From Rhodobacter capsulatus (GTDB lineage: Bacteria; Pseudomonadota; Alphaproteobacteria; Rhodobacterales; Rhodobacteraceae), in assembly GCF_003254295.1 (NCBI RefSeq), contig NZ_QKZO01000014.1, forward strand, positions 1 through 64,000: DNA of 64,000 bases. The letters run 5' to 3'. This document shows, piece after piece, positions 1 to 64,000 of the stretch; position 1 is the stretch's first letter; the number at the start of each line of letters is the position of its first letter. Below the pieces are notes generated by a model. That model was not told where the DNA came from. It saw only the letters and a list, made by a program, of their open reading frames with translations, and made no database searches. A program made the position numbers and the translations under genes.

Positions 1-741
1 CCGTCCGGCCTGTTCGCCTCGGGCGAAATCGGCTGGGTCGAGCCGATGATCCCCGGCGTGACGCTGTTTCAGGATGCGGCCGGGACGATCCCGGTCACCG
101 CGGCGGGGCAGCCGGTGGGGCTGTCGAAATTCACCGCGGGCGGGCAGATCGGTTTCGTGCAGGCGACGGCGGCCAATCGCCCGATCTATCAGCTCGATGC
201 GCAGGGCCGCGGCTGTCTGGCCCATAACGGGCTCAACCAGTGGATGGCGGCGGCCGCGATCGCCTGGGGGTCGGACGAGGCCACGATCTGCGCGGGGGTG
301 CGCAAGCTGTCGGATGCGGCCCAGGGCGTCGTGTTCGAGACGGGCACAAACTCTGGCGGCGGCGGGGCGGAGAGCGGCGTGTTCGCGCTGCTGGCGCCGC
401 GGACCGCGGCCGATTTCGGAGTGAATTTCAAGGGATCGCAGATTTCTGCCGCGACCAGTGCCGGGCAGGCCGCGCCGAAAACGGTCGTCGTGACGGGCAT
501 CGGCAAGATCTCGGCGGACATCATCCGGCTGCGTATCAACGGCGTTCCGGACGCGCAATCTGCCGCGGATCAGGGCCTGGGCAGCTACGGCACCTATCCG
601 CTTTACGCCGGGGCGCGGGCCGGAACGGGGGTGTATCTGAACGGCGCCCGCTATCCGTCGGTGGGCCTCAACCGGTTGCTGACCGAGGCCGAGCTGGCGC
701 AGCTCGAGGCCTGGGTGAACGCACGCACCGGGGCGTTCTGA
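1..741 (+). CDS. Phage-like / lectin-like protein, C-terminal part (5' end outside window)
   Basis: The reading frame is open from base 1 and ends at TGA 739-741, so the start lies upstream of the window. The visible part is about 246 residues. It begins with GLFASGEIGWVEP followed by TLFQDAAGTIPVTAAGQPVG, a segment I know from phage-tail-associated and concanavalin-like proteins of alphaproteobacteria. There it precedes a jelly-roll-like domain with an NRPIYQ motif, also present here. The rest is rich in Gly, Ala and Thr and has no catalytic motif I recognise. No signal peptide can be judged because the N-terminus is missing. The next gene, on the same strand 208 bp downstream, is the giant octad-repeat protein. 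Function is unknown; a binding or structural role is an inference. Confidence 0.6.
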   Translation, partial: PSGLFASGEIGWVEPMIPGVTLFQDAAGTIPVTAAGQPVGLSKFTAGGQIGFVQATAANRPIYQLDAQGRGCLAHNGLNQWMAAAAIAWGSDEATICAGVRKLSDAAQGVVFETGTNSGGGGAESGVFALLAPRTAADFGVNFKGSQISAATSAGQAAPKTVVVTGIGKISADIIRLRINGVPDAQSAADQGLGSYGTYPLYAGARAGTGVYLNGARYPSVGLNRLLTEAELAQLEAWVNARTGAF

Positions 742-949
742 AGCCGCCCCGGAGGATCGCGACCCGACCGCGCCTGTCGCGCCCGCGCCGATCGGCAAGG
801 CGGCATTTTCCGCCCGGACATCGGCGCAAGCGCAACAGATTTAAGGCTTCTTTCACTCCCCTGACCGATGATCGGCGCGCGGCATTCCAGAACGGCGGTG
901 CCAGAAACAGATCCGGGCCCGCAGGGGCCCCTTCAGGGTGAGTGGCAGA

Positions 950-3900
950 ATGTCCCTTCTCAGCACGATGACGACGGCCGAAATCGCGGCGCTGTCGACC
1001 TCGGTCATGTCCGGTCTGACGACGGGCGATATCGTCGGCGTCAGCCCGGAGCAGATGCGGGCCCTGGGCGCGGCGCAGATCCAGGCGCTGTCGACTGCTT
1101 TCGTCTCGGGGCTGACGCCGCTGCAGATGCAGATGCTGACCACCGACCAGTTCGCCGCGCTGCTGTTTCCGCAGATCGCGGTGCTGAACACCGTCGCGCT
1201 GCGCGGCCTTTCGACCGAGGCGATCGTCGCGCTGACCACGGAACAGGCGGCCGCGCTGACCTCGGCGCAGGTCGCGGCGCTCTCGACGCTGCAGATCAGC
1301 GCCTTTGAAACCGCCGATCTGGCGATGCTGGGCGCGGATGCGATGCTTGGCCTGACCGCGACGCAGATGCGGGCGCTGGCCACGCGGCAGGTCGCGGCGC
1401 TCACCCTTGATCAGCTCAATGTGCTGACCGCGACCGCGGCCGCGGCCGTCAGTTCGGCGCAGCTTTCGGCCCTGAGCACGGCGCAGATCGCCGCGCTGAA
1501 CGAGCCTGCGGTGACCGCGCTGGGCACGGCGGCGCTGCGCGGGTTGGCGACAGAGGACATCGTGGCGCTGAGCGCCGATGCCGCCGCGGCCTTGACCGCA
1601 ACGCAGATCGCCGCGCTGAGCACCGAGCAGCTGGCGGCTTTCGAGACCGTCGATTTCGCGCATCTGAGCACCGCGGCTCTGGCCGGGCTGGGCTCGGCGC
1701 AGATCCGCAGCCTGTCCACCGACAAGCTGGCGGCGCTGGCGAGCGAGCAGATGGCGGGGCTCACGAGCAGCATGATCCAGGGTCTGGGCACCGATCAGAT
1801 CGGCGCCTTTTCGACGGCGCAGATCCGCGCGCTGGCCAGCCGGGCGGCGACGGCGCTGAGTTCGGCGCAGCTCTCGGCGCTCTCGGCCGCGCAGATCGGC
1901 GCCTTTTCCGGCGCGGCCTTCGCGGCGATCGGCACCGCCGCGCTGAAGGGACTTTCGACCGAGGACATGGCCGGCCTGAGCACGGTCGAACTTGCGGCGC
2001 TGACCGGGGCGCAGATGACGGCGCTGAGCACCGCGCAGCTGGGGGCGCTGGGCACGGCGCAGATCGCCGCGCTGTCCGAGGCGGCCGCCGAGGCGCTGAG
2101 TTCGGCGCAGATCGACGCTTTCTCCACCGCGCAGATCGCGGCTTTGGGCAGTTCTGCCTTTGCGGCGCTGGGCACGGCGGCGCTGCGGGCGCTGACGACC
2201 GAGGATATCGTGGCGCTGACCCAGGCGCAGGCGGCGGCGATGACCGAGACGCAGGTGGCGGCGCTGAGCACCGAACAGATCGCGGCGCTCGAAGTCGAGG
2301 ATTTCGCCCGGCTCTCGGGCGAGGCGGCGGCCGGGCTGGGCGCGGCGCAGATCGCGGCGCTGAAAGAGGCGCATCTGGCGGCGATGGGCACGGCGATCCT
2401 GGCGGGTCTGGGCAGTGCGGCGGTGGCGGGGTTCGGCACGGCGCAGATCGGCGCGCTTGGCACGGCGCAGCTGGCGGCGATCAGCGCGAGCGGCGCGGCG
2501 GGCCTGAGTTCGGCGCAGCTGGCGGCGCTGGAGACCGGGCAGATCGCGGCGCTGGCCACGGCGGCGATCGCCGGGCTGTCGACGGCGGGGCTGCGCGGGC
2601 TTTCGGCCGAGGATATCGCGGCGCTGACGACGGCGCAGGCGCGGGCGCTGAAATCGGCGCAGGTCGCGGCGCTGACGACGGCGCAGATCGCCGCCTTCGA
2701 GACCGAGGACATGGCGGTGCTCGGGTCGGCCGCGCTGTCCGGGCTGGGCTCGGCGCAGGCGCGGGCGCTGAGCACGGCGCAGATCGCGACGCTGGGCACG
2801 GCGCAGATCGCGGGGCTGGGCAGCGCGGCGGTTTCGGGGCTGAGCGCGACACAGATCGGCAGGCTGAGCACCGCACAGATCGGCGCGCTCTCCAGCCTTG
2901 CGGTGGCCGGGCTCGGTTCGGCGCAGGCGGCGGCGCTGAGCACGGCGCAGGTCGCGGCGCTGGCCTCGGCGACGGTGGCGGCGCTGGGCACGGCGGCGAT
3001 CCGCGGCCTTGGGACCGATGACATCGTGGCGCTGACGACGGCGCAGGCGGCGCGTCTGGGCTCGGTGCAGATCGGCGCGCTGACCAGCACGCAGATCGCG
3101 GCCTTCGAGGCGGGCGATCTGGCGCAGATCAGCGCGACGGCACTGGCCGGGCTCGGCTCGGCCACGATTGCCGGGCTGTCGGGCGCGCAGATCGGGGGGC
3201 TTTCGACGCGGCAGATCGCGGGTCTGACGAACACCGCGATCCCGGGTCTGAGCGCGACGCAGATCGGCGCCTTCGGCACCGCGCAGATCCGCGCGCTTTC
3301 CAGCAGTGCAGTGCGCGGGCTGACCTCGGCGCAGATGGCGGCGTTGAGCACGACGCAGCTGGCGGCGCTGAACACGGCCAGCCTGACGGCGCTGAGTGCC
3401 AATGCGATCAAGGGCCTCGGCACCGATGACATCGTGGCGCTGACGACGGCGCAGGCGGCGGCGCTGGGTTCGACGCAGCTTCTGGCGCTGTCCAGCACGC
3501 AGGTGGCGGCGCTGGAGACCGCCGATCTGGTGCGGCTCGGGGTCGAGGCGTTGGCGGGCTTCGGTTCGACCCAGATCAAGGGGCTGTCGACGCGGCAGAT
3601 CGCGGCCCTGCTGGCCGATCAGGTCGCCGCCCTGTCGCAGGAGGCGGTGACGGCGCTGGGCACGGCACAGCTGGCCAGCCTTGGCACCGATCAGGTCGCG
3701 GCGCTGGCCAGCACCGCGGTCGGCGGGCTCGGCTCGGCGCAGATCGCGGCGCTGACCACGGCGCAGATCGCCGCGATCGCCACCGACAGCTTTGCCGCGC
3801 TGGCCAGTGGCGCGCTGAAAGGGCTTGCGACCGGCGACATCGTCGCGCTGACCGGCGATCAGATGGCGGCGATGACCTCGCAACAGGTGGCGGCGCTGAG

Positions 3901-6900
3901 CACGGCGCAGCTTGCCGCGATCGAGGTCGAGGATCTGACCCGGCTTTCGACGACGGCGCTGGCCGGGCTCGGCTCGGCGCAGATCAAATGCCTGAGCGGC
4001 GCGCAGATCGGCGTCCTTGGCGCCGATCTGATCGCCAGCCTGTCGAGCGCGGCGATTGCCGGTCTGACCACCGGCCAGATCGCCGGGCTGACCGCCGATC
4101 AGATCGCCGCGCTGTCGAGCAGCGCCGCCGGGGCGCTGAGTTCGTCGCAGATCGCGGCGCTGGACACGGCGCAGATCGCGGCTTTCAGCACGGCGGCGAT
4201 GGCGACGCTGGGCACGGCGGCGCTCAAGGGGCTGAGCGGCGCGGCGGTGGCGGCGCTGAGCGGCGATCAGGTCGGCGCGATGACCTCGACGCAGGTCGCG
4301 GCGCTGAGTTCGCAGCAGATCGCGGCGCTGGAAGCGGGCGATCTGGCGCGGCTGACCACCACCGCGATGCCGGGGCTGGGCTCCAATCAGGTCAAGGGCC
4401 TGAGCCTGACGCAGATGGCGGCGCTTGGCACCGAACAGGTGGCCTGCCTGAGCAGCACGGCGCTGGGCGCGCTGTCGACGGCGCAGGTGGCGGCGCTGGC
4501 GGGCGATCAGCTGGCGGCGCTTTCGGCGGGCGGCGGCGCCGGGATGGGCTCGGCGCAGATCGCCGCCCTTTCCACCGCGCAGATCGCCGCGCTGTCGACG
4601 GCGGCGCTTTCGGCGCTGAGCCCCTCGGCGCTGGCGGGCCTTGGCACGAATGACATCGTCGCGCTGACCGCCGAGGCGGCGGCGGCGCTGATGTCGCGCC
4701 AGATCGCCGCCCTGACGACGACGCAGATCGCCGCCTTCCAGACCGAGGATCTGGCGCAGGTGGCCACCACCGCGATCCGGGGCCTGACCTCGGCGCAGGC
4801 GCGGGTGCTCTCGACGGCGCAACTGGCCAGCCTTTCGGCCGATCAGGTCACCGCGCTGTCCAGCGGCGCGCTGTCGGGGTTGAGCACGGCGCAGATCGCC
4901 AGCCTCTCGCTGGAGCAGCTGGGCGCGCTCTCGGCCACCGCCGCGCGCGGGCTGAGCGCGGCGCAGCTGACGGCGCTGGGCACGGCGCAGGTCGCGGCGC
5001 TGTCGACGGCGGCGGTCGGCGGGCTGGGCACCGCCGCGCTGGCCGGGCTGGGCACAAATGACATCGCCGCGCTGGAGGGCGAGGCGGTGGCGGCGCTGAC
5101 CTCGACCCAGATCGCGGCTTTCAGCACGGCGCAGATCCGCGCCATCGACACCGCGGATCTGGGCCAGCTGGGCACGCTGGCGTTGCAGGGCCTGAGCTCG
5201 GATCAGATCGTCGGGCTGAGCACGGCGCAGATCGCGGCACTGAGCCTTGCGCAGGTGGCGCGGCTGAGCACGGCGGCGGTTCTTGGCCTCGGCACGGCGC
5301 AGCTGGCGGGGTTCACGGTCGAGCAGATCGGCGCGTTTTCGGCCACCGCGGCCCGGACGCTGAGCGCGACGCAGGTGGCGGGTTTCGACACGGCGCAGAT
5401 CGCGGCGTTGGGCACGGCGGCGGTGGCGGCGCTGACGACGACGGCGCTGGCGGGGCTGGACACGGCGGACATGGCGGCGCTGAACGATGCGGCGGTGGCG
5501 GCGCTGACCTCGGGGCAGCTGGCGGCCCTGACCTCGCGCCAGGTCGGCGCGCTCGAGATCGACGATTTCGGCCGCCTCTCCAGCGCGGCGATGGCGGGCT
5601 TTGGCGCGGCGCAGGTGGCCGGGCTGGGCACGGCGCAGATCGTCGCGCTGGGGGCGACGCGGATCGGGCAGCTGGGCACGGCGGCGATCGCGGCCTTTTC
5701 GACCGGGCAGATCGCCGCCCTGTCCACCGCTCAGGCGCGGGCGATTTCCGGCGGCGCGGCGCGCGGCTTCAGCGCCGCACAGGTGGCCGCCTTCACCACC
5801 GAGCAGATCGAGGCGCTGAGCACGGCGGCGGTGGCGGCGCTGGGCACGGCGGCGTTGGCCGGGCTGGCAAGCGAGGATATCGTGGCGCTGACCACGGCGC
5901 AGGCGGCGCGTCTGACCTCGGCGCAGATCGGCGCGCTCACCACGACGCAGGTCGCCGCCTTCGAGACCGAGGATCTGGCGCAGATCGCCCCCTCGTCGTT
6001 GCGGGCGTTGGGCTCGGCGCAGCTTGCCGCCTTCTCGACGCGGCAGGTGGCGGCGCTGTCGACCGGGGCGATCGGCGCGCTGAGCACGGCCGCGCTGAAG
6101 GGGCTCGGCACGAATGACATCGTCGCCCTGACCACGGCGCAGGCGGCACGGCTGAGCGCGGCGCAGATCGCAGCGCTGAGCACGGCGCAGATCGCGGCGC
6201 TGGAAACCGCGGATATCGCCCAGCTTTCGGTCTCGGCCATGGCGGGGTTCGGGACCGCGCTGATGCCAGGCCTGAGCACGGCGCAGATCCGCGCCCTGAC
6301 CACGGCGCAGATCGCGCGGCTGACCGGCGCGGCGATTGCCGGGCTGACGACGCGGCAGATCGCGGCGCTGAGCACGGCGCAGGTCGCGGCGCTGTCGAGC
6401 GCGGCGGTCACCGCGCTTGGCTCGGCGCAGCTGGCGGCTTTCGGCACGGCGCAGATCGCGGCGCTGGGCAGCGCGGTCATTCCGGCGCTGACCACGGCGG
6501 CGCTGCGCGGGATGGAAACCGCCGATGTCGCCGCCCTGACCGGGGCGCAGGTCGCCCGGCTCGGCTCGGCGCAGATCCGGGCGCTGTCGGCGGCGCAGAT
6601 CGCCGCCCTTGACGCCGCGGATGTGGCGCAGCTTGCGCCCGTGGCGATGGCGGGGATCGGCGCGGCGCAGATGGCGGCCTTTGACACCGCGCAGATCGCC
6701 GCGCTGACGGAAATGCAGATGGCGCGGCTTGGCTCGGCGGCGATCGCGGGCCTCGGCGTGCCGCAGATCGCGGCGATGACGACCGCGCAGATCCGCGCCA
6801 TCGCCGCCGCCGCGGCCGCCGCTTTCGGCTCGGCGCAGCTTGCGGCCTTCGAGACCGGGCAGATCGCCGCGCTGGGCACCGGCGCGCTGGCGGGCCTGGG

Positions 6901-7795
6901 CACGGCAGCGCTGCGCGGCCTCTCGACGGCGCAGATCGCGGCCCTGACCACGGCGCAGGCACCGGTTCTGAGTTCGACGCAAATCGCCGCGCTGAGCACC
7001 GCGCAGATCGCCGCCCTTGAGGCCGAAGATCTGGCGCGGCTCTCGGCGACGGCCTTTGGCGGCCTCGGGTCGGGTCAGCTTGCCAGCCTTGACACCACGC
7101 AGATCGCCGCGATTTCCGCGACACAGATCGCCCGGCTGACCGCCACGGCGATCACCGGCCTGACCACGGCGCAGGCGGCGGCGCTCTCGACCGATCAGGT
7201 GCGCGGCATTTCGGCCAGCGCGATCCGTGCGCTCGGCTCGACGCAGGTCGCCGCGCTCTCGACCGATCAGATCGCCGCAATCGGCACCGCGGCGCTGGCC
7301 GCGCTCTCGACCACGGCGCTGCGCGGGCTTGGCACCGATGATGTGCGCGCGCTGACCACGACGCAGGCCGCAAGCCTGACGTTGAGCCAGGTGGCGGCGC
7401 TGAGCACGGCGCAGGTGCGGGCGCTGGAGGCGCAGGATCTGGCCCGGATCAGCGCCGCGGCGATCGTCGGCCTTGGCACGGCGCAGATCGGCAGCCTGGC
7501 CAGCGCGCAGGCGGCAGCGCTGATGACCGCGCAGGTCGCCAGCCTGACCACGGCGCAGATCCATGCGCTGAGCACCGCCGCCGTCACGGCGCTGTCGACG
7601 GCGGCGATCCGCGCCCTGCGCACGACGCAGATGGGCGGCTGGACCACCGCGCAGATCGCGGCCTTCACGCTGGATCAGATCGTCGCGCTGGAAACCGCCG
7701 ACATCCGGGCGCTGACCGGAATTCAGGTCGCCGCCTTTACCGAGACGCAGCGCGACGCGATGACGGCGGCGCAGATCGCGGCGCTGTCGCTTTAA
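950..7795 (+). CDS. Giant octad-repeat protein, 2281 aa
   Basis: No known function. After a six-residue leader (MSLLST) the protein is an unbroken run of 284 octads of the type L-[STG]-[TS]-A-Q-[IV]-A-[AG], ending in LSL. The octads group into modules of 17 (136 aa), recognisable by a [LI]-x-x-x-[AG]-[LI]-[RKA]-G octad followed by a T-[ED]-D-I-V-A octad, with an acidic F/L-E-x-x-D octad at position 6. Almost no aromatic, Cys or Lys residues occur. There is no signal peptide, membrane segment or RTX motif. S/T at octad position 2 and Q at 5 suggest an N-capped short helical turn per octad and so a long solenoid; this is inference. ATG 950 is preferred (GGTGAG at 937-942); GTG 938 would add four residues. 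The stop overlaps the convergent GNAT gene in TTAA. Candidates are a surface or adhesin-like scaffold or a phage-derived fibre. Confidence 0.85.
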   Translation: MSLLSTMTTAEIAALSTSVMSGLTTGDIVGVSPEQMRALGAAQIQALSTAFVSGLTPLQMQMLTTDQFAALLFPQIAVLNTVALRGLSTEAIVALTTEQAAALTSAQVAALSTLQISAFETADLAMLGADAMLGLTATQMRALATRQVAALTLDQLNVLTATAAAAVSSAQLSALSTAQIAALNEPAVTALGTAALRGLATEDIVALSADAAAALTATQIAALSTEQLAAFETVDFAHLSTAALAGLGSAQIRSLSTDKLAALASEQMAGLTSSMIQGLGTDQIGAFSTAQIRALASRAATALSSAQLSALSAAQIGAFSGAAFAAIGTAALKGLSTEDMAGLSTVELAALTGAQMTALSTAQLGALGTAQIAALSEAAAEALSSAQIDAFSTAQIAALGSSAFAALGTAALRALTTEDIVALTQAQAAAMTETQVAALSTEQIAALEVEDFARLSGEAAAGLGAAQIAALKEAHLAAMGTAILAGLGSAAVAGFGTAQIGALGTAQLAAISASGAAGLSSAQLAALETGQIAALATAAIAGLSTAGLRGLSAEDIAALTTAQARALKSAQVAALTTAQIAAFETEDMAVLGSAALSGLGSAQARALSTAQIATLGTAQIAGLGSAAVSGLSATQIGRLSTAQIGALSSLAVAGLGSAQAAALSTAQVAALASATVAALGTAAIRGLGTDDIVALTTAQAARLGSVQIGALTSTQIAAFEAGDLAQISATALAGLGSATIAGLSGAQIGGLSTRQIAGLTNTAIPGLSATQIGAFGTAQIRALSSSAVRGLTSAQMAALSTTQLAALNTASLTALSANAIKGLGTDDIVALTTAQAAALGSTQLLALSSTQVAALETADLVRLGVEALAGFGSTQIKGLSTRQIAALLADQVAALSQEAVTALGTAQLASLGTDQVAALASTAVGGLGSAQIAALTTAQIAAIATDSFAALASGALKGLATGDIVALTGDQMAAMTSQQVAALSTAQLAAIEVEDLTRLSTTALAGLGSAQIKCLSGAQIGVLGADLIASLSSAAIAGLTTGQIAGLTADQIAALSSSAAGALSSSQIAALDTAQIAAFSTAAMATLGTAALKGLSGAAVAALSGDQVGAMTSTQVAALSSQQIAALEAGDLARLTTTAMPGLGSNQVKGLSLTQMAALGTEQVACLSSTALGALSTAQVAALAGDQLAALSAGGGAGMGSAQIAALSTAQIAALSTAALSALSPSALAGLGTNDIVALTAEAAAALMSRQIAALTTTQIAAFQTEDLAQVATTAIRGLTSAQARVLSTAQLASLSADQVTALSSGALSGLSTAQIASLSLEQLGALSATAARGLSAAQLTALGTAQVAALSTAAVGGLGTAALAGLGTNDIAALEGEAVAALTSTQIAAFSTAQIRAIDTADLGQLGTLALQGLSSDQIVGLSTAQIAALSLAQVARLSTAAVLGLGTAQLAGFTVEQIGAFSATAARTLSATQVAGFDTAQIAALGTAAVAALTTTALAGLDTADMAALNDAAVAALTSGQLAALTSRQVGALEIDDFGRLSSAAMAGFGAAQVAGLGTAQIVALGATRIGQLGTAAIAAFSTGQIAALSTAQARAISGGAARGFSAAQVAAFTTEQIEALSTAAVAALGTAALAGLASEDIVALTTAQAARLTSAQIGALTTTQVAAFETEDLAQIAPSSLRALGSAQLAAFSTRQVAALSTGAIGALSTAALKGLGTNDIVALTTAQAARLSAAQIAALSTAQIAALETADIAQLSVSAMAGFGTALMPGLSTAQIRALTTAQIARLTGAAIAGLTTRQIAALSTAQVAALSSAAVTALGSAQLAAFGTAQIAALGSAVIPALTTAALRGMETADVAALTGAQVARLGSAQIRALSAAQIAALDAADVAQLAPVAMAGIGAAQMAAFDTAQIAALTEMQMARLGSAAIAGLGVPQIAAMTTAQIRAIAAAAAAAFGSAQLAAFETGQIAALGTGALAGLGTAALRGLSTAQIAALTTAQAPVLSSTQIAALSTAQIAALEAEDLARLSATAFGGLGSGQLASLDTTQIAAISATQIARLTATAITGLTTAQAAALSTDQVRGISASAIRALGSTQVAALSTDQIAAIGTAALAALSTTALRGLGTDDVRALTTTQAASLTLSQVAALSTAQVRALEAQDLARISAAAIVGLGTAQIGSLASAQAAALMTAQVASLTTAQIHALSTAAVTALSTAAIRALRTTQMGGWTTAQIAAFTLDQIVALETADIRALTGIQVAAFTETQRDAMTAAQIAALSL
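968..7783 (+). repeat. Nested coding repeat: 24-bp octads in 408-bp modules
   Basis: The coding region is 284 tandem 24-bp units with consensus close to CTGAGCACGGCGCAGATCGC plus GGCG. Module borders by my parse: 968, 1184 (14 octads), 1520 (17), 1928 (10), then nine 17-octad modules starting at 2168 with 408-bp steps to 5839, 5840 (10 octads), three 17-octad modules 6080-7303, and a last 20-octad module 7304-7783. The two short modules each lack exactly seven octads. Confidence 0.9.
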
Positions 7796-8517
7796 GCGGC
7801 CGCCGCGGGCCGGTCGAGCAGATAGCGGCAGCTCTGGCGGTCGAAGCCGGTGATCGCCAGACCCGCGGCAAAGGCCTCTTGCAGGGCGGCGCGCAGGCGC
7901 ATCCGTTCGGCCAGGGCGCGGGCCGGATCGGCCTGCAGGAGCGCGTCGATATCGGCGGGGATCCCGGCTGTGGCCGCGGTCTGCGGCGCGGGCGACGGCT
8001 GGCCCGCGGCCCGGGCGACGACCCACGGCGCATCGAGCTGCCAGACCGCCATCACCCGGTCCGAGGGCAGGCCCGCATTGATCCCCGGCATCGGCCCGTA
8101 ATAATCGGGCAGATACTCCTGCGCCCTCGCCCCCAGCACCGCGATGTTCAGCCCGGCATTGATCGCGCGCAGGGGATCATAGGTCCAGCGCACCAGCCGG
8201 ATGCCGCGCGCCAGACACCAGTCGCGCTGGAACCATTTCAGCCGCGCCCCCAGCCCCAGACCGCGCGCCTTTTGCGACACCGCCAGCCGGTGCGAATGCT
8301 GCACCCCGGGCGTGGCGCTGGGGAAACCGAAGAGAAACCCCAGCATCTGATCGCCCGCAAAGGCCCCGGCCACCAGCGCGCCTTCGTGCTGAAGCGCCAG
8401 CATGATGTCGCTGTTGTCGGGCCGCTCGCCCTCGCCCCAGACCTCGACCTGAAAGCGCTCGGCCTGTTGCAGCTCGGCGACGCCCGCAAGCTCGCGCAGG
8501 ATCACCGCGGCGGTCAT
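7792..8517 (-). CDS. GNAT-family N-acyltransferase (COG3375-like)
   Basis: A 241-residue protein of the GNAT superfamily. It would transfer an acyl group from acyl-CoA to an amine in the cytoplasm. The central segment HSHRLAVSQKARGLGLGARLK is the acetyl-CoA-binding motif A (V-x-x-x-x-R-G-x-G-x-G/A). The preceding GDQMLGFLFGFP strand and the later WTYDPLRAINAGLNI are typical of the COG3375 group. Its ATG overlaps the stop of the enolase-superfamily gene by ATGA, so the two are probably translated together. Acyl-CoA transferases of this type occur with N-succinylamino acid racemases in pathways converting D- to L-amino acids, which makes an amino acid N-succinyltransferase a reasonable guess. 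Its stop codon shares TTAA with the end of the octad-repeat gene. The substrate is not shown by the sequence. Confidence 0.75.
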   Translation of the reverse strand: MTAAVILRELAGVAELQQAERFQVEVWGEGERPDNSDIMLALQHEGALVAGAFAGDQMLGFLFGFPSATPGVQHSHRLAVSQKARGLGLGARLKWFQRDWCLARGIRLVRWTYDPLRAINAGLNIAVLGARAQEYLPDYYGPMPGINAGLPSDRVMAVWQLDAPWVVARAAGQPSPAPQTAATAGIPADIDALLQADPARALAERMRLRAALQEAFAAGLAITGFDRQSCRYLLDRPAAAA

Positions 8518-9641
8518 GGGCGGATCTCCTCGGTCGAGCGGGTGACACTGTTCAGGAACGGCCGATCCAGCGTCACCCCGATCCCCGCGCCGGTCCCCGG
8601 CACCGGCATCAGCCCATCAGTGGCTTCCAGCGGTTCGGCGATGATGTCGCGGTGGAAATAGCGGCTGGCCGAGGAGGTGTCGCCCGGTTTGGTGAAATTC
8701 GGCAACGTCGCCAGATGGATGTTGTGGGCCCGGCCGATCCCGCTTTCCAGCATGCCACCGCACCAGACCGGGGCGCCGAAGGCCTCGGACACGTCATGGA
8801 TCGCCTTCGCCGCCGTGTAGCCGCCGACCCGGCCGACCTTGATGTTGATCACCCGCGCCGCCCCCGCCGCCAGCGCCTTGCGGCAATCGGCGGGCGTGCG
8901 GATCGATTCATCCAGACAGATCGCGGTGGCGATCTCGCGTTGCACCAGCGCATGATCGTGGATGTCATCGACGGCCAAGGGCTGCTCGATGTAATCGAGA
9001 TCGAAGCGATCCATCGCCCGCAGCGTCGCCAGATCGGCCAGACCGTAAGCCGTGTTCGCATCGACCGTCAGCTTGACGGCGGGGAAATCGCGCCGCACCG
9101 CATCGAGCAGCTTCAGGTCATGGCCCTGCGCCACCTTCAGCTTGATGCGCTTGTAGCCCGCGGCCTCGGCCTCGGCGATGCGCTCAAGCGTGCGGTCGAT
9201 CGGCGTGATGCCGAGCGACACCCCCACCGGAACGGCGTCGCGAACGCCGCCCAAAGCCGCACAAAGCGGCAGGTTCAAGGCCTTCGTCCACAGATCCCAG
9301 AACGCCAGTTCCACCAGCGCCTTGCTCATCTTGTGACCGCGCCAGGGGGCGAGCAGCGCCGTCAGCTCGGCCGGATTGCCGATCCGCTTGCCGACGATCT
9401 GCGGCAGGATCAGCTCGCGCAGGAAGGCGAGCGCCCCGGGAAGGGTCTCCTCCAGATAATCGGGATAGGGGTCCATCACCCCCTCGCCATAACCCTCGAC
9501 CCCGTCCGCCCGCAGCGTGAGCAGCGGAAAGGTCTTGTCGGTCAGGGTCTGGTTCGAGACGGTGAAAGGGGTGATCAGGGGCAGGTTGACGACGCGCAGC
9601 TCGGCGCTGTCGATCGTCACCCCGGCAAAGGCTTGGGTCAT
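8514..9641 (-). CDS. Enolase-superfamily enzyme (MLE/OSBS/N-acylamino acid racemase group)
   Basis: A 375-residue member of the enolase superfamily, muconate lactonizing subgroup. The catalytic set is visible: the KLK lysine pair (IKLKVAQG), the metal ligands VDAN, IEQP and LDES, and the second lysine in INIKVGRVGG. These enzymes take a proton from the carbon alpha to a carboxylate. Known activities are o-succinylbenzoate synthase, N-succinylamino acid racemase, dipeptide epimerase and proline-betaine epimerase. No menaquinone genes lie nearby. The neighbours are an amino acid ABC transporter (ATGA overlap upstream) and a GNAT acyltransferase (ATGA overlap downstream), which favours an amino acid derivative as substrate. 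The ATG at 9641 overlaps the stop of the ATPase gene; the longer open frame upstream is only the shadow of that gene. Confidence 0.8.
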   Translation of the reverse strand: MTQAFAGVTIDSAELRVVNLPLITPFTVSNQTLTDKTFPLLTLRADGVEGYGEGVMDPYPDYLEETLPGALAFLRELILPQIVGKRIGNPAELTALLAPWRGHKMSKALVELAFWDLWTKALNLPLCAALGGVRDAVPVGVSLGITPIDRTLERIAEAEAAGYKRIKLKVAQGHDLKLLDAVRRDFPAVKLTVDANTAYGLADLATLRAMDRFDLDYIEQPLAVDDIHDHALVQREIATAICLDESIRTPADCRKALAAGAARVINIKVGRVGGYTAAKAIHDVSEAFGAPVWCGGMLESGIGRAHNIHLATLPNFTKPGDTSSASRYFHRDIIAEPLEATDGLMPVPGTGAGIGVTLDRPFLNSVTRSTEEIRP

Positions 9642-10417
9642 GCGATATCTCGGCGGGTTTTGGAGATGAAACGGGCGAACACCTCGGTTTCGGGGTGATC
9701 GAAAAGCTTGTCGGGCGGGCCCTGTTCGGCGATCCGGCCTTCGTTCAGGAACACGACCTCGGTCGAGACGTCGCGGGCAAAGGCCATCTCGTGGGTGACA
9801 ACGATCATCGTGCGCCCCTCGGCGGCGAGATCCTGCATCACCTTCAGCACCTCGCCCACCAGTTCCGGGTCGAGCGCCGAAGTCGGCTCGTCGAACAGGA
9901 TCACGTCGGGTTCCATCGCCAGCGCGCGGGCAATCGCCACGCGCTGCTGCTGCCCGCCCGAGAGCATCGCCGGGTAATGGTGCATCCGGTCGGCCAGACC
10001 GACGCGGGCCAGAAGCGCCTCGGCCAGATCGCGGGCTTCGGGCTTGGCCATGCGCTTGACCTGCACCGGGCCTTCCATGACGTTTTCCAGCGCGGTGCGA
10101 TGGGTCCAGAGGTTGAACTGCTGAAACACCATGCCCAGATGGCGGCGCATCCGCTCGATCTGGCGCTGATCGCCGATGCGGCCGTTGCGAAAGACGATCT
10201 CCTCGCCATGCACGGCGACGGAACCCGAATTCGGAATTTCCAGACAGTTCAGGCAACGCAGAAAGGTCGATTTGCCCGACCCCGAGGTGCCGAGGATCGA
10301 GATCACGTCATGGTTGCGCGCACCAAGGGTGATGCCCTTGAGCACCTCCTGCGCGCCGAAGCTCTTGTGGATGTCCTGCGCGCTCAGCACCAGATCGGTT
10401 GCGGTTTTCGGGGGCAT
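9638..10417 (-). CDS. Polar amino acid ABC transporter, ATP-binding subunit
   Basis: A 259-residue ATPase of the HisP/GlnQ family that powers uptake of a polar amino acid across the inner membrane. It carries Walker A (GTSGSGKST), the Q-loop (FQQFNLW), the signature LSGGQQQR, Walker B with D-loop (VILFDEPTSALD) and the switch His (VTHE). The HisP-type H-x-x-x-L-N-C-L-E region is present as FLRCLNCLE. It is the fourth gene of the operon, after the binding protein and two permeases, with a 3-bp gap from the permease upstream and an ATGA overlap with the enzyme gene downstream. Confidence 0.93.
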   Translation of the reverse strand: MPPKTATDLVLSAQDIHKSFGAQEVLKGITLGARNHDVISILGTSGSGKSTFLRCLNCLEIPNSGSVAVHGEEIVFRNGRIGDQRQIERMRRHLGMVFQQFNLWTHRTALENVMEGPVQVKRMAKPEARDLAEALLARVGLADRMHHYPAMLSGGQQQRVAIARALAMEPDVILFDEPTSALDPELVGEVLKVMQDLAAEGRTMIVVTHEMAFARDVSTEVVFLNEGRIAEQGPPDKLFDHPETEVFARFISKTRRDIA

Positions 10418-10420
10418 GGC

Positions 10421-11119
10421 TCAGTTTCCTTGCGTGCGGCGCATCGGGCGGGTCAGGCGGCGTTCGATCTGCCGCCACAAAAAGACGAAGACGACGGTGA
10501 TCAGCAGATAAAGTGCCGCGGCTTCGAAATAGACGGAAAACTCGAAACTGCGCGAGAAGATCTGCCGCGTTCGTCCCATCAGGTCGAAGACGGTGACGAT
10601 CGAGGCGAGCGCCGAGGCTTTCATCAGCAAGATCACCTCATTGCCCAAAGCCGGCCAGGCGATGCGATAGGCATGGGGAAAGGTGACGCGGGCCAGAACC
10701 TGCGCCCGGGTCATGCCGATGGCGCGGGCGGCCTCGATCTCTCCGGGCGGCACCGCCTGCAACCCGCCGCGCAGGATTTCGGTCTGATAGGCGCAGGAAT
10801 TCAGCACGAAGACCAGCACGGCGCAGTTGAACGGATCGCGGAAGAACGACCACAGGCCCAGCGCGGTCAGCTCGGCGCGGAATTGCCCCGAGCCGTAGAA
10901 GACCAGAAACAGCTGCGCCAGCAAGGGCGTGCCGCGCATGAAGGAGATGTAGATCCGCAACAGCACCTTGGCCGGGGTGGGGCCGCCCAGACGGATCAGC
11001 GCCAGACCGGGCGAGAAGACGGCGGCCAGCGCGGCGCCAAGGCCGGTCAGCAGCAGCGTCGTTTCCAGGCCGTCGAGCAGTTTCGGCAGATTGGCGGAGA
11101 GGCTCTCGATCAGGCTCAT
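10421..11119 (-). CDS. Polar amino acid ABC transporter permease (HisM-like)
   Basis: A 232-residue inner-membrane permease of the HisM/GlnP family, pairing with the other permease and the ATPase. The hallmark FMRGTPLLAQLFLVFYG near the N-terminus and the EAA loop (EIEAARAIGMTRAQVLARVTFP) that docks onto the ATPase are both present. About five hydrophobic segments can be seen. The start is set at MSLIESL because it lies one base after the stop of the upstream permease; the longer open frame reads into that gene. Confidence 0.9.
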   Translation of the reverse strand: MSLIESLSANLPKLLDGLETTLLLTGLGAALAAVFSPGLALIRLGGPTPAKVLLRIYISFMRGTPLLAQLFLVFYGSGQFRAELTALGLWSFFRDPFNCAVLVFVLNSCAYQTEILRGGLQAVPPGEIEAARAIGMTRAQVLARVTFPHAYRIAWPALGNEVILLMKASALASIVTVFDLMGRTRQIFSRSFEFSVYFEAAALYLLITVVFVFLWRQIERRLTRPMRRTQGN

Positions 11120-11120
11120 C

Positions 11121-11831
11121 TCAGACCCTCCGCAGGCCGCGGTTCGCCCGCGCTTCAAGCCGCGCCAGCACCAGTTCCGAGCCAAGGCAAAGCGCCCAAT
11201 AGATCAGGCAGGCGGCCAGATAAAAGGTGAAGGGCTGTTTCGTCACGCCGACCGCGACCTTGGTGGCCCGCATCAGATCATCGAGCGCGATGACCGAGAC
11301 GAGCGCCGTATCTTTCAACAGGTTGAGCCAGAGGTTCCCCATGCCCGGCAGGGCAAAGCGCCACAATTGCGGCAGCTTGATGCGCCAGAACACCTGTCGC
11401 CCGGTCATGCCGATGGCAAGGCCCGCCAGCACCTGCCCCTCGGGCACGGATTGAAAGGCGCCGCGCAGCACCTCGGCGGCGAAGGCGGCAAAGACGAGGG
11501 CGAGCGCGATGACGCCCGCCGCGAAGGGCGGGAAATCGACCGCGCCGAGCTGCGGGGCAAAGGCGTCCAAAAGCCGGTTCAGCCCCAGCCCCAGCCCGTT
11601 GTAGACGATGAACAGCGTCAGGATTTCCGGCATCCCGCGCATCACCGTCGTATAGCCCCAGCCCATCGCCCGCAGCCCGGGGCGGCGCGAGAGCGAGAGC
11701 GCCGCCACGAAAAAGCCCAGCAAAAGCCCCAAGGGAAGGGTGGCCGCTGCAAGTTGCAGCGTCACCCCGAGCCCCGCGAGGAGTTCGTCGCCCCAGCCTT
11801 GGGGGCCATATGAGAACAGCGTTTCCATCAT
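11121..11831 (-). CDS. Polar amino acid ABC transporter permease (HisQ-like)
   Basis: A 236-residue permease, partner of the next gene downstream. VMRGMPEILTLFIVYNG is the conserved N-terminal permease motif, and EGQVLAGLAIGMTGRQVFWRIKLPQ is the EAA loop. Five hydrophobic segments are visible. The protein starts with MM, so the true start may be 11831 or 11828. It lies 24 bp after the binding-protein gene. Confidence 0.9.
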   Translation of the reverse strand: MMETLFSYGPQGWGDELLAGLGVTLQLAAATLPLGLLLGFFVAALSLSRRPGLRAMGWGYTTVMRGMPEILTLFIVYNGLGLGLNRLLDAFAPQLGAVDFPPFAAGVIALALVFAAFAAEVLRGAFQSVPEGQVLAGLAIGMTGRQVFWRIKLPQLWRFALPGMGNLWLNLLKDTALVSVIALDDLMRATKVAVGVTKQPFTFYLAACLIYWALCLGSELVLARLEARANRGLRRV

Positions 11832-11855
11832 CTGCCGCCTCGGCCGGGGCCGTGA

Positions 11856-12632
11856 TCACTTCATCGAATAGATGTCGATCGAGAAGTATTTGTCGTTGAT
11901 TTTCTTGTAGGTGCCGTCGGCGCGGATCTCGGCCAGGGCCTTGTTCAGCCGCTCGCGCAGCGCGTTGTCCTCCTGCCGCACGGCAATGCCCACGCCCTCG
12001 CCGACAAAGGCCGGATCGGTGATCGGCGCGCCCGCCAGCTTGCAGCATGTGCCGTCTTCGGATTTCTCGACGAAATCAAGCAGCGGCAGCATGTCGCCCA
12101 CCATCACGTCAAGCCGCCCCGAAGCCATGTCGAGGCTCGCCTCGTCCTGGGTCGGATAGAGCCGCACATCGGCATCGGGGTACATCTTCACCGCATAATC
12201 GGCCTGCGTCGTGCCCGATTGCGCGCCGACGACCTTGCCCGCCAGGGTCTCGTTCGAAAATTCGGAAATTTCGGAGTCTTTCGGCACGACATGGGTCATC
12301 GCCGCCATGTAATAGGGGTTGGTGAAGGCGACCTGCTGCTTGCGTTCCTCGGTGATGAACATCGAGGCGATGACGAAATCGTATTTCTGCGCGATCAGGC
12401 CGGGGATGATGCCGTCCCAATCCTGCGCCACCACCTCGCAGTCGGCGCCGATGCGCTTGCACAGTTCCAGCCCGATATCGAGATCGAAGCCCGCGATCGT
12501 GCCGTCGGGCTGCACGAAGTTGAAGGGCGGATAGGCGCCCTCGGTGCCCAGCCGCAGTTTCTCGGCCTGCGCGGCGCCCGTCATCGCGACAAGGGCCAGC
12601 GTGCAGGCCAGAAGTTTCGAACGCAGTGTCAT
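11856..12632 (-). CDS. Periplasmic cationic/polar amino acid binding protein
   Basis: A 258-residue solute-binding protein of family 3 (ArgT/HisJ type). The first 23 residues form a Sec signal peptide ending AAQA. The mature protein starts EKLRLGTEGAYPPFNF, the family hallmark, and has AGFDLDIGLELCKRIGADCEVVAQDWDGIIPGL as the second signature. It delivers the ligand to the HisQ/HisM-like permeases encoded just downstream. The LAO-type motifs point to arginine, lysine, ornithine or histidine, but specificity cannot be fixed from sequence alone. First gene of the operon; the RpiR regulator gene lies 25 bp upstream on the same strand and may be co-transcribed. Confidence 0.9.
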   Translation of the reverse strand: MTLRSKLLACTLALVAMTGAAQAEKLRLGTEGAYPPFNFVQPDGTIAGFDLDIGLELCKRIGADCEVVAQDWDGIIPGLIAQKYDFVIASMFITEERKQQVAFTNPYYMAAMTHVVPKDSEISEFSNETLAGKVVGAQSGTTQADYAVKMYPDADVRLYPTQDEASLDMASGRLDVMVGDMLPLLDFVEKSEDGTCCKLAGAPITDPAFVGEGVGIAVRQEDNALRERLNKALAEIRADGTYKKINDKYFSIDIYSMK

Positions 12633-12657
12633 GGTGTCTTTCCCCTGTTGGTGGTGG

Positions 12658-13488
12658 TCATTGCGCGACCGGTGTCAGCGGGTTGCCGACATGGCCGCTG
12701 AACGCGCCGTAAAGCCGCGCGATTTCATTCAGACGGGTTTCGGCGCCCTCGCCCAGCGCCAGAAAGATGTCGTTGATCAGGAGGTTGCCCAAAAGCGCCA
12801 GATGCGCGGTGGAATCCCAGAACTGGTTCACCTCGGTCGCCACGCTGAAGACCTCGGAGGCGTGATCGGCGCCCCAGCTGCAATAGCGGTCGGTGAAAAG
12901 CGTCACCGCAATGCCCCGCGCCCGCGCCTCGCGCGCCAGAACCAGCGCCTGCCGGGCGTAACGACGCGCCTCGAAAATCGCCAGACAGGTGTCTTCGGGC
13001 GCGTCAGATTCGGCCAGCACTTCCGCGAAATTGCCCGTCGAAAGATCGACGCCTTGCACCCCGGGGCGGACATATTGCATCTGCGCGGCGAAGTACTGCG
13101 CCAGACCGCGCTCGGTCTGGAAGCCCGCCACCAGCACCCGCCGGGCCCGGGCAAACCGCAAGGCCACCCGCTGCCAATCCTCGGTCCGGGCCAGTTCGTA
13201 AACCCCCACCAGCCCGGCGATCTCGGCTTTCAGCCCCTGCGACAGCCGTTCGTCGCGCTGATCCGAGGCGCGGCGCAGCGCGTCCAGCCGGTCCTTGATC
13301 AGCCAGGGCTGATCGCCGATGTCATCGCGCAGATGGTCCTTGAGATCCTTGAAATTCGCATAGCCGATGGCGCGGCAGAACCGGCCGATGCTGACCTCGC
13401 TAACCTGAACCCTGGCCGCCAGCGTCGCCGCCGTCTCGAAGGGCAGGTCCTGAAACTGCGCCAGCATGAAATGCGCAATCGCCCGCAT
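12658..13488 (-). CDS. RpiR-family (HTH-SIS) transcriptional regulator
   Basis: A 276-residue regulator with an N-terminal RpiR helix-turn-helix (ATLAARVQVSEVSIGRFCRAIGYANFKDLK) and a C-terminal SIS domain (from about residue 100; RVLVAGFQTERGLAQYFA), which in this family binds phosphosugars or related ligands. It sits directly upstream of the amino acid transporter operon, same strand, so it probably controls that operon and itself. ATG 13488 is the first ATG, but the frame is open to 13573 and the family usually has 10-20 more residues before the HTH, so translation may begin at a non-ATG codon upstream. An inverted repeat at 13605-13621 is a candidate operator. Confidence 0.82.
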   Translation of the reverse strand: MRAIAHFMLAQFQDLPFETAATLAARVQVSEVSIGRFCRAIGYANFKDLKDHLRDDIGDQPWLIKDRLDALRRASDQRDERLSQGLKAEIAGLVGVYELARTEDWQRVALRFARARRVLVAGFQTERGLAQYFAAQMQYVRPGVQGVDLSTGNFAEVLAESDAPEDTCLAIFEARRYARQALVLAREARARGIAVTLFTDRYCSWGADHASEVFSVATEVNQFWDSTAHLALLGNLLINDIFLALGEGAETRLNEIARLYGAFSGHVGNPLTPVAQ

Positions 13489-13923
13489 CGACGGCGAGCC
13501 GGTCTCGGCGGCCAGGGCAAGCCGCGCGCGCAGGGGCTGTTGGTCGGTCTCGGTCAGGATCGGCTCCGCGAATCAATGTCAGCTTTCTGTCACAAAGACT
13601 TCGGTTGCATTTATCTTGCAAGCGCCAAGCCGGGACCAGGGCGGAAAAATCGCGGTCCGGCACGGCCTGTGCCGCGATTGCAGGCAGCGGCGCGCAAACG
13701 GGCGCCGCCTGCGAAACCCGATTTCCGACGCAGGACGAGGGAAAATATCGCAAGCGGAGCAGGTTGACCTTCCGCCGCGCGGGTCCGATGCTCGCCCCGG
13801 GCCGCGGCGCGGAGCCCCTCGCGTCCGATCCCGCCGCAAGCCCCGACCGGGATGGTTTCCACCCCGCTTTTTCCGGCCCGCCGCCCGCAAGCGGCGCCCG
13901 GTCCGACACGAAAGGAACGGCAG
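13489..13923. other. Divergent intergenic region rpiR/moeA, 435 bp
   Basis: No convincing gene. It separates the minus-strand RpiR gene from plus-strand moeA and must hold both promoters. The only clear structure is the TTGCA-N7-TGCAA dyad at 13605-13621. Part of the rpiR-proximal 85 bp is open in the rpiR frame and may be coding. The rest is very GC-rich and I see no riboswitch-like fold in it. Confidence 0.6.
13605..13621. promoter_or_regulatory. Inverted repeat TTGCA-N7-TGCAA, candidate RpiR operator
   Basis: TTGCATTTATCTTGCAA has perfect 5-bp arms around an AT-rich centre, in an otherwise GC-rich leader about 115 bp upstream of the rpiR ATG. Position and symmetry fit an autoregulatory site. 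The assignment to the RpiR protein is inference. Confidence 0.4.
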
Positions 13924-15168
13924 ATGCCCGCACTCGATCACCCGGCATCCGCGATGCTCGACCTCGATTCCGCCCGCCGTCTGGCCTGCGGTCTGGTCGC
14001 GCCGATCGGCGACAGCGAAAGTCTCGATCTGGCGCAGGCCACGGGCCGCACCTCGGCCAGCAGCCTGCGCGCCGAGATCGCCCTGCCCCGCACCGCCCGC
14101 GCGGCGATGGACGGTTTTGCCCTGCGCACCGCCGATCTGGCCGCGGCTCTGACGCTGCCCGTCGCGGGCACGGTCGCGGCCGGGATGCAGGCGCCCCCCC
14201 TGCCCGAAGGCGCCGCGCTGCGCATCTTCACCGGCGCGCAGATCCCCGCGGGCGCCGATGCCGTCGTGCCGGTCGAAGAGGTGACCGAGACCGGCGCCGA
14301 GGTGCAGCTGACCGCCGTCCCCGCGCCGGGGTCGCATATCCGCGCCGTGGGCTCGGAACAGCCTGCGGGCGGGCTTTTGCTGCGCCGCGGCACCCGCCTT
14401 CGGGCGCATCACATCGGCCTTCTGGCCTCGAACGGCGTGGCCCGGGTCGAGGTCGTGCGCCGTCCGCGGCTGGCGATCCTGTCGACCGGCGACGAGCTGC
14501 ACCGGCCGGAGGCCGCAGGATCGTCGCGGGACACGATGCCGGATGTGAACCGGCCCATGCTGATCGCGCTGGCGCAAGGCGCGGGCGCCGAGGTCGACGA
14601 TCACGGCATCCTGCCCGACGAGGCCGAGGCGACGGTGGCGAAATTCGCCAGCCTGCAGGGGCGTTATGATCTGATCGTGACCACCGGCGCGGTGTCGATG
14701 GGCGGGCGCGATCACCTGCGCCCGGCGCTGCTTGCGGCGGGCGGGCAGATCGACGGCTGGAAAGTGGCGCTCAAGCCCGGCAAGCCGGTGATGTTCGGCC
14801 GTCTGGGCACTGCGGCGGTGACCGGCCTGCCCGGCAATCCGTTCTCGGCGATGGTCGGCTTCACGCTCTTCGTCTCGGCGCAGATCGCCCGGCTGAAGGG
14901 CGCGGTTCCGGCGCCGCTCTTCCATTGTGCCGGACGGGCCGGGTTCGACTGGATCCGCAAGCCGGGCCGGGCCGAGATCTTCCCGATCCGGCTTGGAAAC
15001 CGGGAAATCGACGGCCTGCCGGTGGTGCAGCGTCTGGGCGAGGGCACCTCGGCCACGCTCTTTCCGCTCGCCGAGGCGGATGGTCTGGGCTTCGTGTCGG
15101 CGGAGACCACCCGGGTCGGCGTCGGCACGCCGATCTGCTGGCAGCCTTTCGAGGCCGGAAACCGCTGA
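13924..15168 (+). CDS. moeA: Molybdopterin molybdenumtransferase MoeA
   Basis: A 414-residue protein that inserts molybdate into adenylated molybdopterin to give Moco. It shows the MoeA order of domains: domain I/II (PRTARAAMDGFALR with the conserved D-G-[FY]-A, then FTGAQIPAGADAVV), domain III (RLAILSTGDEL, TTGAVSMGGRD, KPGKPVMFG, GLPGNPFSAMV) and a C-terminal beta domain. The start ATG 13924 follows an AAAGGA box. It stands alone on the plus strand, converging with the histidine kinase gene (4-bp gap). Moco supply matters for Mo enzymes of the host; the iron-only nitrogenase in this window does not use Moco. Confidence 0.93.
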   Translation: MPALDHPASAMLDLDSARRLACGLVAPIGDSESLDLAQATGRTSASSLRAEIALPRTARAAMDGFALRTADLAAALTLPVAGTVAAGMQAPPLPEGAALRIFTGAQIPAGADAVVPVEEVTETGAEVQLTAVPAPGSHIRAVGSEQPAGGLLLRRGTRLRAHHIGLLASNGVARVEVVRRPRLAILSTGDELHRPEAAGSSRDTMPDVNRPMLIALAQGAGAEVDDHGILPDEAEATVAKFASLQGRYDLIVTTGAVSMGGRDHLRPALLAAGGQIDGWKVALKPGKPVMFGRLGTAAVTGLPGNPFSAMVGFTLFVSAQIARLKGAVPAPLFHCAGRAGFDWIRKPGRAEIFPIRLGNREIDGLPVVQRLGEGTSATLFPLAEADGLGFVSAETTRVGVGTPICWQPFEAGNR

Positions 15169-15172
15169 GCGC

Positions 15173-17044
15173 TCAGCCCGCCGGGCGCAACCGCCCGGCC
15201 GAGGCCCCGGTCAGCGGCAGATTCAGCGGCAAATCGAGGCAGGCCACCGCCCCCAGCCCCTTGCCGGGGCTGGTCAGCGTCACCCTGCCCCCCAGCGCCG
15301 AGAGCGTGTTGGCGCACCAATGCAGCCCCAGCCCGCCGTGCTTGTCGGTGCGGGTGGAAAAGCCGCGCTCGAACAGCCGCGCCCCGGTGGCGGCATCGAA
15401 GCCGTCGCCATCATCGGCCAGCGTGACGCGGCAGCGCTGGCCGTCTTCGGAAAGCGTCACGCCGATCGCGATCCGGCCCTGCGCCCGGCCGCTGGCGGCG
15501 ATCGCCTCGGTGGCGTTGACGACCAGATTTTCCAGGATCTGCGCCAGCAGAACCCGGTTGCCGCGCACCTGCAGCCCCGGCGGACAGTCGATCGACAGAT
15601 CGATCTTCGGCCCTTCCACGAAGCGCGCCGCCGTCGCGGCCCGGCCCAGCGCCCGGGTCAGATCGCAGGCCTCGTCGCGGTTCACCCGGGCGGGATCGCG
15701 CGGCGCCCGCATCGCCTCGAGCGCCTCGGTCAGGCAGCGTCCCGCCTCCTGCAGCAGTGCACGCGCCTCGGCCCCGCGCTGGTCCCGCTCGGCGTCAAGC
15801 GCGTCAAGATAGGCGACCAGGCGCTCTCGGCGGTCCGCGGCGGTCTGCGGATCGGCCAGTTCCTGCCGCGCCCGGCCCGCCTCGGGCGGCAGGTCGGGGA
15901 GCAGATGGCGGTTCAGATCGGCCAGGATCACCCGCACCGGGCTGAGACTGTTGCGCAGATTGTGCAAAAGCCCGGTCGCATTCTGCTCGCGGCCAAGCGC
16001 GAAGGATTGCGCGGCATGAGACAGGCGCAAAGCCTCGAGTTCCGCCGCCATCTCGTTGAAATCCCGGTGCAGGGCGCCGATTTCATCGGCCCGCGGCGGG
16101 CCCTCGAACGGCACCAGCTCGCCCGCATGCCGGATCCGCACCACATGTTCGCGAAAGGCGAGGATCGGCGCCAGAACCTGCGTGGAGAGCCGCCGCCCGA
16201 GCAGCGCCATCAGCGCCGCCAGCAGGCCCAGCAGCGCCACGACAGTCAGATCGCGCAGCCGTTCGCCCGCCGCCAGCACAAGGCGCGGCAACTGAAAGCG
16301 CAGCATCGCCACCGGGGGCCCCGCGCCCATCGCCACCGGAACCGCGACATCCACAAGATCATCCGCGCCGACCACCACCGGCACCGTCGAAAAATCCGAA
16401 AAGTCGAGCCGCACCGGAACCTGCAGGGATTGGGACAGGCTCGCCGCCTCGATCAGATGCAGGAAGACCAGAACCCCCTCGGGCGTGCCCGCCCCGTTGC
16501 TGCGCCGCACCGGGGCGCTGGCCACGGCGTAAAGGCGCCCGCCCTGCTGCCAATAGCCCGCCGAGGCGGTCTTGCCATCGCGAGAGGGCTGCAACGCCAT
16601 GGCATCGACATCGGCCAGGACGGCGGTGGCCAGATCGGGGTCGGGCGCCCCGGTCTCGGGGTCGAAACAGAAGGCGCGTTGCGCGGACCGGTCCAGCCGC
16701 AGGAAGGCGGCGCAAGAGATTTCGGCATTGACGAAGGAGATCGCGTTGATGTTGCGGTCTTCATAAGCGCGATCAAAAGCGCGCAGGTAGAAGAAGGTCT
16801 CGTCCCAAAGCCCCCAGTCAAGCACATGCGCCTCGTTGGCGACAAGACCGGCGCTCAGCGCCGCCCGGGCGCGGTCGACGTCCCGGCCGATCTCGGCATT
16901 TTCCAGTGCGCCGAAACTGCTGTGGATCATCACGCCAAGCACCATCGCAAACAGCGCCGCCGCGCTGATGCCGATCGCCGTCAGTTCGAAGATCAGGGCG
17001 GCGCGCAGGCTTTTGGCGCGCGGGACGGGCAGGCGCAGGCGCAT
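15173..17044 (-). CDS. CHASE4-type membrane sensor histidine kinase
   Basis: A 623-residue sensor kinase. One membrane helix at about 14-40 and a second at about 265-290 enclose a periplasmic CHASE4-like domain (NEAHVLDWGLWDETFFYL is characteristic). Then come a HAMP linker, a kinase region with an atypical phospho-acceptor box (GLLHNLRNSLSPVRV) and an HATPase_c domain with N box (LENLVVNATEAI), G1 (LADDGDGFD) and G2 (GGLGLHWC). The gene follows the REC-GGDEF-EAL regulator by 9 bp on the same strand, so the two probably form a signalling pair linking an extracytoplasmic cue to cyclic-di-GMP. The ligand is unknown. Confidence 0.88.
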   Translation of the reverse strand: MRLRLPVPRAKSLRAALIFELTAIGISAAALFAMVLGVMIHSSFGALENAEIGRDVDRARAALSAGLVANEAHVLDWGLWDETFFYLRAFDRAYEDRNINAISFVNAEISCAAFLRLDRSAQRAFCFDPETGAPDPDLATAVLADVDAMALQPSRDGKTASAGYWQQGGRLYAVASAPVRRSNGAGTPEGVLVFLHLIEAASLSQSLQVPVRLDFSDFSTVPVVVGADDLVDVAVPVAMGAGPPVAMLRFQLPRLVLAAGERLRDLTVVALLGLLAALMALLGRRLSTQVLAPILAFREHVVRIRHAGELVPFEGPPRADEIGALHRDFNEMAAELEALRLSHAAQSFALGREQNATGLLHNLRNSLSPVRVILADLNRHLLPDLPPEAGRARQELADPQTAADRRERLVAYLDALDAERDQRGAEARALLQEAGRCLTEALEAMRAPRDPARVNRDEACDLTRALGRAATAARFVEGPKIDLSIDCPPGLQVRGNRVLLAQILENLVVNATEAIAASGRAQGRIAIGVTLSEDGQRCRVTLADDGDGFDAATGARLFERGFSTRTDKHGGLGLHWCANTLSALGGRVTLTSPGKGLGAVACLDLPLNLPLTGASAGRLRPAG

Positions 17045-17053
17045 CGCGTCGCC

Positions 17054-18886
17054 TTACCCTGCGGCGCTGCGGCTGGGTTCGCCCCCGGAGGCGGAGAGAA
17101 CCCGCTCCACCGCCTGACCCTGGCCGAACAGGAAGCCCTGCAGATGGGTGCAGCCGAGTTGGCGCAACACGTCGCGTTGGCTGATCCGTTCCACCCCCTC
17201 GGCGACGATGTCAAGGCCCAGCCCCGCGGCCAGATGCGACAGCGCGGTGACGATGGCGGCCGAGGGGCGATCGCGGTCCATTCCCTCGATGAAACTGCGG
17301 TCGATCTTGATCGCATCGACGGCAAGATCCTGCAGATGGGTGATGCTGGAAGCGCCGGTGCCGAAATCGTCGATCGCCACCCGGAAACCCTGGGCGCGCA
17401 GCTCGTCGACGATCTTGCGGCTTTGCCGGGCATGGGCGCGCAGCGTGCTTTCGGTGACCTCGATCTGGATCAGCGCCGGGGCAAGGCCGTTCTGCCGCGC
17501 CTCGGCGGCGAGGCGGGCAACGAAATCCTGACGCTGGAACTGCCGCGGCGAGAAGTTGATCGCGGTGAACTTTCCAGGCCAGCCGCGGGCATCGCACAGC
17601 ACCCGTTCCACCACCCAGTCGCCCAGAAGCAGCGTCACCGGGCTTTCCTCGGCGATCGGCATGAAGACGCCGGGCGGCACGGTGCCGTAATCGCGGCTGT
17701 TCCAGCGCAACAGCGCCTCGTAGCCCACCACCTCCAGCGTGTCCGAGGCGACGATGGGCTGGTAATGGATCGACAATTCCGCGCTGGCGAGCGCGTAGAA
17801 CAGCCCCGCCTCGATGCGCTGGCGAAACTGCTGGCTGGCGTCGAGCTGCTTGTCGAACACCCGCACCGTCTGGCCGCCATCCTGTTTCGCGGCAAACAGC
17901 GCCAGATCGGCAAAGCGCATCAGATCGGCGGCGTCGCAATCGGGATGGCACGACCCGTCAACCAGCCCGCAGGAGGCGCCGATGAAGACCGAATTGCCGA
18001 AAACCGAGAAATCCCCCGAACAGGTTTCCAAAAGCCCCTGACAGGTGGCCACCGCCGTCTCCCGGTCCGTCCCGGTCAGCAACACGCCGAATTCGTCGCC
18101 CCCCAGACGCGCCACCATCGTCCCCTCGGGGGCGCGGGCGCAAAAGGCGGCACAGGCCATGCGGATGACTTCGTCGCCGGCGTCATGGCCGAAGGTGTCG
18201 TTCACATGCTTGAAATGGTCGAGATCAAGGAAAGCGACGAAAAGATCGTTCGGCCCGGCCTCAAGCCGTTCGACCAGCCGGTTCTGGAACGCCATCCGGT
18301 TCGCCGCGCCGGTCAGGAAATCATGGCTGGCGATGTGCTGGGCGCGGGCCTCGCTGGCGGCGAGTTCGGCGATCTTGGCGCGCAGGACCATCAGCTGGCG
18401 GGTGTCATTGTCCCATCTTTCGCACAGGGCCCGGGCCATCTGCCGCACCTCGTCGGGCTCGAAGGGCTTGCAGATGTAAAAGATCCTGTCGGCCGGACCG
18501 GCCACGGCGGTGATGTCGGTCACCGAATGGTCCGACCAGGCCGACACGATGACGATCTGCAGATCGGGGTCGATCGCGCGCAAGCGGCGCGCGGTTTCCT
18601 TGCCGTCGATCCCCGGCGGCATCCGCACGTCGACAAAGGCGACCTTGAAGGGCGTGCCCTCCTGCAGGGCCCGCGCCGCCAGCTCGATACCCTCCAGCCC
18701 CTGCGCGGCAAAGCTGACCTCGAAGGCCGGGGCCTCCCGGGACACCGGCGGCGGAAGCGCGGCGCCGAAGAGTTCCTCGGCCAGCGCATCGGCGCGGGAC
18801 AGGGAACGGGAGGGGGCGGGGCTGGAAAACAAAAGGCGATAGGCGTCGCGAACGGCGGCTTCGTCATCAATGACGAGAATGGACAT
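17054..18886 (-). CDS. Response regulator with GGDEF and EAL domains
   Basis: A 610-residue hybrid. The REC domain (1-150) has the acidic pair VIDDE, the phospho-acceptor Asp in FVDVRMPPG and the conserved Lys in YICKPF. The GGDEF domain (about 190-350) has an intact RLGGDEFG active site, and the EAL domain (about 370-600) has YEALLRW, IEVTES, IDDFGTG, KIDRSFI and VAEGVER. Both halves therefore appear catalytically competent, making it a possible bifunctional cyclic-di-GMP synthase/phosphodiesterase gated by phosphorylation. Start ATG 18886 follows GGAGGACC. It is the first gene of a two-gene unit with the CHASE4 kinase. Confidence 0.92.
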   Translation of the reverse strand: MSILVIDDEAAVRDAYRLLFSSPAPSRSLSRADALAEELFGAALPPPVSREAPAFEVSFAAQGLEGIELAARALQEGTPFKVAFVDVRMPPGIDGKETARRLRAIDPDLQIVIVSAWSDHSVTDITAVAGPADRIFYICKPFEPDEVRQMARALCERWDNDTRQLMVLRAKIAELAASEARAQHIASHDFLTGAANRMAFQNRLVERLEAGPNDLFVAFLDLDHFKHVNDTFGHDAGDEVIRMACAAFCARAPEGTMVARLGGDEFGVLLTGTDRETAVATCQGLLETCSGDFSVFGNSVFIGASCGLVDGSCHPDCDAADLMRFADLALFAAKQDGGQTVRVFDKQLDASQQFRQRIEAGLFYALASAELSIHYQPIVASDTLEVVGYEALLRWNSRDYGTVPPGVFMPIAEESPVTLLLGDWVVERVLCDARGWPGKFTAINFSPRQFQRQDFVARLAAEARQNGLAPALIQIEVTESTLRAHARQSRKIVDELRAQGFRVAIDDFGTGASSITHLQDLAVDAIKIDRSFIEGMDRDRPSAAIVTALSHLAAGLGLDIVAEGVERISQRDVLRQLGCTHLQGFLFGQGQAVERVLSASGGEPSRSAAG

Positions 18887-18961
18887 GCGGTCCTCCCGGA
18901 GATTTGGGCCGAGACTAGCCGCAAGTCGTTAAGGATCGGTTTGCCCGGTCAAGGACGACCG

Positions 18962-20080
18962 TCAGCCCGCCAGAACCTTGCGAAACCGCGCCAGAACGAT
19001 CGTCACCGCCACCGCCGCCATGCCCGCCATCACCGCCATTTCCGGCCAGACCAGCGCCAGCCCCGCGCCGCGATACAGCACCGCCTGCGCGAAGATGACG
19101 AAATGCGTCGCGGGGGAAATCGCCCGCATCGTCCCCTGCAGCCAGTCGGGCATCGATTCCAGCGGCGTCATCCCCCCGGAAAGCAGGATCATCAGCACGA
19201 TCACCGGAATGACCAGAAGCCCGAACTGCCCCATCGTCCGGGTGAAGGAGGCCAAAAGCAGCCCGAGGCTCGCCACCGCCACCACATAGATCGCCGCGCC
19301 GCTGGCATAAAGCCAAAGCGAGCCCGCCACCGGCACGCCCATCGCGCCCTCGACCACCACCACAAGGCTGAACAGCGACGCCAACAGGATCACCGCCCCC
19401 GAGGCGAGGATCTTTGCCGCGACGATCTCGTGCGGGCGCACGGGCATCACCAGCACATGTTCGATCGTGCCATGTTCGCGCTCGCGGATCATCGAGGCGC
19501 CCGACAGGATCAGCATCAGGATGGTGACATTGTTCATCAGCTGCATCACCGCGCTGAACCAGCTGGAGGTCAGGTTCGGGTTGAAGGCGTTGCGAAACAC
19601 CACCCGAACCGGATCGGCGCTGGCCGCGCCGGGGGACAGCGCGGCGGAAAGCTCCTGCGACAGGGTCTGGCGCAGGAAACTGGCGCCATTGCCCGCCTGC
19701 GCCACCGCCGTCGCATCGACAAGGATCTGCAGCGTCGTCGCGCGGCCCGCATGCAGGTCGCGCTCGAAATCGGGCGGGATCGTCAGCACCAGGATCGCCT
19801 CGCCCGCGCGTTGGGCGGCGGCGGCCTGCTCGGCGGTCATCGGCACCGGCGCGGCGAAAAGCGGCGGGCGGATCGCATCGGACAGCCGGGCGGACAGCGG
19901 ACTGCGGTCCTCGTCCACCACGGCGGTGGCCAGATGATCCACCTCGGTGCTGGCGGCGTCGGACACCAGCCAGACCGCCAGGGTGAAGACATAGGCGATC
20001 AGCACCAGCATCACCCGGTCGGTGCGGATCGCCCGCAGCTCCTTGCCGGTCAGCCACAGAATGTTGCGAAGGCTGCGCAT
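18962..20080 (-). CDS. ABC-2 type export permease (YhhJ/YbhR-like)
   Basis: A 372-residue ABC-2 permease with one N-terminal membrane helix, a large extracytoplasmic region (about 45-170) and five C-terminal helices. The conserved IREREHGTIEHVLVMPVRPHEIVAAKI cytoplasmic loop of the ABC-2 family is present. It follows the fused ATPase/permease gene with no gap (ATG at 20080, previous stop 20081-20083). Together with that protein and the HlyD-like adaptor it forms a YhiI-RbbA-YhhJ type export system. Substrate unknown. Confidence 0.9.
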   Translation of the reverse strand: MRSLRNILWLTGKELRAIRTDRVMLVLIAYVFTLAVWLVSDAASTEVDHLATAVVDEDRSPLSARLSDAIRPPLFAAPVPMTAEQAAAAQRAGEAILVLTIPPDFERDLHAGRATTLQILVDATAVAQAGNGASFLRQTLSQELSAALSPGAASADPVRVVFRNAFNPNLTSSWFSAVMQLMNNVTILMLILSGASMIREREHGTIEHVLVMPVRPHEIVAAKILASGAVILLASLFSLVVVVEGAMGVPVAGSLWLYASGAAIYVVAVASLGLLLASFTRTMGQFGLLVIPVIVLMILLSGGMTPLESMPDWLQGTMRAISPATHFVIFAQAVLYRGAGLALVWPEMAVMAGMAAVAVTIVLARFRKVLAG

Positions 20081-22789
20081 TCACCGCTCCTGCTTGGGAA
20101 GGGACAGGATCGCCAGCGCCAGATAGACCGCCGCGAAAAGGCCAAGGACGGCGGCGGCGGTCATCGCCTCGGGCCAGCCGAAGCCCTTGAGGAACGCGCC
20201 CACCGAGACCGGCTGGAACCATGCGCCCGGAAAGGCCAGACCGAAGATCCGCCCGCCCTCGCCCAGCGAGGAAACCGGCACGATCAGCCCGGAAAAGTTC
20301 ACCGTGGGAATGATCGACACGACGGCGGTGGCAAAGACCGCCGCCACCTGCGTGCGGGTGAAAGCCGAGATCAGCTGGCCAAAGCCGGTCGTGGCCGTCA
20401 CATAGACCAGCGCCACAAAGGCCAGCGCGGGCAGGCTGCCCGAAAGCGGCACGCCAAAAACCGTCACCCCAAGCGTCACCAGCACCCAGAAGCTGACCCA
20501 GGCCAGCGCCAGATAGGGCAGCTGCTTGCCGACCAGAAACTCGATCCGGCTGACCGGGGTGGACTGGAAATTCGCGATCGTGCCGGTTTCCTTTTCGCGC
20601 ACGACGCTGACCGCCGCCATCACCGCGGGCACCAGCATCAGGATCAGCATGAGCACCGAGGGCACCATGGCATTGGCGCTTTCAAACGCCTGATTGAAGA
20701 GATAGCGGGTCTCGAAGCCCACCTTGGCCGTGCGGCCGATGCCCTCCTCGGCGGCGATCTTGTCGCTGAAATCCTGCAACACGCCAAGGGCATAGCCCTG
20801 CGCGGTCTGGGCGCGAAACGGCATCGCCCCGTCAAAGGTCAGGCCGATTTCCGGCACGGCGCCGCGGTGCAGATCGCGCCCGAAGCCCTCGGGGATATCC
20901 AGCGCGAGCGTCACGCCCCCCAGCCCCATCCGGCCCGGCAGCTCGCTCGGGCTGGCAAAGGGCGGGGCTTCGGCGAATTGCGGGATCGAGGTGAAGCCCT
21001 CGGTCAGGCGGCGGCTTTCGGCGCTTTGATCCTGATCCATCACCGCGAAGGACAGCCGGTCAACGTCAAAGGAAATCCCGAACCCCATCGCCAGCATCAG
21101 GATGACCGGGCCCAGCAGCGCGAAGAACAGCCGGATCGGATCGCGGGCCAGTTCCAGCGTCTCGCGCCAGGAATAGGCGTAAAGCCGCGTCAGCGCGGCG
21201 AGCCCCCGGCCCTTCGGCGCCGCAGCGGGCGCGGGCATCCGGGTCTCGGGCGCGGCCTCGTCGGTCTCGGCCTCGGCCTCCAGCACGGAAATGAAGGCGG
21301 TTTCCAGAGTGTCGGCCCCGCGCCGGGCGACGATCTCGGCGGGGGTGCCCAGCTCCAGCACCCGGCCCGCATGCATCAGCGAGATCCGGTCGCAGCGCGC
21401 CGCCTCGTTCATGAAATGGGTCGAGATGAAGATCGTCACGCCCTTCTCGCGCGAGAGCCGCATCAGCACCGTCCAGAACCCGTCGCGCGCCACCGGATCG
21501 ACGCCCGAGGTGGGCTCGTCCAAAATCAGGATCGGCGGTTCGTGGATCATCGCGACGGCCAGTTGCAGCCGCTGACGCTGCCCCAGCGGCAGGCTTTCGG
21601 GCATCGCCCCGGCCACCTCGGCCAGATCGAATTCGGCCATCACCTCGGCCACGCGGGCCAGGCGCCGCTCGGGCGCGACGCCGTAAAGCCGCGCATGCAG
21701 GATCAGGTTTTGCCGCACCGTCAGCTCGCCATAAAGCGAGAACGCCTGCGACATGTAGCCGATGCCCAGCCGCGCCGTCATGTCGGAGCGCCCCAGTTCG
21801 CGGCCGAAGAGCTTCGTCGTGCCCTCGGTCGGGTCCAGAAGCCCGGTCAGCATCTTCATCGTCGTCGTCTTGCCGCAGCCGTTCGAGCCGAGAAAGCCGA
21901 AGATCTCGCCCTCGGGGATCGAAAAGCCGACGTGATCGACGGCGGTGAAGCCGCCGAAGCGTTTCACCAGCCCCTCGGCCGCGATGGCGATGCGGCCTTG
22001 ATTTGCGGGGCGGGGCAGCACCGGCACCGGGGCGTGCCGGGCGCGGATCTCCGCGGGCAGAAGCGCGACGAAGGCCTCTTCAAGGCTGGCCGCCCCGGTG
22101 CTGGCGCGCAGATCGGCGGGCGCGCCGGTGGCGATGACCCTGCCCCCGTCCATCGCGGCGATCCAGTCGAAACGGTCGGCCTCTTCCATGTAAGCCGTCG
22201 CGGTCAGCACGCTCATGCCGGGCCGGGTGGCGCGGACGCGGGCGATCAGCTCCCAGAACTGCCGCCGCGACAAGGGATCGACGCCGGTCGTGGGCTCGTC
22301 CAGGATCAGAAGATCCGGGTCATGGATCAGCGCGGCGCAAAGACCCAGCTTCTGCTTCATCCCGCCCGAAAGCTTGCCCGCCGGACGGTCGGGAAAGGGC
22401 GCAAGGCCGGTGGCGTCGAGCAGCATCGCGATGCGCTCGGCCCGTTCGGCCGCGCCCTGACCGAAGAGCCTGCCGAAGAACTGCAGGTTTTCCACCACCG
22501 TCAGCGTCGGATACAGGTTCCGCCCCAGGCCTTGCGGCATATAGGCGATGCGCGGGGCGACGGCGGCGCGATGGGCGCGCTCGGCCATCGACCCGCCCAG
22601 GCTTTCGACCCGGCCGGTCTGCACCCGCCGCACCCCGGCCACCAGCGCCATCAGCGTCGATTTGCCGACGCCATCGGGGCCGATCAGCCCGGCCATCACG
22701 CCTGCGGGAATATCCAGCGTCACCGCCTCCAGCGCGGTCACCGCGCCGTAGCGATGGGAAACGCCGTTCAGCCGGGCAACGGGCTGCAT
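20081..22789 (-). CDS. Fused ABC ATPase-ATPase-permease (RbbA/YhiH-like)
   Basis: A 902-residue protein with two nucleotide-binding domains and a C-terminal ABC-2 permease. NBD1 has GPDGVGKST, LSGGMKQKL and LLILDEPTTGVDP. NBD2 (from about residue 275) has GSNGCGKTT and ILILDEPTSGVDP, but its signature is PLGQRQRL rather than LSGGQ. From about 545 the protein has membrane helices typical of an exporter permease, with VVREKETGTIANFQSTPVSRIEFLVGKQ as the ABC-2 loop. E. coli RbbA has this architecture and was linked to ribosomes, but the HlyD and permease neighbours here argue for export. Overlaps or abuts both neighbours (4-bp gap upstream). Confidence 0.9.
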   Translation of the reverse strand: MQPVARLNGVSHRYGAVTALEAVTLDIPAGVMAGLIGPDGVGKSTLMALVAGVRRVQTGRVESLGGSMAERAHRAAVAPRIAYMPQGLGRNLYPTLTVVENLQFFGRLFGQGAAERAERIAMLLDATGLAPFPDRPAGKLSGGMKQKLGLCAALIHDPDLLILDEPTTGVDPLSRRQFWELIARVRATRPGMSVLTATAYMEEADRFDWIAAMDGGRVIATGAPADLRASTGAASLEEAFVALLPAEIRARHAPVPVLPRPANQGRIAIAAEGLVKRFGGFTAVDHVGFSIPEGEIFGFLGSNGCGKTTTMKMLTGLLDPTEGTTKLFGRELGRSDMTARLGIGYMSQAFSLYGELTVRQNLILHARLYGVAPERRLARVAEVMAEFDLAEVAGAMPESLPLGQRQRLQLAVAMIHEPPILILDEPTSGVDPVARDGFWTVLMRLSREKGVTIFISTHFMNEAARCDRISLMHAGRVLELGTPAEIVARRGADTLETAFISVLEAEAETDEAAPETRMPAPAAAPKGRGLAALTRLYAYSWRETLELARDPIRLFFALLGPVILMLAMGFGISFDVDRLSFAVMDQDQSAESRRLTEGFTSIPQFAEAPPFASPSELPGRMGLGGVTLALDIPEGFGRDLHRGAVPEIGLTFDGAMPFRAQTAQGYALGVLQDFSDKIAAEEGIGRTAKVGFETRYLFNQAFESANAMVPSVLMLILMLVPAVMAAVSVVREKETGTIANFQSTPVSRIEFLVGKQLPYLALAWVSFWVLVTLGVTVFGVPLSGSLPALAFVALVYVTATTGFGQLISAFTRTQVAAVFATAVVSIIPTVNFSGLIVPVSSLGEGGRIFGLAFPGAWFQPVSVGAFLKGFGWPEAMTAAAVLGLFAAVYLALAILSLPKQER

Positions 22790-22793
22790 CGGC

Positions 22794-23798
22794 CTACTCG
22801 GGCAGCTTCACCGCCAGATCGGCGGGCCAGGGCGTGTCGGGCGTCGCGCGCACGAAACCGATGCCGCGCACGCCGACCTTGACGCTGTCGGCAAAGCGCA
22901 ACAGCAGATCGCGCGGGATCGCCAGCTTGACGCGGAACACAAGATCGGCGCGCTCGGTGCTGGTTTCGACCGATTTCGGGGTGAATTGCGCCTGCGGGGC
23001 GACGAAACTGACCCGCGCGGGCACCACATATTGCGGCACCGGGTCCAGAACCAGCCGCGCCTCGTCATTCAGCGCCAAGGTGCCCACGACCGCGGCGGGC
23101 AGGTAAAGCACCATGTAAACATCGGTCAGATCCAGCAGCGTCACCACGGGCGTGCCCGCCGCGATCACCTCGCCCGGCTCGTGCAGCCGGTAGAGCACCC
23201 GGCCGCGGATCGGCGCGCGGATCACCAGATCTTCGAGCGCGATCTTCGCCTGTTCGCGGCTGGCTTCGGCCGCGGCGATCAGCGCGGTGGCGTTTTGCAC
23301 CTGCGCCCGCGCCGAGGCGAGCGAGGCCGTCGCCGCCGTCGCCCCGTTCACCGCATCGTCCAAGGTCGCCTGCGCCGCGTGGCCCTCGGCATGCAGCGTG
23401 GTGACCCGGGTCCGGGTCGTCACCGCCACGTCGAGCGCGCTTTGCGCCTGCATCACCGCCGCTTCGGCGCCCGCCTTGGCCGCCTCGGCCTGCAGCACCG
23501 CCGCCTCGGCCGCCAGCAGTTTCGCCTGCGCGTCGCGGTCATCAATCCGCGCCAGCACCGCCCCCGCCTCGACCATCTGCCCCTCTGACGCCGTGACCTC
23601 GGTCAGCCGCCCGGCATATTTTCCGGCCACATCGACGCTTTGCGTCTCAAGCCGCCCGTTCGAGGCGGTGACGCCGGTCTGATCCCCCGCCCCCTCGATC
23701 CGCGCCAAAAGCCCGGCAAAGGGCGATTGCGCCTGCACCGGCAGGCCAAGGGCCACAAGCCCGGCCAGAGAGACGACAGCGATACTGCGCAAGGACAT
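22794..23798 (-). CDS. HlyD/YhiI-type periplasmic adaptor protein
   Basis: A 334-residue membrane-fusion protein. The N-terminal 24 residues look like a signal peptide (ending VQAQ). A lipoyl-like half motif (VTASEGQMVEAGAVLARIDDRDAQ), a long Ala-rich coiled coil (about 95-190) and the returning half motif (APIRGRVLYRLHEPGEVIAAGTPVVTLLDL) follow in the usual order. It would link the inner-membrane ABC exporter to an outer-membrane channel; no such channel gene lies in this operon. First gene of the set, with GGAGG before the ATG and a perfect palindrome 27-42 bp upstream. Confidence 0.9.
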   Translation of the reverse strand: MSLRSIAVVSLAGLVALGLPVQAQSPFAGLLARIEGAGDQTGVTASNGRLETQSVDVAGKYAGRLTEVTASEGQMVEAGAVLARIDDRDAQAKLLAAEAAVLQAEAAKAGAEAAVMQAQSALDVAVTTRTRVTTLHAEGHAAQATLDDAVNGATAATASLASARAQVQNATALIAAAEASREQAKIALEDLVIRAPIRGRVLYRLHEPGEVIAAGTPVVTLLDLTDVYMVLYLPAAVVGTLALNDEARLVLDPVPQYVVPARVSFVAPQAQFTPKSVETSTERADLVFRVKLAIPRDLLLRFADSVKVGVRGIGFVRATPDTPWPADLAVKLPE

Positions 23799-23824
23799 CA
23801 GGGCCTCCGTGATGATCCGAAGTC

Positions 23825-23840
23825 TGAACCGGATGGTTCA
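23825..23840. promoter_or_regulatory. Palindrome TGAACC-N4-GGTTCA, candidate TetR-type operator
   Basis: TGAACCGGATGGTTCA is a 16-bp dyad with perfect 6-bp arms, centred about 34 bp upstream of the hlyD-like ATG. Position and form fit a TetR-family operator controlling the ABC exporter operon. No regulator gene is adjacent, so the cognate protein would be encoded elsewhere. Confidence 0.5.
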
Positions 23841-23925
23841 CCTAACAGGCGCCCGCGTCAAGCCGCGATGGCATCGCAAGCGCGTGAAGCAAAGGGGCGG
23901 GACGTTGCCGCCCCGCCCCGGTTTC

Positions 23926-26900
23926 TCAGACTGTCTGCGCCCGGCTGCGGCGGGCAAAGGCCGCGTTTGTGAGCCGGAAGAACAGCGGCACGAAGAAGAT
24001 CGCCAGCCCGGTGCCCGTCAGCGTGCCAAAGAGCGTGGTGTAGCCGATCGCCTCGCGCGCCCCCGCCCCGGCGCCGGTCGACAGGATCAGCGGCACGACG
24101 CCCAGGGTAAAGGCGAGCGAGGTCATCAGGATCGGACGGAAGCGCAGCCGGGCGGCCTCGACCGCGGCGGTCAGCGCATCTTCGCCAAGGCTGCGCATCC
24201 GCTCGCGGGCGAATTCCACGATCATGATCCCGTTCTTGCCGGTCAGACCGACGACGGTCAGCAGCCCGACCTGGAAATAGACCCCGTTCGCCTGACCACC
24301 GAGCCAGGCGCCGACCAGCGCCCCGATGATGCCCACGGGCATCGCCAGAATGACCGCCACCGGAATGACCCAGCTTTCGTAAAGCGCCGCAAGGCACAGG
24401 AAGACCGCGGCGAGCGAGAGCGCATAAAGCGCCATCGCGCCGCTGCCCGCCTCTTTTTCCTCGAGCGACAGGCCCGACCATTGCAGGGCGAAGCCGGGCG
24501 GCAGTTGCCTGGCCAGCGTCTCCATCTCCGTCATCGCCGCGCCCGAGGACAGGCCCGGCACCGGCGAGCCCTGGATCTCCATCGCGGGCAGCGCGTCATA
24601 GCGCACGATCTGTTGCGGGCCATAGACCCATTTCTCGGTGGCGAAGGTCGAGAGCGAGACGAAATCGCCATTCGCATTCGGCACCCGCCAGAGCGCGAAA
24701 TCGGCGGGCGTCGCGCGGGCCCAGGGCTCGCCCTGCACATAGACGCGCTTGACGCGGCCTTCGTGCAGGAAGTCGTTCACATAGGCCGAGGACCAGATCG
24801 TGTTCAGGAAACTGCCCACATCCGCCGCGGTCAGCCCCACCGCCCCCGCCTTGGCCCAGTCGATATCCAGCCGGAACTGCGCCGCATCCTCGACCCCGTT
24901 CGGGCGCACGGCCATCAGTTTCGGGCTTTGCTTCGCCATGCCCAGAAGCTGGTTGCGGGCGGCCAGAAGCTCTTCATGGGTCTGGCCCGAGCGCGCCTGC
25001 AGGAAGGCGGTGAAGCCGTTCGAATTGCCCAGTTCCAAGACCGGCGGCGGCACGATCGGGATCACGATGGCCTCCTTGATGCCGCCCATCAGCGGCCCGA
25101 AGGCCCGGCCCGCAATCGCCTGCGCGCCGTTTTGCGGACCCGGCCGCTCCTCCCAGTCCTTCAGCTTGATGAACATCATCGCCATGTTCTGACCCTGGCC
25201 CGCGAAAGAGAAGCCGACGACCGAAAACAGCGCGTCGACATTCTCGGCCTCGGCCGCGCGCCAGTAGCCTTCGACCTGCTCGACGACCTTTTTCGTCTGG
25301 GCCGCGGTGGTGCCGGAGGGGGTCTGGATGAGCGTCATCAAGACGCCCTGATCCTCGTCGGGCAGGAAGGCGGTGGGGGTGCGGACATAAAGCGCCCCCA
25401 TCGCCGCCACCAGACAGGCATAGACGACCAGACCCTTGAGCGGATTGGCGACGACCCAGCGGGTGATGCCGCCATAGCCGTTCGTCAGCCGCCCGAAACG
25501 GGTCTCGAACCGGGTGCCGAACCAGTTCGCGAAACCGCCCTTCGCCTCGGCATGGGGTTTGAGGATCGTGGCGCAAAGTGCCGGCGTGAAGACCAGCGCG
25601 ACCAGAACCGAGAGCACCATGGCCGAGACGATGGTGACCGAGAACTGCTTGTAGATCTCGCCCGTCGAGCCGCCAAAGAAGGCCATCGGCACGAAGACGG
25701 CAGACAGCACCAGCGCGATGCCGACCAGCGCGCCCGAGATTTCCCCCATCGATTTCCGCGTCGCCTCGCGCGGGGAAAGGTGCTCCTCGGCCATGATCCG
25801 TTCGACGTTCTCGACGACGACGATGGCGTCATCGACCAGAAGCCCGATGGCCAGAACCATGGCCAGCATCGTCAGCGTGTTGATCGAAAACCCGAAGGCC
25901 GCCATGACGCCAAAGGTGCCCAGAAGCACCACCGGCACTGCAAGCGTCGGGATCAGCGTCGCGCGCAGATTGTGCAGGAAGACAAGCATGACCAGCACGA
26001 CCAGCACGATCGCCTCGAAAAGGGTCTTGATCACCTCTTCGATCGACAGCGTCACGAAGGGCGTCGTGTCATAGGGGATGACATATTCCATCCCCGAGGG
26101 GAAATAGGGCGCCAGTTCCGCCAGCTTATCCTTGACCAGCTTCGCCGTATCGAGCGCATTCGCCCCCGACGCCAGCTGAATCGCCATCCCGGCCGAGGGG
26201 GTGCCGTTGTAAAACGCATTGATGTCATAGGTTTCCGCGCCAAGCTCCACCCGCGCCACATCGCGCAGCAGCACCAGCCCGCCATCGGTATCGGCGCGCA
26301 GCACGATGCGCTCGAAATCCGCGGGGGTCTTGAGCAGCGATTGCGCGGTGATCGTCGCGTTCAGCATCTGCCCCTCGGGCGCGGGCAACGCCCCGAACGA
26401 CCCGGCCGAGATCTGCGCGTTCTGCCCCTTCACCGCGGCGATCACCGTGGCCGGGGCCATGTCATAGGCCTTCAGCTTGCTCGGATCGAGCCAGATCCGC
26501 ATCGCATGTTCCGAGCCGAAGACGGTGACCGCGCCGACGCCCTTGAGCCGCGAGAAACTCTCGACCATCGAGGCGTTCATGTAATCGGACAGCTCGACCG
26601 AAGACCGCGACTTGTCAGGCGAGATCAGCGCCGCCACCATCAAAAAGCCGGTCGTCGATTTCTCGACCGTCACGCCTTGCCGGGTAACGGCTTCGGGCAG
26701 GCTCGCCTCGGCCTGCGCCAGCTTGTTTTGCACCTGCACCTGCGCGATGTCGGGATCGGTGCCCAGCGCGAAGGTGAGCGTGATCTTCGCCCGGCCTGTC
26801 GCGGTGGTGTCGGATTTCAGATAGCGCAGCCCGTCAAGGCCGGTCATCTGCTTTTCGATCACCTGCACCACGGTATCGGTGACGGTTTCCGCCGAAGCCC

Positions 26901-27051
26901 CCGGATAGGCGGCGGAAATGACGACGGCGGGCGAGGCGATCGAGGGATATTGCGACACCGGCAGGCGCAGGATCGAAAGCGCCCCCACCCCCATGATCAC
27001 CAGCGCGATGACCCAGGCGAAGATCGGCCGGTCGATGAAGAAACGCGCCAT
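23926..27051 (-). CDS. RND multidrug efflux pump, inner-membrane subunit (AcrB/HAE1 family)
   Basis: A 1041-residue proton-driven pump. N-terminal MARFFIDRPIFAWVIALVIM is the family signature. The proton-relay Asp pair is present in TM4 (LLVDDAIVVVENVERIM), the second relay Lys region in GLTGKNGIMIVEFA, and two large periplasmic loops are in the expected places. Trp, Phe and hydrophobic pocket residues suggest broad substrates. It follows the adaptor gene after one base and precedes a 127-bp gap to the hlyD-like gene. Confidence 0.95.
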   Translation of the reverse strand: MARFFIDRPIFAWVIALVIMGVGALSILRLPVSQYPSIASPAVVISAAYPGASAETVTDTVVQVIEKQMTGLDGLRYLKSDTTATGRAKITLTFALGTDPDIAQVQVQNKLAQAEASLPEAVTRQGVTVEKSTTGFLMVAALISPDKSRSSVELSDYMNASMVESFSRLKGVGAVTVFGSEHAMRIWLDPSKLKAYDMAPATVIAAVKGQNAQISAGSFGALPAPEGQMLNATITAQSLLKTPADFERIVLRADTDGGLVLLRDVARVELGAETYDINAFYNGTPSAGMAIQLASGANALDTAKLVKDKLAELAPYFPSGMEYVIPYDTTPFVTLSIEEVIKTLFEAIVLVVLVMLVFLHNLRATLIPTLAVPVVLLGTFGVMAAFGFSINTLTMLAMVLAIGLLVDDAIVVVENVERIMAEEHLSPREATRKSMGEISGALVGIALVLSAVFVPMAFFGGSTGEIYKQFSVTIVSAMVLSVLVALVFTPALCATILKPHAEAKGGFANWFGTRFETRFGRLTNGYGGITRWVVANPLKGLVVYACLVAAMGALYVRTPTAFLPDEDQGVLMTLIQTPSGTTAAQTKKVVEQVEGYWRAAEAENVDALFSVVGFSFAGQGQNMAMMFIKLKDWEERPGPQNGAQAIAGRAFGPLMGGIKEAIVIPIVPPPVLELGNSNGFTAFLQARSGQTHEELLAARNQLLGMAKQSPKLMAVRPNGVEDAAQFRLDIDWAKAGAVGLTAADVGSFLNTIWSSAYVNDFLHEGRVKRVYVQGEPWARATPADFALWRVPNANGDFVSLSTFATEKWVYGPQQIVRYDALPAMEIQGSPVPGLSSGAAMTEMETLARQLPPGFALQWSGLSLEEKEAGSGAMALYALSLAAVFLCLAALYESWVIPVAVILAMPVGIIGALVGAWLGGQANGVYFQVGLLTVVGLTGKNGIMIVEFARERMRSLGEDALTAAVEAARLRFRPILMTSLAFTLGVVPLILSTGAGAGAREAIGYTTLFGTLTGTGLAIFFVPLFFRLTNAAFARRSRAQTV

Positions 27052-27052
27052 G

Positions 27053-28153
27053 TTACTGCGCCTCCGCCGGAACGACGGTCACCGGCGCGCCGGGTCCGGT
27101 CTTCTGGAAGCCAGAGGAAATCACCTGATCGCCGTCTTTCAGCCCCCCGGTCACGATCCAGTCCGAGCCGCGGGCGGTCGCCACCGTGACCGGCTTTTGC
27201 GCCACCTTGCCTTCCTCGACGACCCAGACATAGGCCCCGCCCGAGGGCTCGCGCATCACCACATTCTGCGGCAGCGCAAAGGCGCCGCGGGCCAGCGCCT
27301 GCGGCAGGTCCACCTCGACATACATCCCGGGCAGAAGCACGTGATCGGGGTTCGGGAAGCTCATCCGCAAGGTTACCATGCCGGTCGTCGGCTCCACCCG
27401 CGGCTCGGCGGCCTCGAGCTTGCCCTTGATCGGATAGGCCGTGCCATCGGCCAGGATCAGCCCGGCCTCGCCGAGCGCCCGCATCGCCCGGCCCTCGGCG
27501 GTCGAGGTCAGGCGCAGGATGTCGGTCGCCGATTGCGTCACGTCGACATGGACCGGGTCAAGCGCCCGGATCGTCGTCAAGGGGCTTGCCTGTTGCGCCG
27601 CGACCAGCGCGCCGGGCGTGGCTTGGGTCAGGCCGATCACCCCGGCGATGGGGGCGCGGATCGTGGTGCGGTCCAGCTCGATCGTGGCGCTTTGCAGCTT
27701 CGCCTCGGCCGCCTGCACCTCGGCATCGGCCGCCGCCCGCTTCGCCACCGCGCTATCGCGGTTCTGCGCCGAGCCCGCGCGCGAGGCGAAAAGCTCGACC
27801 GCGCGTTTTTCTTCCAGCACCGCCAGATCGCGCGAGGCTTTCGCCTGCGCCACCGCGGCTTTCGCGGCGGCCACGGCGGCCAGATAGCTGTCATCCTCGA
27901 TCTTGTAGAGCGGCTGGCCCTCAGTCACCGGGGTGCCTTCCTCGAACAGCCGCCCGCGCAGGATGCCCGAGACCTGCGGGCGCACCTCCGCCTCGGTCGA
28001 GGCCTTGATCCGGCCGGGCAGACGGGCGTTCAGCGTCAGATCCTGCGCATGGGCGATGACGGTGGTGACGGGGGCCGGGCCCTGCGCCTGCTGCGCAAGG
28101 ACGGGCGCGGGCAGAAGCAGCAGCAAAAGCCCAAGGGATTTCGGAAACGACAT
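27053..28153 (-). CDS. RND efflux periplasmic adaptor (AcrA family)
   Basis: A 366-residue membrane-fusion protein. The signal peptide MSFPKSLGLLLLLLPAPVLAQ has no lipobox. Lipoyl halves (EVRPQVSGILRGRLFEEGTPVTEGQPLYKIED and APIAGVIGLTQATPGALV) flank an alpha-hairpin. The ATG at 28153 is chosen because it begins the signal peptide; a TTG at 28183 would add ten residues overlapping the end of the upstream frame. Second gene of the RND operon. Confidence 0.92.
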   Translation of the reverse strand: MSFPKSLGLLLLLLPAPVLAQQAQGPAPVTTVIAHAQDLTLNARLPGRIKASTEAEVRPQVSGILRGRLFEEGTPVTEGQPLYKIEDDSYLAAVAAAKAAVAQAKASRDLAVLEEKRAVELFASRAGSAQNRDSAVAKRAAADAEVQAAEAKLQSATIELDRTTIRAPIAGVIGLTQATPGALVAAQQASPLTTIRALDPVHVDVTQSATDILRLTSTAEGRAMRALGEAGLILADGTAYPIKGKLEAAEPRVEPTTGMVTLRMSFPNPDHVLLPGMYVEVDLPQALARGAFALPQNVVMREPSGGAYVWVVEEGKVAQKPVTVATARGSDWIVTGGLKDGDQVISSGFQKTGPGAPVTVVPAEAQ

Positions 28154-28179
28154 GGCAAACCTGTCTGCAGGGGGAAGGG

Positions 28180-29532
28180 TCAACGGACACCGCCCGCGGC
28201 GGCGATGCTCAGGGTGATGAAATTGGCGGCACGGCTCCGTTCGGCGGTAGCCCGGCTTTGTTGCGCCGAAAGATAACTGCGTTCGGCATCCAGTACAGTC
28301 ATGAAATCGCCCTCGCCCAAAGAATAATTGGTGCGCGACAGGTCCAGCGTCTCGGCGCTGGTCTCGACCAGATGCGTCTGCGCGGCGATGTTGCGGCCGT
28401 CGCGGTTATAGGCGGCCAGCGCGCTTTCCACCTCGTCGATGGCGGTCAGCACGGCCTTTTCCCAGGCCAGTTTCGCCTGCACCGCCCGCGCCTCGGCGCC
28501 ACGCAGGTTCGCCTGATTGGCGCCGCCGGTGAAGATCGGCAAGTTGATCGCAGGCCCGACCGCCCAATAGCGGATGGTGCTGGCGTCGCGCACATGGGTC
28601 GGCGTGACCGAACCCGACAGCGTCACCGAGGGATAGAAGGCCGCCTTGGCAACGCCGATCTCATAAACCGCGGCGGCATAGTTGCGCTCGGCCAGACGCA
28701 CGTCGGGGCGGGCGCGCAGCACATCGGCAGGCACGCCGACGCTGGCCTTGAACCGCGGCCGCGGCTGGCCCGCGCCCTTCGTCAGCTGCGGGCGCAGCGC
28801 CGAAACCGGCTGCGCCGTCAGCGTCGCAAGGCTCACCAGCGCCTGATCGAAGCCGGTCTCATAGCCCGGCAATTGCGCTTCGCCCTCGGCCACCAGCTGT
28901 TCGGCCTGCAGCAGTTCCAGCCGCCCCGCGGAGCCACTCTCCACCTGCGCCCGCGTCAATTCCAGACTTTTGCGGCGGCTTTCCAAGGATTTGCGCGTCA
29001 GCGCGATCGAGGCCTGCTGATAGCGCAGCTCCGCATAGGCCTGGGCGATGGCACCTTCCATCACCAGCCGCGCCACATCGGCCGAGGCATAGGCCGCATC
29101 CAGCCGCGCCGAGGCCGCAGCGCGGTTGGCGCGGTTCGCTCCGAACAGATCCGCCGTCCAGCCCACCGAAAGCGCACCCGAGCGGGTCTCCGTCACGCCC
29201 GCGCCGCTGGTGTTGCCGCGCGTGCCCTTCAGCGTACCCGAGAGCTGCGGCAGATCGGCCGCGTCACTGCCCGAAACACTCGCCCGGGCTTCCTCGATCG
29301 CCGCGATCGCCTGCAGCACATCGAGGTTGCGCGCCTGCCCCGCCGCGATCAGCTGATCGAGCGTCGGATCGCGGAAGGCCGACCACCACGGCCCTGCGGC
29401 CTGCCGCCCCGGCGCCGCGGCATCGAAACGGGCCGCGCCCTTGGCCACCGGCGCCGCATAGTCGACCTGCGCACAGCCCGCAAGCACCGCCGTCGCCCCC
29501 AGAAGAAATCCCCGCCGCCCGATCCGCGCCAT
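28180..29532 (-). CDS. Outer-membrane efflux lipoprotein (OprM/NodT family)
   Basis: A 450-residue TolC-like channel. MARIGRRGFLLGATAVLAGC is a lipoprotein signal with lipobox LAGC, so the protein is acylated. PWWSAFRDPTLDQLIAAGQARNLDVLQA and the later RPDVRLAERNYAAAVYEIGVAKAAFYPSVTLSGS are the two conserved repeats of the family. The ATG at 29532 has AAGGA eight bases before it; the longer frame to 29592 would add 20 residues before the signal. First gene of the operon controlled from the divergent TetR gene. Confidence 0.92.
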   Translation of the reverse strand: MARIGRRGFLLGATAVLAGCAQVDYAAPVAKGAARFDAAAPGRQAAGPWWSAFRDPTLDQLIAAGQARNLDVLQAIAAIEEARASVSGSDAADLPQLSGTLKGTRGNTSGAGVTETRSGALSVGWTADLFGANRANRAAASARLDAAYASADVARLVMEGAIAQAYAELRYQQASIALTRKSLESRRKSLELTRAQVESGSAGRLELLQAEQLVAEGEAQLPGYETGFDQALVSLATLTAQPVSALRPQLTKGAGQPRPRFKASVGVPADVLRARPDVRLAERNYAAAVYEIGVAKAAFYPSVTLSGSVTPTHVRDASTIRYWAVGPAINLPIFTGGANQANLRGAEARAVQAKLAWEKAVLTAIDEVESALAAYNRDGRNIAAQTHLVETSAETLDLSRTNYSLGEGDFMTVLDAERSYLSAQQSRATAERSRAANFITLSIAAAGGVR

Positions 29533-29583
29533 GCCCTGTCCTTCGCATTCGGGTCCGACCGACCGGACCGCTTGTTGCGGATT

Positions 29584-29607
29584 TACATACATGCGCGTAT
29601 GTTTGTA
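29584..29607. promoter_or_regulatory. AcrR-type operator
   Basis: A 24-bp imperfect palindrome with left half TACATACATGCG and right half CGTATGTTTGTA (10 of 12 positions symmetric). The left arm TACATACAT and total length match the known E. coli AcrR operator of acrAB as I remember it. It lies in the 165-bp gap between the divergent RND operon and tetR genes, so one bound repressor could control both. Confidence 0.75.
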
Positions 29608-29697
29608 AAGAGGTCAGATGCAAGGCTTGACCGAGCTCGCCCAAGGCGAAACAAGGCGGCAGGAGCGGTGGGCGGGCCCATCGGGGAGACAGCACGG

Positions 29698-30357
29698 ATG
29701 CGGCGCAGCAAGGCGGACGCGGAACAGACGCGACTGAACATTCTCGACGCGGCGGAACGGTTGTTCTGCACGCGCGGCATCGCGCAGACGACGCTGGAGC
29801 AGATCGCCCGCGAGGCGGGCGCGACGCGGGGCGCTTTCTACTGGTATTTCAAGGACAAGTCGGATGTTCTGAGCGCGATTTATCAGCGCTACGAGACGCC
29901 CCAGCTGTGCCGGATCGAGACCGCCGCCGCGGGCGAATTGCCCGATGATCCGCTGGAGGTCCTGGCGATGACCGGCGCCGAATATCTGGCGATGGTCGAA
30001 AGCGATCCGGTACAGCAGCGGCTGCATCTGATCCTGATCTCGGGGACGCCCGGCGACGATGCCGCGGCCTGGCGCGAATCGAAGAATGCCGAAATCTACC
30101 GGCTGCTCTTGCGGCTGATGGAGCGCGCCCGCGACGAGGGGCGGATGAATGCGGATCTGACCCCGCAAGAGGCGGCCGTCGCGCAGATGGTGTTCATGAA
30201 CGGGCTGATCGGCGAATGGCACCGCTCGGGTCAGGCGTTTTCGCTGCACAAGACCGGCACGAAGCTGCTGAACCATCTGATCGGTTCGATGCGGCGCAAG
30301 CCCGCCCCCGAAAGACCCACTCCCGAAAGGCCCACTCCCGAAAGGACCGAGGCATGA
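29698..30357 (+). CDS. TetR/AcrR-family repressor of the RND pump
   Basis: A 219-residue regulator. The N-terminal HTH ([47 protein letters not shown]) is close to AcrR/TtgR. The C-terminal half is the AcrR ligand-binding domain ([12 protein letters not shown] near the end). Divergent from the efflux operon with a strong AcrR-type box between them, so ligand-relieved repression of the pump is likely. The start ATG 29698 follows GGGGAGA. The last 17 residues are three short repeats ([15 protein letters not shown]) encoded by tandem 15-bp units. The stop overlaps the next ATG (ATGA). Confidence 0.9.
30301..30345 (+). repeat. Three 15-bp tandem repeats at the 3' end of tetR
   Basis: Three units related to CCCACTCCCGAAAGG; the second and third are identical and the first differs at two or three positions. 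They encode the P-E-R-P-T tail of the TetR protein. The last GAAAGG, extended by A, also serves as the ribosome-binding site of the downstream gene. Confidence 0.8.
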
Positions 30358-30800
30358 CGATTTATGTGGATGCCGACGCCTGCCCGGTGAAGGCCGAGAT
30401 CGAACGGGTCGGCACCAGGCACGGCACGCGGATGGTGGTGGTGTCGAATGGCGGGATCCGGCCCTCGCCCCATCCGCTGATCGAGACGGTGATCGTCGCG
30501 CAGGGCCCGGACGAGGCCGACAAATGGATCGCCGAACGGGCCGGGCCGGGCGATGTCGTGGTGACCTCGGACATTCCGCTGGCGGCGAAATGCGTGGCGG
30601 CCGGGGCGCAGGTGCTGCGCCCGACCGGTGCGCCGCTGACGGCGGACAATATCGGCAACGTGCTGGCCACCCGCGATCTGATGGCCGATCTGCGCGCCGC
30701 CGATCCGTTCCTGCAGGGCCGCGGCGGCGGCTTCACCAAGGCGGACCGGACGCGGTTTCTGGATGCGCTCGAACGCGTGCTGCGCCAGATCCCCCGCTGA
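30354..30800 (+). CDS. UPF0178 (YaiI/DUF188) family protein
   Basis: A 148-residue cytoplasmic protein of the widespread YaiI family. [16 protein letters not shown] at the N-terminus and [38 protein letters not shown] are family signatures; the Asp-rich core resembles a PIN-like nuclease fold. No activity is established that I know of. Translationally coupled to tetR by ATGA; the GAAAGGA before the ATG comes from the last 15-bp repeat. Its stop is 3 bp from the convergent NikR-like gene. Confidence 0.9.
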
Positions 30801-30803
30801 GGC

Positions 30804-31274
30804 TCAGGGCTTCCAGCGTTCCTGCACGCGCAGATGTTCATGGGTATGGGCGCGGGTGCCGTGCAGATGGAACTCGATCTCGGTCTTGACCGGGATCAGC
30901 GCGGTCTGCCCGTGCTGCACGCCGCGTTGCAAGAACAGCGAATTGGCATAGGCCTGCACCGAGCCGACCGTGCCGCGCATCACCGCCACTTCGACCGCGG
31001 CGTGATGGTCAAGCGGCACCGACAGCGCAGCGATCGTGGTGTCGTGATGGCGCTGGCGGCTTTCGGGCACCGCGCGGCCCAGATCGCGCTGCGAGGGATC
31101 GAGCGCATAGGTGATCACGCCGACGCATTCGGCGGTCTCGGGGGTGTCGTCGGCAAGGCCGCGGCGGACCAGATCGCGCAGCGCCTCGGAGCGGTTCGAG
31201 GCCCCCGACCGCGCCATGAACCCGTCAAGCGCGGCCAGAAGATCGTCTTCGATGGTGATGGTGATGCGCTGCAT
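30804..31274 (-). CDS. NikR-like ribbon-helix-helix regulator lacking the nickel ligands
   Basis: A 156-residue regulator with an N-terminal ribbon-helix-helix (MQRITITIEDDLLAALDGF, NRSEALRDLVRRGL) and a C-terminal ACT-like domain (VAVMRGTVGSVQAYANSLFLQRGVQHG). It aligns without gaps to E. coli NikR in the ligand region, but the four nickel ligands are changed: His76 to Gln, His87 to Ser, His89 to Pro and Cys95 to Ala. A C-terminal extension of about 25 residues contains a His-rich run (HLHGTRAHTHEHLR). It is therefore a NikR-family protein that should sense something else, or bind metal through the tail. GGAGG six bases before the ATG supports the start at 31274. No nickel transport gene is near. 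Confidence 0.8.
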   Translation of the reverse strand: MQRITITIEDDLLAALDGFMARSGASNRSEALRDLVRRGLADDTPETAECVGVITYALDPSQRDLGRAVPESRQRHHDTTIAALSVPLDHHAAVEVAVMRGTVGSVQAYANSLFLQRGVQHGQTALIPVKTEIEFHLHGTRAHTHEHLRVQERWKP

Positions 31275-31352
31275 GGGGCCCTCCTGCGGCAAGCCTTGCA
31301 TGGCCGGGCCGCAGGCACAAGCGCCCCCGGCCCATGGCAGGGGCCGGTCTGT

Positions 31353-31372
31353 CGCTCCGGTTGCCCGGAGCG
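31353..31372 (-). terminator. GCAA-loop hairpin after the 58-aa gene
   Basis: CGCTCCGG and CCGGAGCG form a perfect 8-bp stem with, on the minus strand, a GCAA tetraloop. It lies 10 bp after the stop of the 58-aa gene and about 80 bp before nikR-like. There is no T run, so it may be a processing or stability element instead of a terminator. Confidence 0.45.
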
Positions 31373-31381
31373 GGCGGCAGG

Positions 31382-31558
31382 TCAGCTGTCCTGCGCGCCG
31401 TCAGAGGTCTTCGGCGTCGTCGCGGCGGGCACGGTGCTGCCGCGTGCCTGCGTGCCGACCTTGCGGAAGGAAAGACCGTTGCGATATGGCGGCTTCTTTG
31501 CCGGCTGCGCCAGAAATTCCTTCAGATCCAGTTGCTTCTTCGGCGTGGAATAGCCCAT
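31382..31558 (-). CDS. Small basic protein, 58 aa, unknown function
   Basis: Unrecognised. Starts MGYSTPKKQLDLKEFL and is Lys/Arg/Pro/Thr rich, with no Cys, signal peptide or membrane segment. The case for a real gene is the near-perfect ribosome-binding site AAGGAG eight bases before the ATG. A 13-bp hairpin lies just upstream of that site, and the 8-bp hairpin follows the stop. It belongs to a run of three small minus-strand genes between cspA and nikR-like. Confidence 0.55.
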   Translation of the reverse strand: MGYSTPKKQLDLKEFLAQPAKKPPYRNGLSFRKVGTQARGSTVPAATTPKTSDGAQDS

Positions 31559-31576
31559 GTTCTGGCTCCTTGCGAT

Positions 31577-31615
31577 AAAAGGGCGGAAGCGGCGCAGAGG
31601 ACTGCGCCGCTTCCC
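31577..31615 (-). terminator. Strong hairpin followed by TTTT, minus strand
   Basis: A perfect 13-bp stem (31586-31598 with 31603-31615, four-base loop) is followed on the minus strand by GCCCTTTTATCG. It lies 63 bp after the stop of the 68-aa gene at 31679 and only about 15 bp before the ribosome-binding site of the 58-aa gene, so it could act as a terminator or as an attenuator of that gene. Confidence 0.7.
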
Positions 31616-31678
31616 CTCCCGGTGAGAAACCCGGCAGAAGCGGACCCGCGGCAGCGCCGCCGTCCCGCCTCGATACCG

Positions 31679-31885
31679 TCACCGGGAAACGGGTCGGATC
31701 GCCTGTCCGTTGAAGGACCGGATCGGGTCCTGCGCCGGACGGTCGGACCGCCGCGTGCCTTGCGGCAGCGTGCCCTGACCCAGGCGTTCGAAAAAGTCCC
31801 GCCAGCCCAGACCGGACTGGGCCGGGTGGCTGCGCGGGAACGAGGCCATGGGCGCGGGGCCCAGGGCAGATTGGGAATGCGTCAT
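31679..31885 (-). CDS. Small protein, 68 aa, unknown function
   Basis: Unrecognised. Begins MTHSQSALGPAPMASFP and contains an aromatic patch GLGWRDFFERLGQGTLPQGTRR. GGAAAG stands about nine bases before the ATG, and a strong hairpin terminator lies downstream on the same strand. No signal peptide. Both neighbours upstream and downstream are similarly small minus-strand genes. Confidence 0.45.
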   Translation of the reverse strand: MTHSQSALGPAPMASFPRSHPAQSGLGWRDFFERLGQGTLPQGTRRSDRPAQDPIRSFNGQAIRPVSR

Positions 31886-31930
31886 TCAGATCTTTCCGCC
31901 GCGCCGAGGCTTCCCGGGACGGCAAGGGGG

Positions 31931-32137
31931 TCATCGGGCGGGCGGAGCGTCCGGCAGGGCCGCCGCATCGCGCGCCAGACGGGCCGCCTTGAGCGCCGCG
32001 GTACGATCCGCGCGCTTGGTGGCTTCCGTCTCGATGATCAGTTTCGCCGCGGCCGCCGTCTTGTCATGCGGCGTTTGCGGCGCAAGAGGCATCTCCCGGA
32101 ACAGGCCGGGAGATGAAGACTTGCGTGGAGGGGACAT
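31931..32137 (-). CDS. Small basic protein, 68 aa, conserved-type hypothetical
   Basis: Starts MSPPRKSSSPGLFREMPLAP. The second half (DKTAAAAKLIIETEATKRADRTAALKAARLARDAAA) is a long amphipathic Ala/Arg/Lys helix. I have the impression that similar short proteins occur in Rhodobacteraceae, but I cannot name a family. The ribosome-binding site is weak (GGACG). It lies 25 bp downstream of cspA and may be co-transcribed with it. A longer frame to 32200 would run into cspA. Confidence 0.5.
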   Translation of the reverse strand: MSPPRKSSSPGLFREMPLAPQTPHDKTAAAAKLIIETEATKRADRTAALKAARLARDAAALPDAPPAR

Positions 32138-32162
32138 GGCTGTCGTCCGCGCGTGTCGCGGA

Positions 32163-32369
32163 TCAGGCCAGAGCCAGGTCGCAGGCCGACTTGCGGCCAT
32201 CGCGGCCGGATTCGATCTGGAAGGTCACCTTGGCGCCATCGACGAGACGCGAGATCCCGGCGCGTTCAACGGCCGAGATGTGCACGAACACGTCCTGCGC
32301 GCCACCTTCCGGCTCGATGAACCCGAAACCTTTGTTCTGGTTGAAAAACTTCACGGTGCCATTGGCCAT
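32163..32369 (-). CDS. cspA: Cold-shock domain protein (CspA family)
   Basis: A 68-residue single-stranded nucleic acid-binding protein. The RNP1 motif (NKGFGFIEP) and RNP2 motif (DVFVHISAV) are intact, and MANGTVKFFN is the usual start. It would act as an RNA chaperone. ATG 32369 has AAGGAG eight bases upstream; a GTG three codons earlier is possible. An untranslated leader of about 200 bp, typical for this class, is available upstream (32370-32588). Confidence 0.93.
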   Translation of the reverse strand: MANGTVKFFNQNKGFGFIEPEGGAQDVFVHISAVERAGISRLVDGAKVTFQIESGRDGRKSACDLALA

Positions 32370-32588
32370 CGTGATCACTCCTTCATGGGAATGCTGCCCA
32401 CGGAATGCGGCAGCTCGGCTTGGTCAGAACTAAAAGCAGACTGAAGCCGATGAAGGAGACAGGGTGCGGTCAGAAAAACTTCGCTGTCCTCTGGATACCA
32501 GAGTTTGCAGGTTTTGCACTGATTCGTTTCGGGTTTTCAAAACAATCCTGCGGCGACGGCAAAATCGCGGTTTCCCCCGACGGTCGGC

Positions 32589-33044
32589 TCAGAACAGCAG
32601 CTTGTAGCTGTTGCCGAGCGTGTCGGTCACGGTGCCGGTGCCGCTTTGCGTGCCCGAGCCCATGATGAAGGTGCCCTGCAGCCGGGTGCCGTCCTTGCAC
32701 ACGGCATAGACCTCGCCGGTATTGACGCCGCCGACATCCTCGGTCGAATTCTTGTAGCTGCCGCCCAGATCCTTGAGCTTCAGCGACAGGCCGCGCTCAT
32801 GCGTCTTCACCCGCGGCTGCACGCTCGACCAGGTGCCGCTGCATTTGGTCTTGTTCGGCTTCGGCAGCTTGAACCAGATCTGCCCCGAGGTCTCGCTGTC
32901 CTCGGTGATCGAGATCGGAATCGCCGTCGAGGGGTTCTGCTCGGCGATCGGCCCGCTCAGCGGATAAAGCCGGAACGAGCTGTTCGACCCGCAGGCGGAC
33001 AGCGCGGTGACGGTGATCAGGGCAAGCGCAAGACGCGAGGTCAC
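32589..33044 (-). CDS. Lipoprotein of unknown function
   Basis: A 151-residue protein with the signal VTSRLALALITVTALSAC, lipobox LSAC, so it is predicted to be lipid-anchored. The mature part (FRLYPLSGPIAEQ, GTYVxxx-like beta strands, final GNSYKLLF) is all-beta in appearance, with two Cys (TKCSGTW, AVCKDG) that could pair. I do not recognise the family. The GTG at 33044 is chosen because GGAGAG lies eight bases upstream and it begins the signal; the longer ATG frame would put 19 residues before it. Lies 129 bp downstream of kup. Confidence 0.8.
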   Translation of the reverse strand: MTSRLALALITVTALSACGSNSSFRLYPLSGPIAEQNPSTAIPISITEDSETSGQIWFKLPKPNKTKCSGTWSSVQPRVKTHERGLSLKLKDLGGSYKNSTEDVGGVNTGEVYAVCKDGTRLQGTFIMGSGTQSGTGTVTDTLGNSYKLLF

Positions 33045-33173
33045 GGGAATCTCTCCAGAGGCGGTGCACCGGGCAGGTCGCACTGGCGCGAGGCGCGCCA
33101 TCGACCGCGGGCGTTAGAATGGATTTGACCGCCCCCGTCAACCCGCGATCTGCCGGGCCGGGGGGCGGTCGCA

Positions 33174-35087
33174 TCACACGTTCACGAGCGTGCCCAGCTC
33201 CACCACGCGCGAGGCCGGGATGCGGAAGTAATCCGACGACCGGGTGGCGTTGCGGGCGAGATAGAAGAAGAACAGGCTTTGCCAGGCGGGCATCCGGCGC
33301 TGCCCCGACAGTTTCAGCGAGCGTTGCGACAGGATGAACGAGGTCGCCATGATGTCGAACTTCCAGCCCAGCTTGCGGCATTGCAGAAGCGCCTTCGGCA
33401 CGTCGGGTTCCTCGGCATAGCCGAAGCGCAGCTCGACGCGGCGGAAGCGCTCGTTCAGCTCTTCCATGTTCACCCGGTCCTCCGGGGCGACGCGCGGCAC
33501 ATCCTCGGTGACGATGGTCAGGATCACGATATGCTCGTGCAGCGCCTTGAAGTGCTTGAGGCTGTGCAGCATCGCCGCGGGCACCATGTCGGGCGTGCCG
33601 GTCAGATAGATCGCCGTGCCCGGCACCGTCGAGATCGATTTCGAATCCATCTGCCGGAAGATCATGTCGAGCGGCACGTCGTTTTCGCGTTCCAGCTTGA
33701 GGATGATCGCCGCGCCGCGCCGCCAGGTCCACATCAGGAGGATCATCCCCCCGGCGATCGCCAGCGACACATAGCCCCCCGAGAAGATCTTCATCGAATT
33801 GGCGCCGAAGAACACCAGATCGAGCGCGAGGAACGGCACCATCATGCCGATGGCCAGCACCAGCGGCAGCTTCCACAGCTTGCGCGCCACCACCATCACG
33901 AGAATCGAGGTGATGCACATCTCGCCGGTGACCGAGATCCCGTAGGCCGCCGCCAGCGCCGAGGAGGAGCCGAAGACGACGATCAGCATCAGAACGCCAA
34001 GCATCAGCCAGAAGTTCACCTCGGGCATGTAGATCTGCCCCTGCTGCGTTTCCGAGGTCTGCCGGATCCGCAGCCGCGGGATCAGCTTCAGCTGCACCCC
34101 CTGCTGGGTCAGCGAATAGGCGCCCGAAATCACCGCCTGGCTGGCGATCACCGTCGCCGCCGCCGCCAGAACGATCATCGGCAGAAGCGCCCAATCGGGA
34201 TAAAGCCGGAAGAACGGGTTCTCGATCGCGCCGGGATTGGTCATCAGCAGCGCGCCCTGCCCGTAGTAGTTCAAAAGCAGCGAAGGCATGACGACAAAGA
34301 GCCAGGACACCTGGATCGGACGGCGGCCGAAATGGCCAAGGTCGGCATAAAGCGCCTCGGCCCCGGTCACCGCCAGAAAGGCCGCGCCCAGGATGGCAAG
34401 GCCCAGCGGACCGTTCGAGGTCACCAGTTCCGCCGCGCGGATCGGGTTGAGCGCCTCGAACACCACCGGCGCCTGAATGAGGTTCATGACCCCGCCCACC
34501 GCCAGCGCGGCGAACCAGACCATCATCACCGGGCCGAAGAATTTCGCCACCGCCGAGGTGCCCTTGCTCTGGAACACGAACAGCAACACGATGATGACGA
34601 CGGCCAATGGCACGATGAAAGGCTCGAAGGCGGGGGTGACAAGCTTCAGCCCCTCGATCGCGCCCAGAACCGAGACCGCGGGCGTCACCGCGGCATCGCC
34701 GTAAAACAGCCCCGCGCCAAGCATGCCCAGCGCCAGCACGATCGGCGTCGGCCGCCCCATCGCGCGTTGCACCAGCGCCAGAAGCGAGAAGGTCCCGCCC
34801 TCGCCGTCATTGTCGGCCATCATCAGGATGATGACATATTTGATCGTGACGACGATGATCAGCGCCCAGGTGATCACGGAAAGGACGCCCAGAACATGTT
34901 CGGGGTCGACGCCGCCGCCATGCGCGCCCGACGCCACCATCGCTTCGCGATAGGCGTAAAGCGGAGAGGTGCCGATATCGCCATAGACGACACCGATCGC
35001 GGCGAGGGAGGTCAGCGCGAGTCCCGTCTTGGCGTGGCTCTGGCTGCGATCTCCCTGCTCGGGGATCTCGGATTCGTTTTTGGTCAT
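33174..35087 (-). CDS. kup: Low-affinity potassium transport protein Kup
   Basis: A 637-residue inner-membrane K+/H+ symporter. The N-terminal LAAIGVVYGDIGTSPLYA, GEGGTFSLLAL and GLFYGDAAVTPAVSVLGAIEGL are Kup signatures. Twelve hydrophobic segments fill the first 440 residues, followed by a cytoplasmic tail (LKHFKALHEHIVILTI, FGYAEEPDVPKAL). Start ATG 35087 gives the usual family length, though only a weak ribosome-binding site precedes it. Divergent from the TerC gene. Confidence 0.93.
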   Translation of the reverse strand: MTKNESEIPEQGDRSQSHAKTGLALTSLAAIGVVYGDIGTSPLYAYREAMVASGAHGGGVDPEHVLGVLSVITWALIIVVTIKYVIILMMADNDGEGGTFSLLALVQRAMGRPTPIVLALGMLGAGLFYGDAAVTPAVSVLGAIEGLKLVTPAFEPFIVPLAVVIIVLLFVFQSKGTSAVAKFFGPVMMVWFAALAVGGVMNLIQAPVVFEALNPIRAAELVTSNGPLGLAILGAAFLAVTGAEALYADLGHFGRRPIQVSWLFVVMPSLLLNYYGQGALLMTNPGAIENPFFRLYPDWALLPMIVLAAAATVIASQAVISGAYSLTQQGVQLKLIPRLRIRQTSETQQGQIYMPEVNFWLMLGVLMLIVVFGSSSALAAAYGISVTGEMCITSILVMVVARKLWKLPLVLAIGMMVPFLALDLVFFGANSMKIFSGGYVSLAIAGGMILLMWTWRRGAAIILKLERENDVPLDMIFRQMDSKSISTVPGTAIYLTGTPDMVPAAMLHSLKHFKALHEHIVILTIVTEDVPRVAPEDRVNMEELNERFRRVELRFGYAEEPDVPKALLQCRKLGWKFDIMATSFILSQRSLKLSGQRRMPAWQSLFFFYLARNATRSSDYFRIPASRVVELGTLVNV

Positions 35088-35418
35088 GCAGTTGTGACTC
35101 GGGTCACCGGAACGTGATCTCCGGCCTTGGCTTCTTAACGATGTACGGCGACATGCGCCACCGGATTCGTACCCCGCCCGAGAGCGGCCCGAAACCGGCA
35201 GGCGAAAAAATGGAAAAAATGTCGCACCCGGGGGGTTGAACTCCCGTTTGCCCTGCCCAAAATATGAGGAGCGGACCGGGCCCCTCTGGCGTCGGAAGTT
35301 CCTCCAAGCTTCCACGTGATGTCGGACCGCATCGACACCCGCTAGATGGTCGTGCCCGGCAGATGGTCTGTCATCAGCCGGGCGACCAGACGGCGGCAAA
35401 CCGCAAGAGGTCGCCCCC
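35088..35418. other. Divergent intergenic region kup/terC, 331 bp
   Basis: No gene seen. On the plus strand TTGAAC (35236-35241) and AATATG (35261-35266) could be -35 and -10 boxes for terC with a slightly long spacer. A manganese riboswitch (yybP-ykoY), common before TerC genes, was looked for and not found. Confidence 0.4.
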
Positions 35419-36408
35419 GTGGAACTCATTCTTCTGCCTTTTCTTGGCCAGCCGCTGTGGATGTGGCTGGCTTTCGTCAGCCTTGTCCTGACCCTTCTCG
35501 CGCTTGATCTGGGCGTGCTCAACAAGGACGATCACGAGATCGGCATCGCGGAAAGCCTGAAGCTTTCGGCAATGTATATCGCGCTTGGCCTCGGCTTCGC
35601 CGGATTCGTCTTCTGGCAGATGGGCGCCACCGCCTCGGCGCAATATCTGACCGCCTTCGTCGTCGAGAAATCGCTTTCGATCGACAACATCTTCGTCATC
35701 GCGCTGATCTTCGGCTTCTTCGCCGTGCCGCGGCAATATCAGCGCAGGGTGCTGTTCTGGGGCATCCTGGGCGTGATCGTGCTGCGCGGGCTGATGATCG
35801 GCCTGGGCGCAACGCTCGTCGCCGAATACCACTGGCTGCTTTACGTCTTCGCCGCCTTCCTGATCCTGACCGGGATCAAGATGCTGTTTTCGGCCGACAA
35901 AGAGCACGAGATCACCGAAAACGGGCTGATCCGCTTCCTGCGCCGCCGCCTGCGCGTCACCGACGGCCCCCGCGGCCATGCCTTCTTCGTCACCGAACCC
36001 GACACGAAAACCGGCCGTCTAGTCCGCCATGCGACGCCGCTCTTCCTTGCCCTCGTGATGATCGAACTGGCCGACCTCGTCTTCGCGGTCGACTCGGTGC
36101 CTGCGGTCTTCACCATCACCACCGATCCCTACATCGTCTACACTTCGAACATCTTCGCGATCCTCGGCCTGCGGGCGCTTTACTTCGCGCTCTCCGCGAT
36201 CCTCGCCCGCTTCGCCTATCTGAAATACGCGCTCTCGGTGCTTCTGGTGTTCATCGGCTCCAAGGTCTTCGTGGCCGAGGCGCTGGGTTGGGAAAAATTC
36301 CCTCCGGCCTGGTCGCTTGGCATCACCTTCGCGATCCTTGCCGCAGGCATCCTTTTCTCGCTGTGGAAGACGGGCACAGCGAGAGGGCCGGCTCATCCGG
36401 CTGAATGA
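35419..36408 (+). CDS. TerC-family integral membrane protein (Alx-like)
   Basis: A 329-residue membrane protein with about nine helices. The TerC signatures are VVEKSLSIDNIFVIALIF and VMIELADLVFAVDSVPAVFTI, each with the conserved Asp thought to bind or pass a metal ion. E. coli Alx is a manganese exporter, and this window also holds mntR and mntH 2 kb away, so a manganese role is a fair inference. The start is GTG 35419 with AAGAGG eight bases before. Confidence 0.88.
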   Translation: MELILLPFLGQPLWMWLAFVSLVLTLLALDLGVLNKDDHEIGIAESLKLSAMYIALGLGFAGFVFWQMGATASAQYLTAFVVEKSLSIDNIFVIALIFGFFAVPRQYQRRVLFWGILGVIVLRGLMIGLGATLVAEYHWLLYVFAAFLILTGIKMLFSADKEHEITENGLIRFLRRRLRVTDGPRGHAFFVTEPDTKTGRLVRHATPLFLALVMIELADLVFAVDSVPAVFTITTDPYIVYTSNIFAILGLRALYFALSAILARFAYLKYALSVLLVFIGSKVFVAEALGWEKFPPAWSLGITFAILAAGILFSLWKTGTARGPAHPAE

Positions 36409-36445
36409 CGACGTCCCCGTCAATCCTCCAAAACTGCGAACGCGG

Positions 36446-36469
36446 TGCCCCGATCCTCCGGTCGGGGCA
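36446..36469 (+). terminator. Hairpin after terC
   Basis: TGCCCCGA and TCGGGGCA form a perfect 8-bp stem with an 8-base loop, 37 bp after the terC stop. Only a short T run (CTTTC) follows. A GTG start of the next frame would fall inside this hairpin, which argues for the later start of that gene. Confidence 0.55.
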
Positions 36470-36552
36470 TCGCACTTTCGGGGCCATCCGCCGCCTTGAT
36501 CGGCCCGGGCTTTGCCGCACATAGAGAGACATCCGTTTTCCCGAGGTTCCCG

Positions 36553-38037
36553 TTGCGTCACCCCCTCCGCCATCTTGCCACCTTCGCCCTTGCCCTGCTG
36601 CTGATCCTGACTTCGGTCTTCATGCTGGAGCGTGACCGGGCCGGGCTTGCCATCGCCGATTTCAAGGTCGGCGCGACCCCGGTGACGCTTTACGAACAGC
36701 CCGGCGCGACCGGCCCCGCCGTGGTCATCGCGCATGGTTTCGCAGGATCGCGGCAGATCATGCAGGCCTATTCCCTGCGGCTGGCGCAGGCGGGCTATCG
36801 TGTGCTGGCCTTCGACAGCGAGGGTCACGGCCGCAATCCGCAGCCGATGCGCGGCGATGTGACGAAGATCGACGGCACGACGGTGTTTCTGGTGGCCGAG
36901 GTCCGCCGGGTGATCGCGGCCGCCCGTGCCCTGCCCGGCGCGCCCGGCGTGTCGCTTCTGGGTCATTCGATGGCCACCGACATTCTGGTGCGCGCCGCCG
37001 AACAGGAGGCCGCGGCCGGGCGTCCCGTCGATGCCGTGGTGGCGATCTCGATGTTCTCGCAGGCGGTCACGGCCACCGAGCCGCCGCGGCTGCTGGTGAT
37101 CTCGGGCGAATGGGAAGGCGGCCTGCGCGGCTTTGCCCTCGATTACGTCCATCAGGTCGATCCGACGAAGGGCGAGGGCGAACTGGCCAGCGCCGGTCCG
37201 GTGGTGCGGATGGCCGTCGTGGCACCGCATGTGGAACATGTCGGCGTGCTTTACAGCCCGACCGCGGTCGTGGCGGCGCGCGACTGGTTCGATGCCACCT
37301 ATGCCCGCGTTTCGGGCGGCGATGTCTCTTCGATGGGGCTCTGGATTGTCGTGCTGCTGATCGGCCTCGTGCTGGCGGTGCATCCGCTGGCGGTGCTGCA
37401 GCCCAAACGCGCCGATCCCGCGCCGGTGCCGGTGCGGCGGTTCCTGCTCGCCTCGATCCTGCCCGCGCTGATCGTGCCCGTGGTGCTGACCCGGTTTCAC
37501 ATCGATTTCCTGCCGGTGCTGGTCGCCGATTACCTGATGGTGCATCTGGCCTGTTACGGGCTTTTGCAGATCACGCTGCTGCGCGGCTGGCAGGGCCTGC
37601 GCGCCGGGCTCTCGCTGCTGCCGGTGGGGCTGTTCCTGATCTGGGGGCTTGGCGCCTTCGGCCTCGCGCTGGATCGCTACGCCGCCAGCTACTGGCCCTC
37701 GCCCGAGCGGCTGTTGCTGATCGCGGTTCTGGCCTTTGGCACCGTGCCCGCGCTGATTGCCGATGCGCAGCTGACCGAGGCCGGGCATGCAGCGCTTTGG
37801 CGCCGGATCGTCGGGCGGGTGTTCCTCTTCGGCTCGTTCGCCCTCGCCGCGGCGCTGGATTTCGACCGGCTGATGTTCCTCCTGATCGCGCTGCCGCTTT
37901 TGCTGCTGTTCTTCTGCGTGCACGGGCTGATGGGCCGCTGGATCGCGCGCCGCTCCGGGGCGACGGTGGCGGGGCTGGGGCTTGGTCTTTGTCTTGCCTG
38001 GGTGCTGGGCGTCTGCTTCCCGCTGTTCAGCCCGTGA
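36553..38037 (+). CDS. Membrane-bound alpha/beta hydrolase
   Basis: A 494-residue protein with an N-terminal membrane helix (LATFALALLLILTSVFML), an alpha/beta hydrolase domain (about 45-265) and about eight C-terminal membrane helices. The hydrolase part has VVIAHGFAGSRQIMQ (oxyanion region) and the nucleophile elbow LLGHSMAT with Ser; a late His in VAPHVEHVG could complete the triad. The TTG at 36553 is preferred since GAGG precedes it and the only earlier candidate lies inside the terC hairpin. The substrate is unknown; the fused membrane half suggests a lipid or cell-envelope substrate. Confidence 0.7.
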   Translation: MRHPLRHLATFALALLLILTSVFMLERDRAGLAIADFKVGATPVTLYEQPGATGPAVVIAHGFAGSRQIMQAYSLRLAQAGYRVLAFDSEGHGRNPQPMRGDVTKIDGTTVFLVAEVRRVIAAARALPGAPGVSLLGHSMATDILVRAAEQEAAAGRPVDAVVAISMFSQAVTATEPPRLLVISGEWEGGLRGFALDYVHQVDPTKGEGELASAGPVVRMAVVAPHVEHVGVLYSPTAVVAARDWFDATYARVSGGDVSSMGLWIVVLLIGLVLAVHPLAVLQPKRADPAPVPVRRFLLASILPALIVPVVLTRFHIDFLPVLVADYLMVHLACYGLLQITLLRGWQGLRAGLSLLPVGLFLIWGLGAFGLALDRYAASYWPSPERLLLIAVLAFGTVPALIADAQLTEAGHAALWRRIVGRVFLFGSFALAAALDFDRLMFLLIALPLLLLFFCVHGLMGRWIARRSGATVAGLGLGLCLAWVLGVCFPLFSP

Positions 38038-38216
38038 CGCATCCCTTGGCCGGGGCCATCGCCGAAGCCACGTGCGCCAGATGCCCCATGGACGCCGAGT
38101 GCATCAGGCACTCGGCCAGCGCCCGCCCCGCCCATGGCGGGCGCTTCTCGCCCGCCGGGGCAGGCGCCGCCCTCTGTCACGCTTGCGGAAACGGTCCTGG
38201 CAACACCGGATCGTGA
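38034..38216 (+). CDS. Possible 60-aa Cys-rich protein
   Basis: A short frame starting at GTG that overlaps the hydrolase stop (GTGA). It encodes C-x2-C-x5-C near residues 14-23 and a later CHAC, a spacing seen in metal-binding ribbons. No ribosome-binding site stands out beyond possible coupling, and the DNA is full of GC-rich hairpins, so it may be chance. Confidence 0.25.
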   Translation: MTHPLAGAIAEATCARCPMDAECIRHSASARPAHGGRFSPAGAGAALCHACGNGPGNTGS

Positions 38217-38223
38217 CGGGCGG

Positions 38224-38242
38224 GGAAAGGCGATGCCTTTCC
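38224..38242 (-). terminator. Hairpin between convergent hydrolase and mntR genes
   Basis: GGAAAGGC and GCCTTTCC form an 8-bp stem with a three-base loop, flanked by GGGCGG and CCGCCC that can extend it. It sits 26 bp after the mntR stop. Without a T run it is a weak candidate terminator. Confidence 0.4.
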
Positions 38243-38268
38243 TTCTCCGCCCGAACAAACGCTGGATG

Positions 38269-38697
38269 TCAGCCGCGCTGCGCCAGATAGGCCTCGAACG
38301 CCCGCAGCGTCGCCTCCGACACATGATGCTCCAGCCCCTCGGCGTCGATCTCGGCGGTCTCGGCGGGCACCCCCACCGCGATCAGCAGATCGACAACCAC
38401 CCGATGCCGCATCCGCACCCGCGCTGCCAGCTCCGTCCCCAGTTCGGTCAGGAACACGCCGCGATAGGGCCGCGACACCGCCAGCCCCTCGCGCTTGAGC
38501 CGCGCCACCGCCTTCGTCGCCGTCGGATGCGTCACCCCCATCCGCGCCGCGATGTCGGTGATCCGCGCCTCGCCCATCTGCCGCGCCAGATCATCGATCA
38601 TCTCGGCGTAATCTTCCAGGACAGCCATGGCCTGCGCCTCCCGGGCCCGGGAAAAGCGCATCGTCGTCAGATCGGCAGGGGCGGTATCTTCGGGCAT
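38269..38697 (-). CDS. mntR: Manganese-responsive regulator MntR (DtxR family)
   Basis: A 142-residue DtxR-type repressor. The winged helix (ITDIAARMGVTHPTATKAVARLKREGLAVSRPYRGVFLTELG) is followed by the metal-binding/dimerisation half (RHRVVVDLLIAVGVPAETAEIDAEGLEHHVSE) containing the typical His/Glu ligands. It lacks the SH3 domain, as MntR does. ATG 38697 follows AAAGGA. Divergent from mntH with the operator near the mntH promoter, so Mn-bound MntR should repress mntH. Confidence 0.9.
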   Translation of the reverse strand: MPEDTAPADLTTMRFSRAREAQAMAVLEDYAEMIDDLARQMGEARITDIAARMGVTHPTATKAVARLKREGLAVSRPYRGVFLTELGTELAARVRMRHRVVVDLLIAVGVPAETAEIDAEGLEHHVSEATLRAFEAYLAQRG

Positions 38698-38795
38698 CTT
38701 GGGTCCTTTTCGCACCATTTTATCGCCTTGCCCCGGATTTGGAAACGCCCCCCGGAGCCGCACCGGGTTTCTGCCTGCCCGTGCCGGGAAGCCGC

Positions 38796-38822
38796 TTGAC
38801 AGAAGTGTAGCCAAGGCTACAC
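38796..38822 (+). promoter_or_regulatory. mntH promoter with MntR operator
   Basis: TTGACA at 38796-38801 is a consensus -35 box. The perfect 18-bp palindrome GTGTAGCCAAGGCTACAC (38805-38822) fills the spacer and the -10 region. Its TAGCC-AA-GGCTA core resembles the known E. coli MntR box core TAGCAAAGGCTA. Binding here would block RNA polymerase. Confidence 0.85.
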
Positions 38823-38868
38823 CTTGCAGCAACAGGTTCCGGGGGCCAGGATGATCCAGGAAAACTCC

Positions 38869-40146
38869 ATGTCCGGGCGGGCGCGGGCGACGATGTCCGC
38901 GGTGATCGGTGGCGAACGGCGCGGCCCGCTGGCGATGCTGGCCTTTGTCGGCCCGGCGGTGATCGCCTCGGTCGCCTATATGGATCCCGGCAATTACGCG
39001 ACGAACATCCAGGCGGGGGCGGGCTACGGCTATGCGCTGCTCTGGGTGGTGCTGATGGCCAACCTGATCGCGATGCTGTTTCAGGCGCTTTCGGCCCGGC
39101 TTGGCATCGTCACCGGGCGCAATCTGGCGGAACTGAGCCGCGATCACCTGCCCCGCCCACTGGTGCTGTGCATGTGGGCGGTCAGCGAGGTCGCCGCGAT
39201 GGCCACCGATCTGGCCGAATTCCTTGGCGGCGCCATCGGCTTTTCGCTGCTGCTGGGCATTCCGCTTTTGTGGGGCATGGCGCTGACCGCGGTGATCACC
39301 TATGCGATCCTGATGTTCGAGGCGCAGGGTTTCCGGCCGATGGAACTGGCGATCGGGTCGATGGTGGGGGTGATCGGGCTGAGCTATCTGGCCGAGGTGC
39401 TGATCGCGCCGATCGACTGGGGTCAGGCGGTGGGCGGCCTCACCACACCGAGCCTGCCCGATGCGGGCGCGCTGACCATTGCGGTGGGCATCATCGGCGC
39501 CACGGTGATGCCGCATGCGATCTTCCTGCATTCGGGACTGACACAGAACCGCGCCATTCTGGGCAGCGACAGCGACCGGCGCCGGATGGTGCGGATCTCC
39601 AACATCGAGGTGATCGTGGCGCTGGCGGGCGCCGGTCTGATCAACATGGCGATGGTGATGATGGCGGCCTCGGCCTTCCACAATGGCCATGCCGAAGTGG
39701 CGGAAATCGAGACCGCCTATCACACGCTGACCCCGCTTCTGGGCGGCTTCGCGGCGGCGGCCTTCCTTTTGTCGCTGATCGCCTCGGGGATTTCATCCTC
39801 GGTCGTCGGCACGATGGCGGGGCAGATGATCATGCAGGGCTTCCTGCGGATCAGTCTGCCGCTCTGGCTGCGTCGGGCGGTGACGATGGTGCCCGCTTTC
39901 GTCGTCGTCGCCTCGGGCGCCAATGCCACCGATGCGCTGGTGATGAGCCAGGTCGTGCTCTCGATCGCGCTGCCGGTGCCGATGCTCGCCCTGCTGTGGC
40001 TGATCCGCAAACCCGAGGTGATGGGCGCCTTCGTCCCCACGCGCAAGGTTCAGGCGGCGGCGGCCCTGGGCGCCTGTGTCGTCCTGTCGCTCAACATGGT
40101 CCTGCTGCTCGGCGCCTTCGGCATCGAAATGCCCTTCCTCTCCTGA
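38869..40146 (+). CDS. mntH: Nramp manganese transporter MntH
   Basis: A 425-residue proton-coupled Mn(II) importer. The TM1 metal site is VAYMDPGNYATN, and the TM6 site is TVMPHAIFLHSG (M-P-H). Eleven hydrophobic segments are visible. The start is uncertain: ATG 38869 has CCAGGAA about nine bases before it, ATG 38851 and TTG 38824 lie upstream in frame. Repression by MntR through the adjoining palindrome is expected. Confidence 0.93.
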   Translation: MSGRARATMSAVIGGERRGPLAMLAFVGPAVIASVAYMDPGNYATNIQAGAGYGYALLWVVLMANLIAMLFQALSARLGIVTGRNLAELSRDHLPRPLVLCMWAVSEVAAMATDLAEFLGGAIGFSLLLGIPLLWGMALTAVITYAILMFEAQGFRPMELAIGSMVGVIGLSYLAEVLIAPIDWGQAVGGLTTPSLPDAGALTIAVGIIGATVMPHAIFLHSGLTQNRAILGSDSDRRRMVRISNIEVIVALAGAGLINMAMVMMAASAFHNGHAEVAEIETAYHTLTPLLGGFAAAAFLLSLIASGISSSVVGTMAGQMIMQGFLRISLPLWLRRAVTMVPAFVVVASGANATDALVMSQVVLSIALPVPMLALLWLIRKPEVMGAFVPTRKVQAAAALGACVVLSLNMVLLLGAFGIEMPFLS

Positions 40147-40170
40147 TCCCTTTCACCTTGGTCCAAATAT

Positions 40171-40201
40171 CCCGGGGGGTGTGGGGGGCAGAGCCCCCCA
40201 C
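40171..40201. terminator. GC-rich hairpin between convergent mntH and hydroxypyruvate isomerase genes
   Basis: GTGGGGGGC (40181-40189) and GCCCCCCAC (40193-40201) form a 9-bp stem with a three-base loop. It is preceded by CCAAATATCCCGGGGGG, a sequence that I remember as recurring between genes in Rhodobacteraceae. It should terminate transcription from both sides. Confidence 0.6.
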
Positions 40202-40233
40202 GGGTCGCCTCGGCCTCAGCCGAGGCGAAATCC

Positions 40234-41007
40234 TCACCCGGCCTGTTTCTTGCGCCTCTTCGGCGCCGCCACCGGCGCGGACGGCATCCAGCCCAGCCCC
40301 GCCGCCGTTGTCAGCTTCGGCGTGTAATCGGCGCTCACCCAGCCCTTGTAACCCGCCGCCGCAAGCCGGTTCAGGAACCCGGCCACATCGAACCCGTCCG
40401 ATCCCGGCTCGGCCCGGTCGGGCGCCGAGGCCAGCGCAACATGGCGCAGATCGGCGCCGAAGCGTTCGGCCAAAGCCTCGGGCGACGCGCCCAGAGCCGC
40501 CGCGGTCGCGGTATCGAGACAGAGGCCCAGATTGTCCGCGCCCACCCCTGCCAGCACCTCGGCCAGCTGATCATAGCCTTGCAGAAAACTGCCCCCGGGC
40601 CGCGGCGCCAGGGTGAAGACGCGCTTGGGCGCCGCCCCCGTCGCCCAGCGCAGATTGCGCAGAAGCGTCCCGGTCTCGCCCTCGGGGCCCGGCAGGATCT
40701 CGATCGCCCCGGGCCTCAGCACCTCGGCGTAACGCAGCATCCGCTTGAAATCGCGCTGAAACCGCTCTTCGCCCCCCGGCGTCGCGGCAAAGCCCTGCGC
40801 CGCACCGGTGTAATTCGGCGGCGGCGCCACCATCGCCGCGAAGAGCAGCCCCGACATCACCAGCCGGTCGCGCAGCTCCTGCACCGGCCCGTCATAGGGG
40901 GACGCCAGGCTCACCCCCGCAAAGCCCGCCGCCTGCGCCGCCGAGAACCGCGCCGCAAAGGGCAGTTCCTGAAACAGCGTGGTCAGATCGGCGGCCAGTT
41001 TCACCAT
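40234..41007 (-). CDS. Hydroxypyruvate isomerase-like TIM-barrel protein
   Basis: A 257-residue protein of the sugar-isomerase (AP endonuclease 2-like) fold, close to Hyi/YgbM. LAADLTTLFQELPFAARFSAAQAAGFAGVSLASPYD is the typical start with F-x-E-x-P, but the usual catalytic Glu at the end of this strand (VExxxP) reads VSLASPY. The later NLGLCLDTATAAALG replaces the usual D-x-x-H. Missing Glu and His cast doubt on isomerase activity. The ATG at 41007 overlaps the stop of the DUF1285 gene. Confidence 0.65.
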   Translation of the reverse strand: MVKLAADLTTLFQELPFAARFSAAQAAGFAGVSLASPYDGPVQELRDRLVMSGLLFAAMVAPPPNYTGAAQGFAATPGGEERFQRDFKRMLRYAEVLRPGAIEILPGPEGETGTLLRNLRWATGAAPKRVFTLAPRPGGSFLQGYDQLAEVLAGVGADNLGLCLDTATAAALGASPEALAERFGADLRHVALASAPDRAEPGSDGFDVAGFLNRLAAAGYKGWVSADYTPKLTTAAGLGWMPSAPVAAPKRRKKQAG

Positions 41008-41591
41008 CACATCTCCGCCATCCGCTGGATCGGAAAGAACATCCCGCCCGAGGTCAGCCCAAGCCAGTCCTCGCCGTCCTGCGTGCCGGGCGCGGCCAGA
41101 TCGACCAGCCGGTAAAAGGTCTTGCGGTCGATCAGGGCTTCAAGGCCGCGGCGCACATGCAGATAGGGCCGCGGTGCGCCATCCGCCGCGATCACCACCC
41201 GGATCGGATGCGCGGGCCCCGCCACGACCGTATCCCCCACATTCGTCACAAAGCGCAGATCCCCCGCCTCGGCGGTGCAATCGACGGCCAGGAAGGGCGC
41301 ATCCTGCACCCGGATGCCGACCTTTTCGACCGGGGTCACCAGATAGAACTTGCCGTCTTCCAGCTTCAGCACCGAAGCGAAAAGCCGCACCAGAGCCTCG
41401 CGCCCGATCGGCGTGCCCAGATAGAACCAGGTCCCGTCGCGACGGATCTCGATGTCCAGATCGCCGCAAAAGGGCGGATCCCACAGATGCACCGGCGGCG
41501 GCCCCTTGGCCCCGGCTTTCGTCAGGGCTGCGGCGATCCCCTCCGCGCTCGGCGGCTTCACGGCGAATTGTGGCGCGGCTTTCTCGGTCAT
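41007..41591 (-). CDS. DUF1285 protein
   Basis: A 194-residue cytoplasmic protein of the DUF1285 family, recognisable by PPVHLWDPPFCGDLDIEIRRDGTWFYLGTPIGREALVRLFASVL and FYLVTPVEKVGIRVQDAPFLA. No biochemical role is known to me. It is divergent from the MoxR operon, which in alphaproteobacteria it commonly accompanies. Its stop overlaps the start of the following gene (TGATG). Confidence 0.88.
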   Translation of the reverse strand: MTEKAAPQFAVKPPSAEGIAAALTKAGAKGPPPVHLWDPPFCGDLDIEIRRDGTWFYLGTPIGREALVRLFASVLKLEDGKFYLVTPVEKVGIRVQDAPFLAVDCTAEAGDLRFVTNVGDTVVAGPAHPIRVVIAADGAPRPYLHVRRGLEALIDRKTFYRLVDLAAPGTQDGEDWLGLTSGGMFFPIQRMAEM

Positions 41592-41663
41592 CTTCTCTTT
41601 GCGGTTGGGCTGCGACGGTTTATCTGTTTCTCTACCCGTATAACGCGCAACCGGAGCCCTGTC

Positions 41664-42677
41664 ATGACCGAGACCGACACCCTTCTGGCCGAGATCGAGG
41701 CTCTGGGCAGCAAACTGGGCGCCGCCCGTGCCTCGGTGAACCGCCGCTTCATCGGCCAGGAACGCGTGGTGGAGCTGACGCTTGCCGCGCTGCTTTCGGG
41801 CGGGCATGCGCTTTTGGTCGGCCTGCCGGGGCTGGGCAAGACGATGCTGGTCGATACGCTGGCCACGGTGATGGGCCTTGCGCCTGCGCGCATCCAGTTC
41901 ACTCCCGATCTGATGCCCGCCGATATCCTCGGCTCCGAGGTGCTGGAAACCGCCGCCGATGGCAGCCGCGCGTTTCGCTTCCTCGAAGGGCCGATCTTCT
42001 GCCAGCTTCTGATGGCCGATGAAATCAACCGCGCCAGCCCCCGCACGCAATCGGCGCTGCTTCAGGCGATGCAGGAGCGCGAGGTGACGGTGGCGGGCGT
42101 GCATCGGCCGCTCGGGCCGCCCTTTCACGTTCTCGCCACGCAAAACCCGATCGAACAGGAGGGCACCTATCCCCTGCCCGAGGCGCAGCTGGACCGCTTC
42201 CTTGTGCAGGTCGATGTCGAGTATCCGACCCGCGCCACCGAACGCGACATTCTTCTGGCCACGACCGGGGTCGAGGCCGCCAGCGCCATCGCCGTCTTCA
42301 CCCCCGCCGAGCTGATCGCGGCGCAGCAGCTTGTCCGCCGCATGCCGGTCGGCGATCGCGTGGTCGAGGCGATCCTCGATCTGGTCCGCGCCTGCCGCCC
42401 CGGCGAGCCCGAGGCGCTGCCCGTCATCCGCGACAGCCTTTCCTGGGGCCCCGGCCCGCGCGCGGCGCAGGCGCTGATGCTGACGGTGCGCGCGCGCGCG
42501 CTGCTCAATGGCCGCCTGGCGCCCGGGCTCGACGATGTGGCGGCGCTCGCCCGTCCGGTGCTCAGCCACCGCATGGCGCTGACCTTCGCCGCCCGCGCCC
42601 GCGGCGAGACGCTGTCGGCGATCATCGCCCGTGCCGTGACCGAGGTTCTGGGCACCGGTGCCGAGGCCGCCGCGTGA
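41664..42677 (+). CDS. MoxR-type AAA+ ATPase
   Basis: A 337-residue AAA+ chaperone-like ATPase. Walker A is GLPGLGKT, Walker B is LLMADEINRA, sensor 1 is ATQNP, and QEGTYPLPEAQLDRF is the MoxR signature with the Arg finger. Family members mature or assemble protein complexes together with VWA proteins. It is the first gene of a four-gene operon: MoxR, DUF58, DUF4159 membrane protein and VWA-like membrane protein, each overlapping the next by four bases. Confidence 0.93.
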   Translation: MTETDTLLAEIEALGSKLGAARASVNRRFIGQERVVELTLAALLSGGHALLVGLPGLGKTMLVDTLATVMGLAPARIQFTPDLMPADILGSEVLETAADGSRAFRFLEGPIFCQLLMADEINRASPRTQSALLQAMQEREVTVAGVHRPLGPPFHVLATQNPIEQEGTYPLPEAQLDRFLVQVDVEYPTRATERDILLATTGVEAASAIAVFTPAELIAAQQLVRRMPVGDRVVEAILDLVRACRPGEPEALPVIRDSLSWGPGPRAAQALMLTVRARALLNGRLAPGLDDVAALARPVLSHRMALTFAARARGETLSAIIARAVTEVLGTGAEAAA

Positions 42678-43582
42678 GCGATCCGCTTCCCGACGCGGCG
42701 GCACGCGATCTGCGCCGGGCGGCCGAAGCGGAAGCCGCCGCCCTGCCCGCGCTGCTGATCGCCGCCGAACATCTGGCCAATACCATGCAGATGGGCGGTC
42801 ATGGCCGCCGACGCGCCGGGGCGGGCGAGGAATTCTGGCAATACCGCCCGGCGCATTCCGGCGATGCCGCCCGCTTTGTCGACTGGCGCCGCTCGGCGCG
42901 GTCGGACACGCAATTCATCCGCGAGCGCGAGGCGCAGCTGGCACAATCTTTGTGCCTTTGGGTCGATCCGGCCGCCTCGATGCGCTTTACCGGCGCCGAG
43001 ACCGGCCGCAAGGCCCGGCCCGAAAAACTGTCCCGCGCCCGGCTGCTGGCGCTGGCGCTGGCGATTTCCGCGCTGCGGGCGGGGGAACGGGTGGGGCTGA
43101 CCAGCCCGCTTGCCCCGCCGCGCCCGGGCAAGGCGCAGCTTCTGACGCTGGCACAGGCGCTTCTGGCCGAGACCTCGGCGCTGGATTATGCCGCCCCCGA
43201 TCTGTCCGCCGTGGCCCCGCAGGCGCGGGTGGTGGTGCTGTCGGATTTCTTCACCGATCCGGCGGGGCTTGAAACCGTGCTCTCGGGCGCGGCCGGGCGC
43301 GGCGTGAGTGGCGTGCTGCTGCAGGTGCTCGACCCGGCCGAGGAAGAGTTCCCCTATGACGGCCGCACCGTCTTCACCTCGATGGCGGGCGGGCTGCGGT
43401 TCGAGACCCGCGAGGCGGGCGATCTGCGCGCGCGCTATCGCGCCCGGCTGGCCGAACGGCGGGACCACCTTGCCCGCATCGCCCGGCAATCGGGCTGGGC
43501 CTTTGCCAGCCATCACACCGGCGCCCCGGCGCAGGCGGCGCTCTTGTGGCTGCATGGCGCGCTTGGCGGGGGCTGGCGATGA
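42674..43582 (+). CDS. DUF58 (MoxR-associated VWA-like) protein
   Basis: A 302-residue protein. GGHGRRRAGAGEEFWQYRPAHSGDAARFVDWRRSARSDTQFIREREAQ is the DUF58 core, followed by a VWA-like fold (CLWVDPAASM in place of a strict D-x-S-x-S). It is soluble by sequence. The GTG start overlaps the MoxR stop (GTGA), implying coupled translation and stoichiometric production. Confidence 0.9.
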   Translation: MSDPLPDAAARDLRRAAEAEAAALPALLIAAEHLANTMQMGGHGRRRAGAGEEFWQYRPAHSGDAARFVDWRRSARSDTQFIREREAQLAQSLCLWVDPAASMRFTGAETGRKARPEKLSRARLLALALAISALRAGERVGLTSPLAPPRPGKAQLLTLAQALLAETSALDYAAPDLSAVAPQARVVVLSDFFTDPAGLETVLSGAAGRGVSGVLLQVLDPAEEEFPYDGRTVFTSMAGGLRFETREAGDLRARYRARLAERRDHLARIARQSGWAFASHHTGAPAQAALLWLHGALGGGWR

Positions 43583-46311
43583 TGGTGCTCGGTCCGCTTG
43601 GCTTCACCGCGCCCTGGCTTCTGGCCGGGCTGATCGCGCTGCCGCTGCTGTGGTGGCTTCTGCGCGCCACGCCCCCCGCGCCGATCCGGCGCCGCTTTCC
43701 GGGCGTGGCGCTGCTGCTGGGTCTGACCGATGCAACGGTGCAGGCCGAGCGCACGCCGTGGTGGCTTCTGGCGCTGCGGATGCTGGCACTGGCCGCGGCG
43801 ATCATCGGCTTTGCCGGGCCAGTGCTGCACCCGGCAAAGCTTGATCCCGCCCGCGGGCCGCTCTTGATCCTTGAAGACGGCAGCTGGGCCTCGGCCGCCA
43901 GCTGGCCGCGCCGGATCGAGCGGCTGACCCGCGCCCTGACCGAGGCCGCGGCCGCGGGCCGGCCGGTGGCGCTGATCTCGCTTGCCGATCCACCCCCGGC
44001 CCCGCCGCCCTTCACCGAGGCCCGCGATCTGCTGGCCTCCCTGCCCGGGCTGCAGCCGCAGGCCTGGGAGCCCTCGATCGACCTCGATCCGGCGCGCCTC
44101 CTGCCCGATGGAAGCTATGACACGCTCTGGCTCTCGGACGGGCTTGACCGCACCAGCCGCGCGGCCTTGGCAAGGGCCGTGCAGGCGCATGGCAGGCTGA
44201 AGGTCTGGCAGCCCGCAGGCCCGGTGCTGGCGCTGGACGCGGCGACGGTCGATGGCGCCAGGCTGAACCTGCCGCTTCACGCCTCGGCCCCGGTCAATCG
44301 CGTGGTCGAGGTGGCGGCGCTGGGGGCCGATCCCTCCGGCCTCGAACGGGAGCTGGCCCGCCAGCCGGTGACGCTGCGCGATCAGGCGCAGGCCGAGGCG
44401 GTCTTCGATCTGCCGCCCGAATTGCGCAACCGCATCACCCGCTTCGAGATTTCCGGCCTGCGCTCGGCCGGGGCGGTCAGCCTGACCGATGATGCGCAAA
44501 AGCGGCGCAAGGTGGCGCTGATCGCGCCCGGCTCCGCGCGCGAGGGGCTCGAACTGCTTTCCCCCACCCATTATCTGCATCAGGCGCTGGCCCCTTCGGC
44601 CGATCTGATCGAGGCGACGCTCGCCGATGCGCTGCCGGTGAAGCCCGATGTGATCATTCTGGCCGATGTCGGCGAGGTCGCGGAAACGGCGGATCTTCTG
44701 GCCTGGGTCGAAAGGGGCGGCATGCTGATCCGCTTTGCCGGGCCACGGCTGGCCGCGGCCGGGACCGGTGATGATCCGCTCTTGCCGGTGCGGCTGCGCC
44801 AGGGCGGCCGGTCGGTCGGCGGCACGATGAGCTGGGGCGCGCCGCGCAAGCTTGCCCCCTTTGCCGAGACCTCGCCCTTTGCCGGGCTTATCCTGCCCGA
44901 CGAGGTCACCGTGCGCGAACAGGTTCTGGCCGAGCCCGACCCGGATCTGGGCGCGCGCAGCATTGCCGCGCTGGCCGATGGCACGCCGCTGGTCACCCGC
45001 AAGGCGCTGGGTCAGGGGGCGGTGGTGCTGTTTCACGTCACCGCGAATGCGGAATGGTCGAACCTGCCGCTTTCAGGGCTGTTTCCGCAGATGCTGGACC
45101 GGCTTTCCGTCTCTGCCCGGCCCGCCGCCCCCTCGGCCGAGGATCTGGCCGGGCAGACCTTCACCCCGCGCAAGCGGCTGGACGGGTTCGGGCTTCTGAC
45201 CGCGAGCGAGGCCGCGGCGGGGGTCAAGGGCGCGGATCTGGCCGAGGGCCCCCCCGGCCCCGATCTGCCGCCCGGGCTTTACGCGACCACGGATCAGGTT
45301 CTGGCGCTGAACGCCCTGCCGCGCGGGCGCCAGCTGGCCCCGGCGCTCTGGCCCGCGGGCGTGACGCTCGAGGGCGAGACCGCGCCGAAACAGCGGCCGC
45401 TGGCCGGGCTGGCGCTGGCCCTCGCGCTGGTGGCACTTTTGCTCGACATTCTGGCGACGCTGGCGCTGTCGGGGCGGCTGCGCGGCCCGCGCGCGGCGGC
45501 GGTGGCGGCGCTGGCCGTGCTGCTGCTGCCCTCGCCGCCGCAAGCGCAGACAATGCCCGAGTCGCGCGCCATCGAAGCCGCCGCGAACGTGGTTTTTGCC
45601 TCTGTGCCGACGGGCGACGCGACGATTGATGCGGTCTCGATGGCGGGGCTGCGCGGGCTGGGCCAGACGCTGACGCGGCGCACCACCGTCGAGCCCTCGG
45701 CACCGATGCAGCTTGACCTTGAGACCGATGATCTGGCGTTGTTCACGCTGATCTATTGGCCGGTGACCGAGACCGCGCCGACGCCCTCGCCCGCGGCCTA
45801 TACGAAACTCAACCGCTATCTGCGCGGCGGCGGGATGATCCTGTTCGACACCCGCGATGCCGATCTGGCGGGGATGGGGGCGGCGACCGGGGCCGGGCGG
45901 CGGCTGCAGGCCTTGGCCGCGCCGCTGGACATTCCGCCGCTTGAACCCCTGCCCGCCGATCATGTGCTGACGCGCAGCTTTTATCTGCTGCAGACGATGC
46001 CCGGCCGCCATGACGGCCCGATCTGGGTCGAGGCCGCGCCCGCGGATGCCGAACAGGCCGAGGGGATGCCGTTTCGCAACCTCAACGACGGGGTAACGCC
46101 GGTGGTGATCGGCGGCAACGACTGGGCCAGTGCCTGGGCGGTCGATGAGGTCGGCCAGCCGATGTTCCCGGTGGGCCGCGGTCAGGCGGGCGAGCGTCAG
46201 CGCGAGATCGCCGCGCGGTTCGGGGTCAATCTGGTCATGCATGTGCTGACCGGGAATTACAAATCCGATCAGGTGCATGTGCCTGCGCTTTTGGAAAGGC
46301 TCGGGCAATGA
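43579..46311 (+). CDS. BatA-like membrane protein with C-terminal DUF4159
   Basis: A 910-residue protein. The N-terminus has the BatA pair of helices (TAPWLLAGLIALPLLWWLLR and LRMLALAAAIIGFAGPVLHP). A VWA-like segment (LLILEDGSWASA, TLWLSDGLDR), a GATase1-like segment and a membrane hairpin (about 620-665) follow. The last 220 residues are DUF4159 (LFTLIYWPVTE, LNRYLRGGGMILFDTRDA). It overlaps both neighbours (ATGA). It would anchor the MoxR/DUF58 machinery at the membrane; which complex is served is unknown. Confidence 0.85.
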   Translation: MMVLGPLGFTAPWLLAGLIALPLLWWLLRATPPAPIRRRFPGVALLLGLTDATVQAERTPWWLLALRMLALAAAIIGFAGPVLHPAKLDPARGPLLILEDGSWASAASWPRRIERLTRALTEAAAAGRPVALISLADPPPAPPPFTEARDLLASLPGLQPQAWEPSIDLDPARLLPDGSYDTLWLSDGLDRTSRAALARAVQAHGRLKVWQPAGPVLALDAATVDGARLNLPLHASAPVNRVVEVAALGADPSGLERELARQPVTLRDQAQAEAVFDLPPELRNRITRFEISGLRSAGAVSLTDDAQKRRKVALIAPGSAREGLELLSPTHYLHQALAPSADLIEATLADALPVKPDVIILADVGEVAETADLLAWVERGGMLIRFAGPRLAAAGTGDDPLLPVRLRQGGRSVGGTMSWGAPRKLAPFAETSPFAGLILPDEVTVREQVLAEPDPDLGARSIAALADGTPLVTRKALGQGAVVLFHVTANAEWSNLPLSGLFPQMLDRLSVSARPAAPSAEDLAGQTFTPRKRLDGFGLLTASEAAAGVKGADLAEGPPGPDLPPGLYATTDQVLALNALPRGRQLAPALWPAGVTLEGETAPKQRPLAGLALALALVALLLDILATLALSGRLRGPRAAAVAALAVLLLPSPPQAQTMPESRAIEAAANVVFASVPTGDATIDAVSMAGLRGLGQTLTRRTTVEPSAPMQLDLETDDLALFTLIYWPVTETAPTPSPAAYTKLNRYLRGGGMILFDTRDADLAGMGAATGAGRRLQALAAPLDIPPLEPLPADHVLTRSFYLLQTMPGRHDGPIWVEAAPADAEQAEGMPFRNLNDGVTPVVIGGNDWASAWAVDEVGQPMFPVGRGQAGERQREIAARFGVNLVMHVLTGNYKSDQVHVPALLERLGQ

Positions 46312-48407
46312 ACGGGGTTTCGGTCGTTTTTGCGCCGCTTGTGCCCTGGCCGGTGCTGGCCGGGCTTTCGGCCTTGGCCGTGCTGTTGCTGGCCGTCGCG
46401 CTCTGGCGCGGGCTGAAGGGCTGGGCCTTGCGCGGTCTGGCATTGCTCGCGCTTTTGGGCGGGCTGGCGCAGCCCTCGGTCCAGCATGAGGACAAGACCG
46501 CGCTGTCCGACATCGTGCTTCTGGTCGATGACCGCTCCGCCTCGCAAATGCTGTCCGACCGCGGGGCGCAGACCGATGCGGCGCTGGCGCAGCTCTCGGC
46601 CGCCATCACCGCGCTGCCCAATACCGAATTGCGCCGCGCCACCGTGCGGGACGGCGCGCAGAACGCGGGCACGCAGCTTGGCGCGGTGCTCTCCGAGGCG
46701 CTCGCGGCCGAGCCGCGCGGGCGGGTGGCCGGGGTGGTCGTGCTTTCCGACGGGCGCCTGCATGACCCCGAGGCGCTGCCCGATCTGCCCGCGCCGCTGC
46801 ATCTTCTGCGCACCGGTCACGCCAGCGACTGGGACCGCAGGCTGGTGATCGAAACCGCCCCGGCTTTCGGCATCATCGGCGAGGAAACGGTGATCCGTCT
46901 GAAGGTTGAAGACAGCGGCGCCGTGCCGCCCGCGGCAGGGGCGACGGCGCGGCTGACGATCTCGATCGATGGCGCCGCGCCGCAGGACTATCCGGTGATG
47001 GTGGGGCAGGATCTGGAACTGCCCTTGCAGCTCGAGCATGCCGGGCAGAATGTGGTGCAGTTCAGTCTTGATGCCGCGCCGGGGCAGCTGACGGCGCAGA
47101 ATGACAGCGCCGTGGTCAGCATCAACGGCGTGCGCGACCGGCTGCGGGTGCTTCTGGTCTCGGGCCAGCCGCATGCGGGCGAACGGACCTGGCGCAACCT
47201 TCTGAAATCCGATGCCGGGGTGGATCTGGTGCATTTCACCATCCTGCGCCCGCCGGAAAAGCAGGACGGCACGCCGGTTTCCGAACTCTCGCTGATCGCC
47301 TTTCCGACGCAGGAGCTGTTCCTCGACAAGATCGACGAATTCGACCTGATCATCTTTGACCGCTATGCCGAGCGCGGCATCCTGCCCGCCGCCTATTTCG
47401 AGAATATCCGCGCCTATGTCGAGCGCGGCGGCGCGGTGCTGGTTTCGGCAGGACCAGAGTTTGCCACCGTTGAAAGCCTGTGGCAGACGCCCCTGGGCGA
47501 CATCCTGCCCGCGCGGCCGACCGGTCGGGTGCTCTCAACCGCCTTCCTGCCGCGCCCGACCGTGCTTGGGTTGCGCCATCCGGTGACGGCGGGGCTGACG
47601 GGGGCGCCGCCGCCTGCGGGCGATCCGGGCGCCAACCATTGGGGCCGCTGGCTGCGGCAGATCGAGCTGACCGGCGCGCGCGGCGAGGTGGTGATGCAGG
47701 GCGCGCAGGAGGCGCCGCTGCTGGTTCTGGACCGGGCGGGCAAGGGGCGGGTGGCGCTTCTGGCCTCCGATCACGCCTGGCTTTGGGATCGCGGCTACGA
47801 GGGCGGCGGGCCGCAACTGGAACTTCTGCGCCGCATCGCGCATTGGGCGATGAAGGAACCGGACCTTGAAGAAGAAGCGCTGCAGGCCGAGGTCGAGCCG
47901 GGCAGCCTGTCGGTGACGATCACCCGCCGCACGATGCAGGACAGGGCAAGCCCGGTGCAGATCACCCGGCCCGATGGCACGGTCGAAACCGTGACCCTGC
48001 CGCAGGTCGAACCGGGCCGGTTCGCGCAGGGCTGGACCGCGCCCGCCGAGGGGCTTTACCGGCTGAAGCAGGATGATCTTGAGCGCGTCGTGGCGCTGGG
48101 TCCGGCCAGTGCGCGCGAATATGAAACCCCGGTCGCCTCGGGCGCGGCGCTGGCGCCCCTGATCGCGGCTTCGGGCGGGTCCGAGGTGGCGCTGGAAAAC
48201 GGTATCCCCGACCTGCGGCAGGTGCGGCCGGGCCGCGTCGCCGCCGGGCGTGGCTGGATCGGCGTCACCCCGCGCGAGGTCACGGCCACGACCGACATCC
48301 GGCTGAGGGCGCTTTTGCCGGGCTGGGCCTGGCTGGCCCTTGTCGCGGCGCTGGCCGTCGCCGCCTGGCTGATCGAGGGGCGGCGGCGGGGCGATCAGCC
48401 CAACTGA
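46308..48407 (+). CDS. VWA/glutamine amidotransferase-like membrane protein
   Basis: A 699-residue protein with two N-terminal helices, a VWA-like part (DIVLLVDDRSASQMLSDR, GVVVLSDGRLHD), a class I amidotransferase-like part without the catalytic Cys (RLRVLLVSGQPHAGERTWRNLLK, FDLIIFDRY, GGAVLVSAGPEF) and a C-terminal helix followed by RRR. It is the last gene of the MoxR operon, starting in ATGA, and overlaps the convergent amidohydrolase gene by 13 bp. Confidence 0.83.
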   Translation: MNGVSVVFAPLVPWPVLAGLSALAVLLLAVALWRGLKGWALRGLALLALLGGLAQPSVQHEDKTALSDIVLLVDDRSASQMLSDRGAQTDAALAQLSAAITALPNTELRRATVRDGAQNAGTQLGAVLSEALAAEPRGRVAGVVVLSDGRLHDPEALPDLPAPLHLLRTGHASDWDRRLVIETAPAFGIIGEETVIRLKVEDSGAVPPAAGATARLTISIDGAAPQDYPVMVGQDLELPLQLEHAGQNVVQFSLDAAPGQLTAQNDSAVVSINGVRDRLRVLLVSGQPHAGERTWRNLLKSDAGVDLVHFTILRPPEKQDGTPVSELSLIAFPTQELFLDKIDEFDLIIFDRYAERGILPAAYFENIRAYVERGGAVLVSAGPEFATVESLWQTPLGDILPARPTGRVLSTAFLPRPTVLGLRHPVTAGLTGAPPPAGDPGANHWGRWLRQIELTGARGEVVMQGAQEAPLLVLDRAGKGRVALLASDHAWLWDRGYEGGGPQLELLRRIAHWAMKEPDLEEEALQAEVEPGSLSVTITRRTMQDRASPVQITRPDGTVETVTLPQVEPGRFAQGWTAPAEGLYRLKQDDLERVVALGPASAREYETPVASGAALAPLIAASGGSEVALENGIPDLRQVRPGRVAAGRGWIGVTPREVTATTDIRLRALLPGWAWLALVAALAVAAWLIEGRRRGDQPN

Positions 48408-49546
48408 TCGGCCAGGCAGCGCAGGAAGAGCGATGCGCCCACCGGAATGAGACTGTCGGGGAAATCGTAATCGGAATTGTGCAGGCTGGGGCTGGCCTCG
48501 CCCGCGCCCAGAAGCAGCATCGCCGCGGGGGCCAGCGCGCCGAAACGACCGAAATCCTCGGAGGCGCGCATCGGCACTTCGGCCTCGCCCTCGGGGATCG
48601 CCTCGACCGCCATCGCCGCGCGCAGAACGGCCACCGCCTCGGGCGCATTGGTGCAGGCGGTGAAAATGTCATGATAGCTGATGGCCACGCCCAAAGAGCC
48701 TGCGGCCCCGGCCACCGCGGCCTCGGTCGCGGCCACAAGCGCCGCCATCCCCGCATCGGTCTGGGTGCGCAGCGTGGCCCAAAGCTCGGCCACCGCCGGG
48801 GCGATGCCGAAGGCGGGCTCGCCCAGCCGGGCATGGGTGACGGTGACCAGCGAAAACGCCGGGTCGGTGACCGGACCGCCCCGGCCCAAAGCGGGCAGGC
48901 GGTCGATCAGCCGCGCCAGTGCCGGGCCCGGCGACAGCCCCGTCTCGGGCTGCGCGGCATGGGCAGTGCGGCCCGCGAGACGGATCTTCACCCCGCGCGA
49001 AGCGCAATTGGCGGGCCCGGGACGCACGACGCCCTGCCCCAGCGCCAGCCCGGGGTAATTGTGCAAGGACAGCGCCAGATCGGGGCGAATTTCGGCAAAG
49101 CGCGGATCGGCGATCACCGCCGCCGCGCCCGAGCCGTCTTCCTCGGCGGGTTGGAACAGCAGCACGGCGCGGCCGCGTTTCGGCCGCTGCCGCGCCAGCC
49201 CCCGGGCAACGCCCGCGACAATCGCCATATGGCCATCATGCCCGCACAGATGCGCCTTGCCCGGCACCTGCGAACGATGCGCGACGGTGCCGGTTTCAAG
49301 GATCGGCAAGGCATCCAGTTCGCAGCGGATCAGCACCGTCGGCCCGGGCGCAGAGCCTTCCCACACAGCCGCGACGCCATGGCCGCCCAGCCCGGTCAGA
49401 AGCCGGTCGGGCCGGGACCGCGTCAGCTCCGCCACCACCGCCCGCGCGGTCCCGGCCTCCTCGCCCGAGACCTCGGGGGCGCGGTGCAGCGCGTGGCGCC
49501 AGGCGGTCAACTCGATCACATCGGAATTGCTCAGCCGCGTCTGCAT
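48395..49546 (-). CDS. M20D-family amidohydrolase (hippurate hydrolase/N-acyl amino acid deacylase-like)
   Basis: A 383-residue metal-dependent amidohydrolase. Metal ligands are visible in LCGHDGHM, EEDGSG and LHNYPG, and the C-terminal ligand His in PSLHNSDYDFPD. The lid domain (AHAAQPETGLSPG) is in the middle. Such enzymes cleave N-acyl amino acids in the cytoplasm. ATG 49546 overlaps the DUF1489 stop (TGATG); the longer open frame is the shadow of that gene. Confidence 0.9.
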   Translation of the reverse strand: MQTRLSNSDVIELTAWRHALHRAPEVSGEEAGTARAVVAELTRSRPDRLLTGLGGHGVAAVWEGSAPGPTVLIRCELDALPILETGTVAHRSQVPGKAHLCGHDGHMAIVAGVARGLARQRPKRGRAVLLFQPAEEDGSGAAAVIADPRFAEIRPDLALSLHNYPGLALGQGVVRPGPANCASRGVKIRLAGRTAHAAQPETGLSPGPALARLIDRLPALGRGGPVTDPAFSLVTVTHARLGEPAFGIAPAVAELWATLRTQTDAGMAALVAATEAAVAGAAGSLGVAISYHDIFTACTNAPEAVAVLRAAMAVEAIPEGEAEVPMRASEDFGRFGALAPAAMLLLGAGEASPSLHNSDYDFPDSLIPVGASLFLRCLADQLG

Positions 49547-49968
49547 CAGCGCAGCCCGATCTCGGCCAGAGCCGCCTGCAGATCGCCGGGCAAGGGCTCC
49601 TCCTGCCCGCGCCCGGCCGCAAGATCGCGCGGCGCCTCGGTCGCGGAAAAGTAGCGCCAGCCCTGAAACGGCCGCCGCGGCACGGCATCGGTGCGGATCA
49701 CCGCCGGGTCGAGCACCAGCGCACAGCGGGCGATGCCATCGGCGCCGGTCACCGGCTGCAGATCGAGAATCGGCTGCCGCGCCAGGATCTGCCCCTTGAT
49801 CACCCAGTAAAGCGAGCCGCCCGCCAAAACTTCCTCGGCGCGCTTGGGCCACATCCGCGTCACATGCCGCGCCGGGCCGGTGCCGAAATGCGCCCGCTGC
49901 CAGGCGATCAGATCCTCGACGCCCTCTGCGCCAACACAAAGCTTGAGGATATGCAGCGGTTGTGTCAT
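49546..49968 (-). CDS. DUF1489 protein
   Basis: A 140-residue protein of the alphaproteobacterial DUF1489 family (LHILKLCVGAEGVEDLIAW, THVTRMWPKR-like RHVTRMWPKR, GGSLYWVIKGQILARQ, PFQGWRYF). Function is unknown. The ATG at 49968 gives the standard family length. Divergent from nrdJ, with the NrdR-type boxes in the 194-bp gap. Confidence 0.88.
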   Translation of the reverse strand: MTQPLHILKLCVGAEGVEDLIAWQRAHFGTGPARHVTRMWPKRAEEVLAGGSLYWVIKGQILARQPILDLQPVTGADGIARCALVLDPAVIRTDAVPRRPFQGWRYFSATEAPRDLAAGRGQEEPLPGDLQAALAEIGLR

Positions 49969-50011
49969 TGCCTTCTTTCCTGTCGCAAGCGCCCAGACCA
50001 TTCGGTCAAAA

Positions 50012-50059
50012 ACGCTACAAGTGGTCTTCCGTTTCCCGTCACACCACAATATAGAGTGC
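50012..50059 (+). promoter_or_regulatory. Pair of NrdR-type boxes upstream of nrdJ
   Basis: Box 2 at 50044-50059 (CCACAATATAGAGTGC) matches 12 of 16 positions of the NrdR consensus as I remember it. A weaker box at 50012-50027 (ACGCTACAAGTGGTCT) has its centre 32 bp upstream, three helical turns, the usual spacing of paired NrdR sites. No B12 riboswitch elements were seen. Confidence 0.7.
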
Positions 50060-50162
50060 GTCGCCCGAGGGCAACGCGGTTCACCCCGACGTTGACCCCC
50101 TGCCCTCGTCAACGTATCTTTAACCCTCTTTCCGCCCGCCGGTCGCTGCCAAAGGATGCCTC

Positions 50163-52430
50163 ATGACCCGTTTTGCCGCCCCCATCGCCGAACAGATCTG
50201 GGACATGAAATACCGGCTGAAGGATGCCGATGGCCTGCCGCTGGATGTGTCGGTCGAAGACAGCTGGCGCCGGGTGGCCCGCGATCTGGCCTCGGTCGAG
50301 GCCGATCCGGCGCTCTGGGAGCCGAAATTCTACGCCGCGCTGGAAGATTTCAAATTCCTGCCCGCGGGGCGGATTCTGGCGGGCGCGGGCACCGGCCGGG
50401 CGGTGACCTTGTTCAACTGCTTCGTCATGGGCACGATCCCCGATTCGATGGGCGGCATCTTCGACATGCTGAAGGAAGCCGCGCTGACGATGCAGCAGGG
50501 CGGCGGCATCGGCTATGATTTCTCGACGATCCGGCCGCGCGGCGCGGCGGTGAAGGGGGTGGCGGCCGATGCCTCGGGGCCGCTCTCGTTCATGGATGTC
50601 TGGGATGCGATGTGCCGCACGATCATGTCGGCCGGCTCGCGCAGGGGCGCGATGATGGCGACGATGCGCTGCGATCACCCCGATATCGAGGCCTTCATCA
50701 CCGCGAAACAGGATTCGGCCCGGCTGCGGATGTTCAACCTCTCGGTGCTGATCACCGATGCCTTCATGGAAGCGGTGAAGGCCGACGGGCCGTGGGAGCT
50801 GGTCTTTGACGGCAAGGTCTATCACACGCTGAACGCCCGCGATCTGTGGAACAAGATCATGCGCGCGACCTATGATTTCGCGGAACCCGGGGTGATCTTC
50901 ATCGACCGGATCAATGCGATGAACAACCTGGCCTATCTGGAGCAGATCGCGGCGACGAACCCCTGCGGCGAGCAGCCGCTGCCGCCCTATGGCGCCTGTC
51001 TGCTCGGCTCGGTCAACCTCGCCCGGCTGGTCACGGCGCCCTTCACCGATCAGGCCCGGCTGGATCTGGCGGCGCTGGACGAACTCGTTCGCACCTCGGT
51101 GCGGATGATGGACAATGTCGTCGATGCCAGCCGCTTCCCGCTGCCGCAACAGGAGGCCGAGGCCGCAAACAAGCGCCGGATCGGGCTTGGGGTGACGGGG
51201 CTTGCCGATGCGCTTTTGATGCTGGGCCTGCGCTATGGCGACGACCGGGCGGCGGCGCAGACCGAAGCCTGGATGAAGGCGATTGCCCGGGCGGCCTATC
51301 TGGCCTCGGTCGATCTGGCCCGGGAAAAGGGTGCTTTCCCGCTGTTCGATGCCGAGAAATATCTGAGCAGCGGCAACATGGTGCAGATGGACGACGATGT
51401 CCGTCAGGCGATCGCCACGCATGGGATCCGCAATGCGCTTTTGACCTCGATCGCCCCCACCGGGACGATCTCGCTTTATGCGGGCAACGTGTCTTCGGGC
51501 ATCGAGCCGGTCTTTGCCTATGCCTATACCCGCAAGGTGCTGCAAAAGGACGGGAGCCGGACCGAGGAAGAGGTGGTCGATTACGCGGTGAAGCTGTGGC
51601 GGGACATGAAAGGCGACGTTGCCCTGCCCGAGTATTTCGTCAACGCCCAGACGCTGGCGCCGATGGATCACGTCAAGATGCAGGCGGCGGCGCAGAAATG
51701 GATCGACTCGAGCATCTCGAAAACGATCAACTGCCCGGTGGACATCAGCTTTGACGATTTCAAGGATGTCTACATGGCGGCCTTTGAAAGCGGCTGCAAG
51801 GGCTGCACCACCTACCGCCCGAACGAGGTGACGGGATCGGTTTTGACAGTTTCCGAAACTTCGGAAAAGACCCCCGAGACCGAGACCGGCGCCGAAGTGG
51901 TCTATCTGACCGAACCGCTGGACCGGCCGCCGTCGCTGGAGGGGGCGACCTACAAGCTGAAATGGCCGGGGTCGGAACATGCGATCTACATCACGGTGAA
52001 CGACATCGTGCAGGGCGGGCATCGCCGACCTTTCGAGGTTTTCATAAATTCCAAGAACATGGAGCATTACGCCTGGACGGTGGCGCTGACGCGGATGATC
52101 TCGGCGGTGTTCCGGCGTGGTGGCGATGTGAGCTTCGTGGTGGGGGAACTCAAGGCGGTCTTCGATCCGCGCGGCGGCGCCTGGATGGCGGGGCAATACA
52201 TCCCCTCGATCCTGGCGGCGATCGGCGGCGTGATCGAGCGGCATCTGGTGGCGACGGGCTTCATCGCGGGCGAGGGGATGGGCCTGAAAAGCGACCCCCG
52301 CGCCGAGGCGATGGTGGTGGGCGAGGCGCCGAGAGGAGAGGCCTGTCCGTCCTGCGGCAGCTACGCGCTGCGCAAGGTGGAGGGGTGCCTGACCTGCGCC
52401 GACTGCGGCCATTCCAAGTGTTCGGGTTGA
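50163..52430 (+). CDS. nrdJ: Adenosylcobalamin-dependent ribonucleotide reductase (class II)
   Basis: A 755-residue enzyme converting ribonucleotides to deoxyribonucleotides with a B12-derived radical, so oxygen-independent. LPAGRILAGAG, the first active-site Cys in FNCFVMG, QGGGIGYDFS and TNPCGEQPLPPYGACLLGSVNL (radical and substrate Cys/Glu) are present. The C-terminal tail CPSCGSYALRKVEGCLTCADCGHSKCSG has paired Cys for zinc or redox relay. AAGGATG before the ATG fixes the start. Two NrdR-type boxes upstream and an intrinsic terminator downstream frame a single-gene unit. Confidence 0.95.
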   Translation: MTRFAAPIAEQIWDMKYRLKDADGLPLDVSVEDSWRRVARDLASVEADPALWEPKFYAALEDFKFLPAGRILAGAGTGRAVTLFNCFVMGTIPDSMGGIFDMLKEAALTMQQGGGIGYDFSTIRPRGAAVKGVAADASGPLSFMDVWDAMCRTIMSAGSRRGAMMATMRCDHPDIEAFITAKQDSARLRMFNLSVLITDAFMEAVKADGPWELVFDGKVYHTLNARDLWNKIMRATYDFAEPGVIFIDRINAMNNLAYLEQIAATNPCGEQPLPPYGACLLGSVNLARLVTAPFTDQARLDLAALDELVRTSVRMMDNVVDASRFPLPQQEAEAANKRRIGLGVTGLADALLMLGLRYGDDRAAAQTEAWMKAIARAAYLASVDLAREKGAFPLFDAEKYLSSGNMVQMDDDVRQAIATHGIRNALLTSIAPTGTISLYAGNVSSGIEPVFAYAYTRKVLQKDGSRTEEEVVDYAVKLWRDMKGDVALPEYFVNAQTLAPMDHVKMQAAAQKWIDSSISKTINCPVDISFDDFKDVYMAAFESGCKGCTTYRPNEVTGSVLTVSETSEKTPETETGAEVVYLTEPLDRPPSLEGATYKLKWPGSEHAIYITVNDIVQGGHRRPFEVFINSKNMEHYAWTVALTRMISAVFRRGGDVSFVVGELKAVFDPRGGAWMAGQYIPSILAAIGGVIERHLVATGFIAGEGMGLKSDPRAEAMVVGEAPRGEACPSCGSYALRKVEGCLTCADCGHSKCSG

Positions 52431-52511
52431 AGAGCTTTGGGAGCCTCTTGTTGGACCCACTATAAAATGTCCATTTCCGGGATGATGTGACCATTCCGGC
52501 ACAGCATTAAT

Positions 52512-52549
52512 GACCACCGGCGGCAGCCCCGTCGGTGGTCTCTTTTTAT
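52512..52549 (+). terminator. Intrinsic terminator of nrdJ
   Basis: GACCACCG (52512-52519) pairs with CGGTGGTC (52533-52540), and TCTTTTTATAT follows directly. Stem plus T run 82 bp after the nrdJ stop. Confidence 0.85.
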
Positions 52550-52820
52550 ATCAATGGTTTGCGCGTCTGGTGGATTTGCGGACTTTTGTCACGCTGGACT
52601 GGGCGCCTAATGGTTGCGGCGCGGGACAAACTTGCCATTCGCCGCAAAACTCGCTGTCCTGCCCGTCTAAATTTGTCCTTTTGGCACCCAATGTTTGGCC
52701 TTTCGTCAGGCAGCGTTTGGCCTCTTGCCAGAAACGGGCGTAAATACTGCGATTGGGCGGCTGAAACGGCTCGCTACGAGGTGACGTCGTCTCCACCTCC
52801 CCAACTGTCGAGGCATTCAG

Positions 52821-52910
52821 GGGCACATTATACCAGGGTTTGCGGTTGCGGCACTTGTAGCGCTCGTCCAATTTCTGGAGTTCGCCCGTCACGACATCAG
52901 CCTGTGCTTG
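52821..52910 (-). pseudogene. Remnant of a DNA adenine methyltransferase C-terminal region
   Basis: The minus strand reads GELQKLDERYKCRNRKPWYNVP. R-Y-K-C-R-x-R-x-P-W-Y-x-V-P is a motif I associate with restriction-type N6-adenine DNA methyltransferases. Nothing recognisable precedes or follows it, and the frame is cut by the anf terminator, so this would be a decayed fragment left from a lost mobile or restriction locus. Confidence 0.4.
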
Positions 52911-52918
52911 AAGCGGAA

Positions 52919-52940
52919 GGCGGGAGGCACGCCTCCCGCC
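52919..52940 (-). terminator. Terminator of the anf operon
   Basis: GGCGGGAGGC and GCCTCCCGCC form a perfect 10-bp stem with a two-base loop, 20 bp after the anf3 stop on the minus strand, followed by TTCCGCTT. Confidence 0.7.
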
Positions 52941-52959
52941 TTTCTGCGGAAATGCCCGT

Positions 52960-53616
52960 TCAGAGCCCGAAGGTGCGGACGAAATCGGGCATGGCGATGC
53001 CGGGGCGCAGGTTCGGATCGGGCACCGGGGCGTCCGTCACCATCCGCACCGGCACATGCCCGGCCCAGAGATCGAGCGCCAGATCGGCCGCATCCTCGTC
53101 GGGCAGACCGGCGGCGACCTTGGCCGAAACCTCGTCAAGTTTCATCCGGATCACCTTTGACGCCTTCCATTCCTGTTCGGTCGGTGGGCGGGCATAATCC
53201 CACAGCCCCGGCGCCAGACGGGTGACAAAGGCCTCGAGCGCGGTCTTCTTGTCGTCGCCCTCGACCAGTTCGGTTTTGCCAAAGGCCATGACCGAGCGAT
53301 AGAGGATATTGTGATCAAAGGCCGCCCGGGAAAACGCCACGCCGTCCAGATGCGTGACCGAGAAACAGACCGGCACGCCGCTTTCCTGATTGCGCAGCAT
53401 CCGGCTGGCGGAAGACCCGTGCCAATAGACGTGATCGCCGATCCGCCAATGGCAGGTCGGCGTCACGATCGGCGCGCCGTCCACCACATAACCGATCTGG
53501 CACACCAGCGCCGCGTCGATGATCGCGTCGATGGTCGGGCGGTCATAGGCGGCCAGCCAGTGGAAGCGCTTCACGCGGGTGCGGTCGGTCGGCGCGGGAA
53601 CGGGGGTCTCGGTCAT
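52960..53616 (-). CDS. anf3: Anf3, flavin/heme oxidase-like protein of the Fe-nitrogenase operon
   Basis: A 218-residue protein of the pyridoxamine-phosphate-oxidase-like split-barrel family (CQIGYVVDGAPIVTPTCHWRIGDHVYWHGSSASRMLRNQ, PVCFSVTHLDGVAFSRAAFDHNILYRSVMAFG). The homologue in Azotobacter vinelandii is, as I recall, an FAD and heme b protein acting as a low-potential oxidase that protects the Fe-nitrogenase from oxygen. Here it is the last gene of the anf operon, 11 bp after anfR, followed by a strong hairpin. Start ATG 53616 has GGAAAG upstream. Confidence 0.88.
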   Translation of the reverse strand: MTETPVPAPTDRTRVKRFHWLAAYDRPTIDAIIDAALVCQIGYVVDGAPIVTPTCHWRIGDHVYWHGSSASRMLRNQESGVPVCFSVTHLDGVAFSRAAFDHNILYRSVMAFGKTELVEGDDKKTALEAFVTRLAPGLWDYARPPTEQEWKASKVIRMKLDEVSAKVAAGLPDEDAADLALDLWAGHVPVRMVTDAPVPDPNLRPGIAMPDFVRTFGL

Positions 53617-53627
53617 GGTCTTTCCTT

Positions 53628-54149
53628 TCAGCAGCAGGAGCCGGCGAAGATCGGCAGGGTAATCGCCATCGGCACCGGATAGGCCGGGTCGGTGGCGGGC
53701 AGCGCCGCGAGCGCCGCGATGTAATCGGCGGGCAGGCCGTGCAGCCGCGCCCCTTCGACGATGCGGTCGCGATAGGGGCGGCTGGGCGGTTTTTCCGCGC
53801 GCCGTTCGGTCTTGATCAGCGCCACCGCCCCCAAGGATAGGCCATCCTCGGTCGTCACGTCGAGCGGGGTGTGGAAATAACGCCCGGTGCCGTTCAGCTT
53901 CACGCCGCGGGCGGCTTCCAGCCTCTCGGCCTCGGACGGCGCAAGGGCGTAAAGCACGCCCGGCACATGGGCGTCGGGATCGGGGATCAGACTTTCCTCG
54001 GCCCCGTCCCAGACCCGCGAATGGCCGAAGAAGCCGATCCGCCAGCCCTTGGCGCTGGCCCGCGCCAGCGGTTTCGCCGAGGGGCAGAGCTTGCCGATCT
54101 CCTCGGGGTGCAGATCAAGCCCATAGGCAAAGACGAGAACCTGTTTCAT
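53628..54149 (-). CDS. anfR: AnfR (Anf2), gamma-glutamylcyclotransferase-like accessory protein
   Basis: A 173-residue protein with the gamma-glutamylcyclotransferase-like fold: VFAYGLDLHPEEIGKLCPSAKPLARASAKGWRIGF (Y-G-x-N-like loop reads Y-G-L-D-L), then VPGVLYALAPSEAERLEAARG with the conserved Glu region. It ends in two Cys (AGSCC). In R. capsulatus this position is occupied by anfR, needed for full Fe-nitrogenase activity; its biochemical role is not settled. ATGA overlap with anfO implies coupled synthesis. Confidence 0.87.
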   Translation of the reverse strand: MKQVLVFAYGLDLHPEEIGKLCPSAKPLARASAKGWRIGFFGHSRVWDGAEESLIPDPDAHVPGVLYALAPSEAERLEAARGVKLNGTGRYFHTPLDVTTEDGLSLGAVALIKTERRAEKPPSRPYRDRIVEGARLHGLPADYIAALAALPATDPAYPVPMAITLPIFAGSCC

Positions 54150-54826
54150 TGCGCGTGTTCCTTTTGCCGTGCGACGGTGATGAAAAGCGCGCCCTCGCGG
54201 CGGTCTTCGGTGAAGCGCAGGCCCATCGCGCGAAGGGTGCGGGCGAACCAGCGCGGTTGATGGTCCATGCGGATGAGAAGCGGGCGAAACGGTTCCGCGG
54301 CAAGGATCGGACCCAGAACCGAACGCGAATTGTGCCGGGCGTCGGCGGCGAGCGTCGCGGCCAGATCGATGAACCGGGTGCCGTCGGGGCGGTCTTCGGG
54401 GCGCACCTCGGGCGGCGGGGAAAGCGCCGTCACCCTGCTGCCGCAGCTGCCGCAGCCCGCTTCGGGTTTCGCGTCGCAGCAGGCGGCCTGATTGGCCCGT
54501 TCCTCCTCGCCCGCGCAGACCGAGGCCAGCATCGCCTCGACGGGCCCGGTCGAGCGCCAGACGCTGAACCCGTATTGTTCCTGCAAGAGCGAATAGACAT
54601 AGCCGCGCACCTCGGCCGAGATCAGCACGGTGCAGGGGGCAAGCGCGAAGACCATGCGTTCGACGGCGGCGCGCAGGGCCGCGATGCCGCCCGCGCGCGG
54701 CAATTCCAGCGGCCAGTCCTCGACAAGCCGCCAGTCATCGCCGCTGCCCTCGTAAAGGACCAGCCGACCCGGGGCGTTCAGGCTGACGGGCTGGCCGGTG
54801 TCGTCCAGAAAAACCGCGATCTGCAT
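54146..54826 (-). CDS. anfO: AnfO (Anf1), Fe-nitrogenase accessory protein
   Basis: A 226-residue protein of the Fe-only nitrogenase accessory AnfO family. MQIAVFLDDTGQPVSLNAPGRLVLYE at the start and IDLAATLAADARHNSRSVLGPILAAEPFRPLLIRMDHQPRWFARTL near the end define two domains, separated by a Cys-rich linker (QAACCDAKPEAGCGSCGSR) that could bind metal or a cluster. The family occurs only with anf genes, to my knowledge. It follows anfK after 70 bp that contain a hairpin. Confidence 0.9.
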   Translation of the reverse strand: MQIAVFLDDTGQPVSLNAPGRLVLYEGSGDDWRLVEDWPLELPRAGGIAALRAAVERMVFALAPCTVLISAEVRGYVYSLLQEQYGFSVWRSTGPVEAMLASVCAGEEERANQAACCDAKPEAGCGSCGSRVTALSPPPEVRPEDRPDGTRFIDLAATLAADARHNSRSVLGPILAAEPFRPLLIRMDHQPRWFARTLRAMGLRFTEDRREGALFITVARQKEHAQ

Positions 54827-54854
54827 GGGAAGCTCCTGACGCGAAAGGGAAAAG

Positions 54855-54877
54855 GCCGGGCCACGGGGCGGCCCGGC
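54855..54877 (-). promoter_or_regulatory. Intercistronic hairpin between anfK and anfO
   Basis: GCCGGGCC (54855-54862) pairs with GGCCCGGC (54870-54877); on the minus strand CTTTTCCC follows. It can act as a partial terminator or as a 3' stabiliser for the structural-gene message, lowering expression of the accessory genes. Confidence 0.6.
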
Positions 54878-54896
54878 AGGTTGCGCGGCGATGCCG

Positions 54897-56279
54897 TCAC
54901 CACACGTTGAGGATCCATTCCTTGTGTTTCTTCGCCTCCATGTCGGCGAAAAGCGTGTTGGCCATGGTTTCGGCCAGGAACATCGCCCCGCCGTAGCCCA
55001 GCACCGGATGGCGATACATCCCCGCCCGGTCGTAGGTCGGGAAGCCCACGCGGACCATCGGCACCTTGTAGTCGATCGAGATGAACCGGCCCTTGGAATG
55101 GCCGAGGATCAGATCGAGTTCGAGCCCCTGCTGGATGCGGCTTTCCAGATCCCAGAAATCGGCGTTCGTCACGATTTCCAGATCCGGCGCGTTTTCCTGC
55201 AGCGCCAGCACGCGGGGGTCTTTCACATAGCCCGAGTTGTCATCGCCCAGCAGCAGCAGTTTCGGCTTCATTTCGAGGTCAAGGCAGAACTCGGTCAGGC
55301 CGATGGCCAGATCGGGGTTGGCATAGATCGCCACCCGCTTGTCGGCCAGGAACATGTGGCCGATGTCGGCGATGGCATCGAGCGCCAGACCGCGTTCCCT
55401 GACGAGCCTCGCCGGGATCGGCTGGCCGGTCATCTCGGACACCGCTTTCAGGAAGGCATCGGTGTTGCGGATGCCGACCGGGGTCGGGCCGATCACCGAG
55501 GGCACCTTGAACTTCTTGCGCAGATATTCGGCGGCCTTCATCCCCTCGTAGCGATTGAGCGCGATGGTGCCTTTCGCATTCGCCGTATCGCGCAGATCCT
55601 CGATCGTGGTCGAGCCGTGCGAGTGATGCTCCAGATCGGGCATCAGGGGGCTGTCAAAGCTTTCGACCTCGAAGAGCACATTGGCCTTGACCTCCATCAC
55701 CTCGAGAAGGTGCTTGAGCTCCTTCACATCGCCCGGATTCACCCAGCCGGTGATCAGGTTGATCTTGTCGCTGGGTTCGTCCTTCGTCGCGAATTTCTTT
55801 ACGAAATCATGCACCGCCTTGTCATAGCCGGTGATCATCGAGCCGACGAAGCTGGGGCAATGCACGGTCAGCAGATGCACTTCGCGGCCCGGGAACTTGG
55901 TCGGCAGAAGCTCGTCTTCAAGTTTCGAGAGCAGCCCGTCGACGTCATCGCCGATGATTTCGGTCGAGCAGGTGGTGATGATCGGCACCACCTTCACATC
56001 GGGGTAGCGCGTCAGCAGCACCTCGACCGCGGTTTCGACACGGTCGAGCGCGCCGAAGACCGCGCCATCTTCATGAACCGACGACGAGGCGATCTCGAAG
56101 CTTTCCTTCATGTGCTGAGAGATCAGCAGCCGCACGAACATCACGCAGCCCTGGCCGCCGTGAACGATGCCGATGCAATCCTTGATCCCGATCGAGGCGA
56201 ATTGCGCCCCGGCGGGCTGGCAGGTGAAGATCGGGTTGATCGTGCCTTCCCGCGCCTTCTGGGTGACCTGGCAAGTCAT
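54897..56279 (-). CDS. anfK: Fe-only nitrogenase, beta subunit AnfK
   Basis: A 460-residue subunit of the FeFe protein, forming with AnfD the heterohexamer core and holding half of the P-cluster. P-cluster ligands are Cys20 (IFTCQPAGA), Cys45 (GGQGCVMF) and Cys104 (IITTCSTEIIGDD). The short N-terminus (MTCQVTQKAREGTINPIFTC) is typical of AnfK and VnfK and lacks the long extension of NifK. HGGQGCVMFVR and STEIIGDDVDG are family motifs. It follows anfG by 13 bp. Confidence 0.97.
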   Translation of the reverse strand: MTCQVTQKAREGTINPIFTCQPAGAQFASIGIKDCIGIVHGGQGCVMFVRLLISQHMKESFEIASSSVHEDGAVFGALDRVETAVEVLLTRYPDVKVVPIITTCSTEIIGDDVDGLLSKLEDELLPTKFPGREVHLLTVHCPSFVGSMITGYDKAVHDFVKKFATKDEPSDKINLITGWVNPGDVKELKHLLEVMEVKANVLFEVESFDSPLMPDLEHHSHGSTTIEDLRDTANAKGTIALNRYEGMKAAEYLRKKFKVPSVIGPTPVGIRNTDAFLKAVSEMTGQPIPARLVRERGLALDAIADIGHMFLADKRVAIYANPDLAIGLTEFCLDLEMKPKLLLLGDDNSGYVKDPRVLALQENAPDLEIVTNADFWDLESRIQQGLELDLILGHSKGRFISIDYKVPMVRVGFPTYDRAGMYRHPVLGYGGAMFLAETMANTLFADMEAKKHKEWILNVW

Positions 56280-56292
56280 TGGGGTCTTCCTT

Positions 56293-56640
56293 TCAATAAT
56301 GCGGGACGGTCAGCTCGGTATTGAGCGAGCCGTGAACGGTGAGATGGTCGATCTTTTCGTGCAACGCCTTGAACAGGCTTTTGATCTCGGGCTTGGTCAT
56401 CGCCATCAGCCAGGGGAAGCGGGCCTTGTAGGCGCGCGACAGGATCACCGCATCGACCCAGTAGCAGCGGTCCATCGCGGTTTCATGCACCGGCTCCTCG
56501 CCGCAGAGAATCTCGCAGGTCTGCGACAGGATGCCCGCATTCTGCTTCAGCCGGTCCCAGCCGCGCGAATTGAACTGCCACAGGCAGTTCTTCATGATGT
56601 AATCGACGAGCGGGTCGAGTTTTTCGCTGATATCGGTCAT
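56293..56640 (-). CDS. anfG: Fe-only nitrogenase, delta (gamma-like) subunit AnfG
   Basis: A 115-residue small subunit found only in alternative nitrogenases; it binds AnfD and is thought to stabilise cofactor insertion and Fe protein docking. LDPLVDYIMKNCLWQFNSRGWDRLKQNAGIL and MDRCYWVDAVILSRAYKARFPWLM are the conserved blocks. ATG 56640 gives the standard length; the longer open frame reads into anfD. Lies 7 bp after the anfD stop. Confidence 0.96.
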   Translation of the reverse strand: MTDISEKLDPLVDYIMKNCLWQFNSRGWDRLKQNAGILSQTCEILCGEEPVHETAMDRCYWVDAVILSRAYKARFPWLMAMTKPEIKSLFKALHEKIDHLTVHGSLNTELTVPHY

Positions 56641-56647
56641 CTGTCCC

Positions 56648-59157
<2,510 letters not shown>

Positions 59158-59177
59158 CTACCGTCTGAACCCTATAG

Positions 59178-59194
59178 AGCAGCCCCCGTGCCAA
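59178..59194 (-). promoter_or_regulatory. Sigma-54 promoter of anfH
   Basis: On the minus strand TTGGCACGGGGGCTGCT has GG and GC ten bases apart, the -24/-12 pattern of RpoN promoters. The start site would fall near 59167, giving a leader of about 50 bases before the anfH ATG. Confidence 0.85.
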
Positions 59195-59283
59195 GGCGGC
59201 TTCGGGGCGGAAAGAAGCCATCAAGACATTGATAATAAATATATTTTCTTGACCCCTCTATCCCACCGCCCGACAGGAAATCC

Positions 59284-59315
59284 TTACCGTTATGTAACCG
59301 ATTACCGTTCGGTAA
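59284..59315. promoter_or_regulatory. Two AnfA-type upstream activator dyads
   Basis: TTACCGTTATGTAA (59284-59297) and TTACCGTTCGGTAA (59302-59315) are both TTAC-N6-GTAA and lie 18 bp apart. They sit about 117-148 bp upstream of the predicted anfH start site, the right distance for a sigma-54 enhancer-binding protein. A. vinelandii AnfA sites are also tandem GTAC-like dyads. Assignment to AnfA is by position. Confidence 0.7.
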
Positions 59316-59340
59316 ACGGACTTCCGAACGGGCTGCAGCA

Positions 59341-59367
59341 AAGAAAAAGCCCCGCCGAAGCGGGGCC
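59341..59367 (-). terminator. Terminator of anfA
   Basis: GCCCCGC (59350-59356) pairs with GCGGGGC (59361-59367); on the minus strand TTTTTCTTT follows. Lies 23-49 bp after the anfA stop and separates anfA from the anfH regulatory region. Confidence 0.85.
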
Positions 59368-59389
59368 GGGATTCGGTCAGCGCCGCCGA

Positions 59390-61006
59390 TCAGGCTGAGG
59401 CGCGATAACGATGCGGGTCGATGCCGAGCCGCCCCATCCGCAGCCCCAGCACCCGGCGCGACACCTGCAGAAGCTCCGCCGCCTGGCCGATATTGCCCTG
59501 CGTCGTCTTCAGCGCCTCGACGATCATCTCGGTCTCGACCAGCCGGACCTTTTCCTCCAGCCCCAGCCCCAGCGTCGTCCCGGTCTCGCGCGCCGTCTGC
59601 AGCGAGGGCGGCAGGTTCCAGGCATGGATCACCGCGTCATCCGACAGGATCACCGCCCGCTCGATGACGTTTTCCAGCTCGCGGACATTGCCGGGCCAGT
59701 GATAGGCCATCAGCATGTTCAACGCGGGCGTCGAGATTCGCTTGACCGATTTCTCCATCGCCTTGCAGGCCTTGGCGACGAAATGATCGGCCAGCAGAAT
59801 GATGTCCGAGCCTCGCTCGCGCAACGGCGGCACGGTAATCGGCACGACGTTGAGGCGGTAAAACAGATCCTCGCGAAAGTGCCCCTCGGCCACCATCCGC
59901 ACCAGTTCCCGGTTCGTCGCCGCAATCACCCGCACATCGACCTGAACCGGCGTCGTGCCGCCCACCCGTTCCAGCGTGCGATCCTGCAGCACCCGCAACA
60001 GCTTCGCCTGCACCGAGGGGCTGAGTTCGCCCAGCTCGTCCAGAAACAACGTGCCGCCATCGGCCTGTTCGAACAGCCCCTTGCGACTGGCCAGGGCCCC
60101 GGTGAAGGCGCCCTTCTCATGGCCGAAGAGCAGGCTTTCCGCGAGCGTCTCGGGGATCGCGGCGCAGTTGAAGCGCACGAAAGGTTTCGCGGCGCGGTCC
60201 GAGGAATAATGAATGGCCGAAGCGACCAGTTCCTTGCCGACCCCGCTTTCGCCGAGGATCAGCACCGTCGCCCGCGTCTTCGAGACCTTGCCGATCAGAT
60301 CATAGACATCGGCCATCATCGCCTTGGAATTGCCGATGATATTGCCGGGCTTGAAGCGTTCGCGCAGGGCATCGCGCAATTCGCGGTTCTCGCGTTCCAG
60401 CTCCAGCTTTTCGACATTGGCGATCAGGTAAAGCTCGACCGTCGGCGCGATCATCAGCGCGATGGCGGCCAGAAACTCGGCATCCTGCTTCAAAAGCCGC
60501 TGGTTGAGGTAACTGCGCTCGCCGCCGATCGTGCCCAGAACCCGCTTGCCCAGCATGATCGGCACGCAGACGAAGGCGCGTTTGCGCCGGGATTCCCCCG
60601 CATGCGCCCCGGTGCGATCCAGAAAATCGGGGCTCTCGTGCAGCCGCGGCGCGATGATCACCCGCCCCGTCTCGGCGACCTTGCCGGTGATGCCCTCGCC
60701 CATCGCATAGACGCCGCGGCTTTCCTCTTCCGCGGTCAGCCCGAAGCTTTGATGGATGAAGACCTGGCCGCGGCGGCGGTCCATCAGCGCGACGCTGCCG
60801 CGCTCCATCCGCATCTCTGAGCGCATCGTCTTCAGGATCATGCCCAGGCTCTCGCCCGGATCGGGCGATTGCGAAATCACCGCATTGAGCCGGTAAAGCG
60901 TCGGCAACAGGTTCACCCGACATTCGCCGGTGAAACACTGGCCGAATTCGTCCTCGGGACTGGCCTGCCCCAGCTCGAGTGCCTCGACCTGATCCTCGCC
61001 GCACAT
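59390..61006 (-). CDS. anfA: AnfA, sigma-54-dependent activator of the anf operon
   Basis: A 538-residue enhancer-binding protein of the NifA group. N-terminal GAF domain (about 40-205), AAA+ domain with GESGVGKE, GAFTGA (contact to sigma-54) and GGTLFLDELGELS, then a Fis-type HTH (GNIGQAAELLQVSRRVLGLRMGRLGI). Cys24 and Cys29 near the start (GQCFTGECR) match the spacing of the Cys pair known to be essential in A. vinelandii AnfA. The ATG at 61006 follows GGAG; the longer frame would include the Mo-box. Transcribed towards anfH with a terminator between. Confidence 0.95.
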   Translation of the reverse strand: MCGEDQVEALELGQASPEDEFGQCFTGECRVNLLPTLYRLNAVISQSPDPGESLGMILKTMRSEMRMERGSVALMDRRRGQVFIHQSFGLTAEEESRGVYAMGEGITGKVAETGRVIIAPRLHESPDFLDRTGAHAGESRRKRAFVCVPIMLGKRVLGTIGGERSYLNQRLLKQDAEFLAAIALMIAPTVELYLIANVEKLELERENRELRDALRERFKPGNIIGNSKAMMADVYDLIGKVSKTRATVLILGESGVGKELVASAIHYSSDRAAKPFVRFNCAAIPETLAESLLFGHEKGAFTGALASRKGLFEQADGGTLFLDELGELSPSVQAKLLRVLQDRTLERVGGTTPVQVDVRVIAATNRELVRMVAEGHFREDLFYRLNVVPITVPPLRERGSDIILLADHFVAKACKAMEKSVKRISTPALNMLMAYHWPGNVRELENVIERAVILSDDAVIHAWNLPPSLQTARETGTTLGLGLEEKVRLVETEMIVEALKTTQGNIGQAAELLQVSRRVLGLRMGRLGIDPHRYRASA

Positions 61007-61015
61007 GATCGACTC

Positions 61016-61040
61016 CGTTATGTAGTGATTCCATATAACG
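61016..61040. promoter_or_regulatory. Mo-box (MopA/MopB/ModE-type operator) of anfA
   Basis: A 25-bp inverted repeat: left arm CGTTATGTAG, centre TGATT, right arm CCATATAACG (8 of 10 positions symmetric). It matches the CGTTATAT-type arms of Mo-boxes. It lies 10-34 bp upstream of the anfA ATG, so molybdate-loaded MopA/MopB should block anfA when molybdenum is present, as established in R. capsulatus. Confidence 0.85.
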
Positions 61041-61197
61041 ACAGGCTGCGCCGCACGAGGACACCGATCCAAGGGCCGCGCCCGCATCTGTGCGGGAAGG
61101 CCGACAAGAACCCCGGACCTGCCCGTTATTCGGGCAAGCCTGCCCCGCCCGAAGGCGCTTTGAGAAGGTCGCCTCGCGGGGTTGCCCTTTGCAGAAG

Positions 61198-61213
61198 TCA
61201 ATCATATGATTGA
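61198..61213. promoter_or_regulatory. Perfect palindrome TCAATCATATGATTGA at the tetR start
   Basis: A 16-bp perfect palindrome ending three bases before the ATG of the TetR gene at 61217. The place of the ribosome-binding site is taken by the palindrome, which suggests a leaderless or autorepressed gene. Confidence 0.7.
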
Positions 61214-61216
61214 GTC

Positions 61217-61834
61217 ATGACCGGACAGACCTCCCCCCAGCCCTATCTGCGCCAGGAGACGCGACGCGAGATGATCGCGGCGGCGGCGCAAGCTCTGATC
61301 CTGGAAAAGGGGGCGGCGGCGCTGCGCACCCGCGATGTGGCGGCCCGCGTCGGCATCAACATCTCGACGTTGCATTTCCATGTCGCCACCAAATCCGGGC
61401 TGTTGCTTCTGGTGGCTGAAACGACGCGCGCGGCCTTTTGCGCGCTTTTGCCGCCCGCCCCCGACCCCGCCCGGCCCGCGCGGGATCAGCTGCGCGCCGA
61501 GGTGCAGGCCTATCACGACAGCCTGCGCGACCGCCCGGAACTGGCCGCCTGTTTCGCGCAGCTGGCGCAGATCGCCCCGTCAGAGCCCGAGATCGGCGCG
61601 CTGATCGCGGATTTCACCCGCGGCTGGTGCGCCCGCTACACCGAGATTCTCGGCCTTGGCCGTGCGCAGGGCGTCTTTCGCGCTGATCTTGCGCCGCTTC
61701 CGGCGGCGCTGATGATCACCGGGGCGCTGACCGCCTTCGGCCCGCGCGGCCCCGCGGGGCTGGCGCTGTTCTGGCCGGTTTTCACCGAAATCGAACGCGG
61801 GCTGCTGGCCCGCCCGGAAGGAGGCGAGAGATGA
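61217..61834 (+). CDS. TetR-family regulator
   Basis: A 205-residue regulator with an N-terminal HTH (REMIAAAAQALILEKGAAALRTRDVAARVGINISTLHFHVATKSGLL) in which HFH replaces the usual YYH/YHF of the recognition helix end. The C-terminal half (about 80-200) is a helical ligand domain ending ALTAFGPRGPAGLALFWPVFTEIE. Divergent from anfA and separated from it by 210 bp. The perfect palindrome at the start codon argues for autoregulation. The following DUF1992 gene overlaps by ATGA. Target and ligand are unknown. Confidence 0.85.
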   Translation: MTGQTSPQPYLRQETRREMIAAAAQALILEKGAAALRTRDVAARVGINISTLHFHVATKSGLLLLVAETTRAAFCALLPPAPDPARPARDQLRAEVQAYHDSLRDRPELAACFAQLAQIAPSEPEIGALIADFTRGWCARYTEILGLGRAQGVFRADLAPLPAALMITGALTAFGPRGPAGLALFWPVFTEIERGLLARPEGGER

Positions 61835-62151
61835 AGTTTTCCGACATGGCGGAGCGGCAGATCCTGAAGGCGCAGGCCGAGGGGCAGTTCGAAAACCTGC
61901 GCGGCGCGGGCAAGCCCTTGAACATGGACGACAATGCGGGCAGCTCTGATGCGGTGGGCTTTCGCATCATGGCCGAGGCGGGGGCGCTGCCGCGGGAAAT
62001 CGAGCTGCGCAAGGCGGTCGCGGCGCAGACCGAAAAGCTGCGCGCGGCCCCGACCGAAGAGGACCGCCGCCGCGAGGCCAGGGTTCTGGCCGATCTGCAG
62101 CTGCGCCTCGACATCGAGGCCGAGGCGCGGCGGCGGTTTTACGGCCGTTGA
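61831..62151 (+). CDS. DUF1992 (DnaJ-homologue subfamily C28) protein
   Basis: A 106-residue protein: MAERQILKAQAEGQFENLRGAGKPLNMDDN is the DUF1992 signature, followed by a charged helical region. There is no J domain. Function unknown. Coupled to the TetR gene by ATGA, so possibly its regulatory target. It overlaps the convergent DUF2087 gene by 13 bp. Confidence 0.88.
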   Translation: MKFSDMAERQILKAQAEGQFENLRGAGKPLNMDDNAGSSDAVGFRIMAEAGALPREIELRKAVAAQTEKLRAAPTEEDRRREARVLADLQLRLDIEAEARRRFYGR

Positions 62152-62702
62152 GGGCGGCTGCGCGATGCCAGTTCGCGGATCAGAAGCCGCGCCTCGGCGG
62201 GCGGGGCCTGTTCCAGCCGCAGGTAGGTCGACCCGCCCGGATCGCGGCGGAACAGACCCAGTCCGACCAGATCGCGCCGCAAGATCGCAGGATCGCCAAA
62301 AAGATGCAGCGCCTTGAGCCGGTCGCCGATCTCGCGTTCGGACATCGGCGTCGCCGCGGGCAGCCGCGCCCAAAGCGCCCAAAGGCACAGGATCTGCTGC
62401 GCCCGTTTCGAAGGCCAACGCGTCAGCCGCCCCTCGGCGTCGAAAGAGCCTGCCACCTTGGCGATGCGGCGCGGATCGACCGGCTCGGGCGGGGCCTCGG
62501 GCGACGGCGGCGCGGGGTCGGCAGCGGGCGCGGCGCCCACGCGCAGGTGCTGGAAGTTGCGAAACCCCGCCGCCCGCGCCAGCATGTTCAGCAGGCTCAG
62601 ATGCGAGGGGGGCTTGTCCGGGCGGACGGCCAGTTCTGCGCCAAGGGCGCGGGAAAACTGCGAAAGATCCGCGATGGCAAGCGGAATGGATTGTCTCGGC
62701 AT
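62139..62702 (-). CDS. DUF2087-domain protein
   Basis: A 187-residue protein. The N-terminal part (MPRQSIPLAIADLSQFSRALGAEL, PSHLSLLNMLARAAGFRNFQHLR) looks like a small helical domain, then a Pro/Ala linker, then DUF2087 (RIAKVAGSFDAEGRLTRWPSKRAQQILCLWALWARL, GLFRRDPGGSTYLRL). DUF2087 is often attached to ArsR- or MarR-type regulators, so a regulatory role is possible. ATG 62702 has AGGA seven bases upstream; the longer frame lacks a site. Confidence 0.8.
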   Translation of the reverse strand: MPRQSIPLAIADLSQFSRALGAELAVRPDKPPSHLSLLNMLARAAGFRNFQHLRVGAAPAADPAPPSPEAPPEPVDPRRIAKVAGSFDAEGRLTRWPSKRAQQILCLWALWARLPAATPMSEREIGDRLKALHLFGDPAILRRDLVGLGLFRRDPGGSTYLRLEQAPPAEARLLIRELASRSRPQRP

Positions 62703-62855
62703 GATCGTTCCTCGGGGGCCGTCGATCCATCGCTGGTCGCTGACTTGCGACAAGGCCCCGGGAAGCCGGGTCTGTCACGGGAAATCGGGCAGGTTTAGCT
62801 TCCCTTGCGGGACAGCGACGCCTCGGTGAACTGCTGACCGTGGATTGGGGGCACG

Positions 62856-63752
62856 TCAGCTCGGCTCCGCGCCGCCGCCCGCCAGATGCGCCAGAAAGGC
62901 CCTGGCCGCCACCGACAGATGCTTGCCGCGCGGATGGGCGACGTTCCAGACCCGCAGCAGCGGAAAGCCTTGCACATCAAGCACCACCAGCCGCCCGGTC
63001 TCGGCCTCCAGCGTGATCGTGTCCTGCGACAGGATCGCCAGACCCAGCCCCGCCGCCACCGCCGCCTTGATCGCCTCGTTCGAGCCAAGCTCCATCCGCA
63101 CCTGCGGCCGGATGCCGTTGTCGGCAAAGAACTTTTCCGCCGCAGCCCGGGTGCCCGACCCGGGCTCGCGCAGAATGAAGGGGGCATCGGCCAGCGCGGC
63201 AAAGGGCACCGCGGCCGCCCCCGCCAGCGGATGGCCCGGCGGCGCCAGCACGAGGATCGGGTTGCGCGCGATCGGACGGGCGACGACATCAAGCCCCTCG
63301 GGCGGCTGACCAAGGATGCACAGATCGTCCTCGTTCGCAGCCAGACGGGCAATCACCGTCTGCCGGTTGGTGACGGTCAGCGCCACCTCGATGCCGGGGT
63401 TTTCGGTGCAGAACGCCCCCAGAAGCCGCGGCAGGAAATATTGCGCCGTCGAGACGATCGCCAGCCGCAGCCGCCCCCGCCGCAGCCCCTGCAGATCGGC
63501 CAGCTGCATCTCCAGCCGCTCGATCCCCTCCAGCGTCTCGCGCGCGGTGGCCAGCACCGCCTGCCCCGCCTCGGTCAGGAAGAGCCGCTTGCCGATCCGG
63601 TCGAGCAGCACCGCGCCGAGCGCCTCTTCGAGCTGCTTGACCTGGGTGAAGACCGCGGGCTGGGTCAGGTGCAACTCCTCGGCGGCACGGGTGTAGCTGA
63701 CGTGCCGCGCCACCGCGGCAAAGACCTGCAACTGGCGCAACGTGCAACGCAT
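62856..63752 (-). CDS. cbbR: LysR-type regulator CbbR of the form I RuBisCO operon
   Basis: A 298-residue LysR-type regulator. The HTH is LRQLQVFAAVARHVSYTRAAEELHLTQPAVFTQVKQLEEALGAVLL, typical of CbbR with QVKQLE. The effector domain (about 90-290) holds LRLAIVSTAQYFLPRLLGAF, also characteristic of CbbR. It is divergent from cbbL with a 110-bp gap, the standard arrangement, and should activate the Calvin cycle genes in response to metabolites such as RuBP. Confidence 0.93.
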   Translation of the reverse strand: MRCTLRQLQVFAAVARHVSYTRAAEELHLTQPAVFTQVKQLEEALGAVLLDRIGKRLFLTEAGQAVLATARETLEGIERLEMQLADLQGLRRGRLRLAIVSTAQYFLPRLLGAFCTENPGIEVALTVTNRQTVIARLAANEDDLCILGQPPEGLDVVARPIARNPILVLAPPGHPLAGAAAVPFAALADAPFILREPGSGTRAAAEKFFADNGIRPQVRMELGSNEAIKAAVAAGLGLAILSQDTITLEAETGRLVVLDVQGFPLLRVWNVAHPRGKHLSVAARAFLAHLAGGGAEPS

Positions 63753-63772
63753 GATAATCTTTTCCCTATTCT

Positions 63773-63805
63773 GTGACTAAAAACTATTCAGTTTTGTAAA
63801 GTCAC
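63773..63805. promoter_or_regulatory. CbbR-binding inverted repeat region
   Basis: GTGACT (63773-63778) and AGTCAC (63800-63805) form outer arms, and AAACT / AGTTT inner arms surround an AT-rich centre. Within it are TNA-N7-TNA-like half sites. The region is AT-rich against a GC-rich background and lies midway between cbbR and cbbL. Confidence 0.6.
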
Positions 63806-63862
63806 GCAAGGCCGCATAGTCCCCCCAAGCCCCGCAGAAACGGGCCAGTCAACGAGGGAACC

Positions 63863-64000
63863 ATGGCAGCCAAGACCTATGACGCCGGTGTCAAAGACTA
63901 CCGCTCAATCTATTGGGAACCGCAATATCAGGTGAAGGACAGCGACATTCTGGCCGTCTTCAAGGTGGTGCCGCAGCCGGGCGTCAGCCGCGAGGAAGCC
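63863..64000 (+). CDS. cbbL: RuBisCO large subunit, form I (5' part, truncated by window end)
   Basis: The first 46 codons are present. [46 protein letters not shown] is diagnostic of red-type form I RuBisCO large subunits (form IC). The frame is open at the window end. GAGGGA precedes the ATG. The rest of the cbbLS operon must lie beyond 64000. Confidence 0.95.

Follow-up and report, generated by a model that had tools for sequence, protein, structure and literature searches.

A long ALTTAQ-repeat (PF20080) protein of Rhodobacter capsulatus, its predicted screw-like fold, and the glycosyltransferase and secretion genes beside its relatives

The octad gene, its family and its surroundings

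The window, a stretch of 64,000 nucleotides at the start of a Rhodobacter capsulatus contig, carries on its plus strand an open reading frame (positions 950-7795) whose 2281-residue product consists of MSLLST, 284 octads and a final LSL (Table 1). A sequence-only reading had proposed this parse, free of any register slip, and both parts are borne out. The chain parse contains no step other than multiples of 8. Identity at lag 8 reaches 0.366, whereas none of 1000 residue shuffles exceeds 0.158. Position 1 is hydrophobic in all 284 octads, and position 6 is hydrophobic or Ala in 282 of them. The unit had been given as L-[ST]-T-A-Q-I-A-A; the period of eight stands, but the consensus is a loose one. 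Exact LSTAQIAA occurs in only 6 octads, and 264 of the 284 are distinct. One of Ser, Thr, Asp, Asn and Gly occupies position 2 in 241/284 octads, Gly alone in 67, and position 5 is Gln in 156/284. Inspection by eye found no signal sequence at the N-terminus, and a promoter and terminator scan around the gene was uninformative.

The same reading held that no named domain family had this period. The Pfam scan overturns that statement by placing the protein in a repeat family already described, PF20080 ("ALTTAQ repeat"), with a whole-protein score of 1293.5 bits against a gathering score of 26.4. It has 88 passing stretches, and matches are spread along the repeat region, over contig positions 1013-7789, and do not amount to an isolated hit. 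Judged by its sequence, the window gene is a long, well-conserved member of this named family. It is not the longest, as one Pseudomonas frame reaches 5413 residues. The Pfam model is a 38-residue window, and the scan output names no octad unit, no 3.4-octad twist and no function. Matches to HTH_25, Phage_TAC_7, DUF5440, a lanthipeptide leader and PRK15410 were put down to chance, with no stretch passing alone in the Pfam and NCBIfam scans.

Relatives in several proteobacterial classes have the same octads and, in many cases, a similar N-terminal start. We found 30 genome loci in alpha-, beta- and gamma-proteobacteria, one Desulfuromonadaceae bin and a few unassigned bins; distant members are under-sampled in this count because the query was a single 433-residue stretch of the window protein. 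The family is present in 5/18 genomes of the genus, in 6/241 of the class sample and in 56 of 72,556 plasmid records, and the window's own genome holds a second member, the paralogue L009, on contig C10. A phage or mobile origin was rejected, as 50,697 phage records contained no relative and viral contigs no confirmed one. The strict 8-residue register is widely shared. Among 52 parsed frames, which include two repeats of the same genome as well as nested or broken frames, 30 are slip-free and the other 22 have at least one slip, the non-8 steps numbering two in L009 and up to 14 in other frames.

The plus strand is coding and the gene is under purifying selection, because dN/dS of this frame is 0.24 against the orthologue of R. 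capsulatus SP108 (L031/L038), 0.22 against that of genome G010 (L029) and 0.29 against that of R. viridis (L028/L039), with changes falling mostly at third codon positions. The antisense reading frame at 668-8026 on the minus strand was rejected as a gene: it is fully open but unconstrained, with dN/dS of 1.0-1.6 against the same three orthologues. A second antisense frame has dN/dS of 0.39-0.43 but contains 17 stops. In the alignment, the orthologues have 284, 284 and 267 octads, and the shortest, in G010, lacks exactly one 17-octad block relative to the 284 of the window.

The gene is neighboured by a GNAT acetyltransferase, a mandelate-racemase-like enzyme and amino-acid-type ABC genes. Both the GNAT gene and an amino-acid-type ABC ATPase recur beside orthologues; the former is probably unrelated to the function of the octad protein, and the latter looks unrelated as well. 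The nearest ABC genes are the amino-acid-type ATPase, 9.6 kb away, and an ABC-2 exporter at ~20 kb, 12 kb past the ATPase. The exporter is followed by genes for an HlyD-family adaptor and an AcrB-type RND efflux protein, a set that is not a type I secretion system (T1SS). No gene for a GT41 glycosyltransferase (OGT-like) or a T1SS lies beside the window gene, upstream of which the contig has only 0.9 kb, and none was found within the flanks examined of the orthologues L028, L029 and L031.

Table 1. Features of the octad gene and its convergent neighbour in the window
Feature	Coordinates	Strand	Basis and remarks
PF20080 (ALTTAQ repeat) octad gene	950..7795	+	Open reading frame from GTG 938, ATG 950 used; Pfam; purifying selection
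Leader MSLLST, six residues	950..967	+	Octad parse; a short leader before octad 1 is common among relatives
284 consecutive octads, ~83.5 predicted superhelical turns at 3.4 octads/turn	968..7783	+	Parse and period analysis
Example 17-octad (136-residue) super-unit, octads 85-101 (numbered from 0)	3008..3415	+	Lag-17 identity; octad table; TRF 408 bp
AF2-modelled segment, octads 85-118	3008..3823	+	pLDDT 94.8, pTM 0.85, short helices only; 55 sequences
17 octads (136 residues) missing in the G010 (L029) orthologue	3428..3835	+	Alignment; placement within repeats arbitrary
10-octad super-unit, octads 204-213	5864..6103	+	Octad table by eye; 17-spacing broken by whole octads
AF2-modelled C-terminal segment, last 34 octads	6977..7792	+	Best model pLDDT 92.4, pTM 0.83; 5 sequences
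GNAT acetyltransferase, convergent	7792..8517	-	Pfam, phmmer; also beside orthologues L028, L029, L031

A second period of 3.4 octads

The octads of the family carry a second period, which was compared over 52 PF20080 frames from 44 sources, 49 of them by Fourier analysis on octads; the repeat genomes (L031 = L038, L028 = L039) and a nested L036 frame were kept in the period, spectrum and register counts. In 32/49 frames the strongest Fourier peak falls at 3.37-3.45 octads, and in 31 of those it exceeds the maximum of 100 octad shuffles. The mean spectrum peaks at 3.39 octads, its other strong peaks lying near aliased harmonics. The remaining 17 frames peak elsewhere, 13 of them above every shuffle: several at 2.42-2.44, 5.4-5.8 or 8.2-8.5, which are near harmonics, three at 2.0 and one at 4.4. 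No peak is significant in the paralogue L009, in its two orthologues L030 and L032 or in one Caulobacter frame. Self-comparison by lag agrees with the spectra. The best octad lag is 17 in 29/52 frames, and a further 16 frames have 7, 10, 24, 34, 44, 51 or 58; each of these lags (45/52 frames) comes to within 0.06 turn of completing a 3.4-octad turn. In the other seven frames the best lag is 1, 2, 3, 5 or 6. As read from the sequences, the second period of the octads is 3.4 octads (27.2 residues), and the 17-octad superperiod is explained by it, since 17 octads make five turns.

Coupling between octads was measured by partial correlation on 9101 distinct 12-octad windows, which replaced a simple size-correlation by lag in which contacts were mixed with periodicity. 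The repeat genomes and the nested frame were left out of the coupling, the size-correlation and the duplication-free spectra. Summed coupling reaches 0.180, 0.263, 0.184, 0.213 and 0.206 at lags 1, 3, 4, 7 and 10, and 0.120-0.132 at lags 2, 5, 6, 8, 9 and 11, the other lags serving as the baseline in place of a shuffle control. This pattern points to a 3.4-octad screw in which octad i would touch octads i+3 and i+4. Alternative twists, with 2.43 or 5.67 octads to the turn, were rejected because lags 2, 5 and 6 show baseline coupling only. The leading lag-3 couplings join mostly different octad positions (3-8, 6-5 and 3-5, with 4-4 also among them), as do those at lag 4 (7-2, 6-5 and 7-5), and the lag-7 and lag-10 couplings fall mainly on identical positions (4-4, 7-7 and 3-3). 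When roughly alphaproteobacterial and non-alpha subsets were taken each alone, with the unassigned bins L050 and L056 falling one in each, lag 3 was again the highest and lags 10, 7 and 4 stood above 2, 5, 6, 8, 9 and 11, the lag-4 excess of the alpha subset being by a small margin only.

The 3.4-octad period could instead merely result from an ancestral duplication of 17 octads and say nothing about twist: lag 17 is often the best lag, and a tandem repeat of 17 units will by itself produce peaks at multiples of 1/17. Among 21 runs without long-lag self-similarity, only 8 peak singly at 3.38-3.42, and 5 at 2.42-2.43. However, 5/17 dominates the other multiples in the mean spectrum, and it still gives the highest peak in the mean of these 21 runs (1.73 at 3.40 octads vs a median of 0.96), although the peak is weaker there than overall and 2.43, the second harmonic of 3.40, is close behind. 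In addition, the couplings at lags 3 and 4 mostly link unlike positions, as expected of contacts, and lags 2 and 5 stay at baseline. We regard the duplication account as quite improbable and retain the screw.

The window octads were also folded on 17 and ordered by 5/17 turn, those from 214 on being shifted by 10 to hold the 17-phase. Arranged in this way, they form an acidic stripe, a second stripe of Ala5/Gly8 and a Lys/Arg edge. The Ala5/Gly8 side is mostly so composed and has few acids, apart from isolated departures from the pattern, for instance Gln5 at 211 degrees.

Predicted fold and likeness to known structures

In the AF2 models of two segments (Table 1), nearly every octad has a helix of 4-6 residues. 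Since these helices lie mostly at positions 3-8, octad position 2 is the helix N-cap in the models, in support of the proposal of one N-capped helical turn per unit. The final helix, 8 residues long, probably serves as an end cap. The five models of the C-terminal segment range down to pLDDT 60.9, two of the five being poor. AF2 gives over-confident solenoids for perfect repeats, according to the part of a report, mainly on β-solenoids, that was available to us (PMC11795689). The proposal of a very long solenoid rod or ring holds in part: the solenoid agrees with the models, and the ring is disfavoured because the sequence-derived twist of 3.4 octads per turn would point to an open screw.

Our data suggest the following geometry. 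Each octad, L-[STG]-T-A-Q-I-A-A, would form one short helix, with its N-cap at position 2 and the helix at positions 3-8, and Leu1 and Ile6 would face the core. The chain of octads would wind as a screw, each turn taking 3.4 octads (27.2 residues) and octad i packing on i+3 and i+4 in the following coil. The 284 octads would then give ~83 coils and, if 9-10 Å per coil is assumed, a rod of ~75-85 nm. Such a screw geometry, drawn from sequence alone, would supply a rule, open to direct checking, for solenoids whose helical unit is very short.

Among the best 50 of 453 Foldseek matches listed for the predicted structure, eight have an E-value of 0.001 or better. The top one by E-value is a designed-crystal protein, 8cws, with a TM of 0.18, and the other seven are mesothelin, with TM of 0.21-0.40 and identity of 13-16%. 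An ARM or HEAT fold was not recognized among the matches listed, the best TMq being 0.40 (mesothelin), below 0.5, and the Pfam scan gave no ARM or HEAT family match in the window protein. Matches to LRR-type PDB entries were set aside as Leu-periodicity because the octads are predicted helical. Mesothelin, an ARM/HEAT-like spiral, is described in the available part of its report as a right-handed solenoid whose short helices form repeats of 27-37 residues (PMC10035497). Unlike the octad protein, it is a GPI-anchored animal protein with disulfides and irregular two- or three-helix repeats.

The closest sequence to the window protein among solved structures is HeliScrew4 (PDB 9zem, 120 residues; phmmer E 2.2e-13 over 106 residues). 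It has ~15 similar octads of the type L-[TS]-P-E-Q-I-A-A, with Pro-Glu where the window octads have Thr-Ala. From its name and sequence, we take it to be a designed protein, and similar octads to be already known to designers. 9zem is absent from the best 50 of the 453 Foldseek matches, obtained with a structure library to April 2026.

Glycosyltransferase and secretion genes beside relatives, and a possible role of the rod

The paralogue L009 lies 44 bp from a gene for a TPR-bearing GT41 (OGT-like) glycosyltransferase. Its cluster also encodes a methyltransferase, an HlyD protein over the NCBIfam cut-off and an HlyB-like ABC exporter below it (558 vs 725), so that T1SS genes are present at this locus and absent from the window locus. 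A GT41 gene stands at most 0.8 kb from the PF20080 gene in 5/5 cluster loci of the genus and in 4/5 plasmid loci, the fifth being at 5.1 kb by profile; at two more plasmid loci, by annotation only, a glycosyl transferase or a TPR protein is next door. Among the 28 named genome loci other than the window orthologues, GT41 lies no farther than 0.8 kb from the gene in 12, nine of them by profile in the first flanks and three (L044, L046 and L049) after the flanks were extended, since GT41 was placed just beyond them; the other loci were compared by eye. At the remaining 16, some with very short flanks, no GT41 was found in the flank. The gaps between the two reading frames are 0-86 bp in the five genus clusters and at L044, L046 and L049. 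Ten such neighbours went into the GT41 profile. Pfam confirms six of them, a PF13844 search also confirms those from the genus, and most GT41 neighbours scanned also carry TPRs. A strong match to a T1SS-type ABC protein is found no more than 5 kb from the gene in 4/5 genus cluster loci, 3/5 plasmid loci and 3/28 named loci, with weaker ABC or HlyD matches near a few more.

The two families also occur together at the level of whole genomes. GT41 is found somewhere in 29/30 named PF20080 genomes. In the genus, the same 5/18 genomes hold both (Fisher p = 1.2e-4, related genomes counted as independent), and none of the 13 genomes without PF20080 has GT41. In the class, co-occurrence is modest: with the own genome included and a stricter E-value for GT41, 5/6 PF20080 genomes have it vs 76/235 others (one-sided p = 0.017, kinship ignored).

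Some relatives resemble RTX and other type I exoproteins in their surroundings and tails. Genes for HlyD and ABC exporters lie close to these relatives, in two cases together with TolC, and a DxDGDG-type tail is present in 10/11 non-alpha frames whose C-terminal tails were inspected, L063 being the one without. EF-hand_5 matches, below cut-off, were obtained in 3/5 tails scanned. Read from sequence, these tails would suit a protein that folds in extracellular calcium. A DxDGDG-type tail is absent from the window protein.

Taken together, the sequence, the models and the neighbourhoods lead us to consider it fairly probable that the window protein is a rigid octad rod that receives O-linked sugars in the cytoplasm and leaves the cell by type I secretion, the function itself being inferred. 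Its many exposed Ser and Thr residues would be modified by the OGT-like GT41 enzyme encoded beside the paralogue, and the window gene would encode a second, longer substrate. After export, the rod may serve as an extracellular or cell-surface fibre for adhesion, spacing or coat. To our knowledge, many bacterial OGT homologues have no assigned substrate, and the GT41 adjacency and genus co-occurrence would offer a candidate for them.

Alternatively, the window gene may encode a rod of the same fold that stays in the cytoplasm as a scaffold or spacer, with export and glycosylation reserved for the paralogues linked to GT41 and T1SS genes. The window gene and its orthologues do lack such neighbours, the N-terminus of the window protein shows no signal sequence to the eye, and length is conserved. 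However, all four genus genomes with the long gene also hold the OGT-linked PF20080 cluster, and the N-terminal octads of the window protein resemble those of OGT-linked members. We think this rather unlikely, albeit the strongest competitor of the exported rod.

Somewhat less likely still, the GT41 neighbour modifies something else, and the neighbourhood merely marks islands of surface-structure genes. A precedent exists in Caulobacter FlmG, which is, like the TPR-bearing GT41 neighbours, a TPR protein with a cytoplasmic GT-B O-glycosyltransferase; its substrates, as given in the available part of the report, are flagellins and not octad rods beside type I secretion genes (PMC7591256). GT41 is also common in the class, at 81/241 genomes. 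Within the genus, by contrast, it is confined to the PF20080-bearing genomes, and at the loci with gaps of 0-86 bp it directly adjoins the octad gene.

RTX proteins have GGxGxD nonapeptide repeats, and ice-nucleation proteins have AGYGSTxT-type repeats. Annotations on relatives in plasmid records ("ICE nucleation protein", "heme utilization protein") would suggest an ice-nucleation or haemagglutinin/haem-utilisation exoprotein, but this is very improbable, as GGxGxD and AGYGS each have 0 matches in the window protein, the Pfam and NCBIfam scans gave no two-partner-secretion, RTX or ice-nucleation family, and the protein is predicted to be all-helical by AF2.

It is possible, though we hold it with less confidence than the reading of the window protein as an exported rod, that PF20080 as a whole is a class of secreted glycoprotein: a screw-like α-solenoid of 8-residue units wound at 3.4 to the turn, gaining or losing phase-preserving blocks, O-glycosylated by a dedicated, OGT-like cytoplasmic GT41 and exported by type I secretion. 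If so, blocks would be of 17 octads (five turns) or 10 octads (about three turns), and the rod would be ~80 nm long here and longer in Pseudomonas.

New in this work are the 3.4-octad period with its coupling lags and the association of PF20080 with GT41 and T1SS genes. Neither the screw nor the link was met in the literature searched by title, and title-level searches gave nothing on the family or its function. The name ALTTAQ is absent from the available part of an α-solenoid review (PMC11514114), as is the word "screw" from that of PMC12775518. The sequence-only reading of the window, too, had mentioned neither the 17-octad (136-residue) superperiod nor the glycosyltransferase and secretion context of the family. 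In Cereibacter sphaeroides 2.4.1 the PF20080 gene, on plasmid pA, adjoins a GT41 gene, and Caulobacter vibrioides has both families.

Frames opposite and around the octad gene

Opposite the octad gene (PF20080; window 950-7795, plus strand) runs a frame that is open throughout, and its dN/dS values give no sign of protein-level constraint. Therefore, this frame is probably an artefact of the GC-rich repeats. A second long frame overlies minus-strand genes with Pfam domains, and is probably spurious as well.

Features of the window and of L009, the locus of the octad paralogue in the same genome
Position	Strand	Feature	Basis
Window 46-741	+	Laminin_G_3-like protein, 231 residues, directly 5' of octad gene, close to contig edge	Pfam
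Window 668-8026	-	Antisense open frame, 2452 residues	dN/dS 1.0-1.6
Window 915-930		GC-rich hairpin, 6-pair stem, ~20 bases 5' of ATG 950	
Window 14927-22882	+	Open frame, 2651 residues	
Window 15176-18886	-	CHASE4-HAMP sensor kinase adjoining receiver-GGDEF-EAL protein	Pfam
Window 20084-28183	-	Efflux cluster: ABC-2 exporter and HlyD-family adaptor, then AcrB-type RND pump with own adaptor	
L009 17726-19000		M10 protease of the serralysin type, carrying RTX repeats, near the paralogue's HlyB/HlyD genes	

Neighbouring genes and a possible leader

The Laminin_G_3 match of the upstream protein (27.1 bits) falls marginally below the Pfam cut-off of 27.6, and no homologue of this protein was found in the flanks of the orthologue loci L029 and L031. 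Because the amino-acid reading immediately 5' of the octad-gene start is identical in R. viridis, the hairpin lying there is perhaps a conserved leader element. The kinase and its GGDEF-EAL neighbour likely form a c-di-GMP signalling pair. At the paralogue locus, the M10 protease is possibly a second cargo.

Plasmid relatives

The octad gene of Cereibacter sphaeroides 2.4.1 (L033 8087-12772) is annotated as 'ICE nucleation protein', and relatives carry the label 'heme utilization protein'; the window protein has no motif supporting either name. On two plasmids (L035 10136-17577 and L036 14181-19301), the octad gene is broken into several adjacent or overlapping frames, attributable to frameshifts, decay or assembly error within the repeats.
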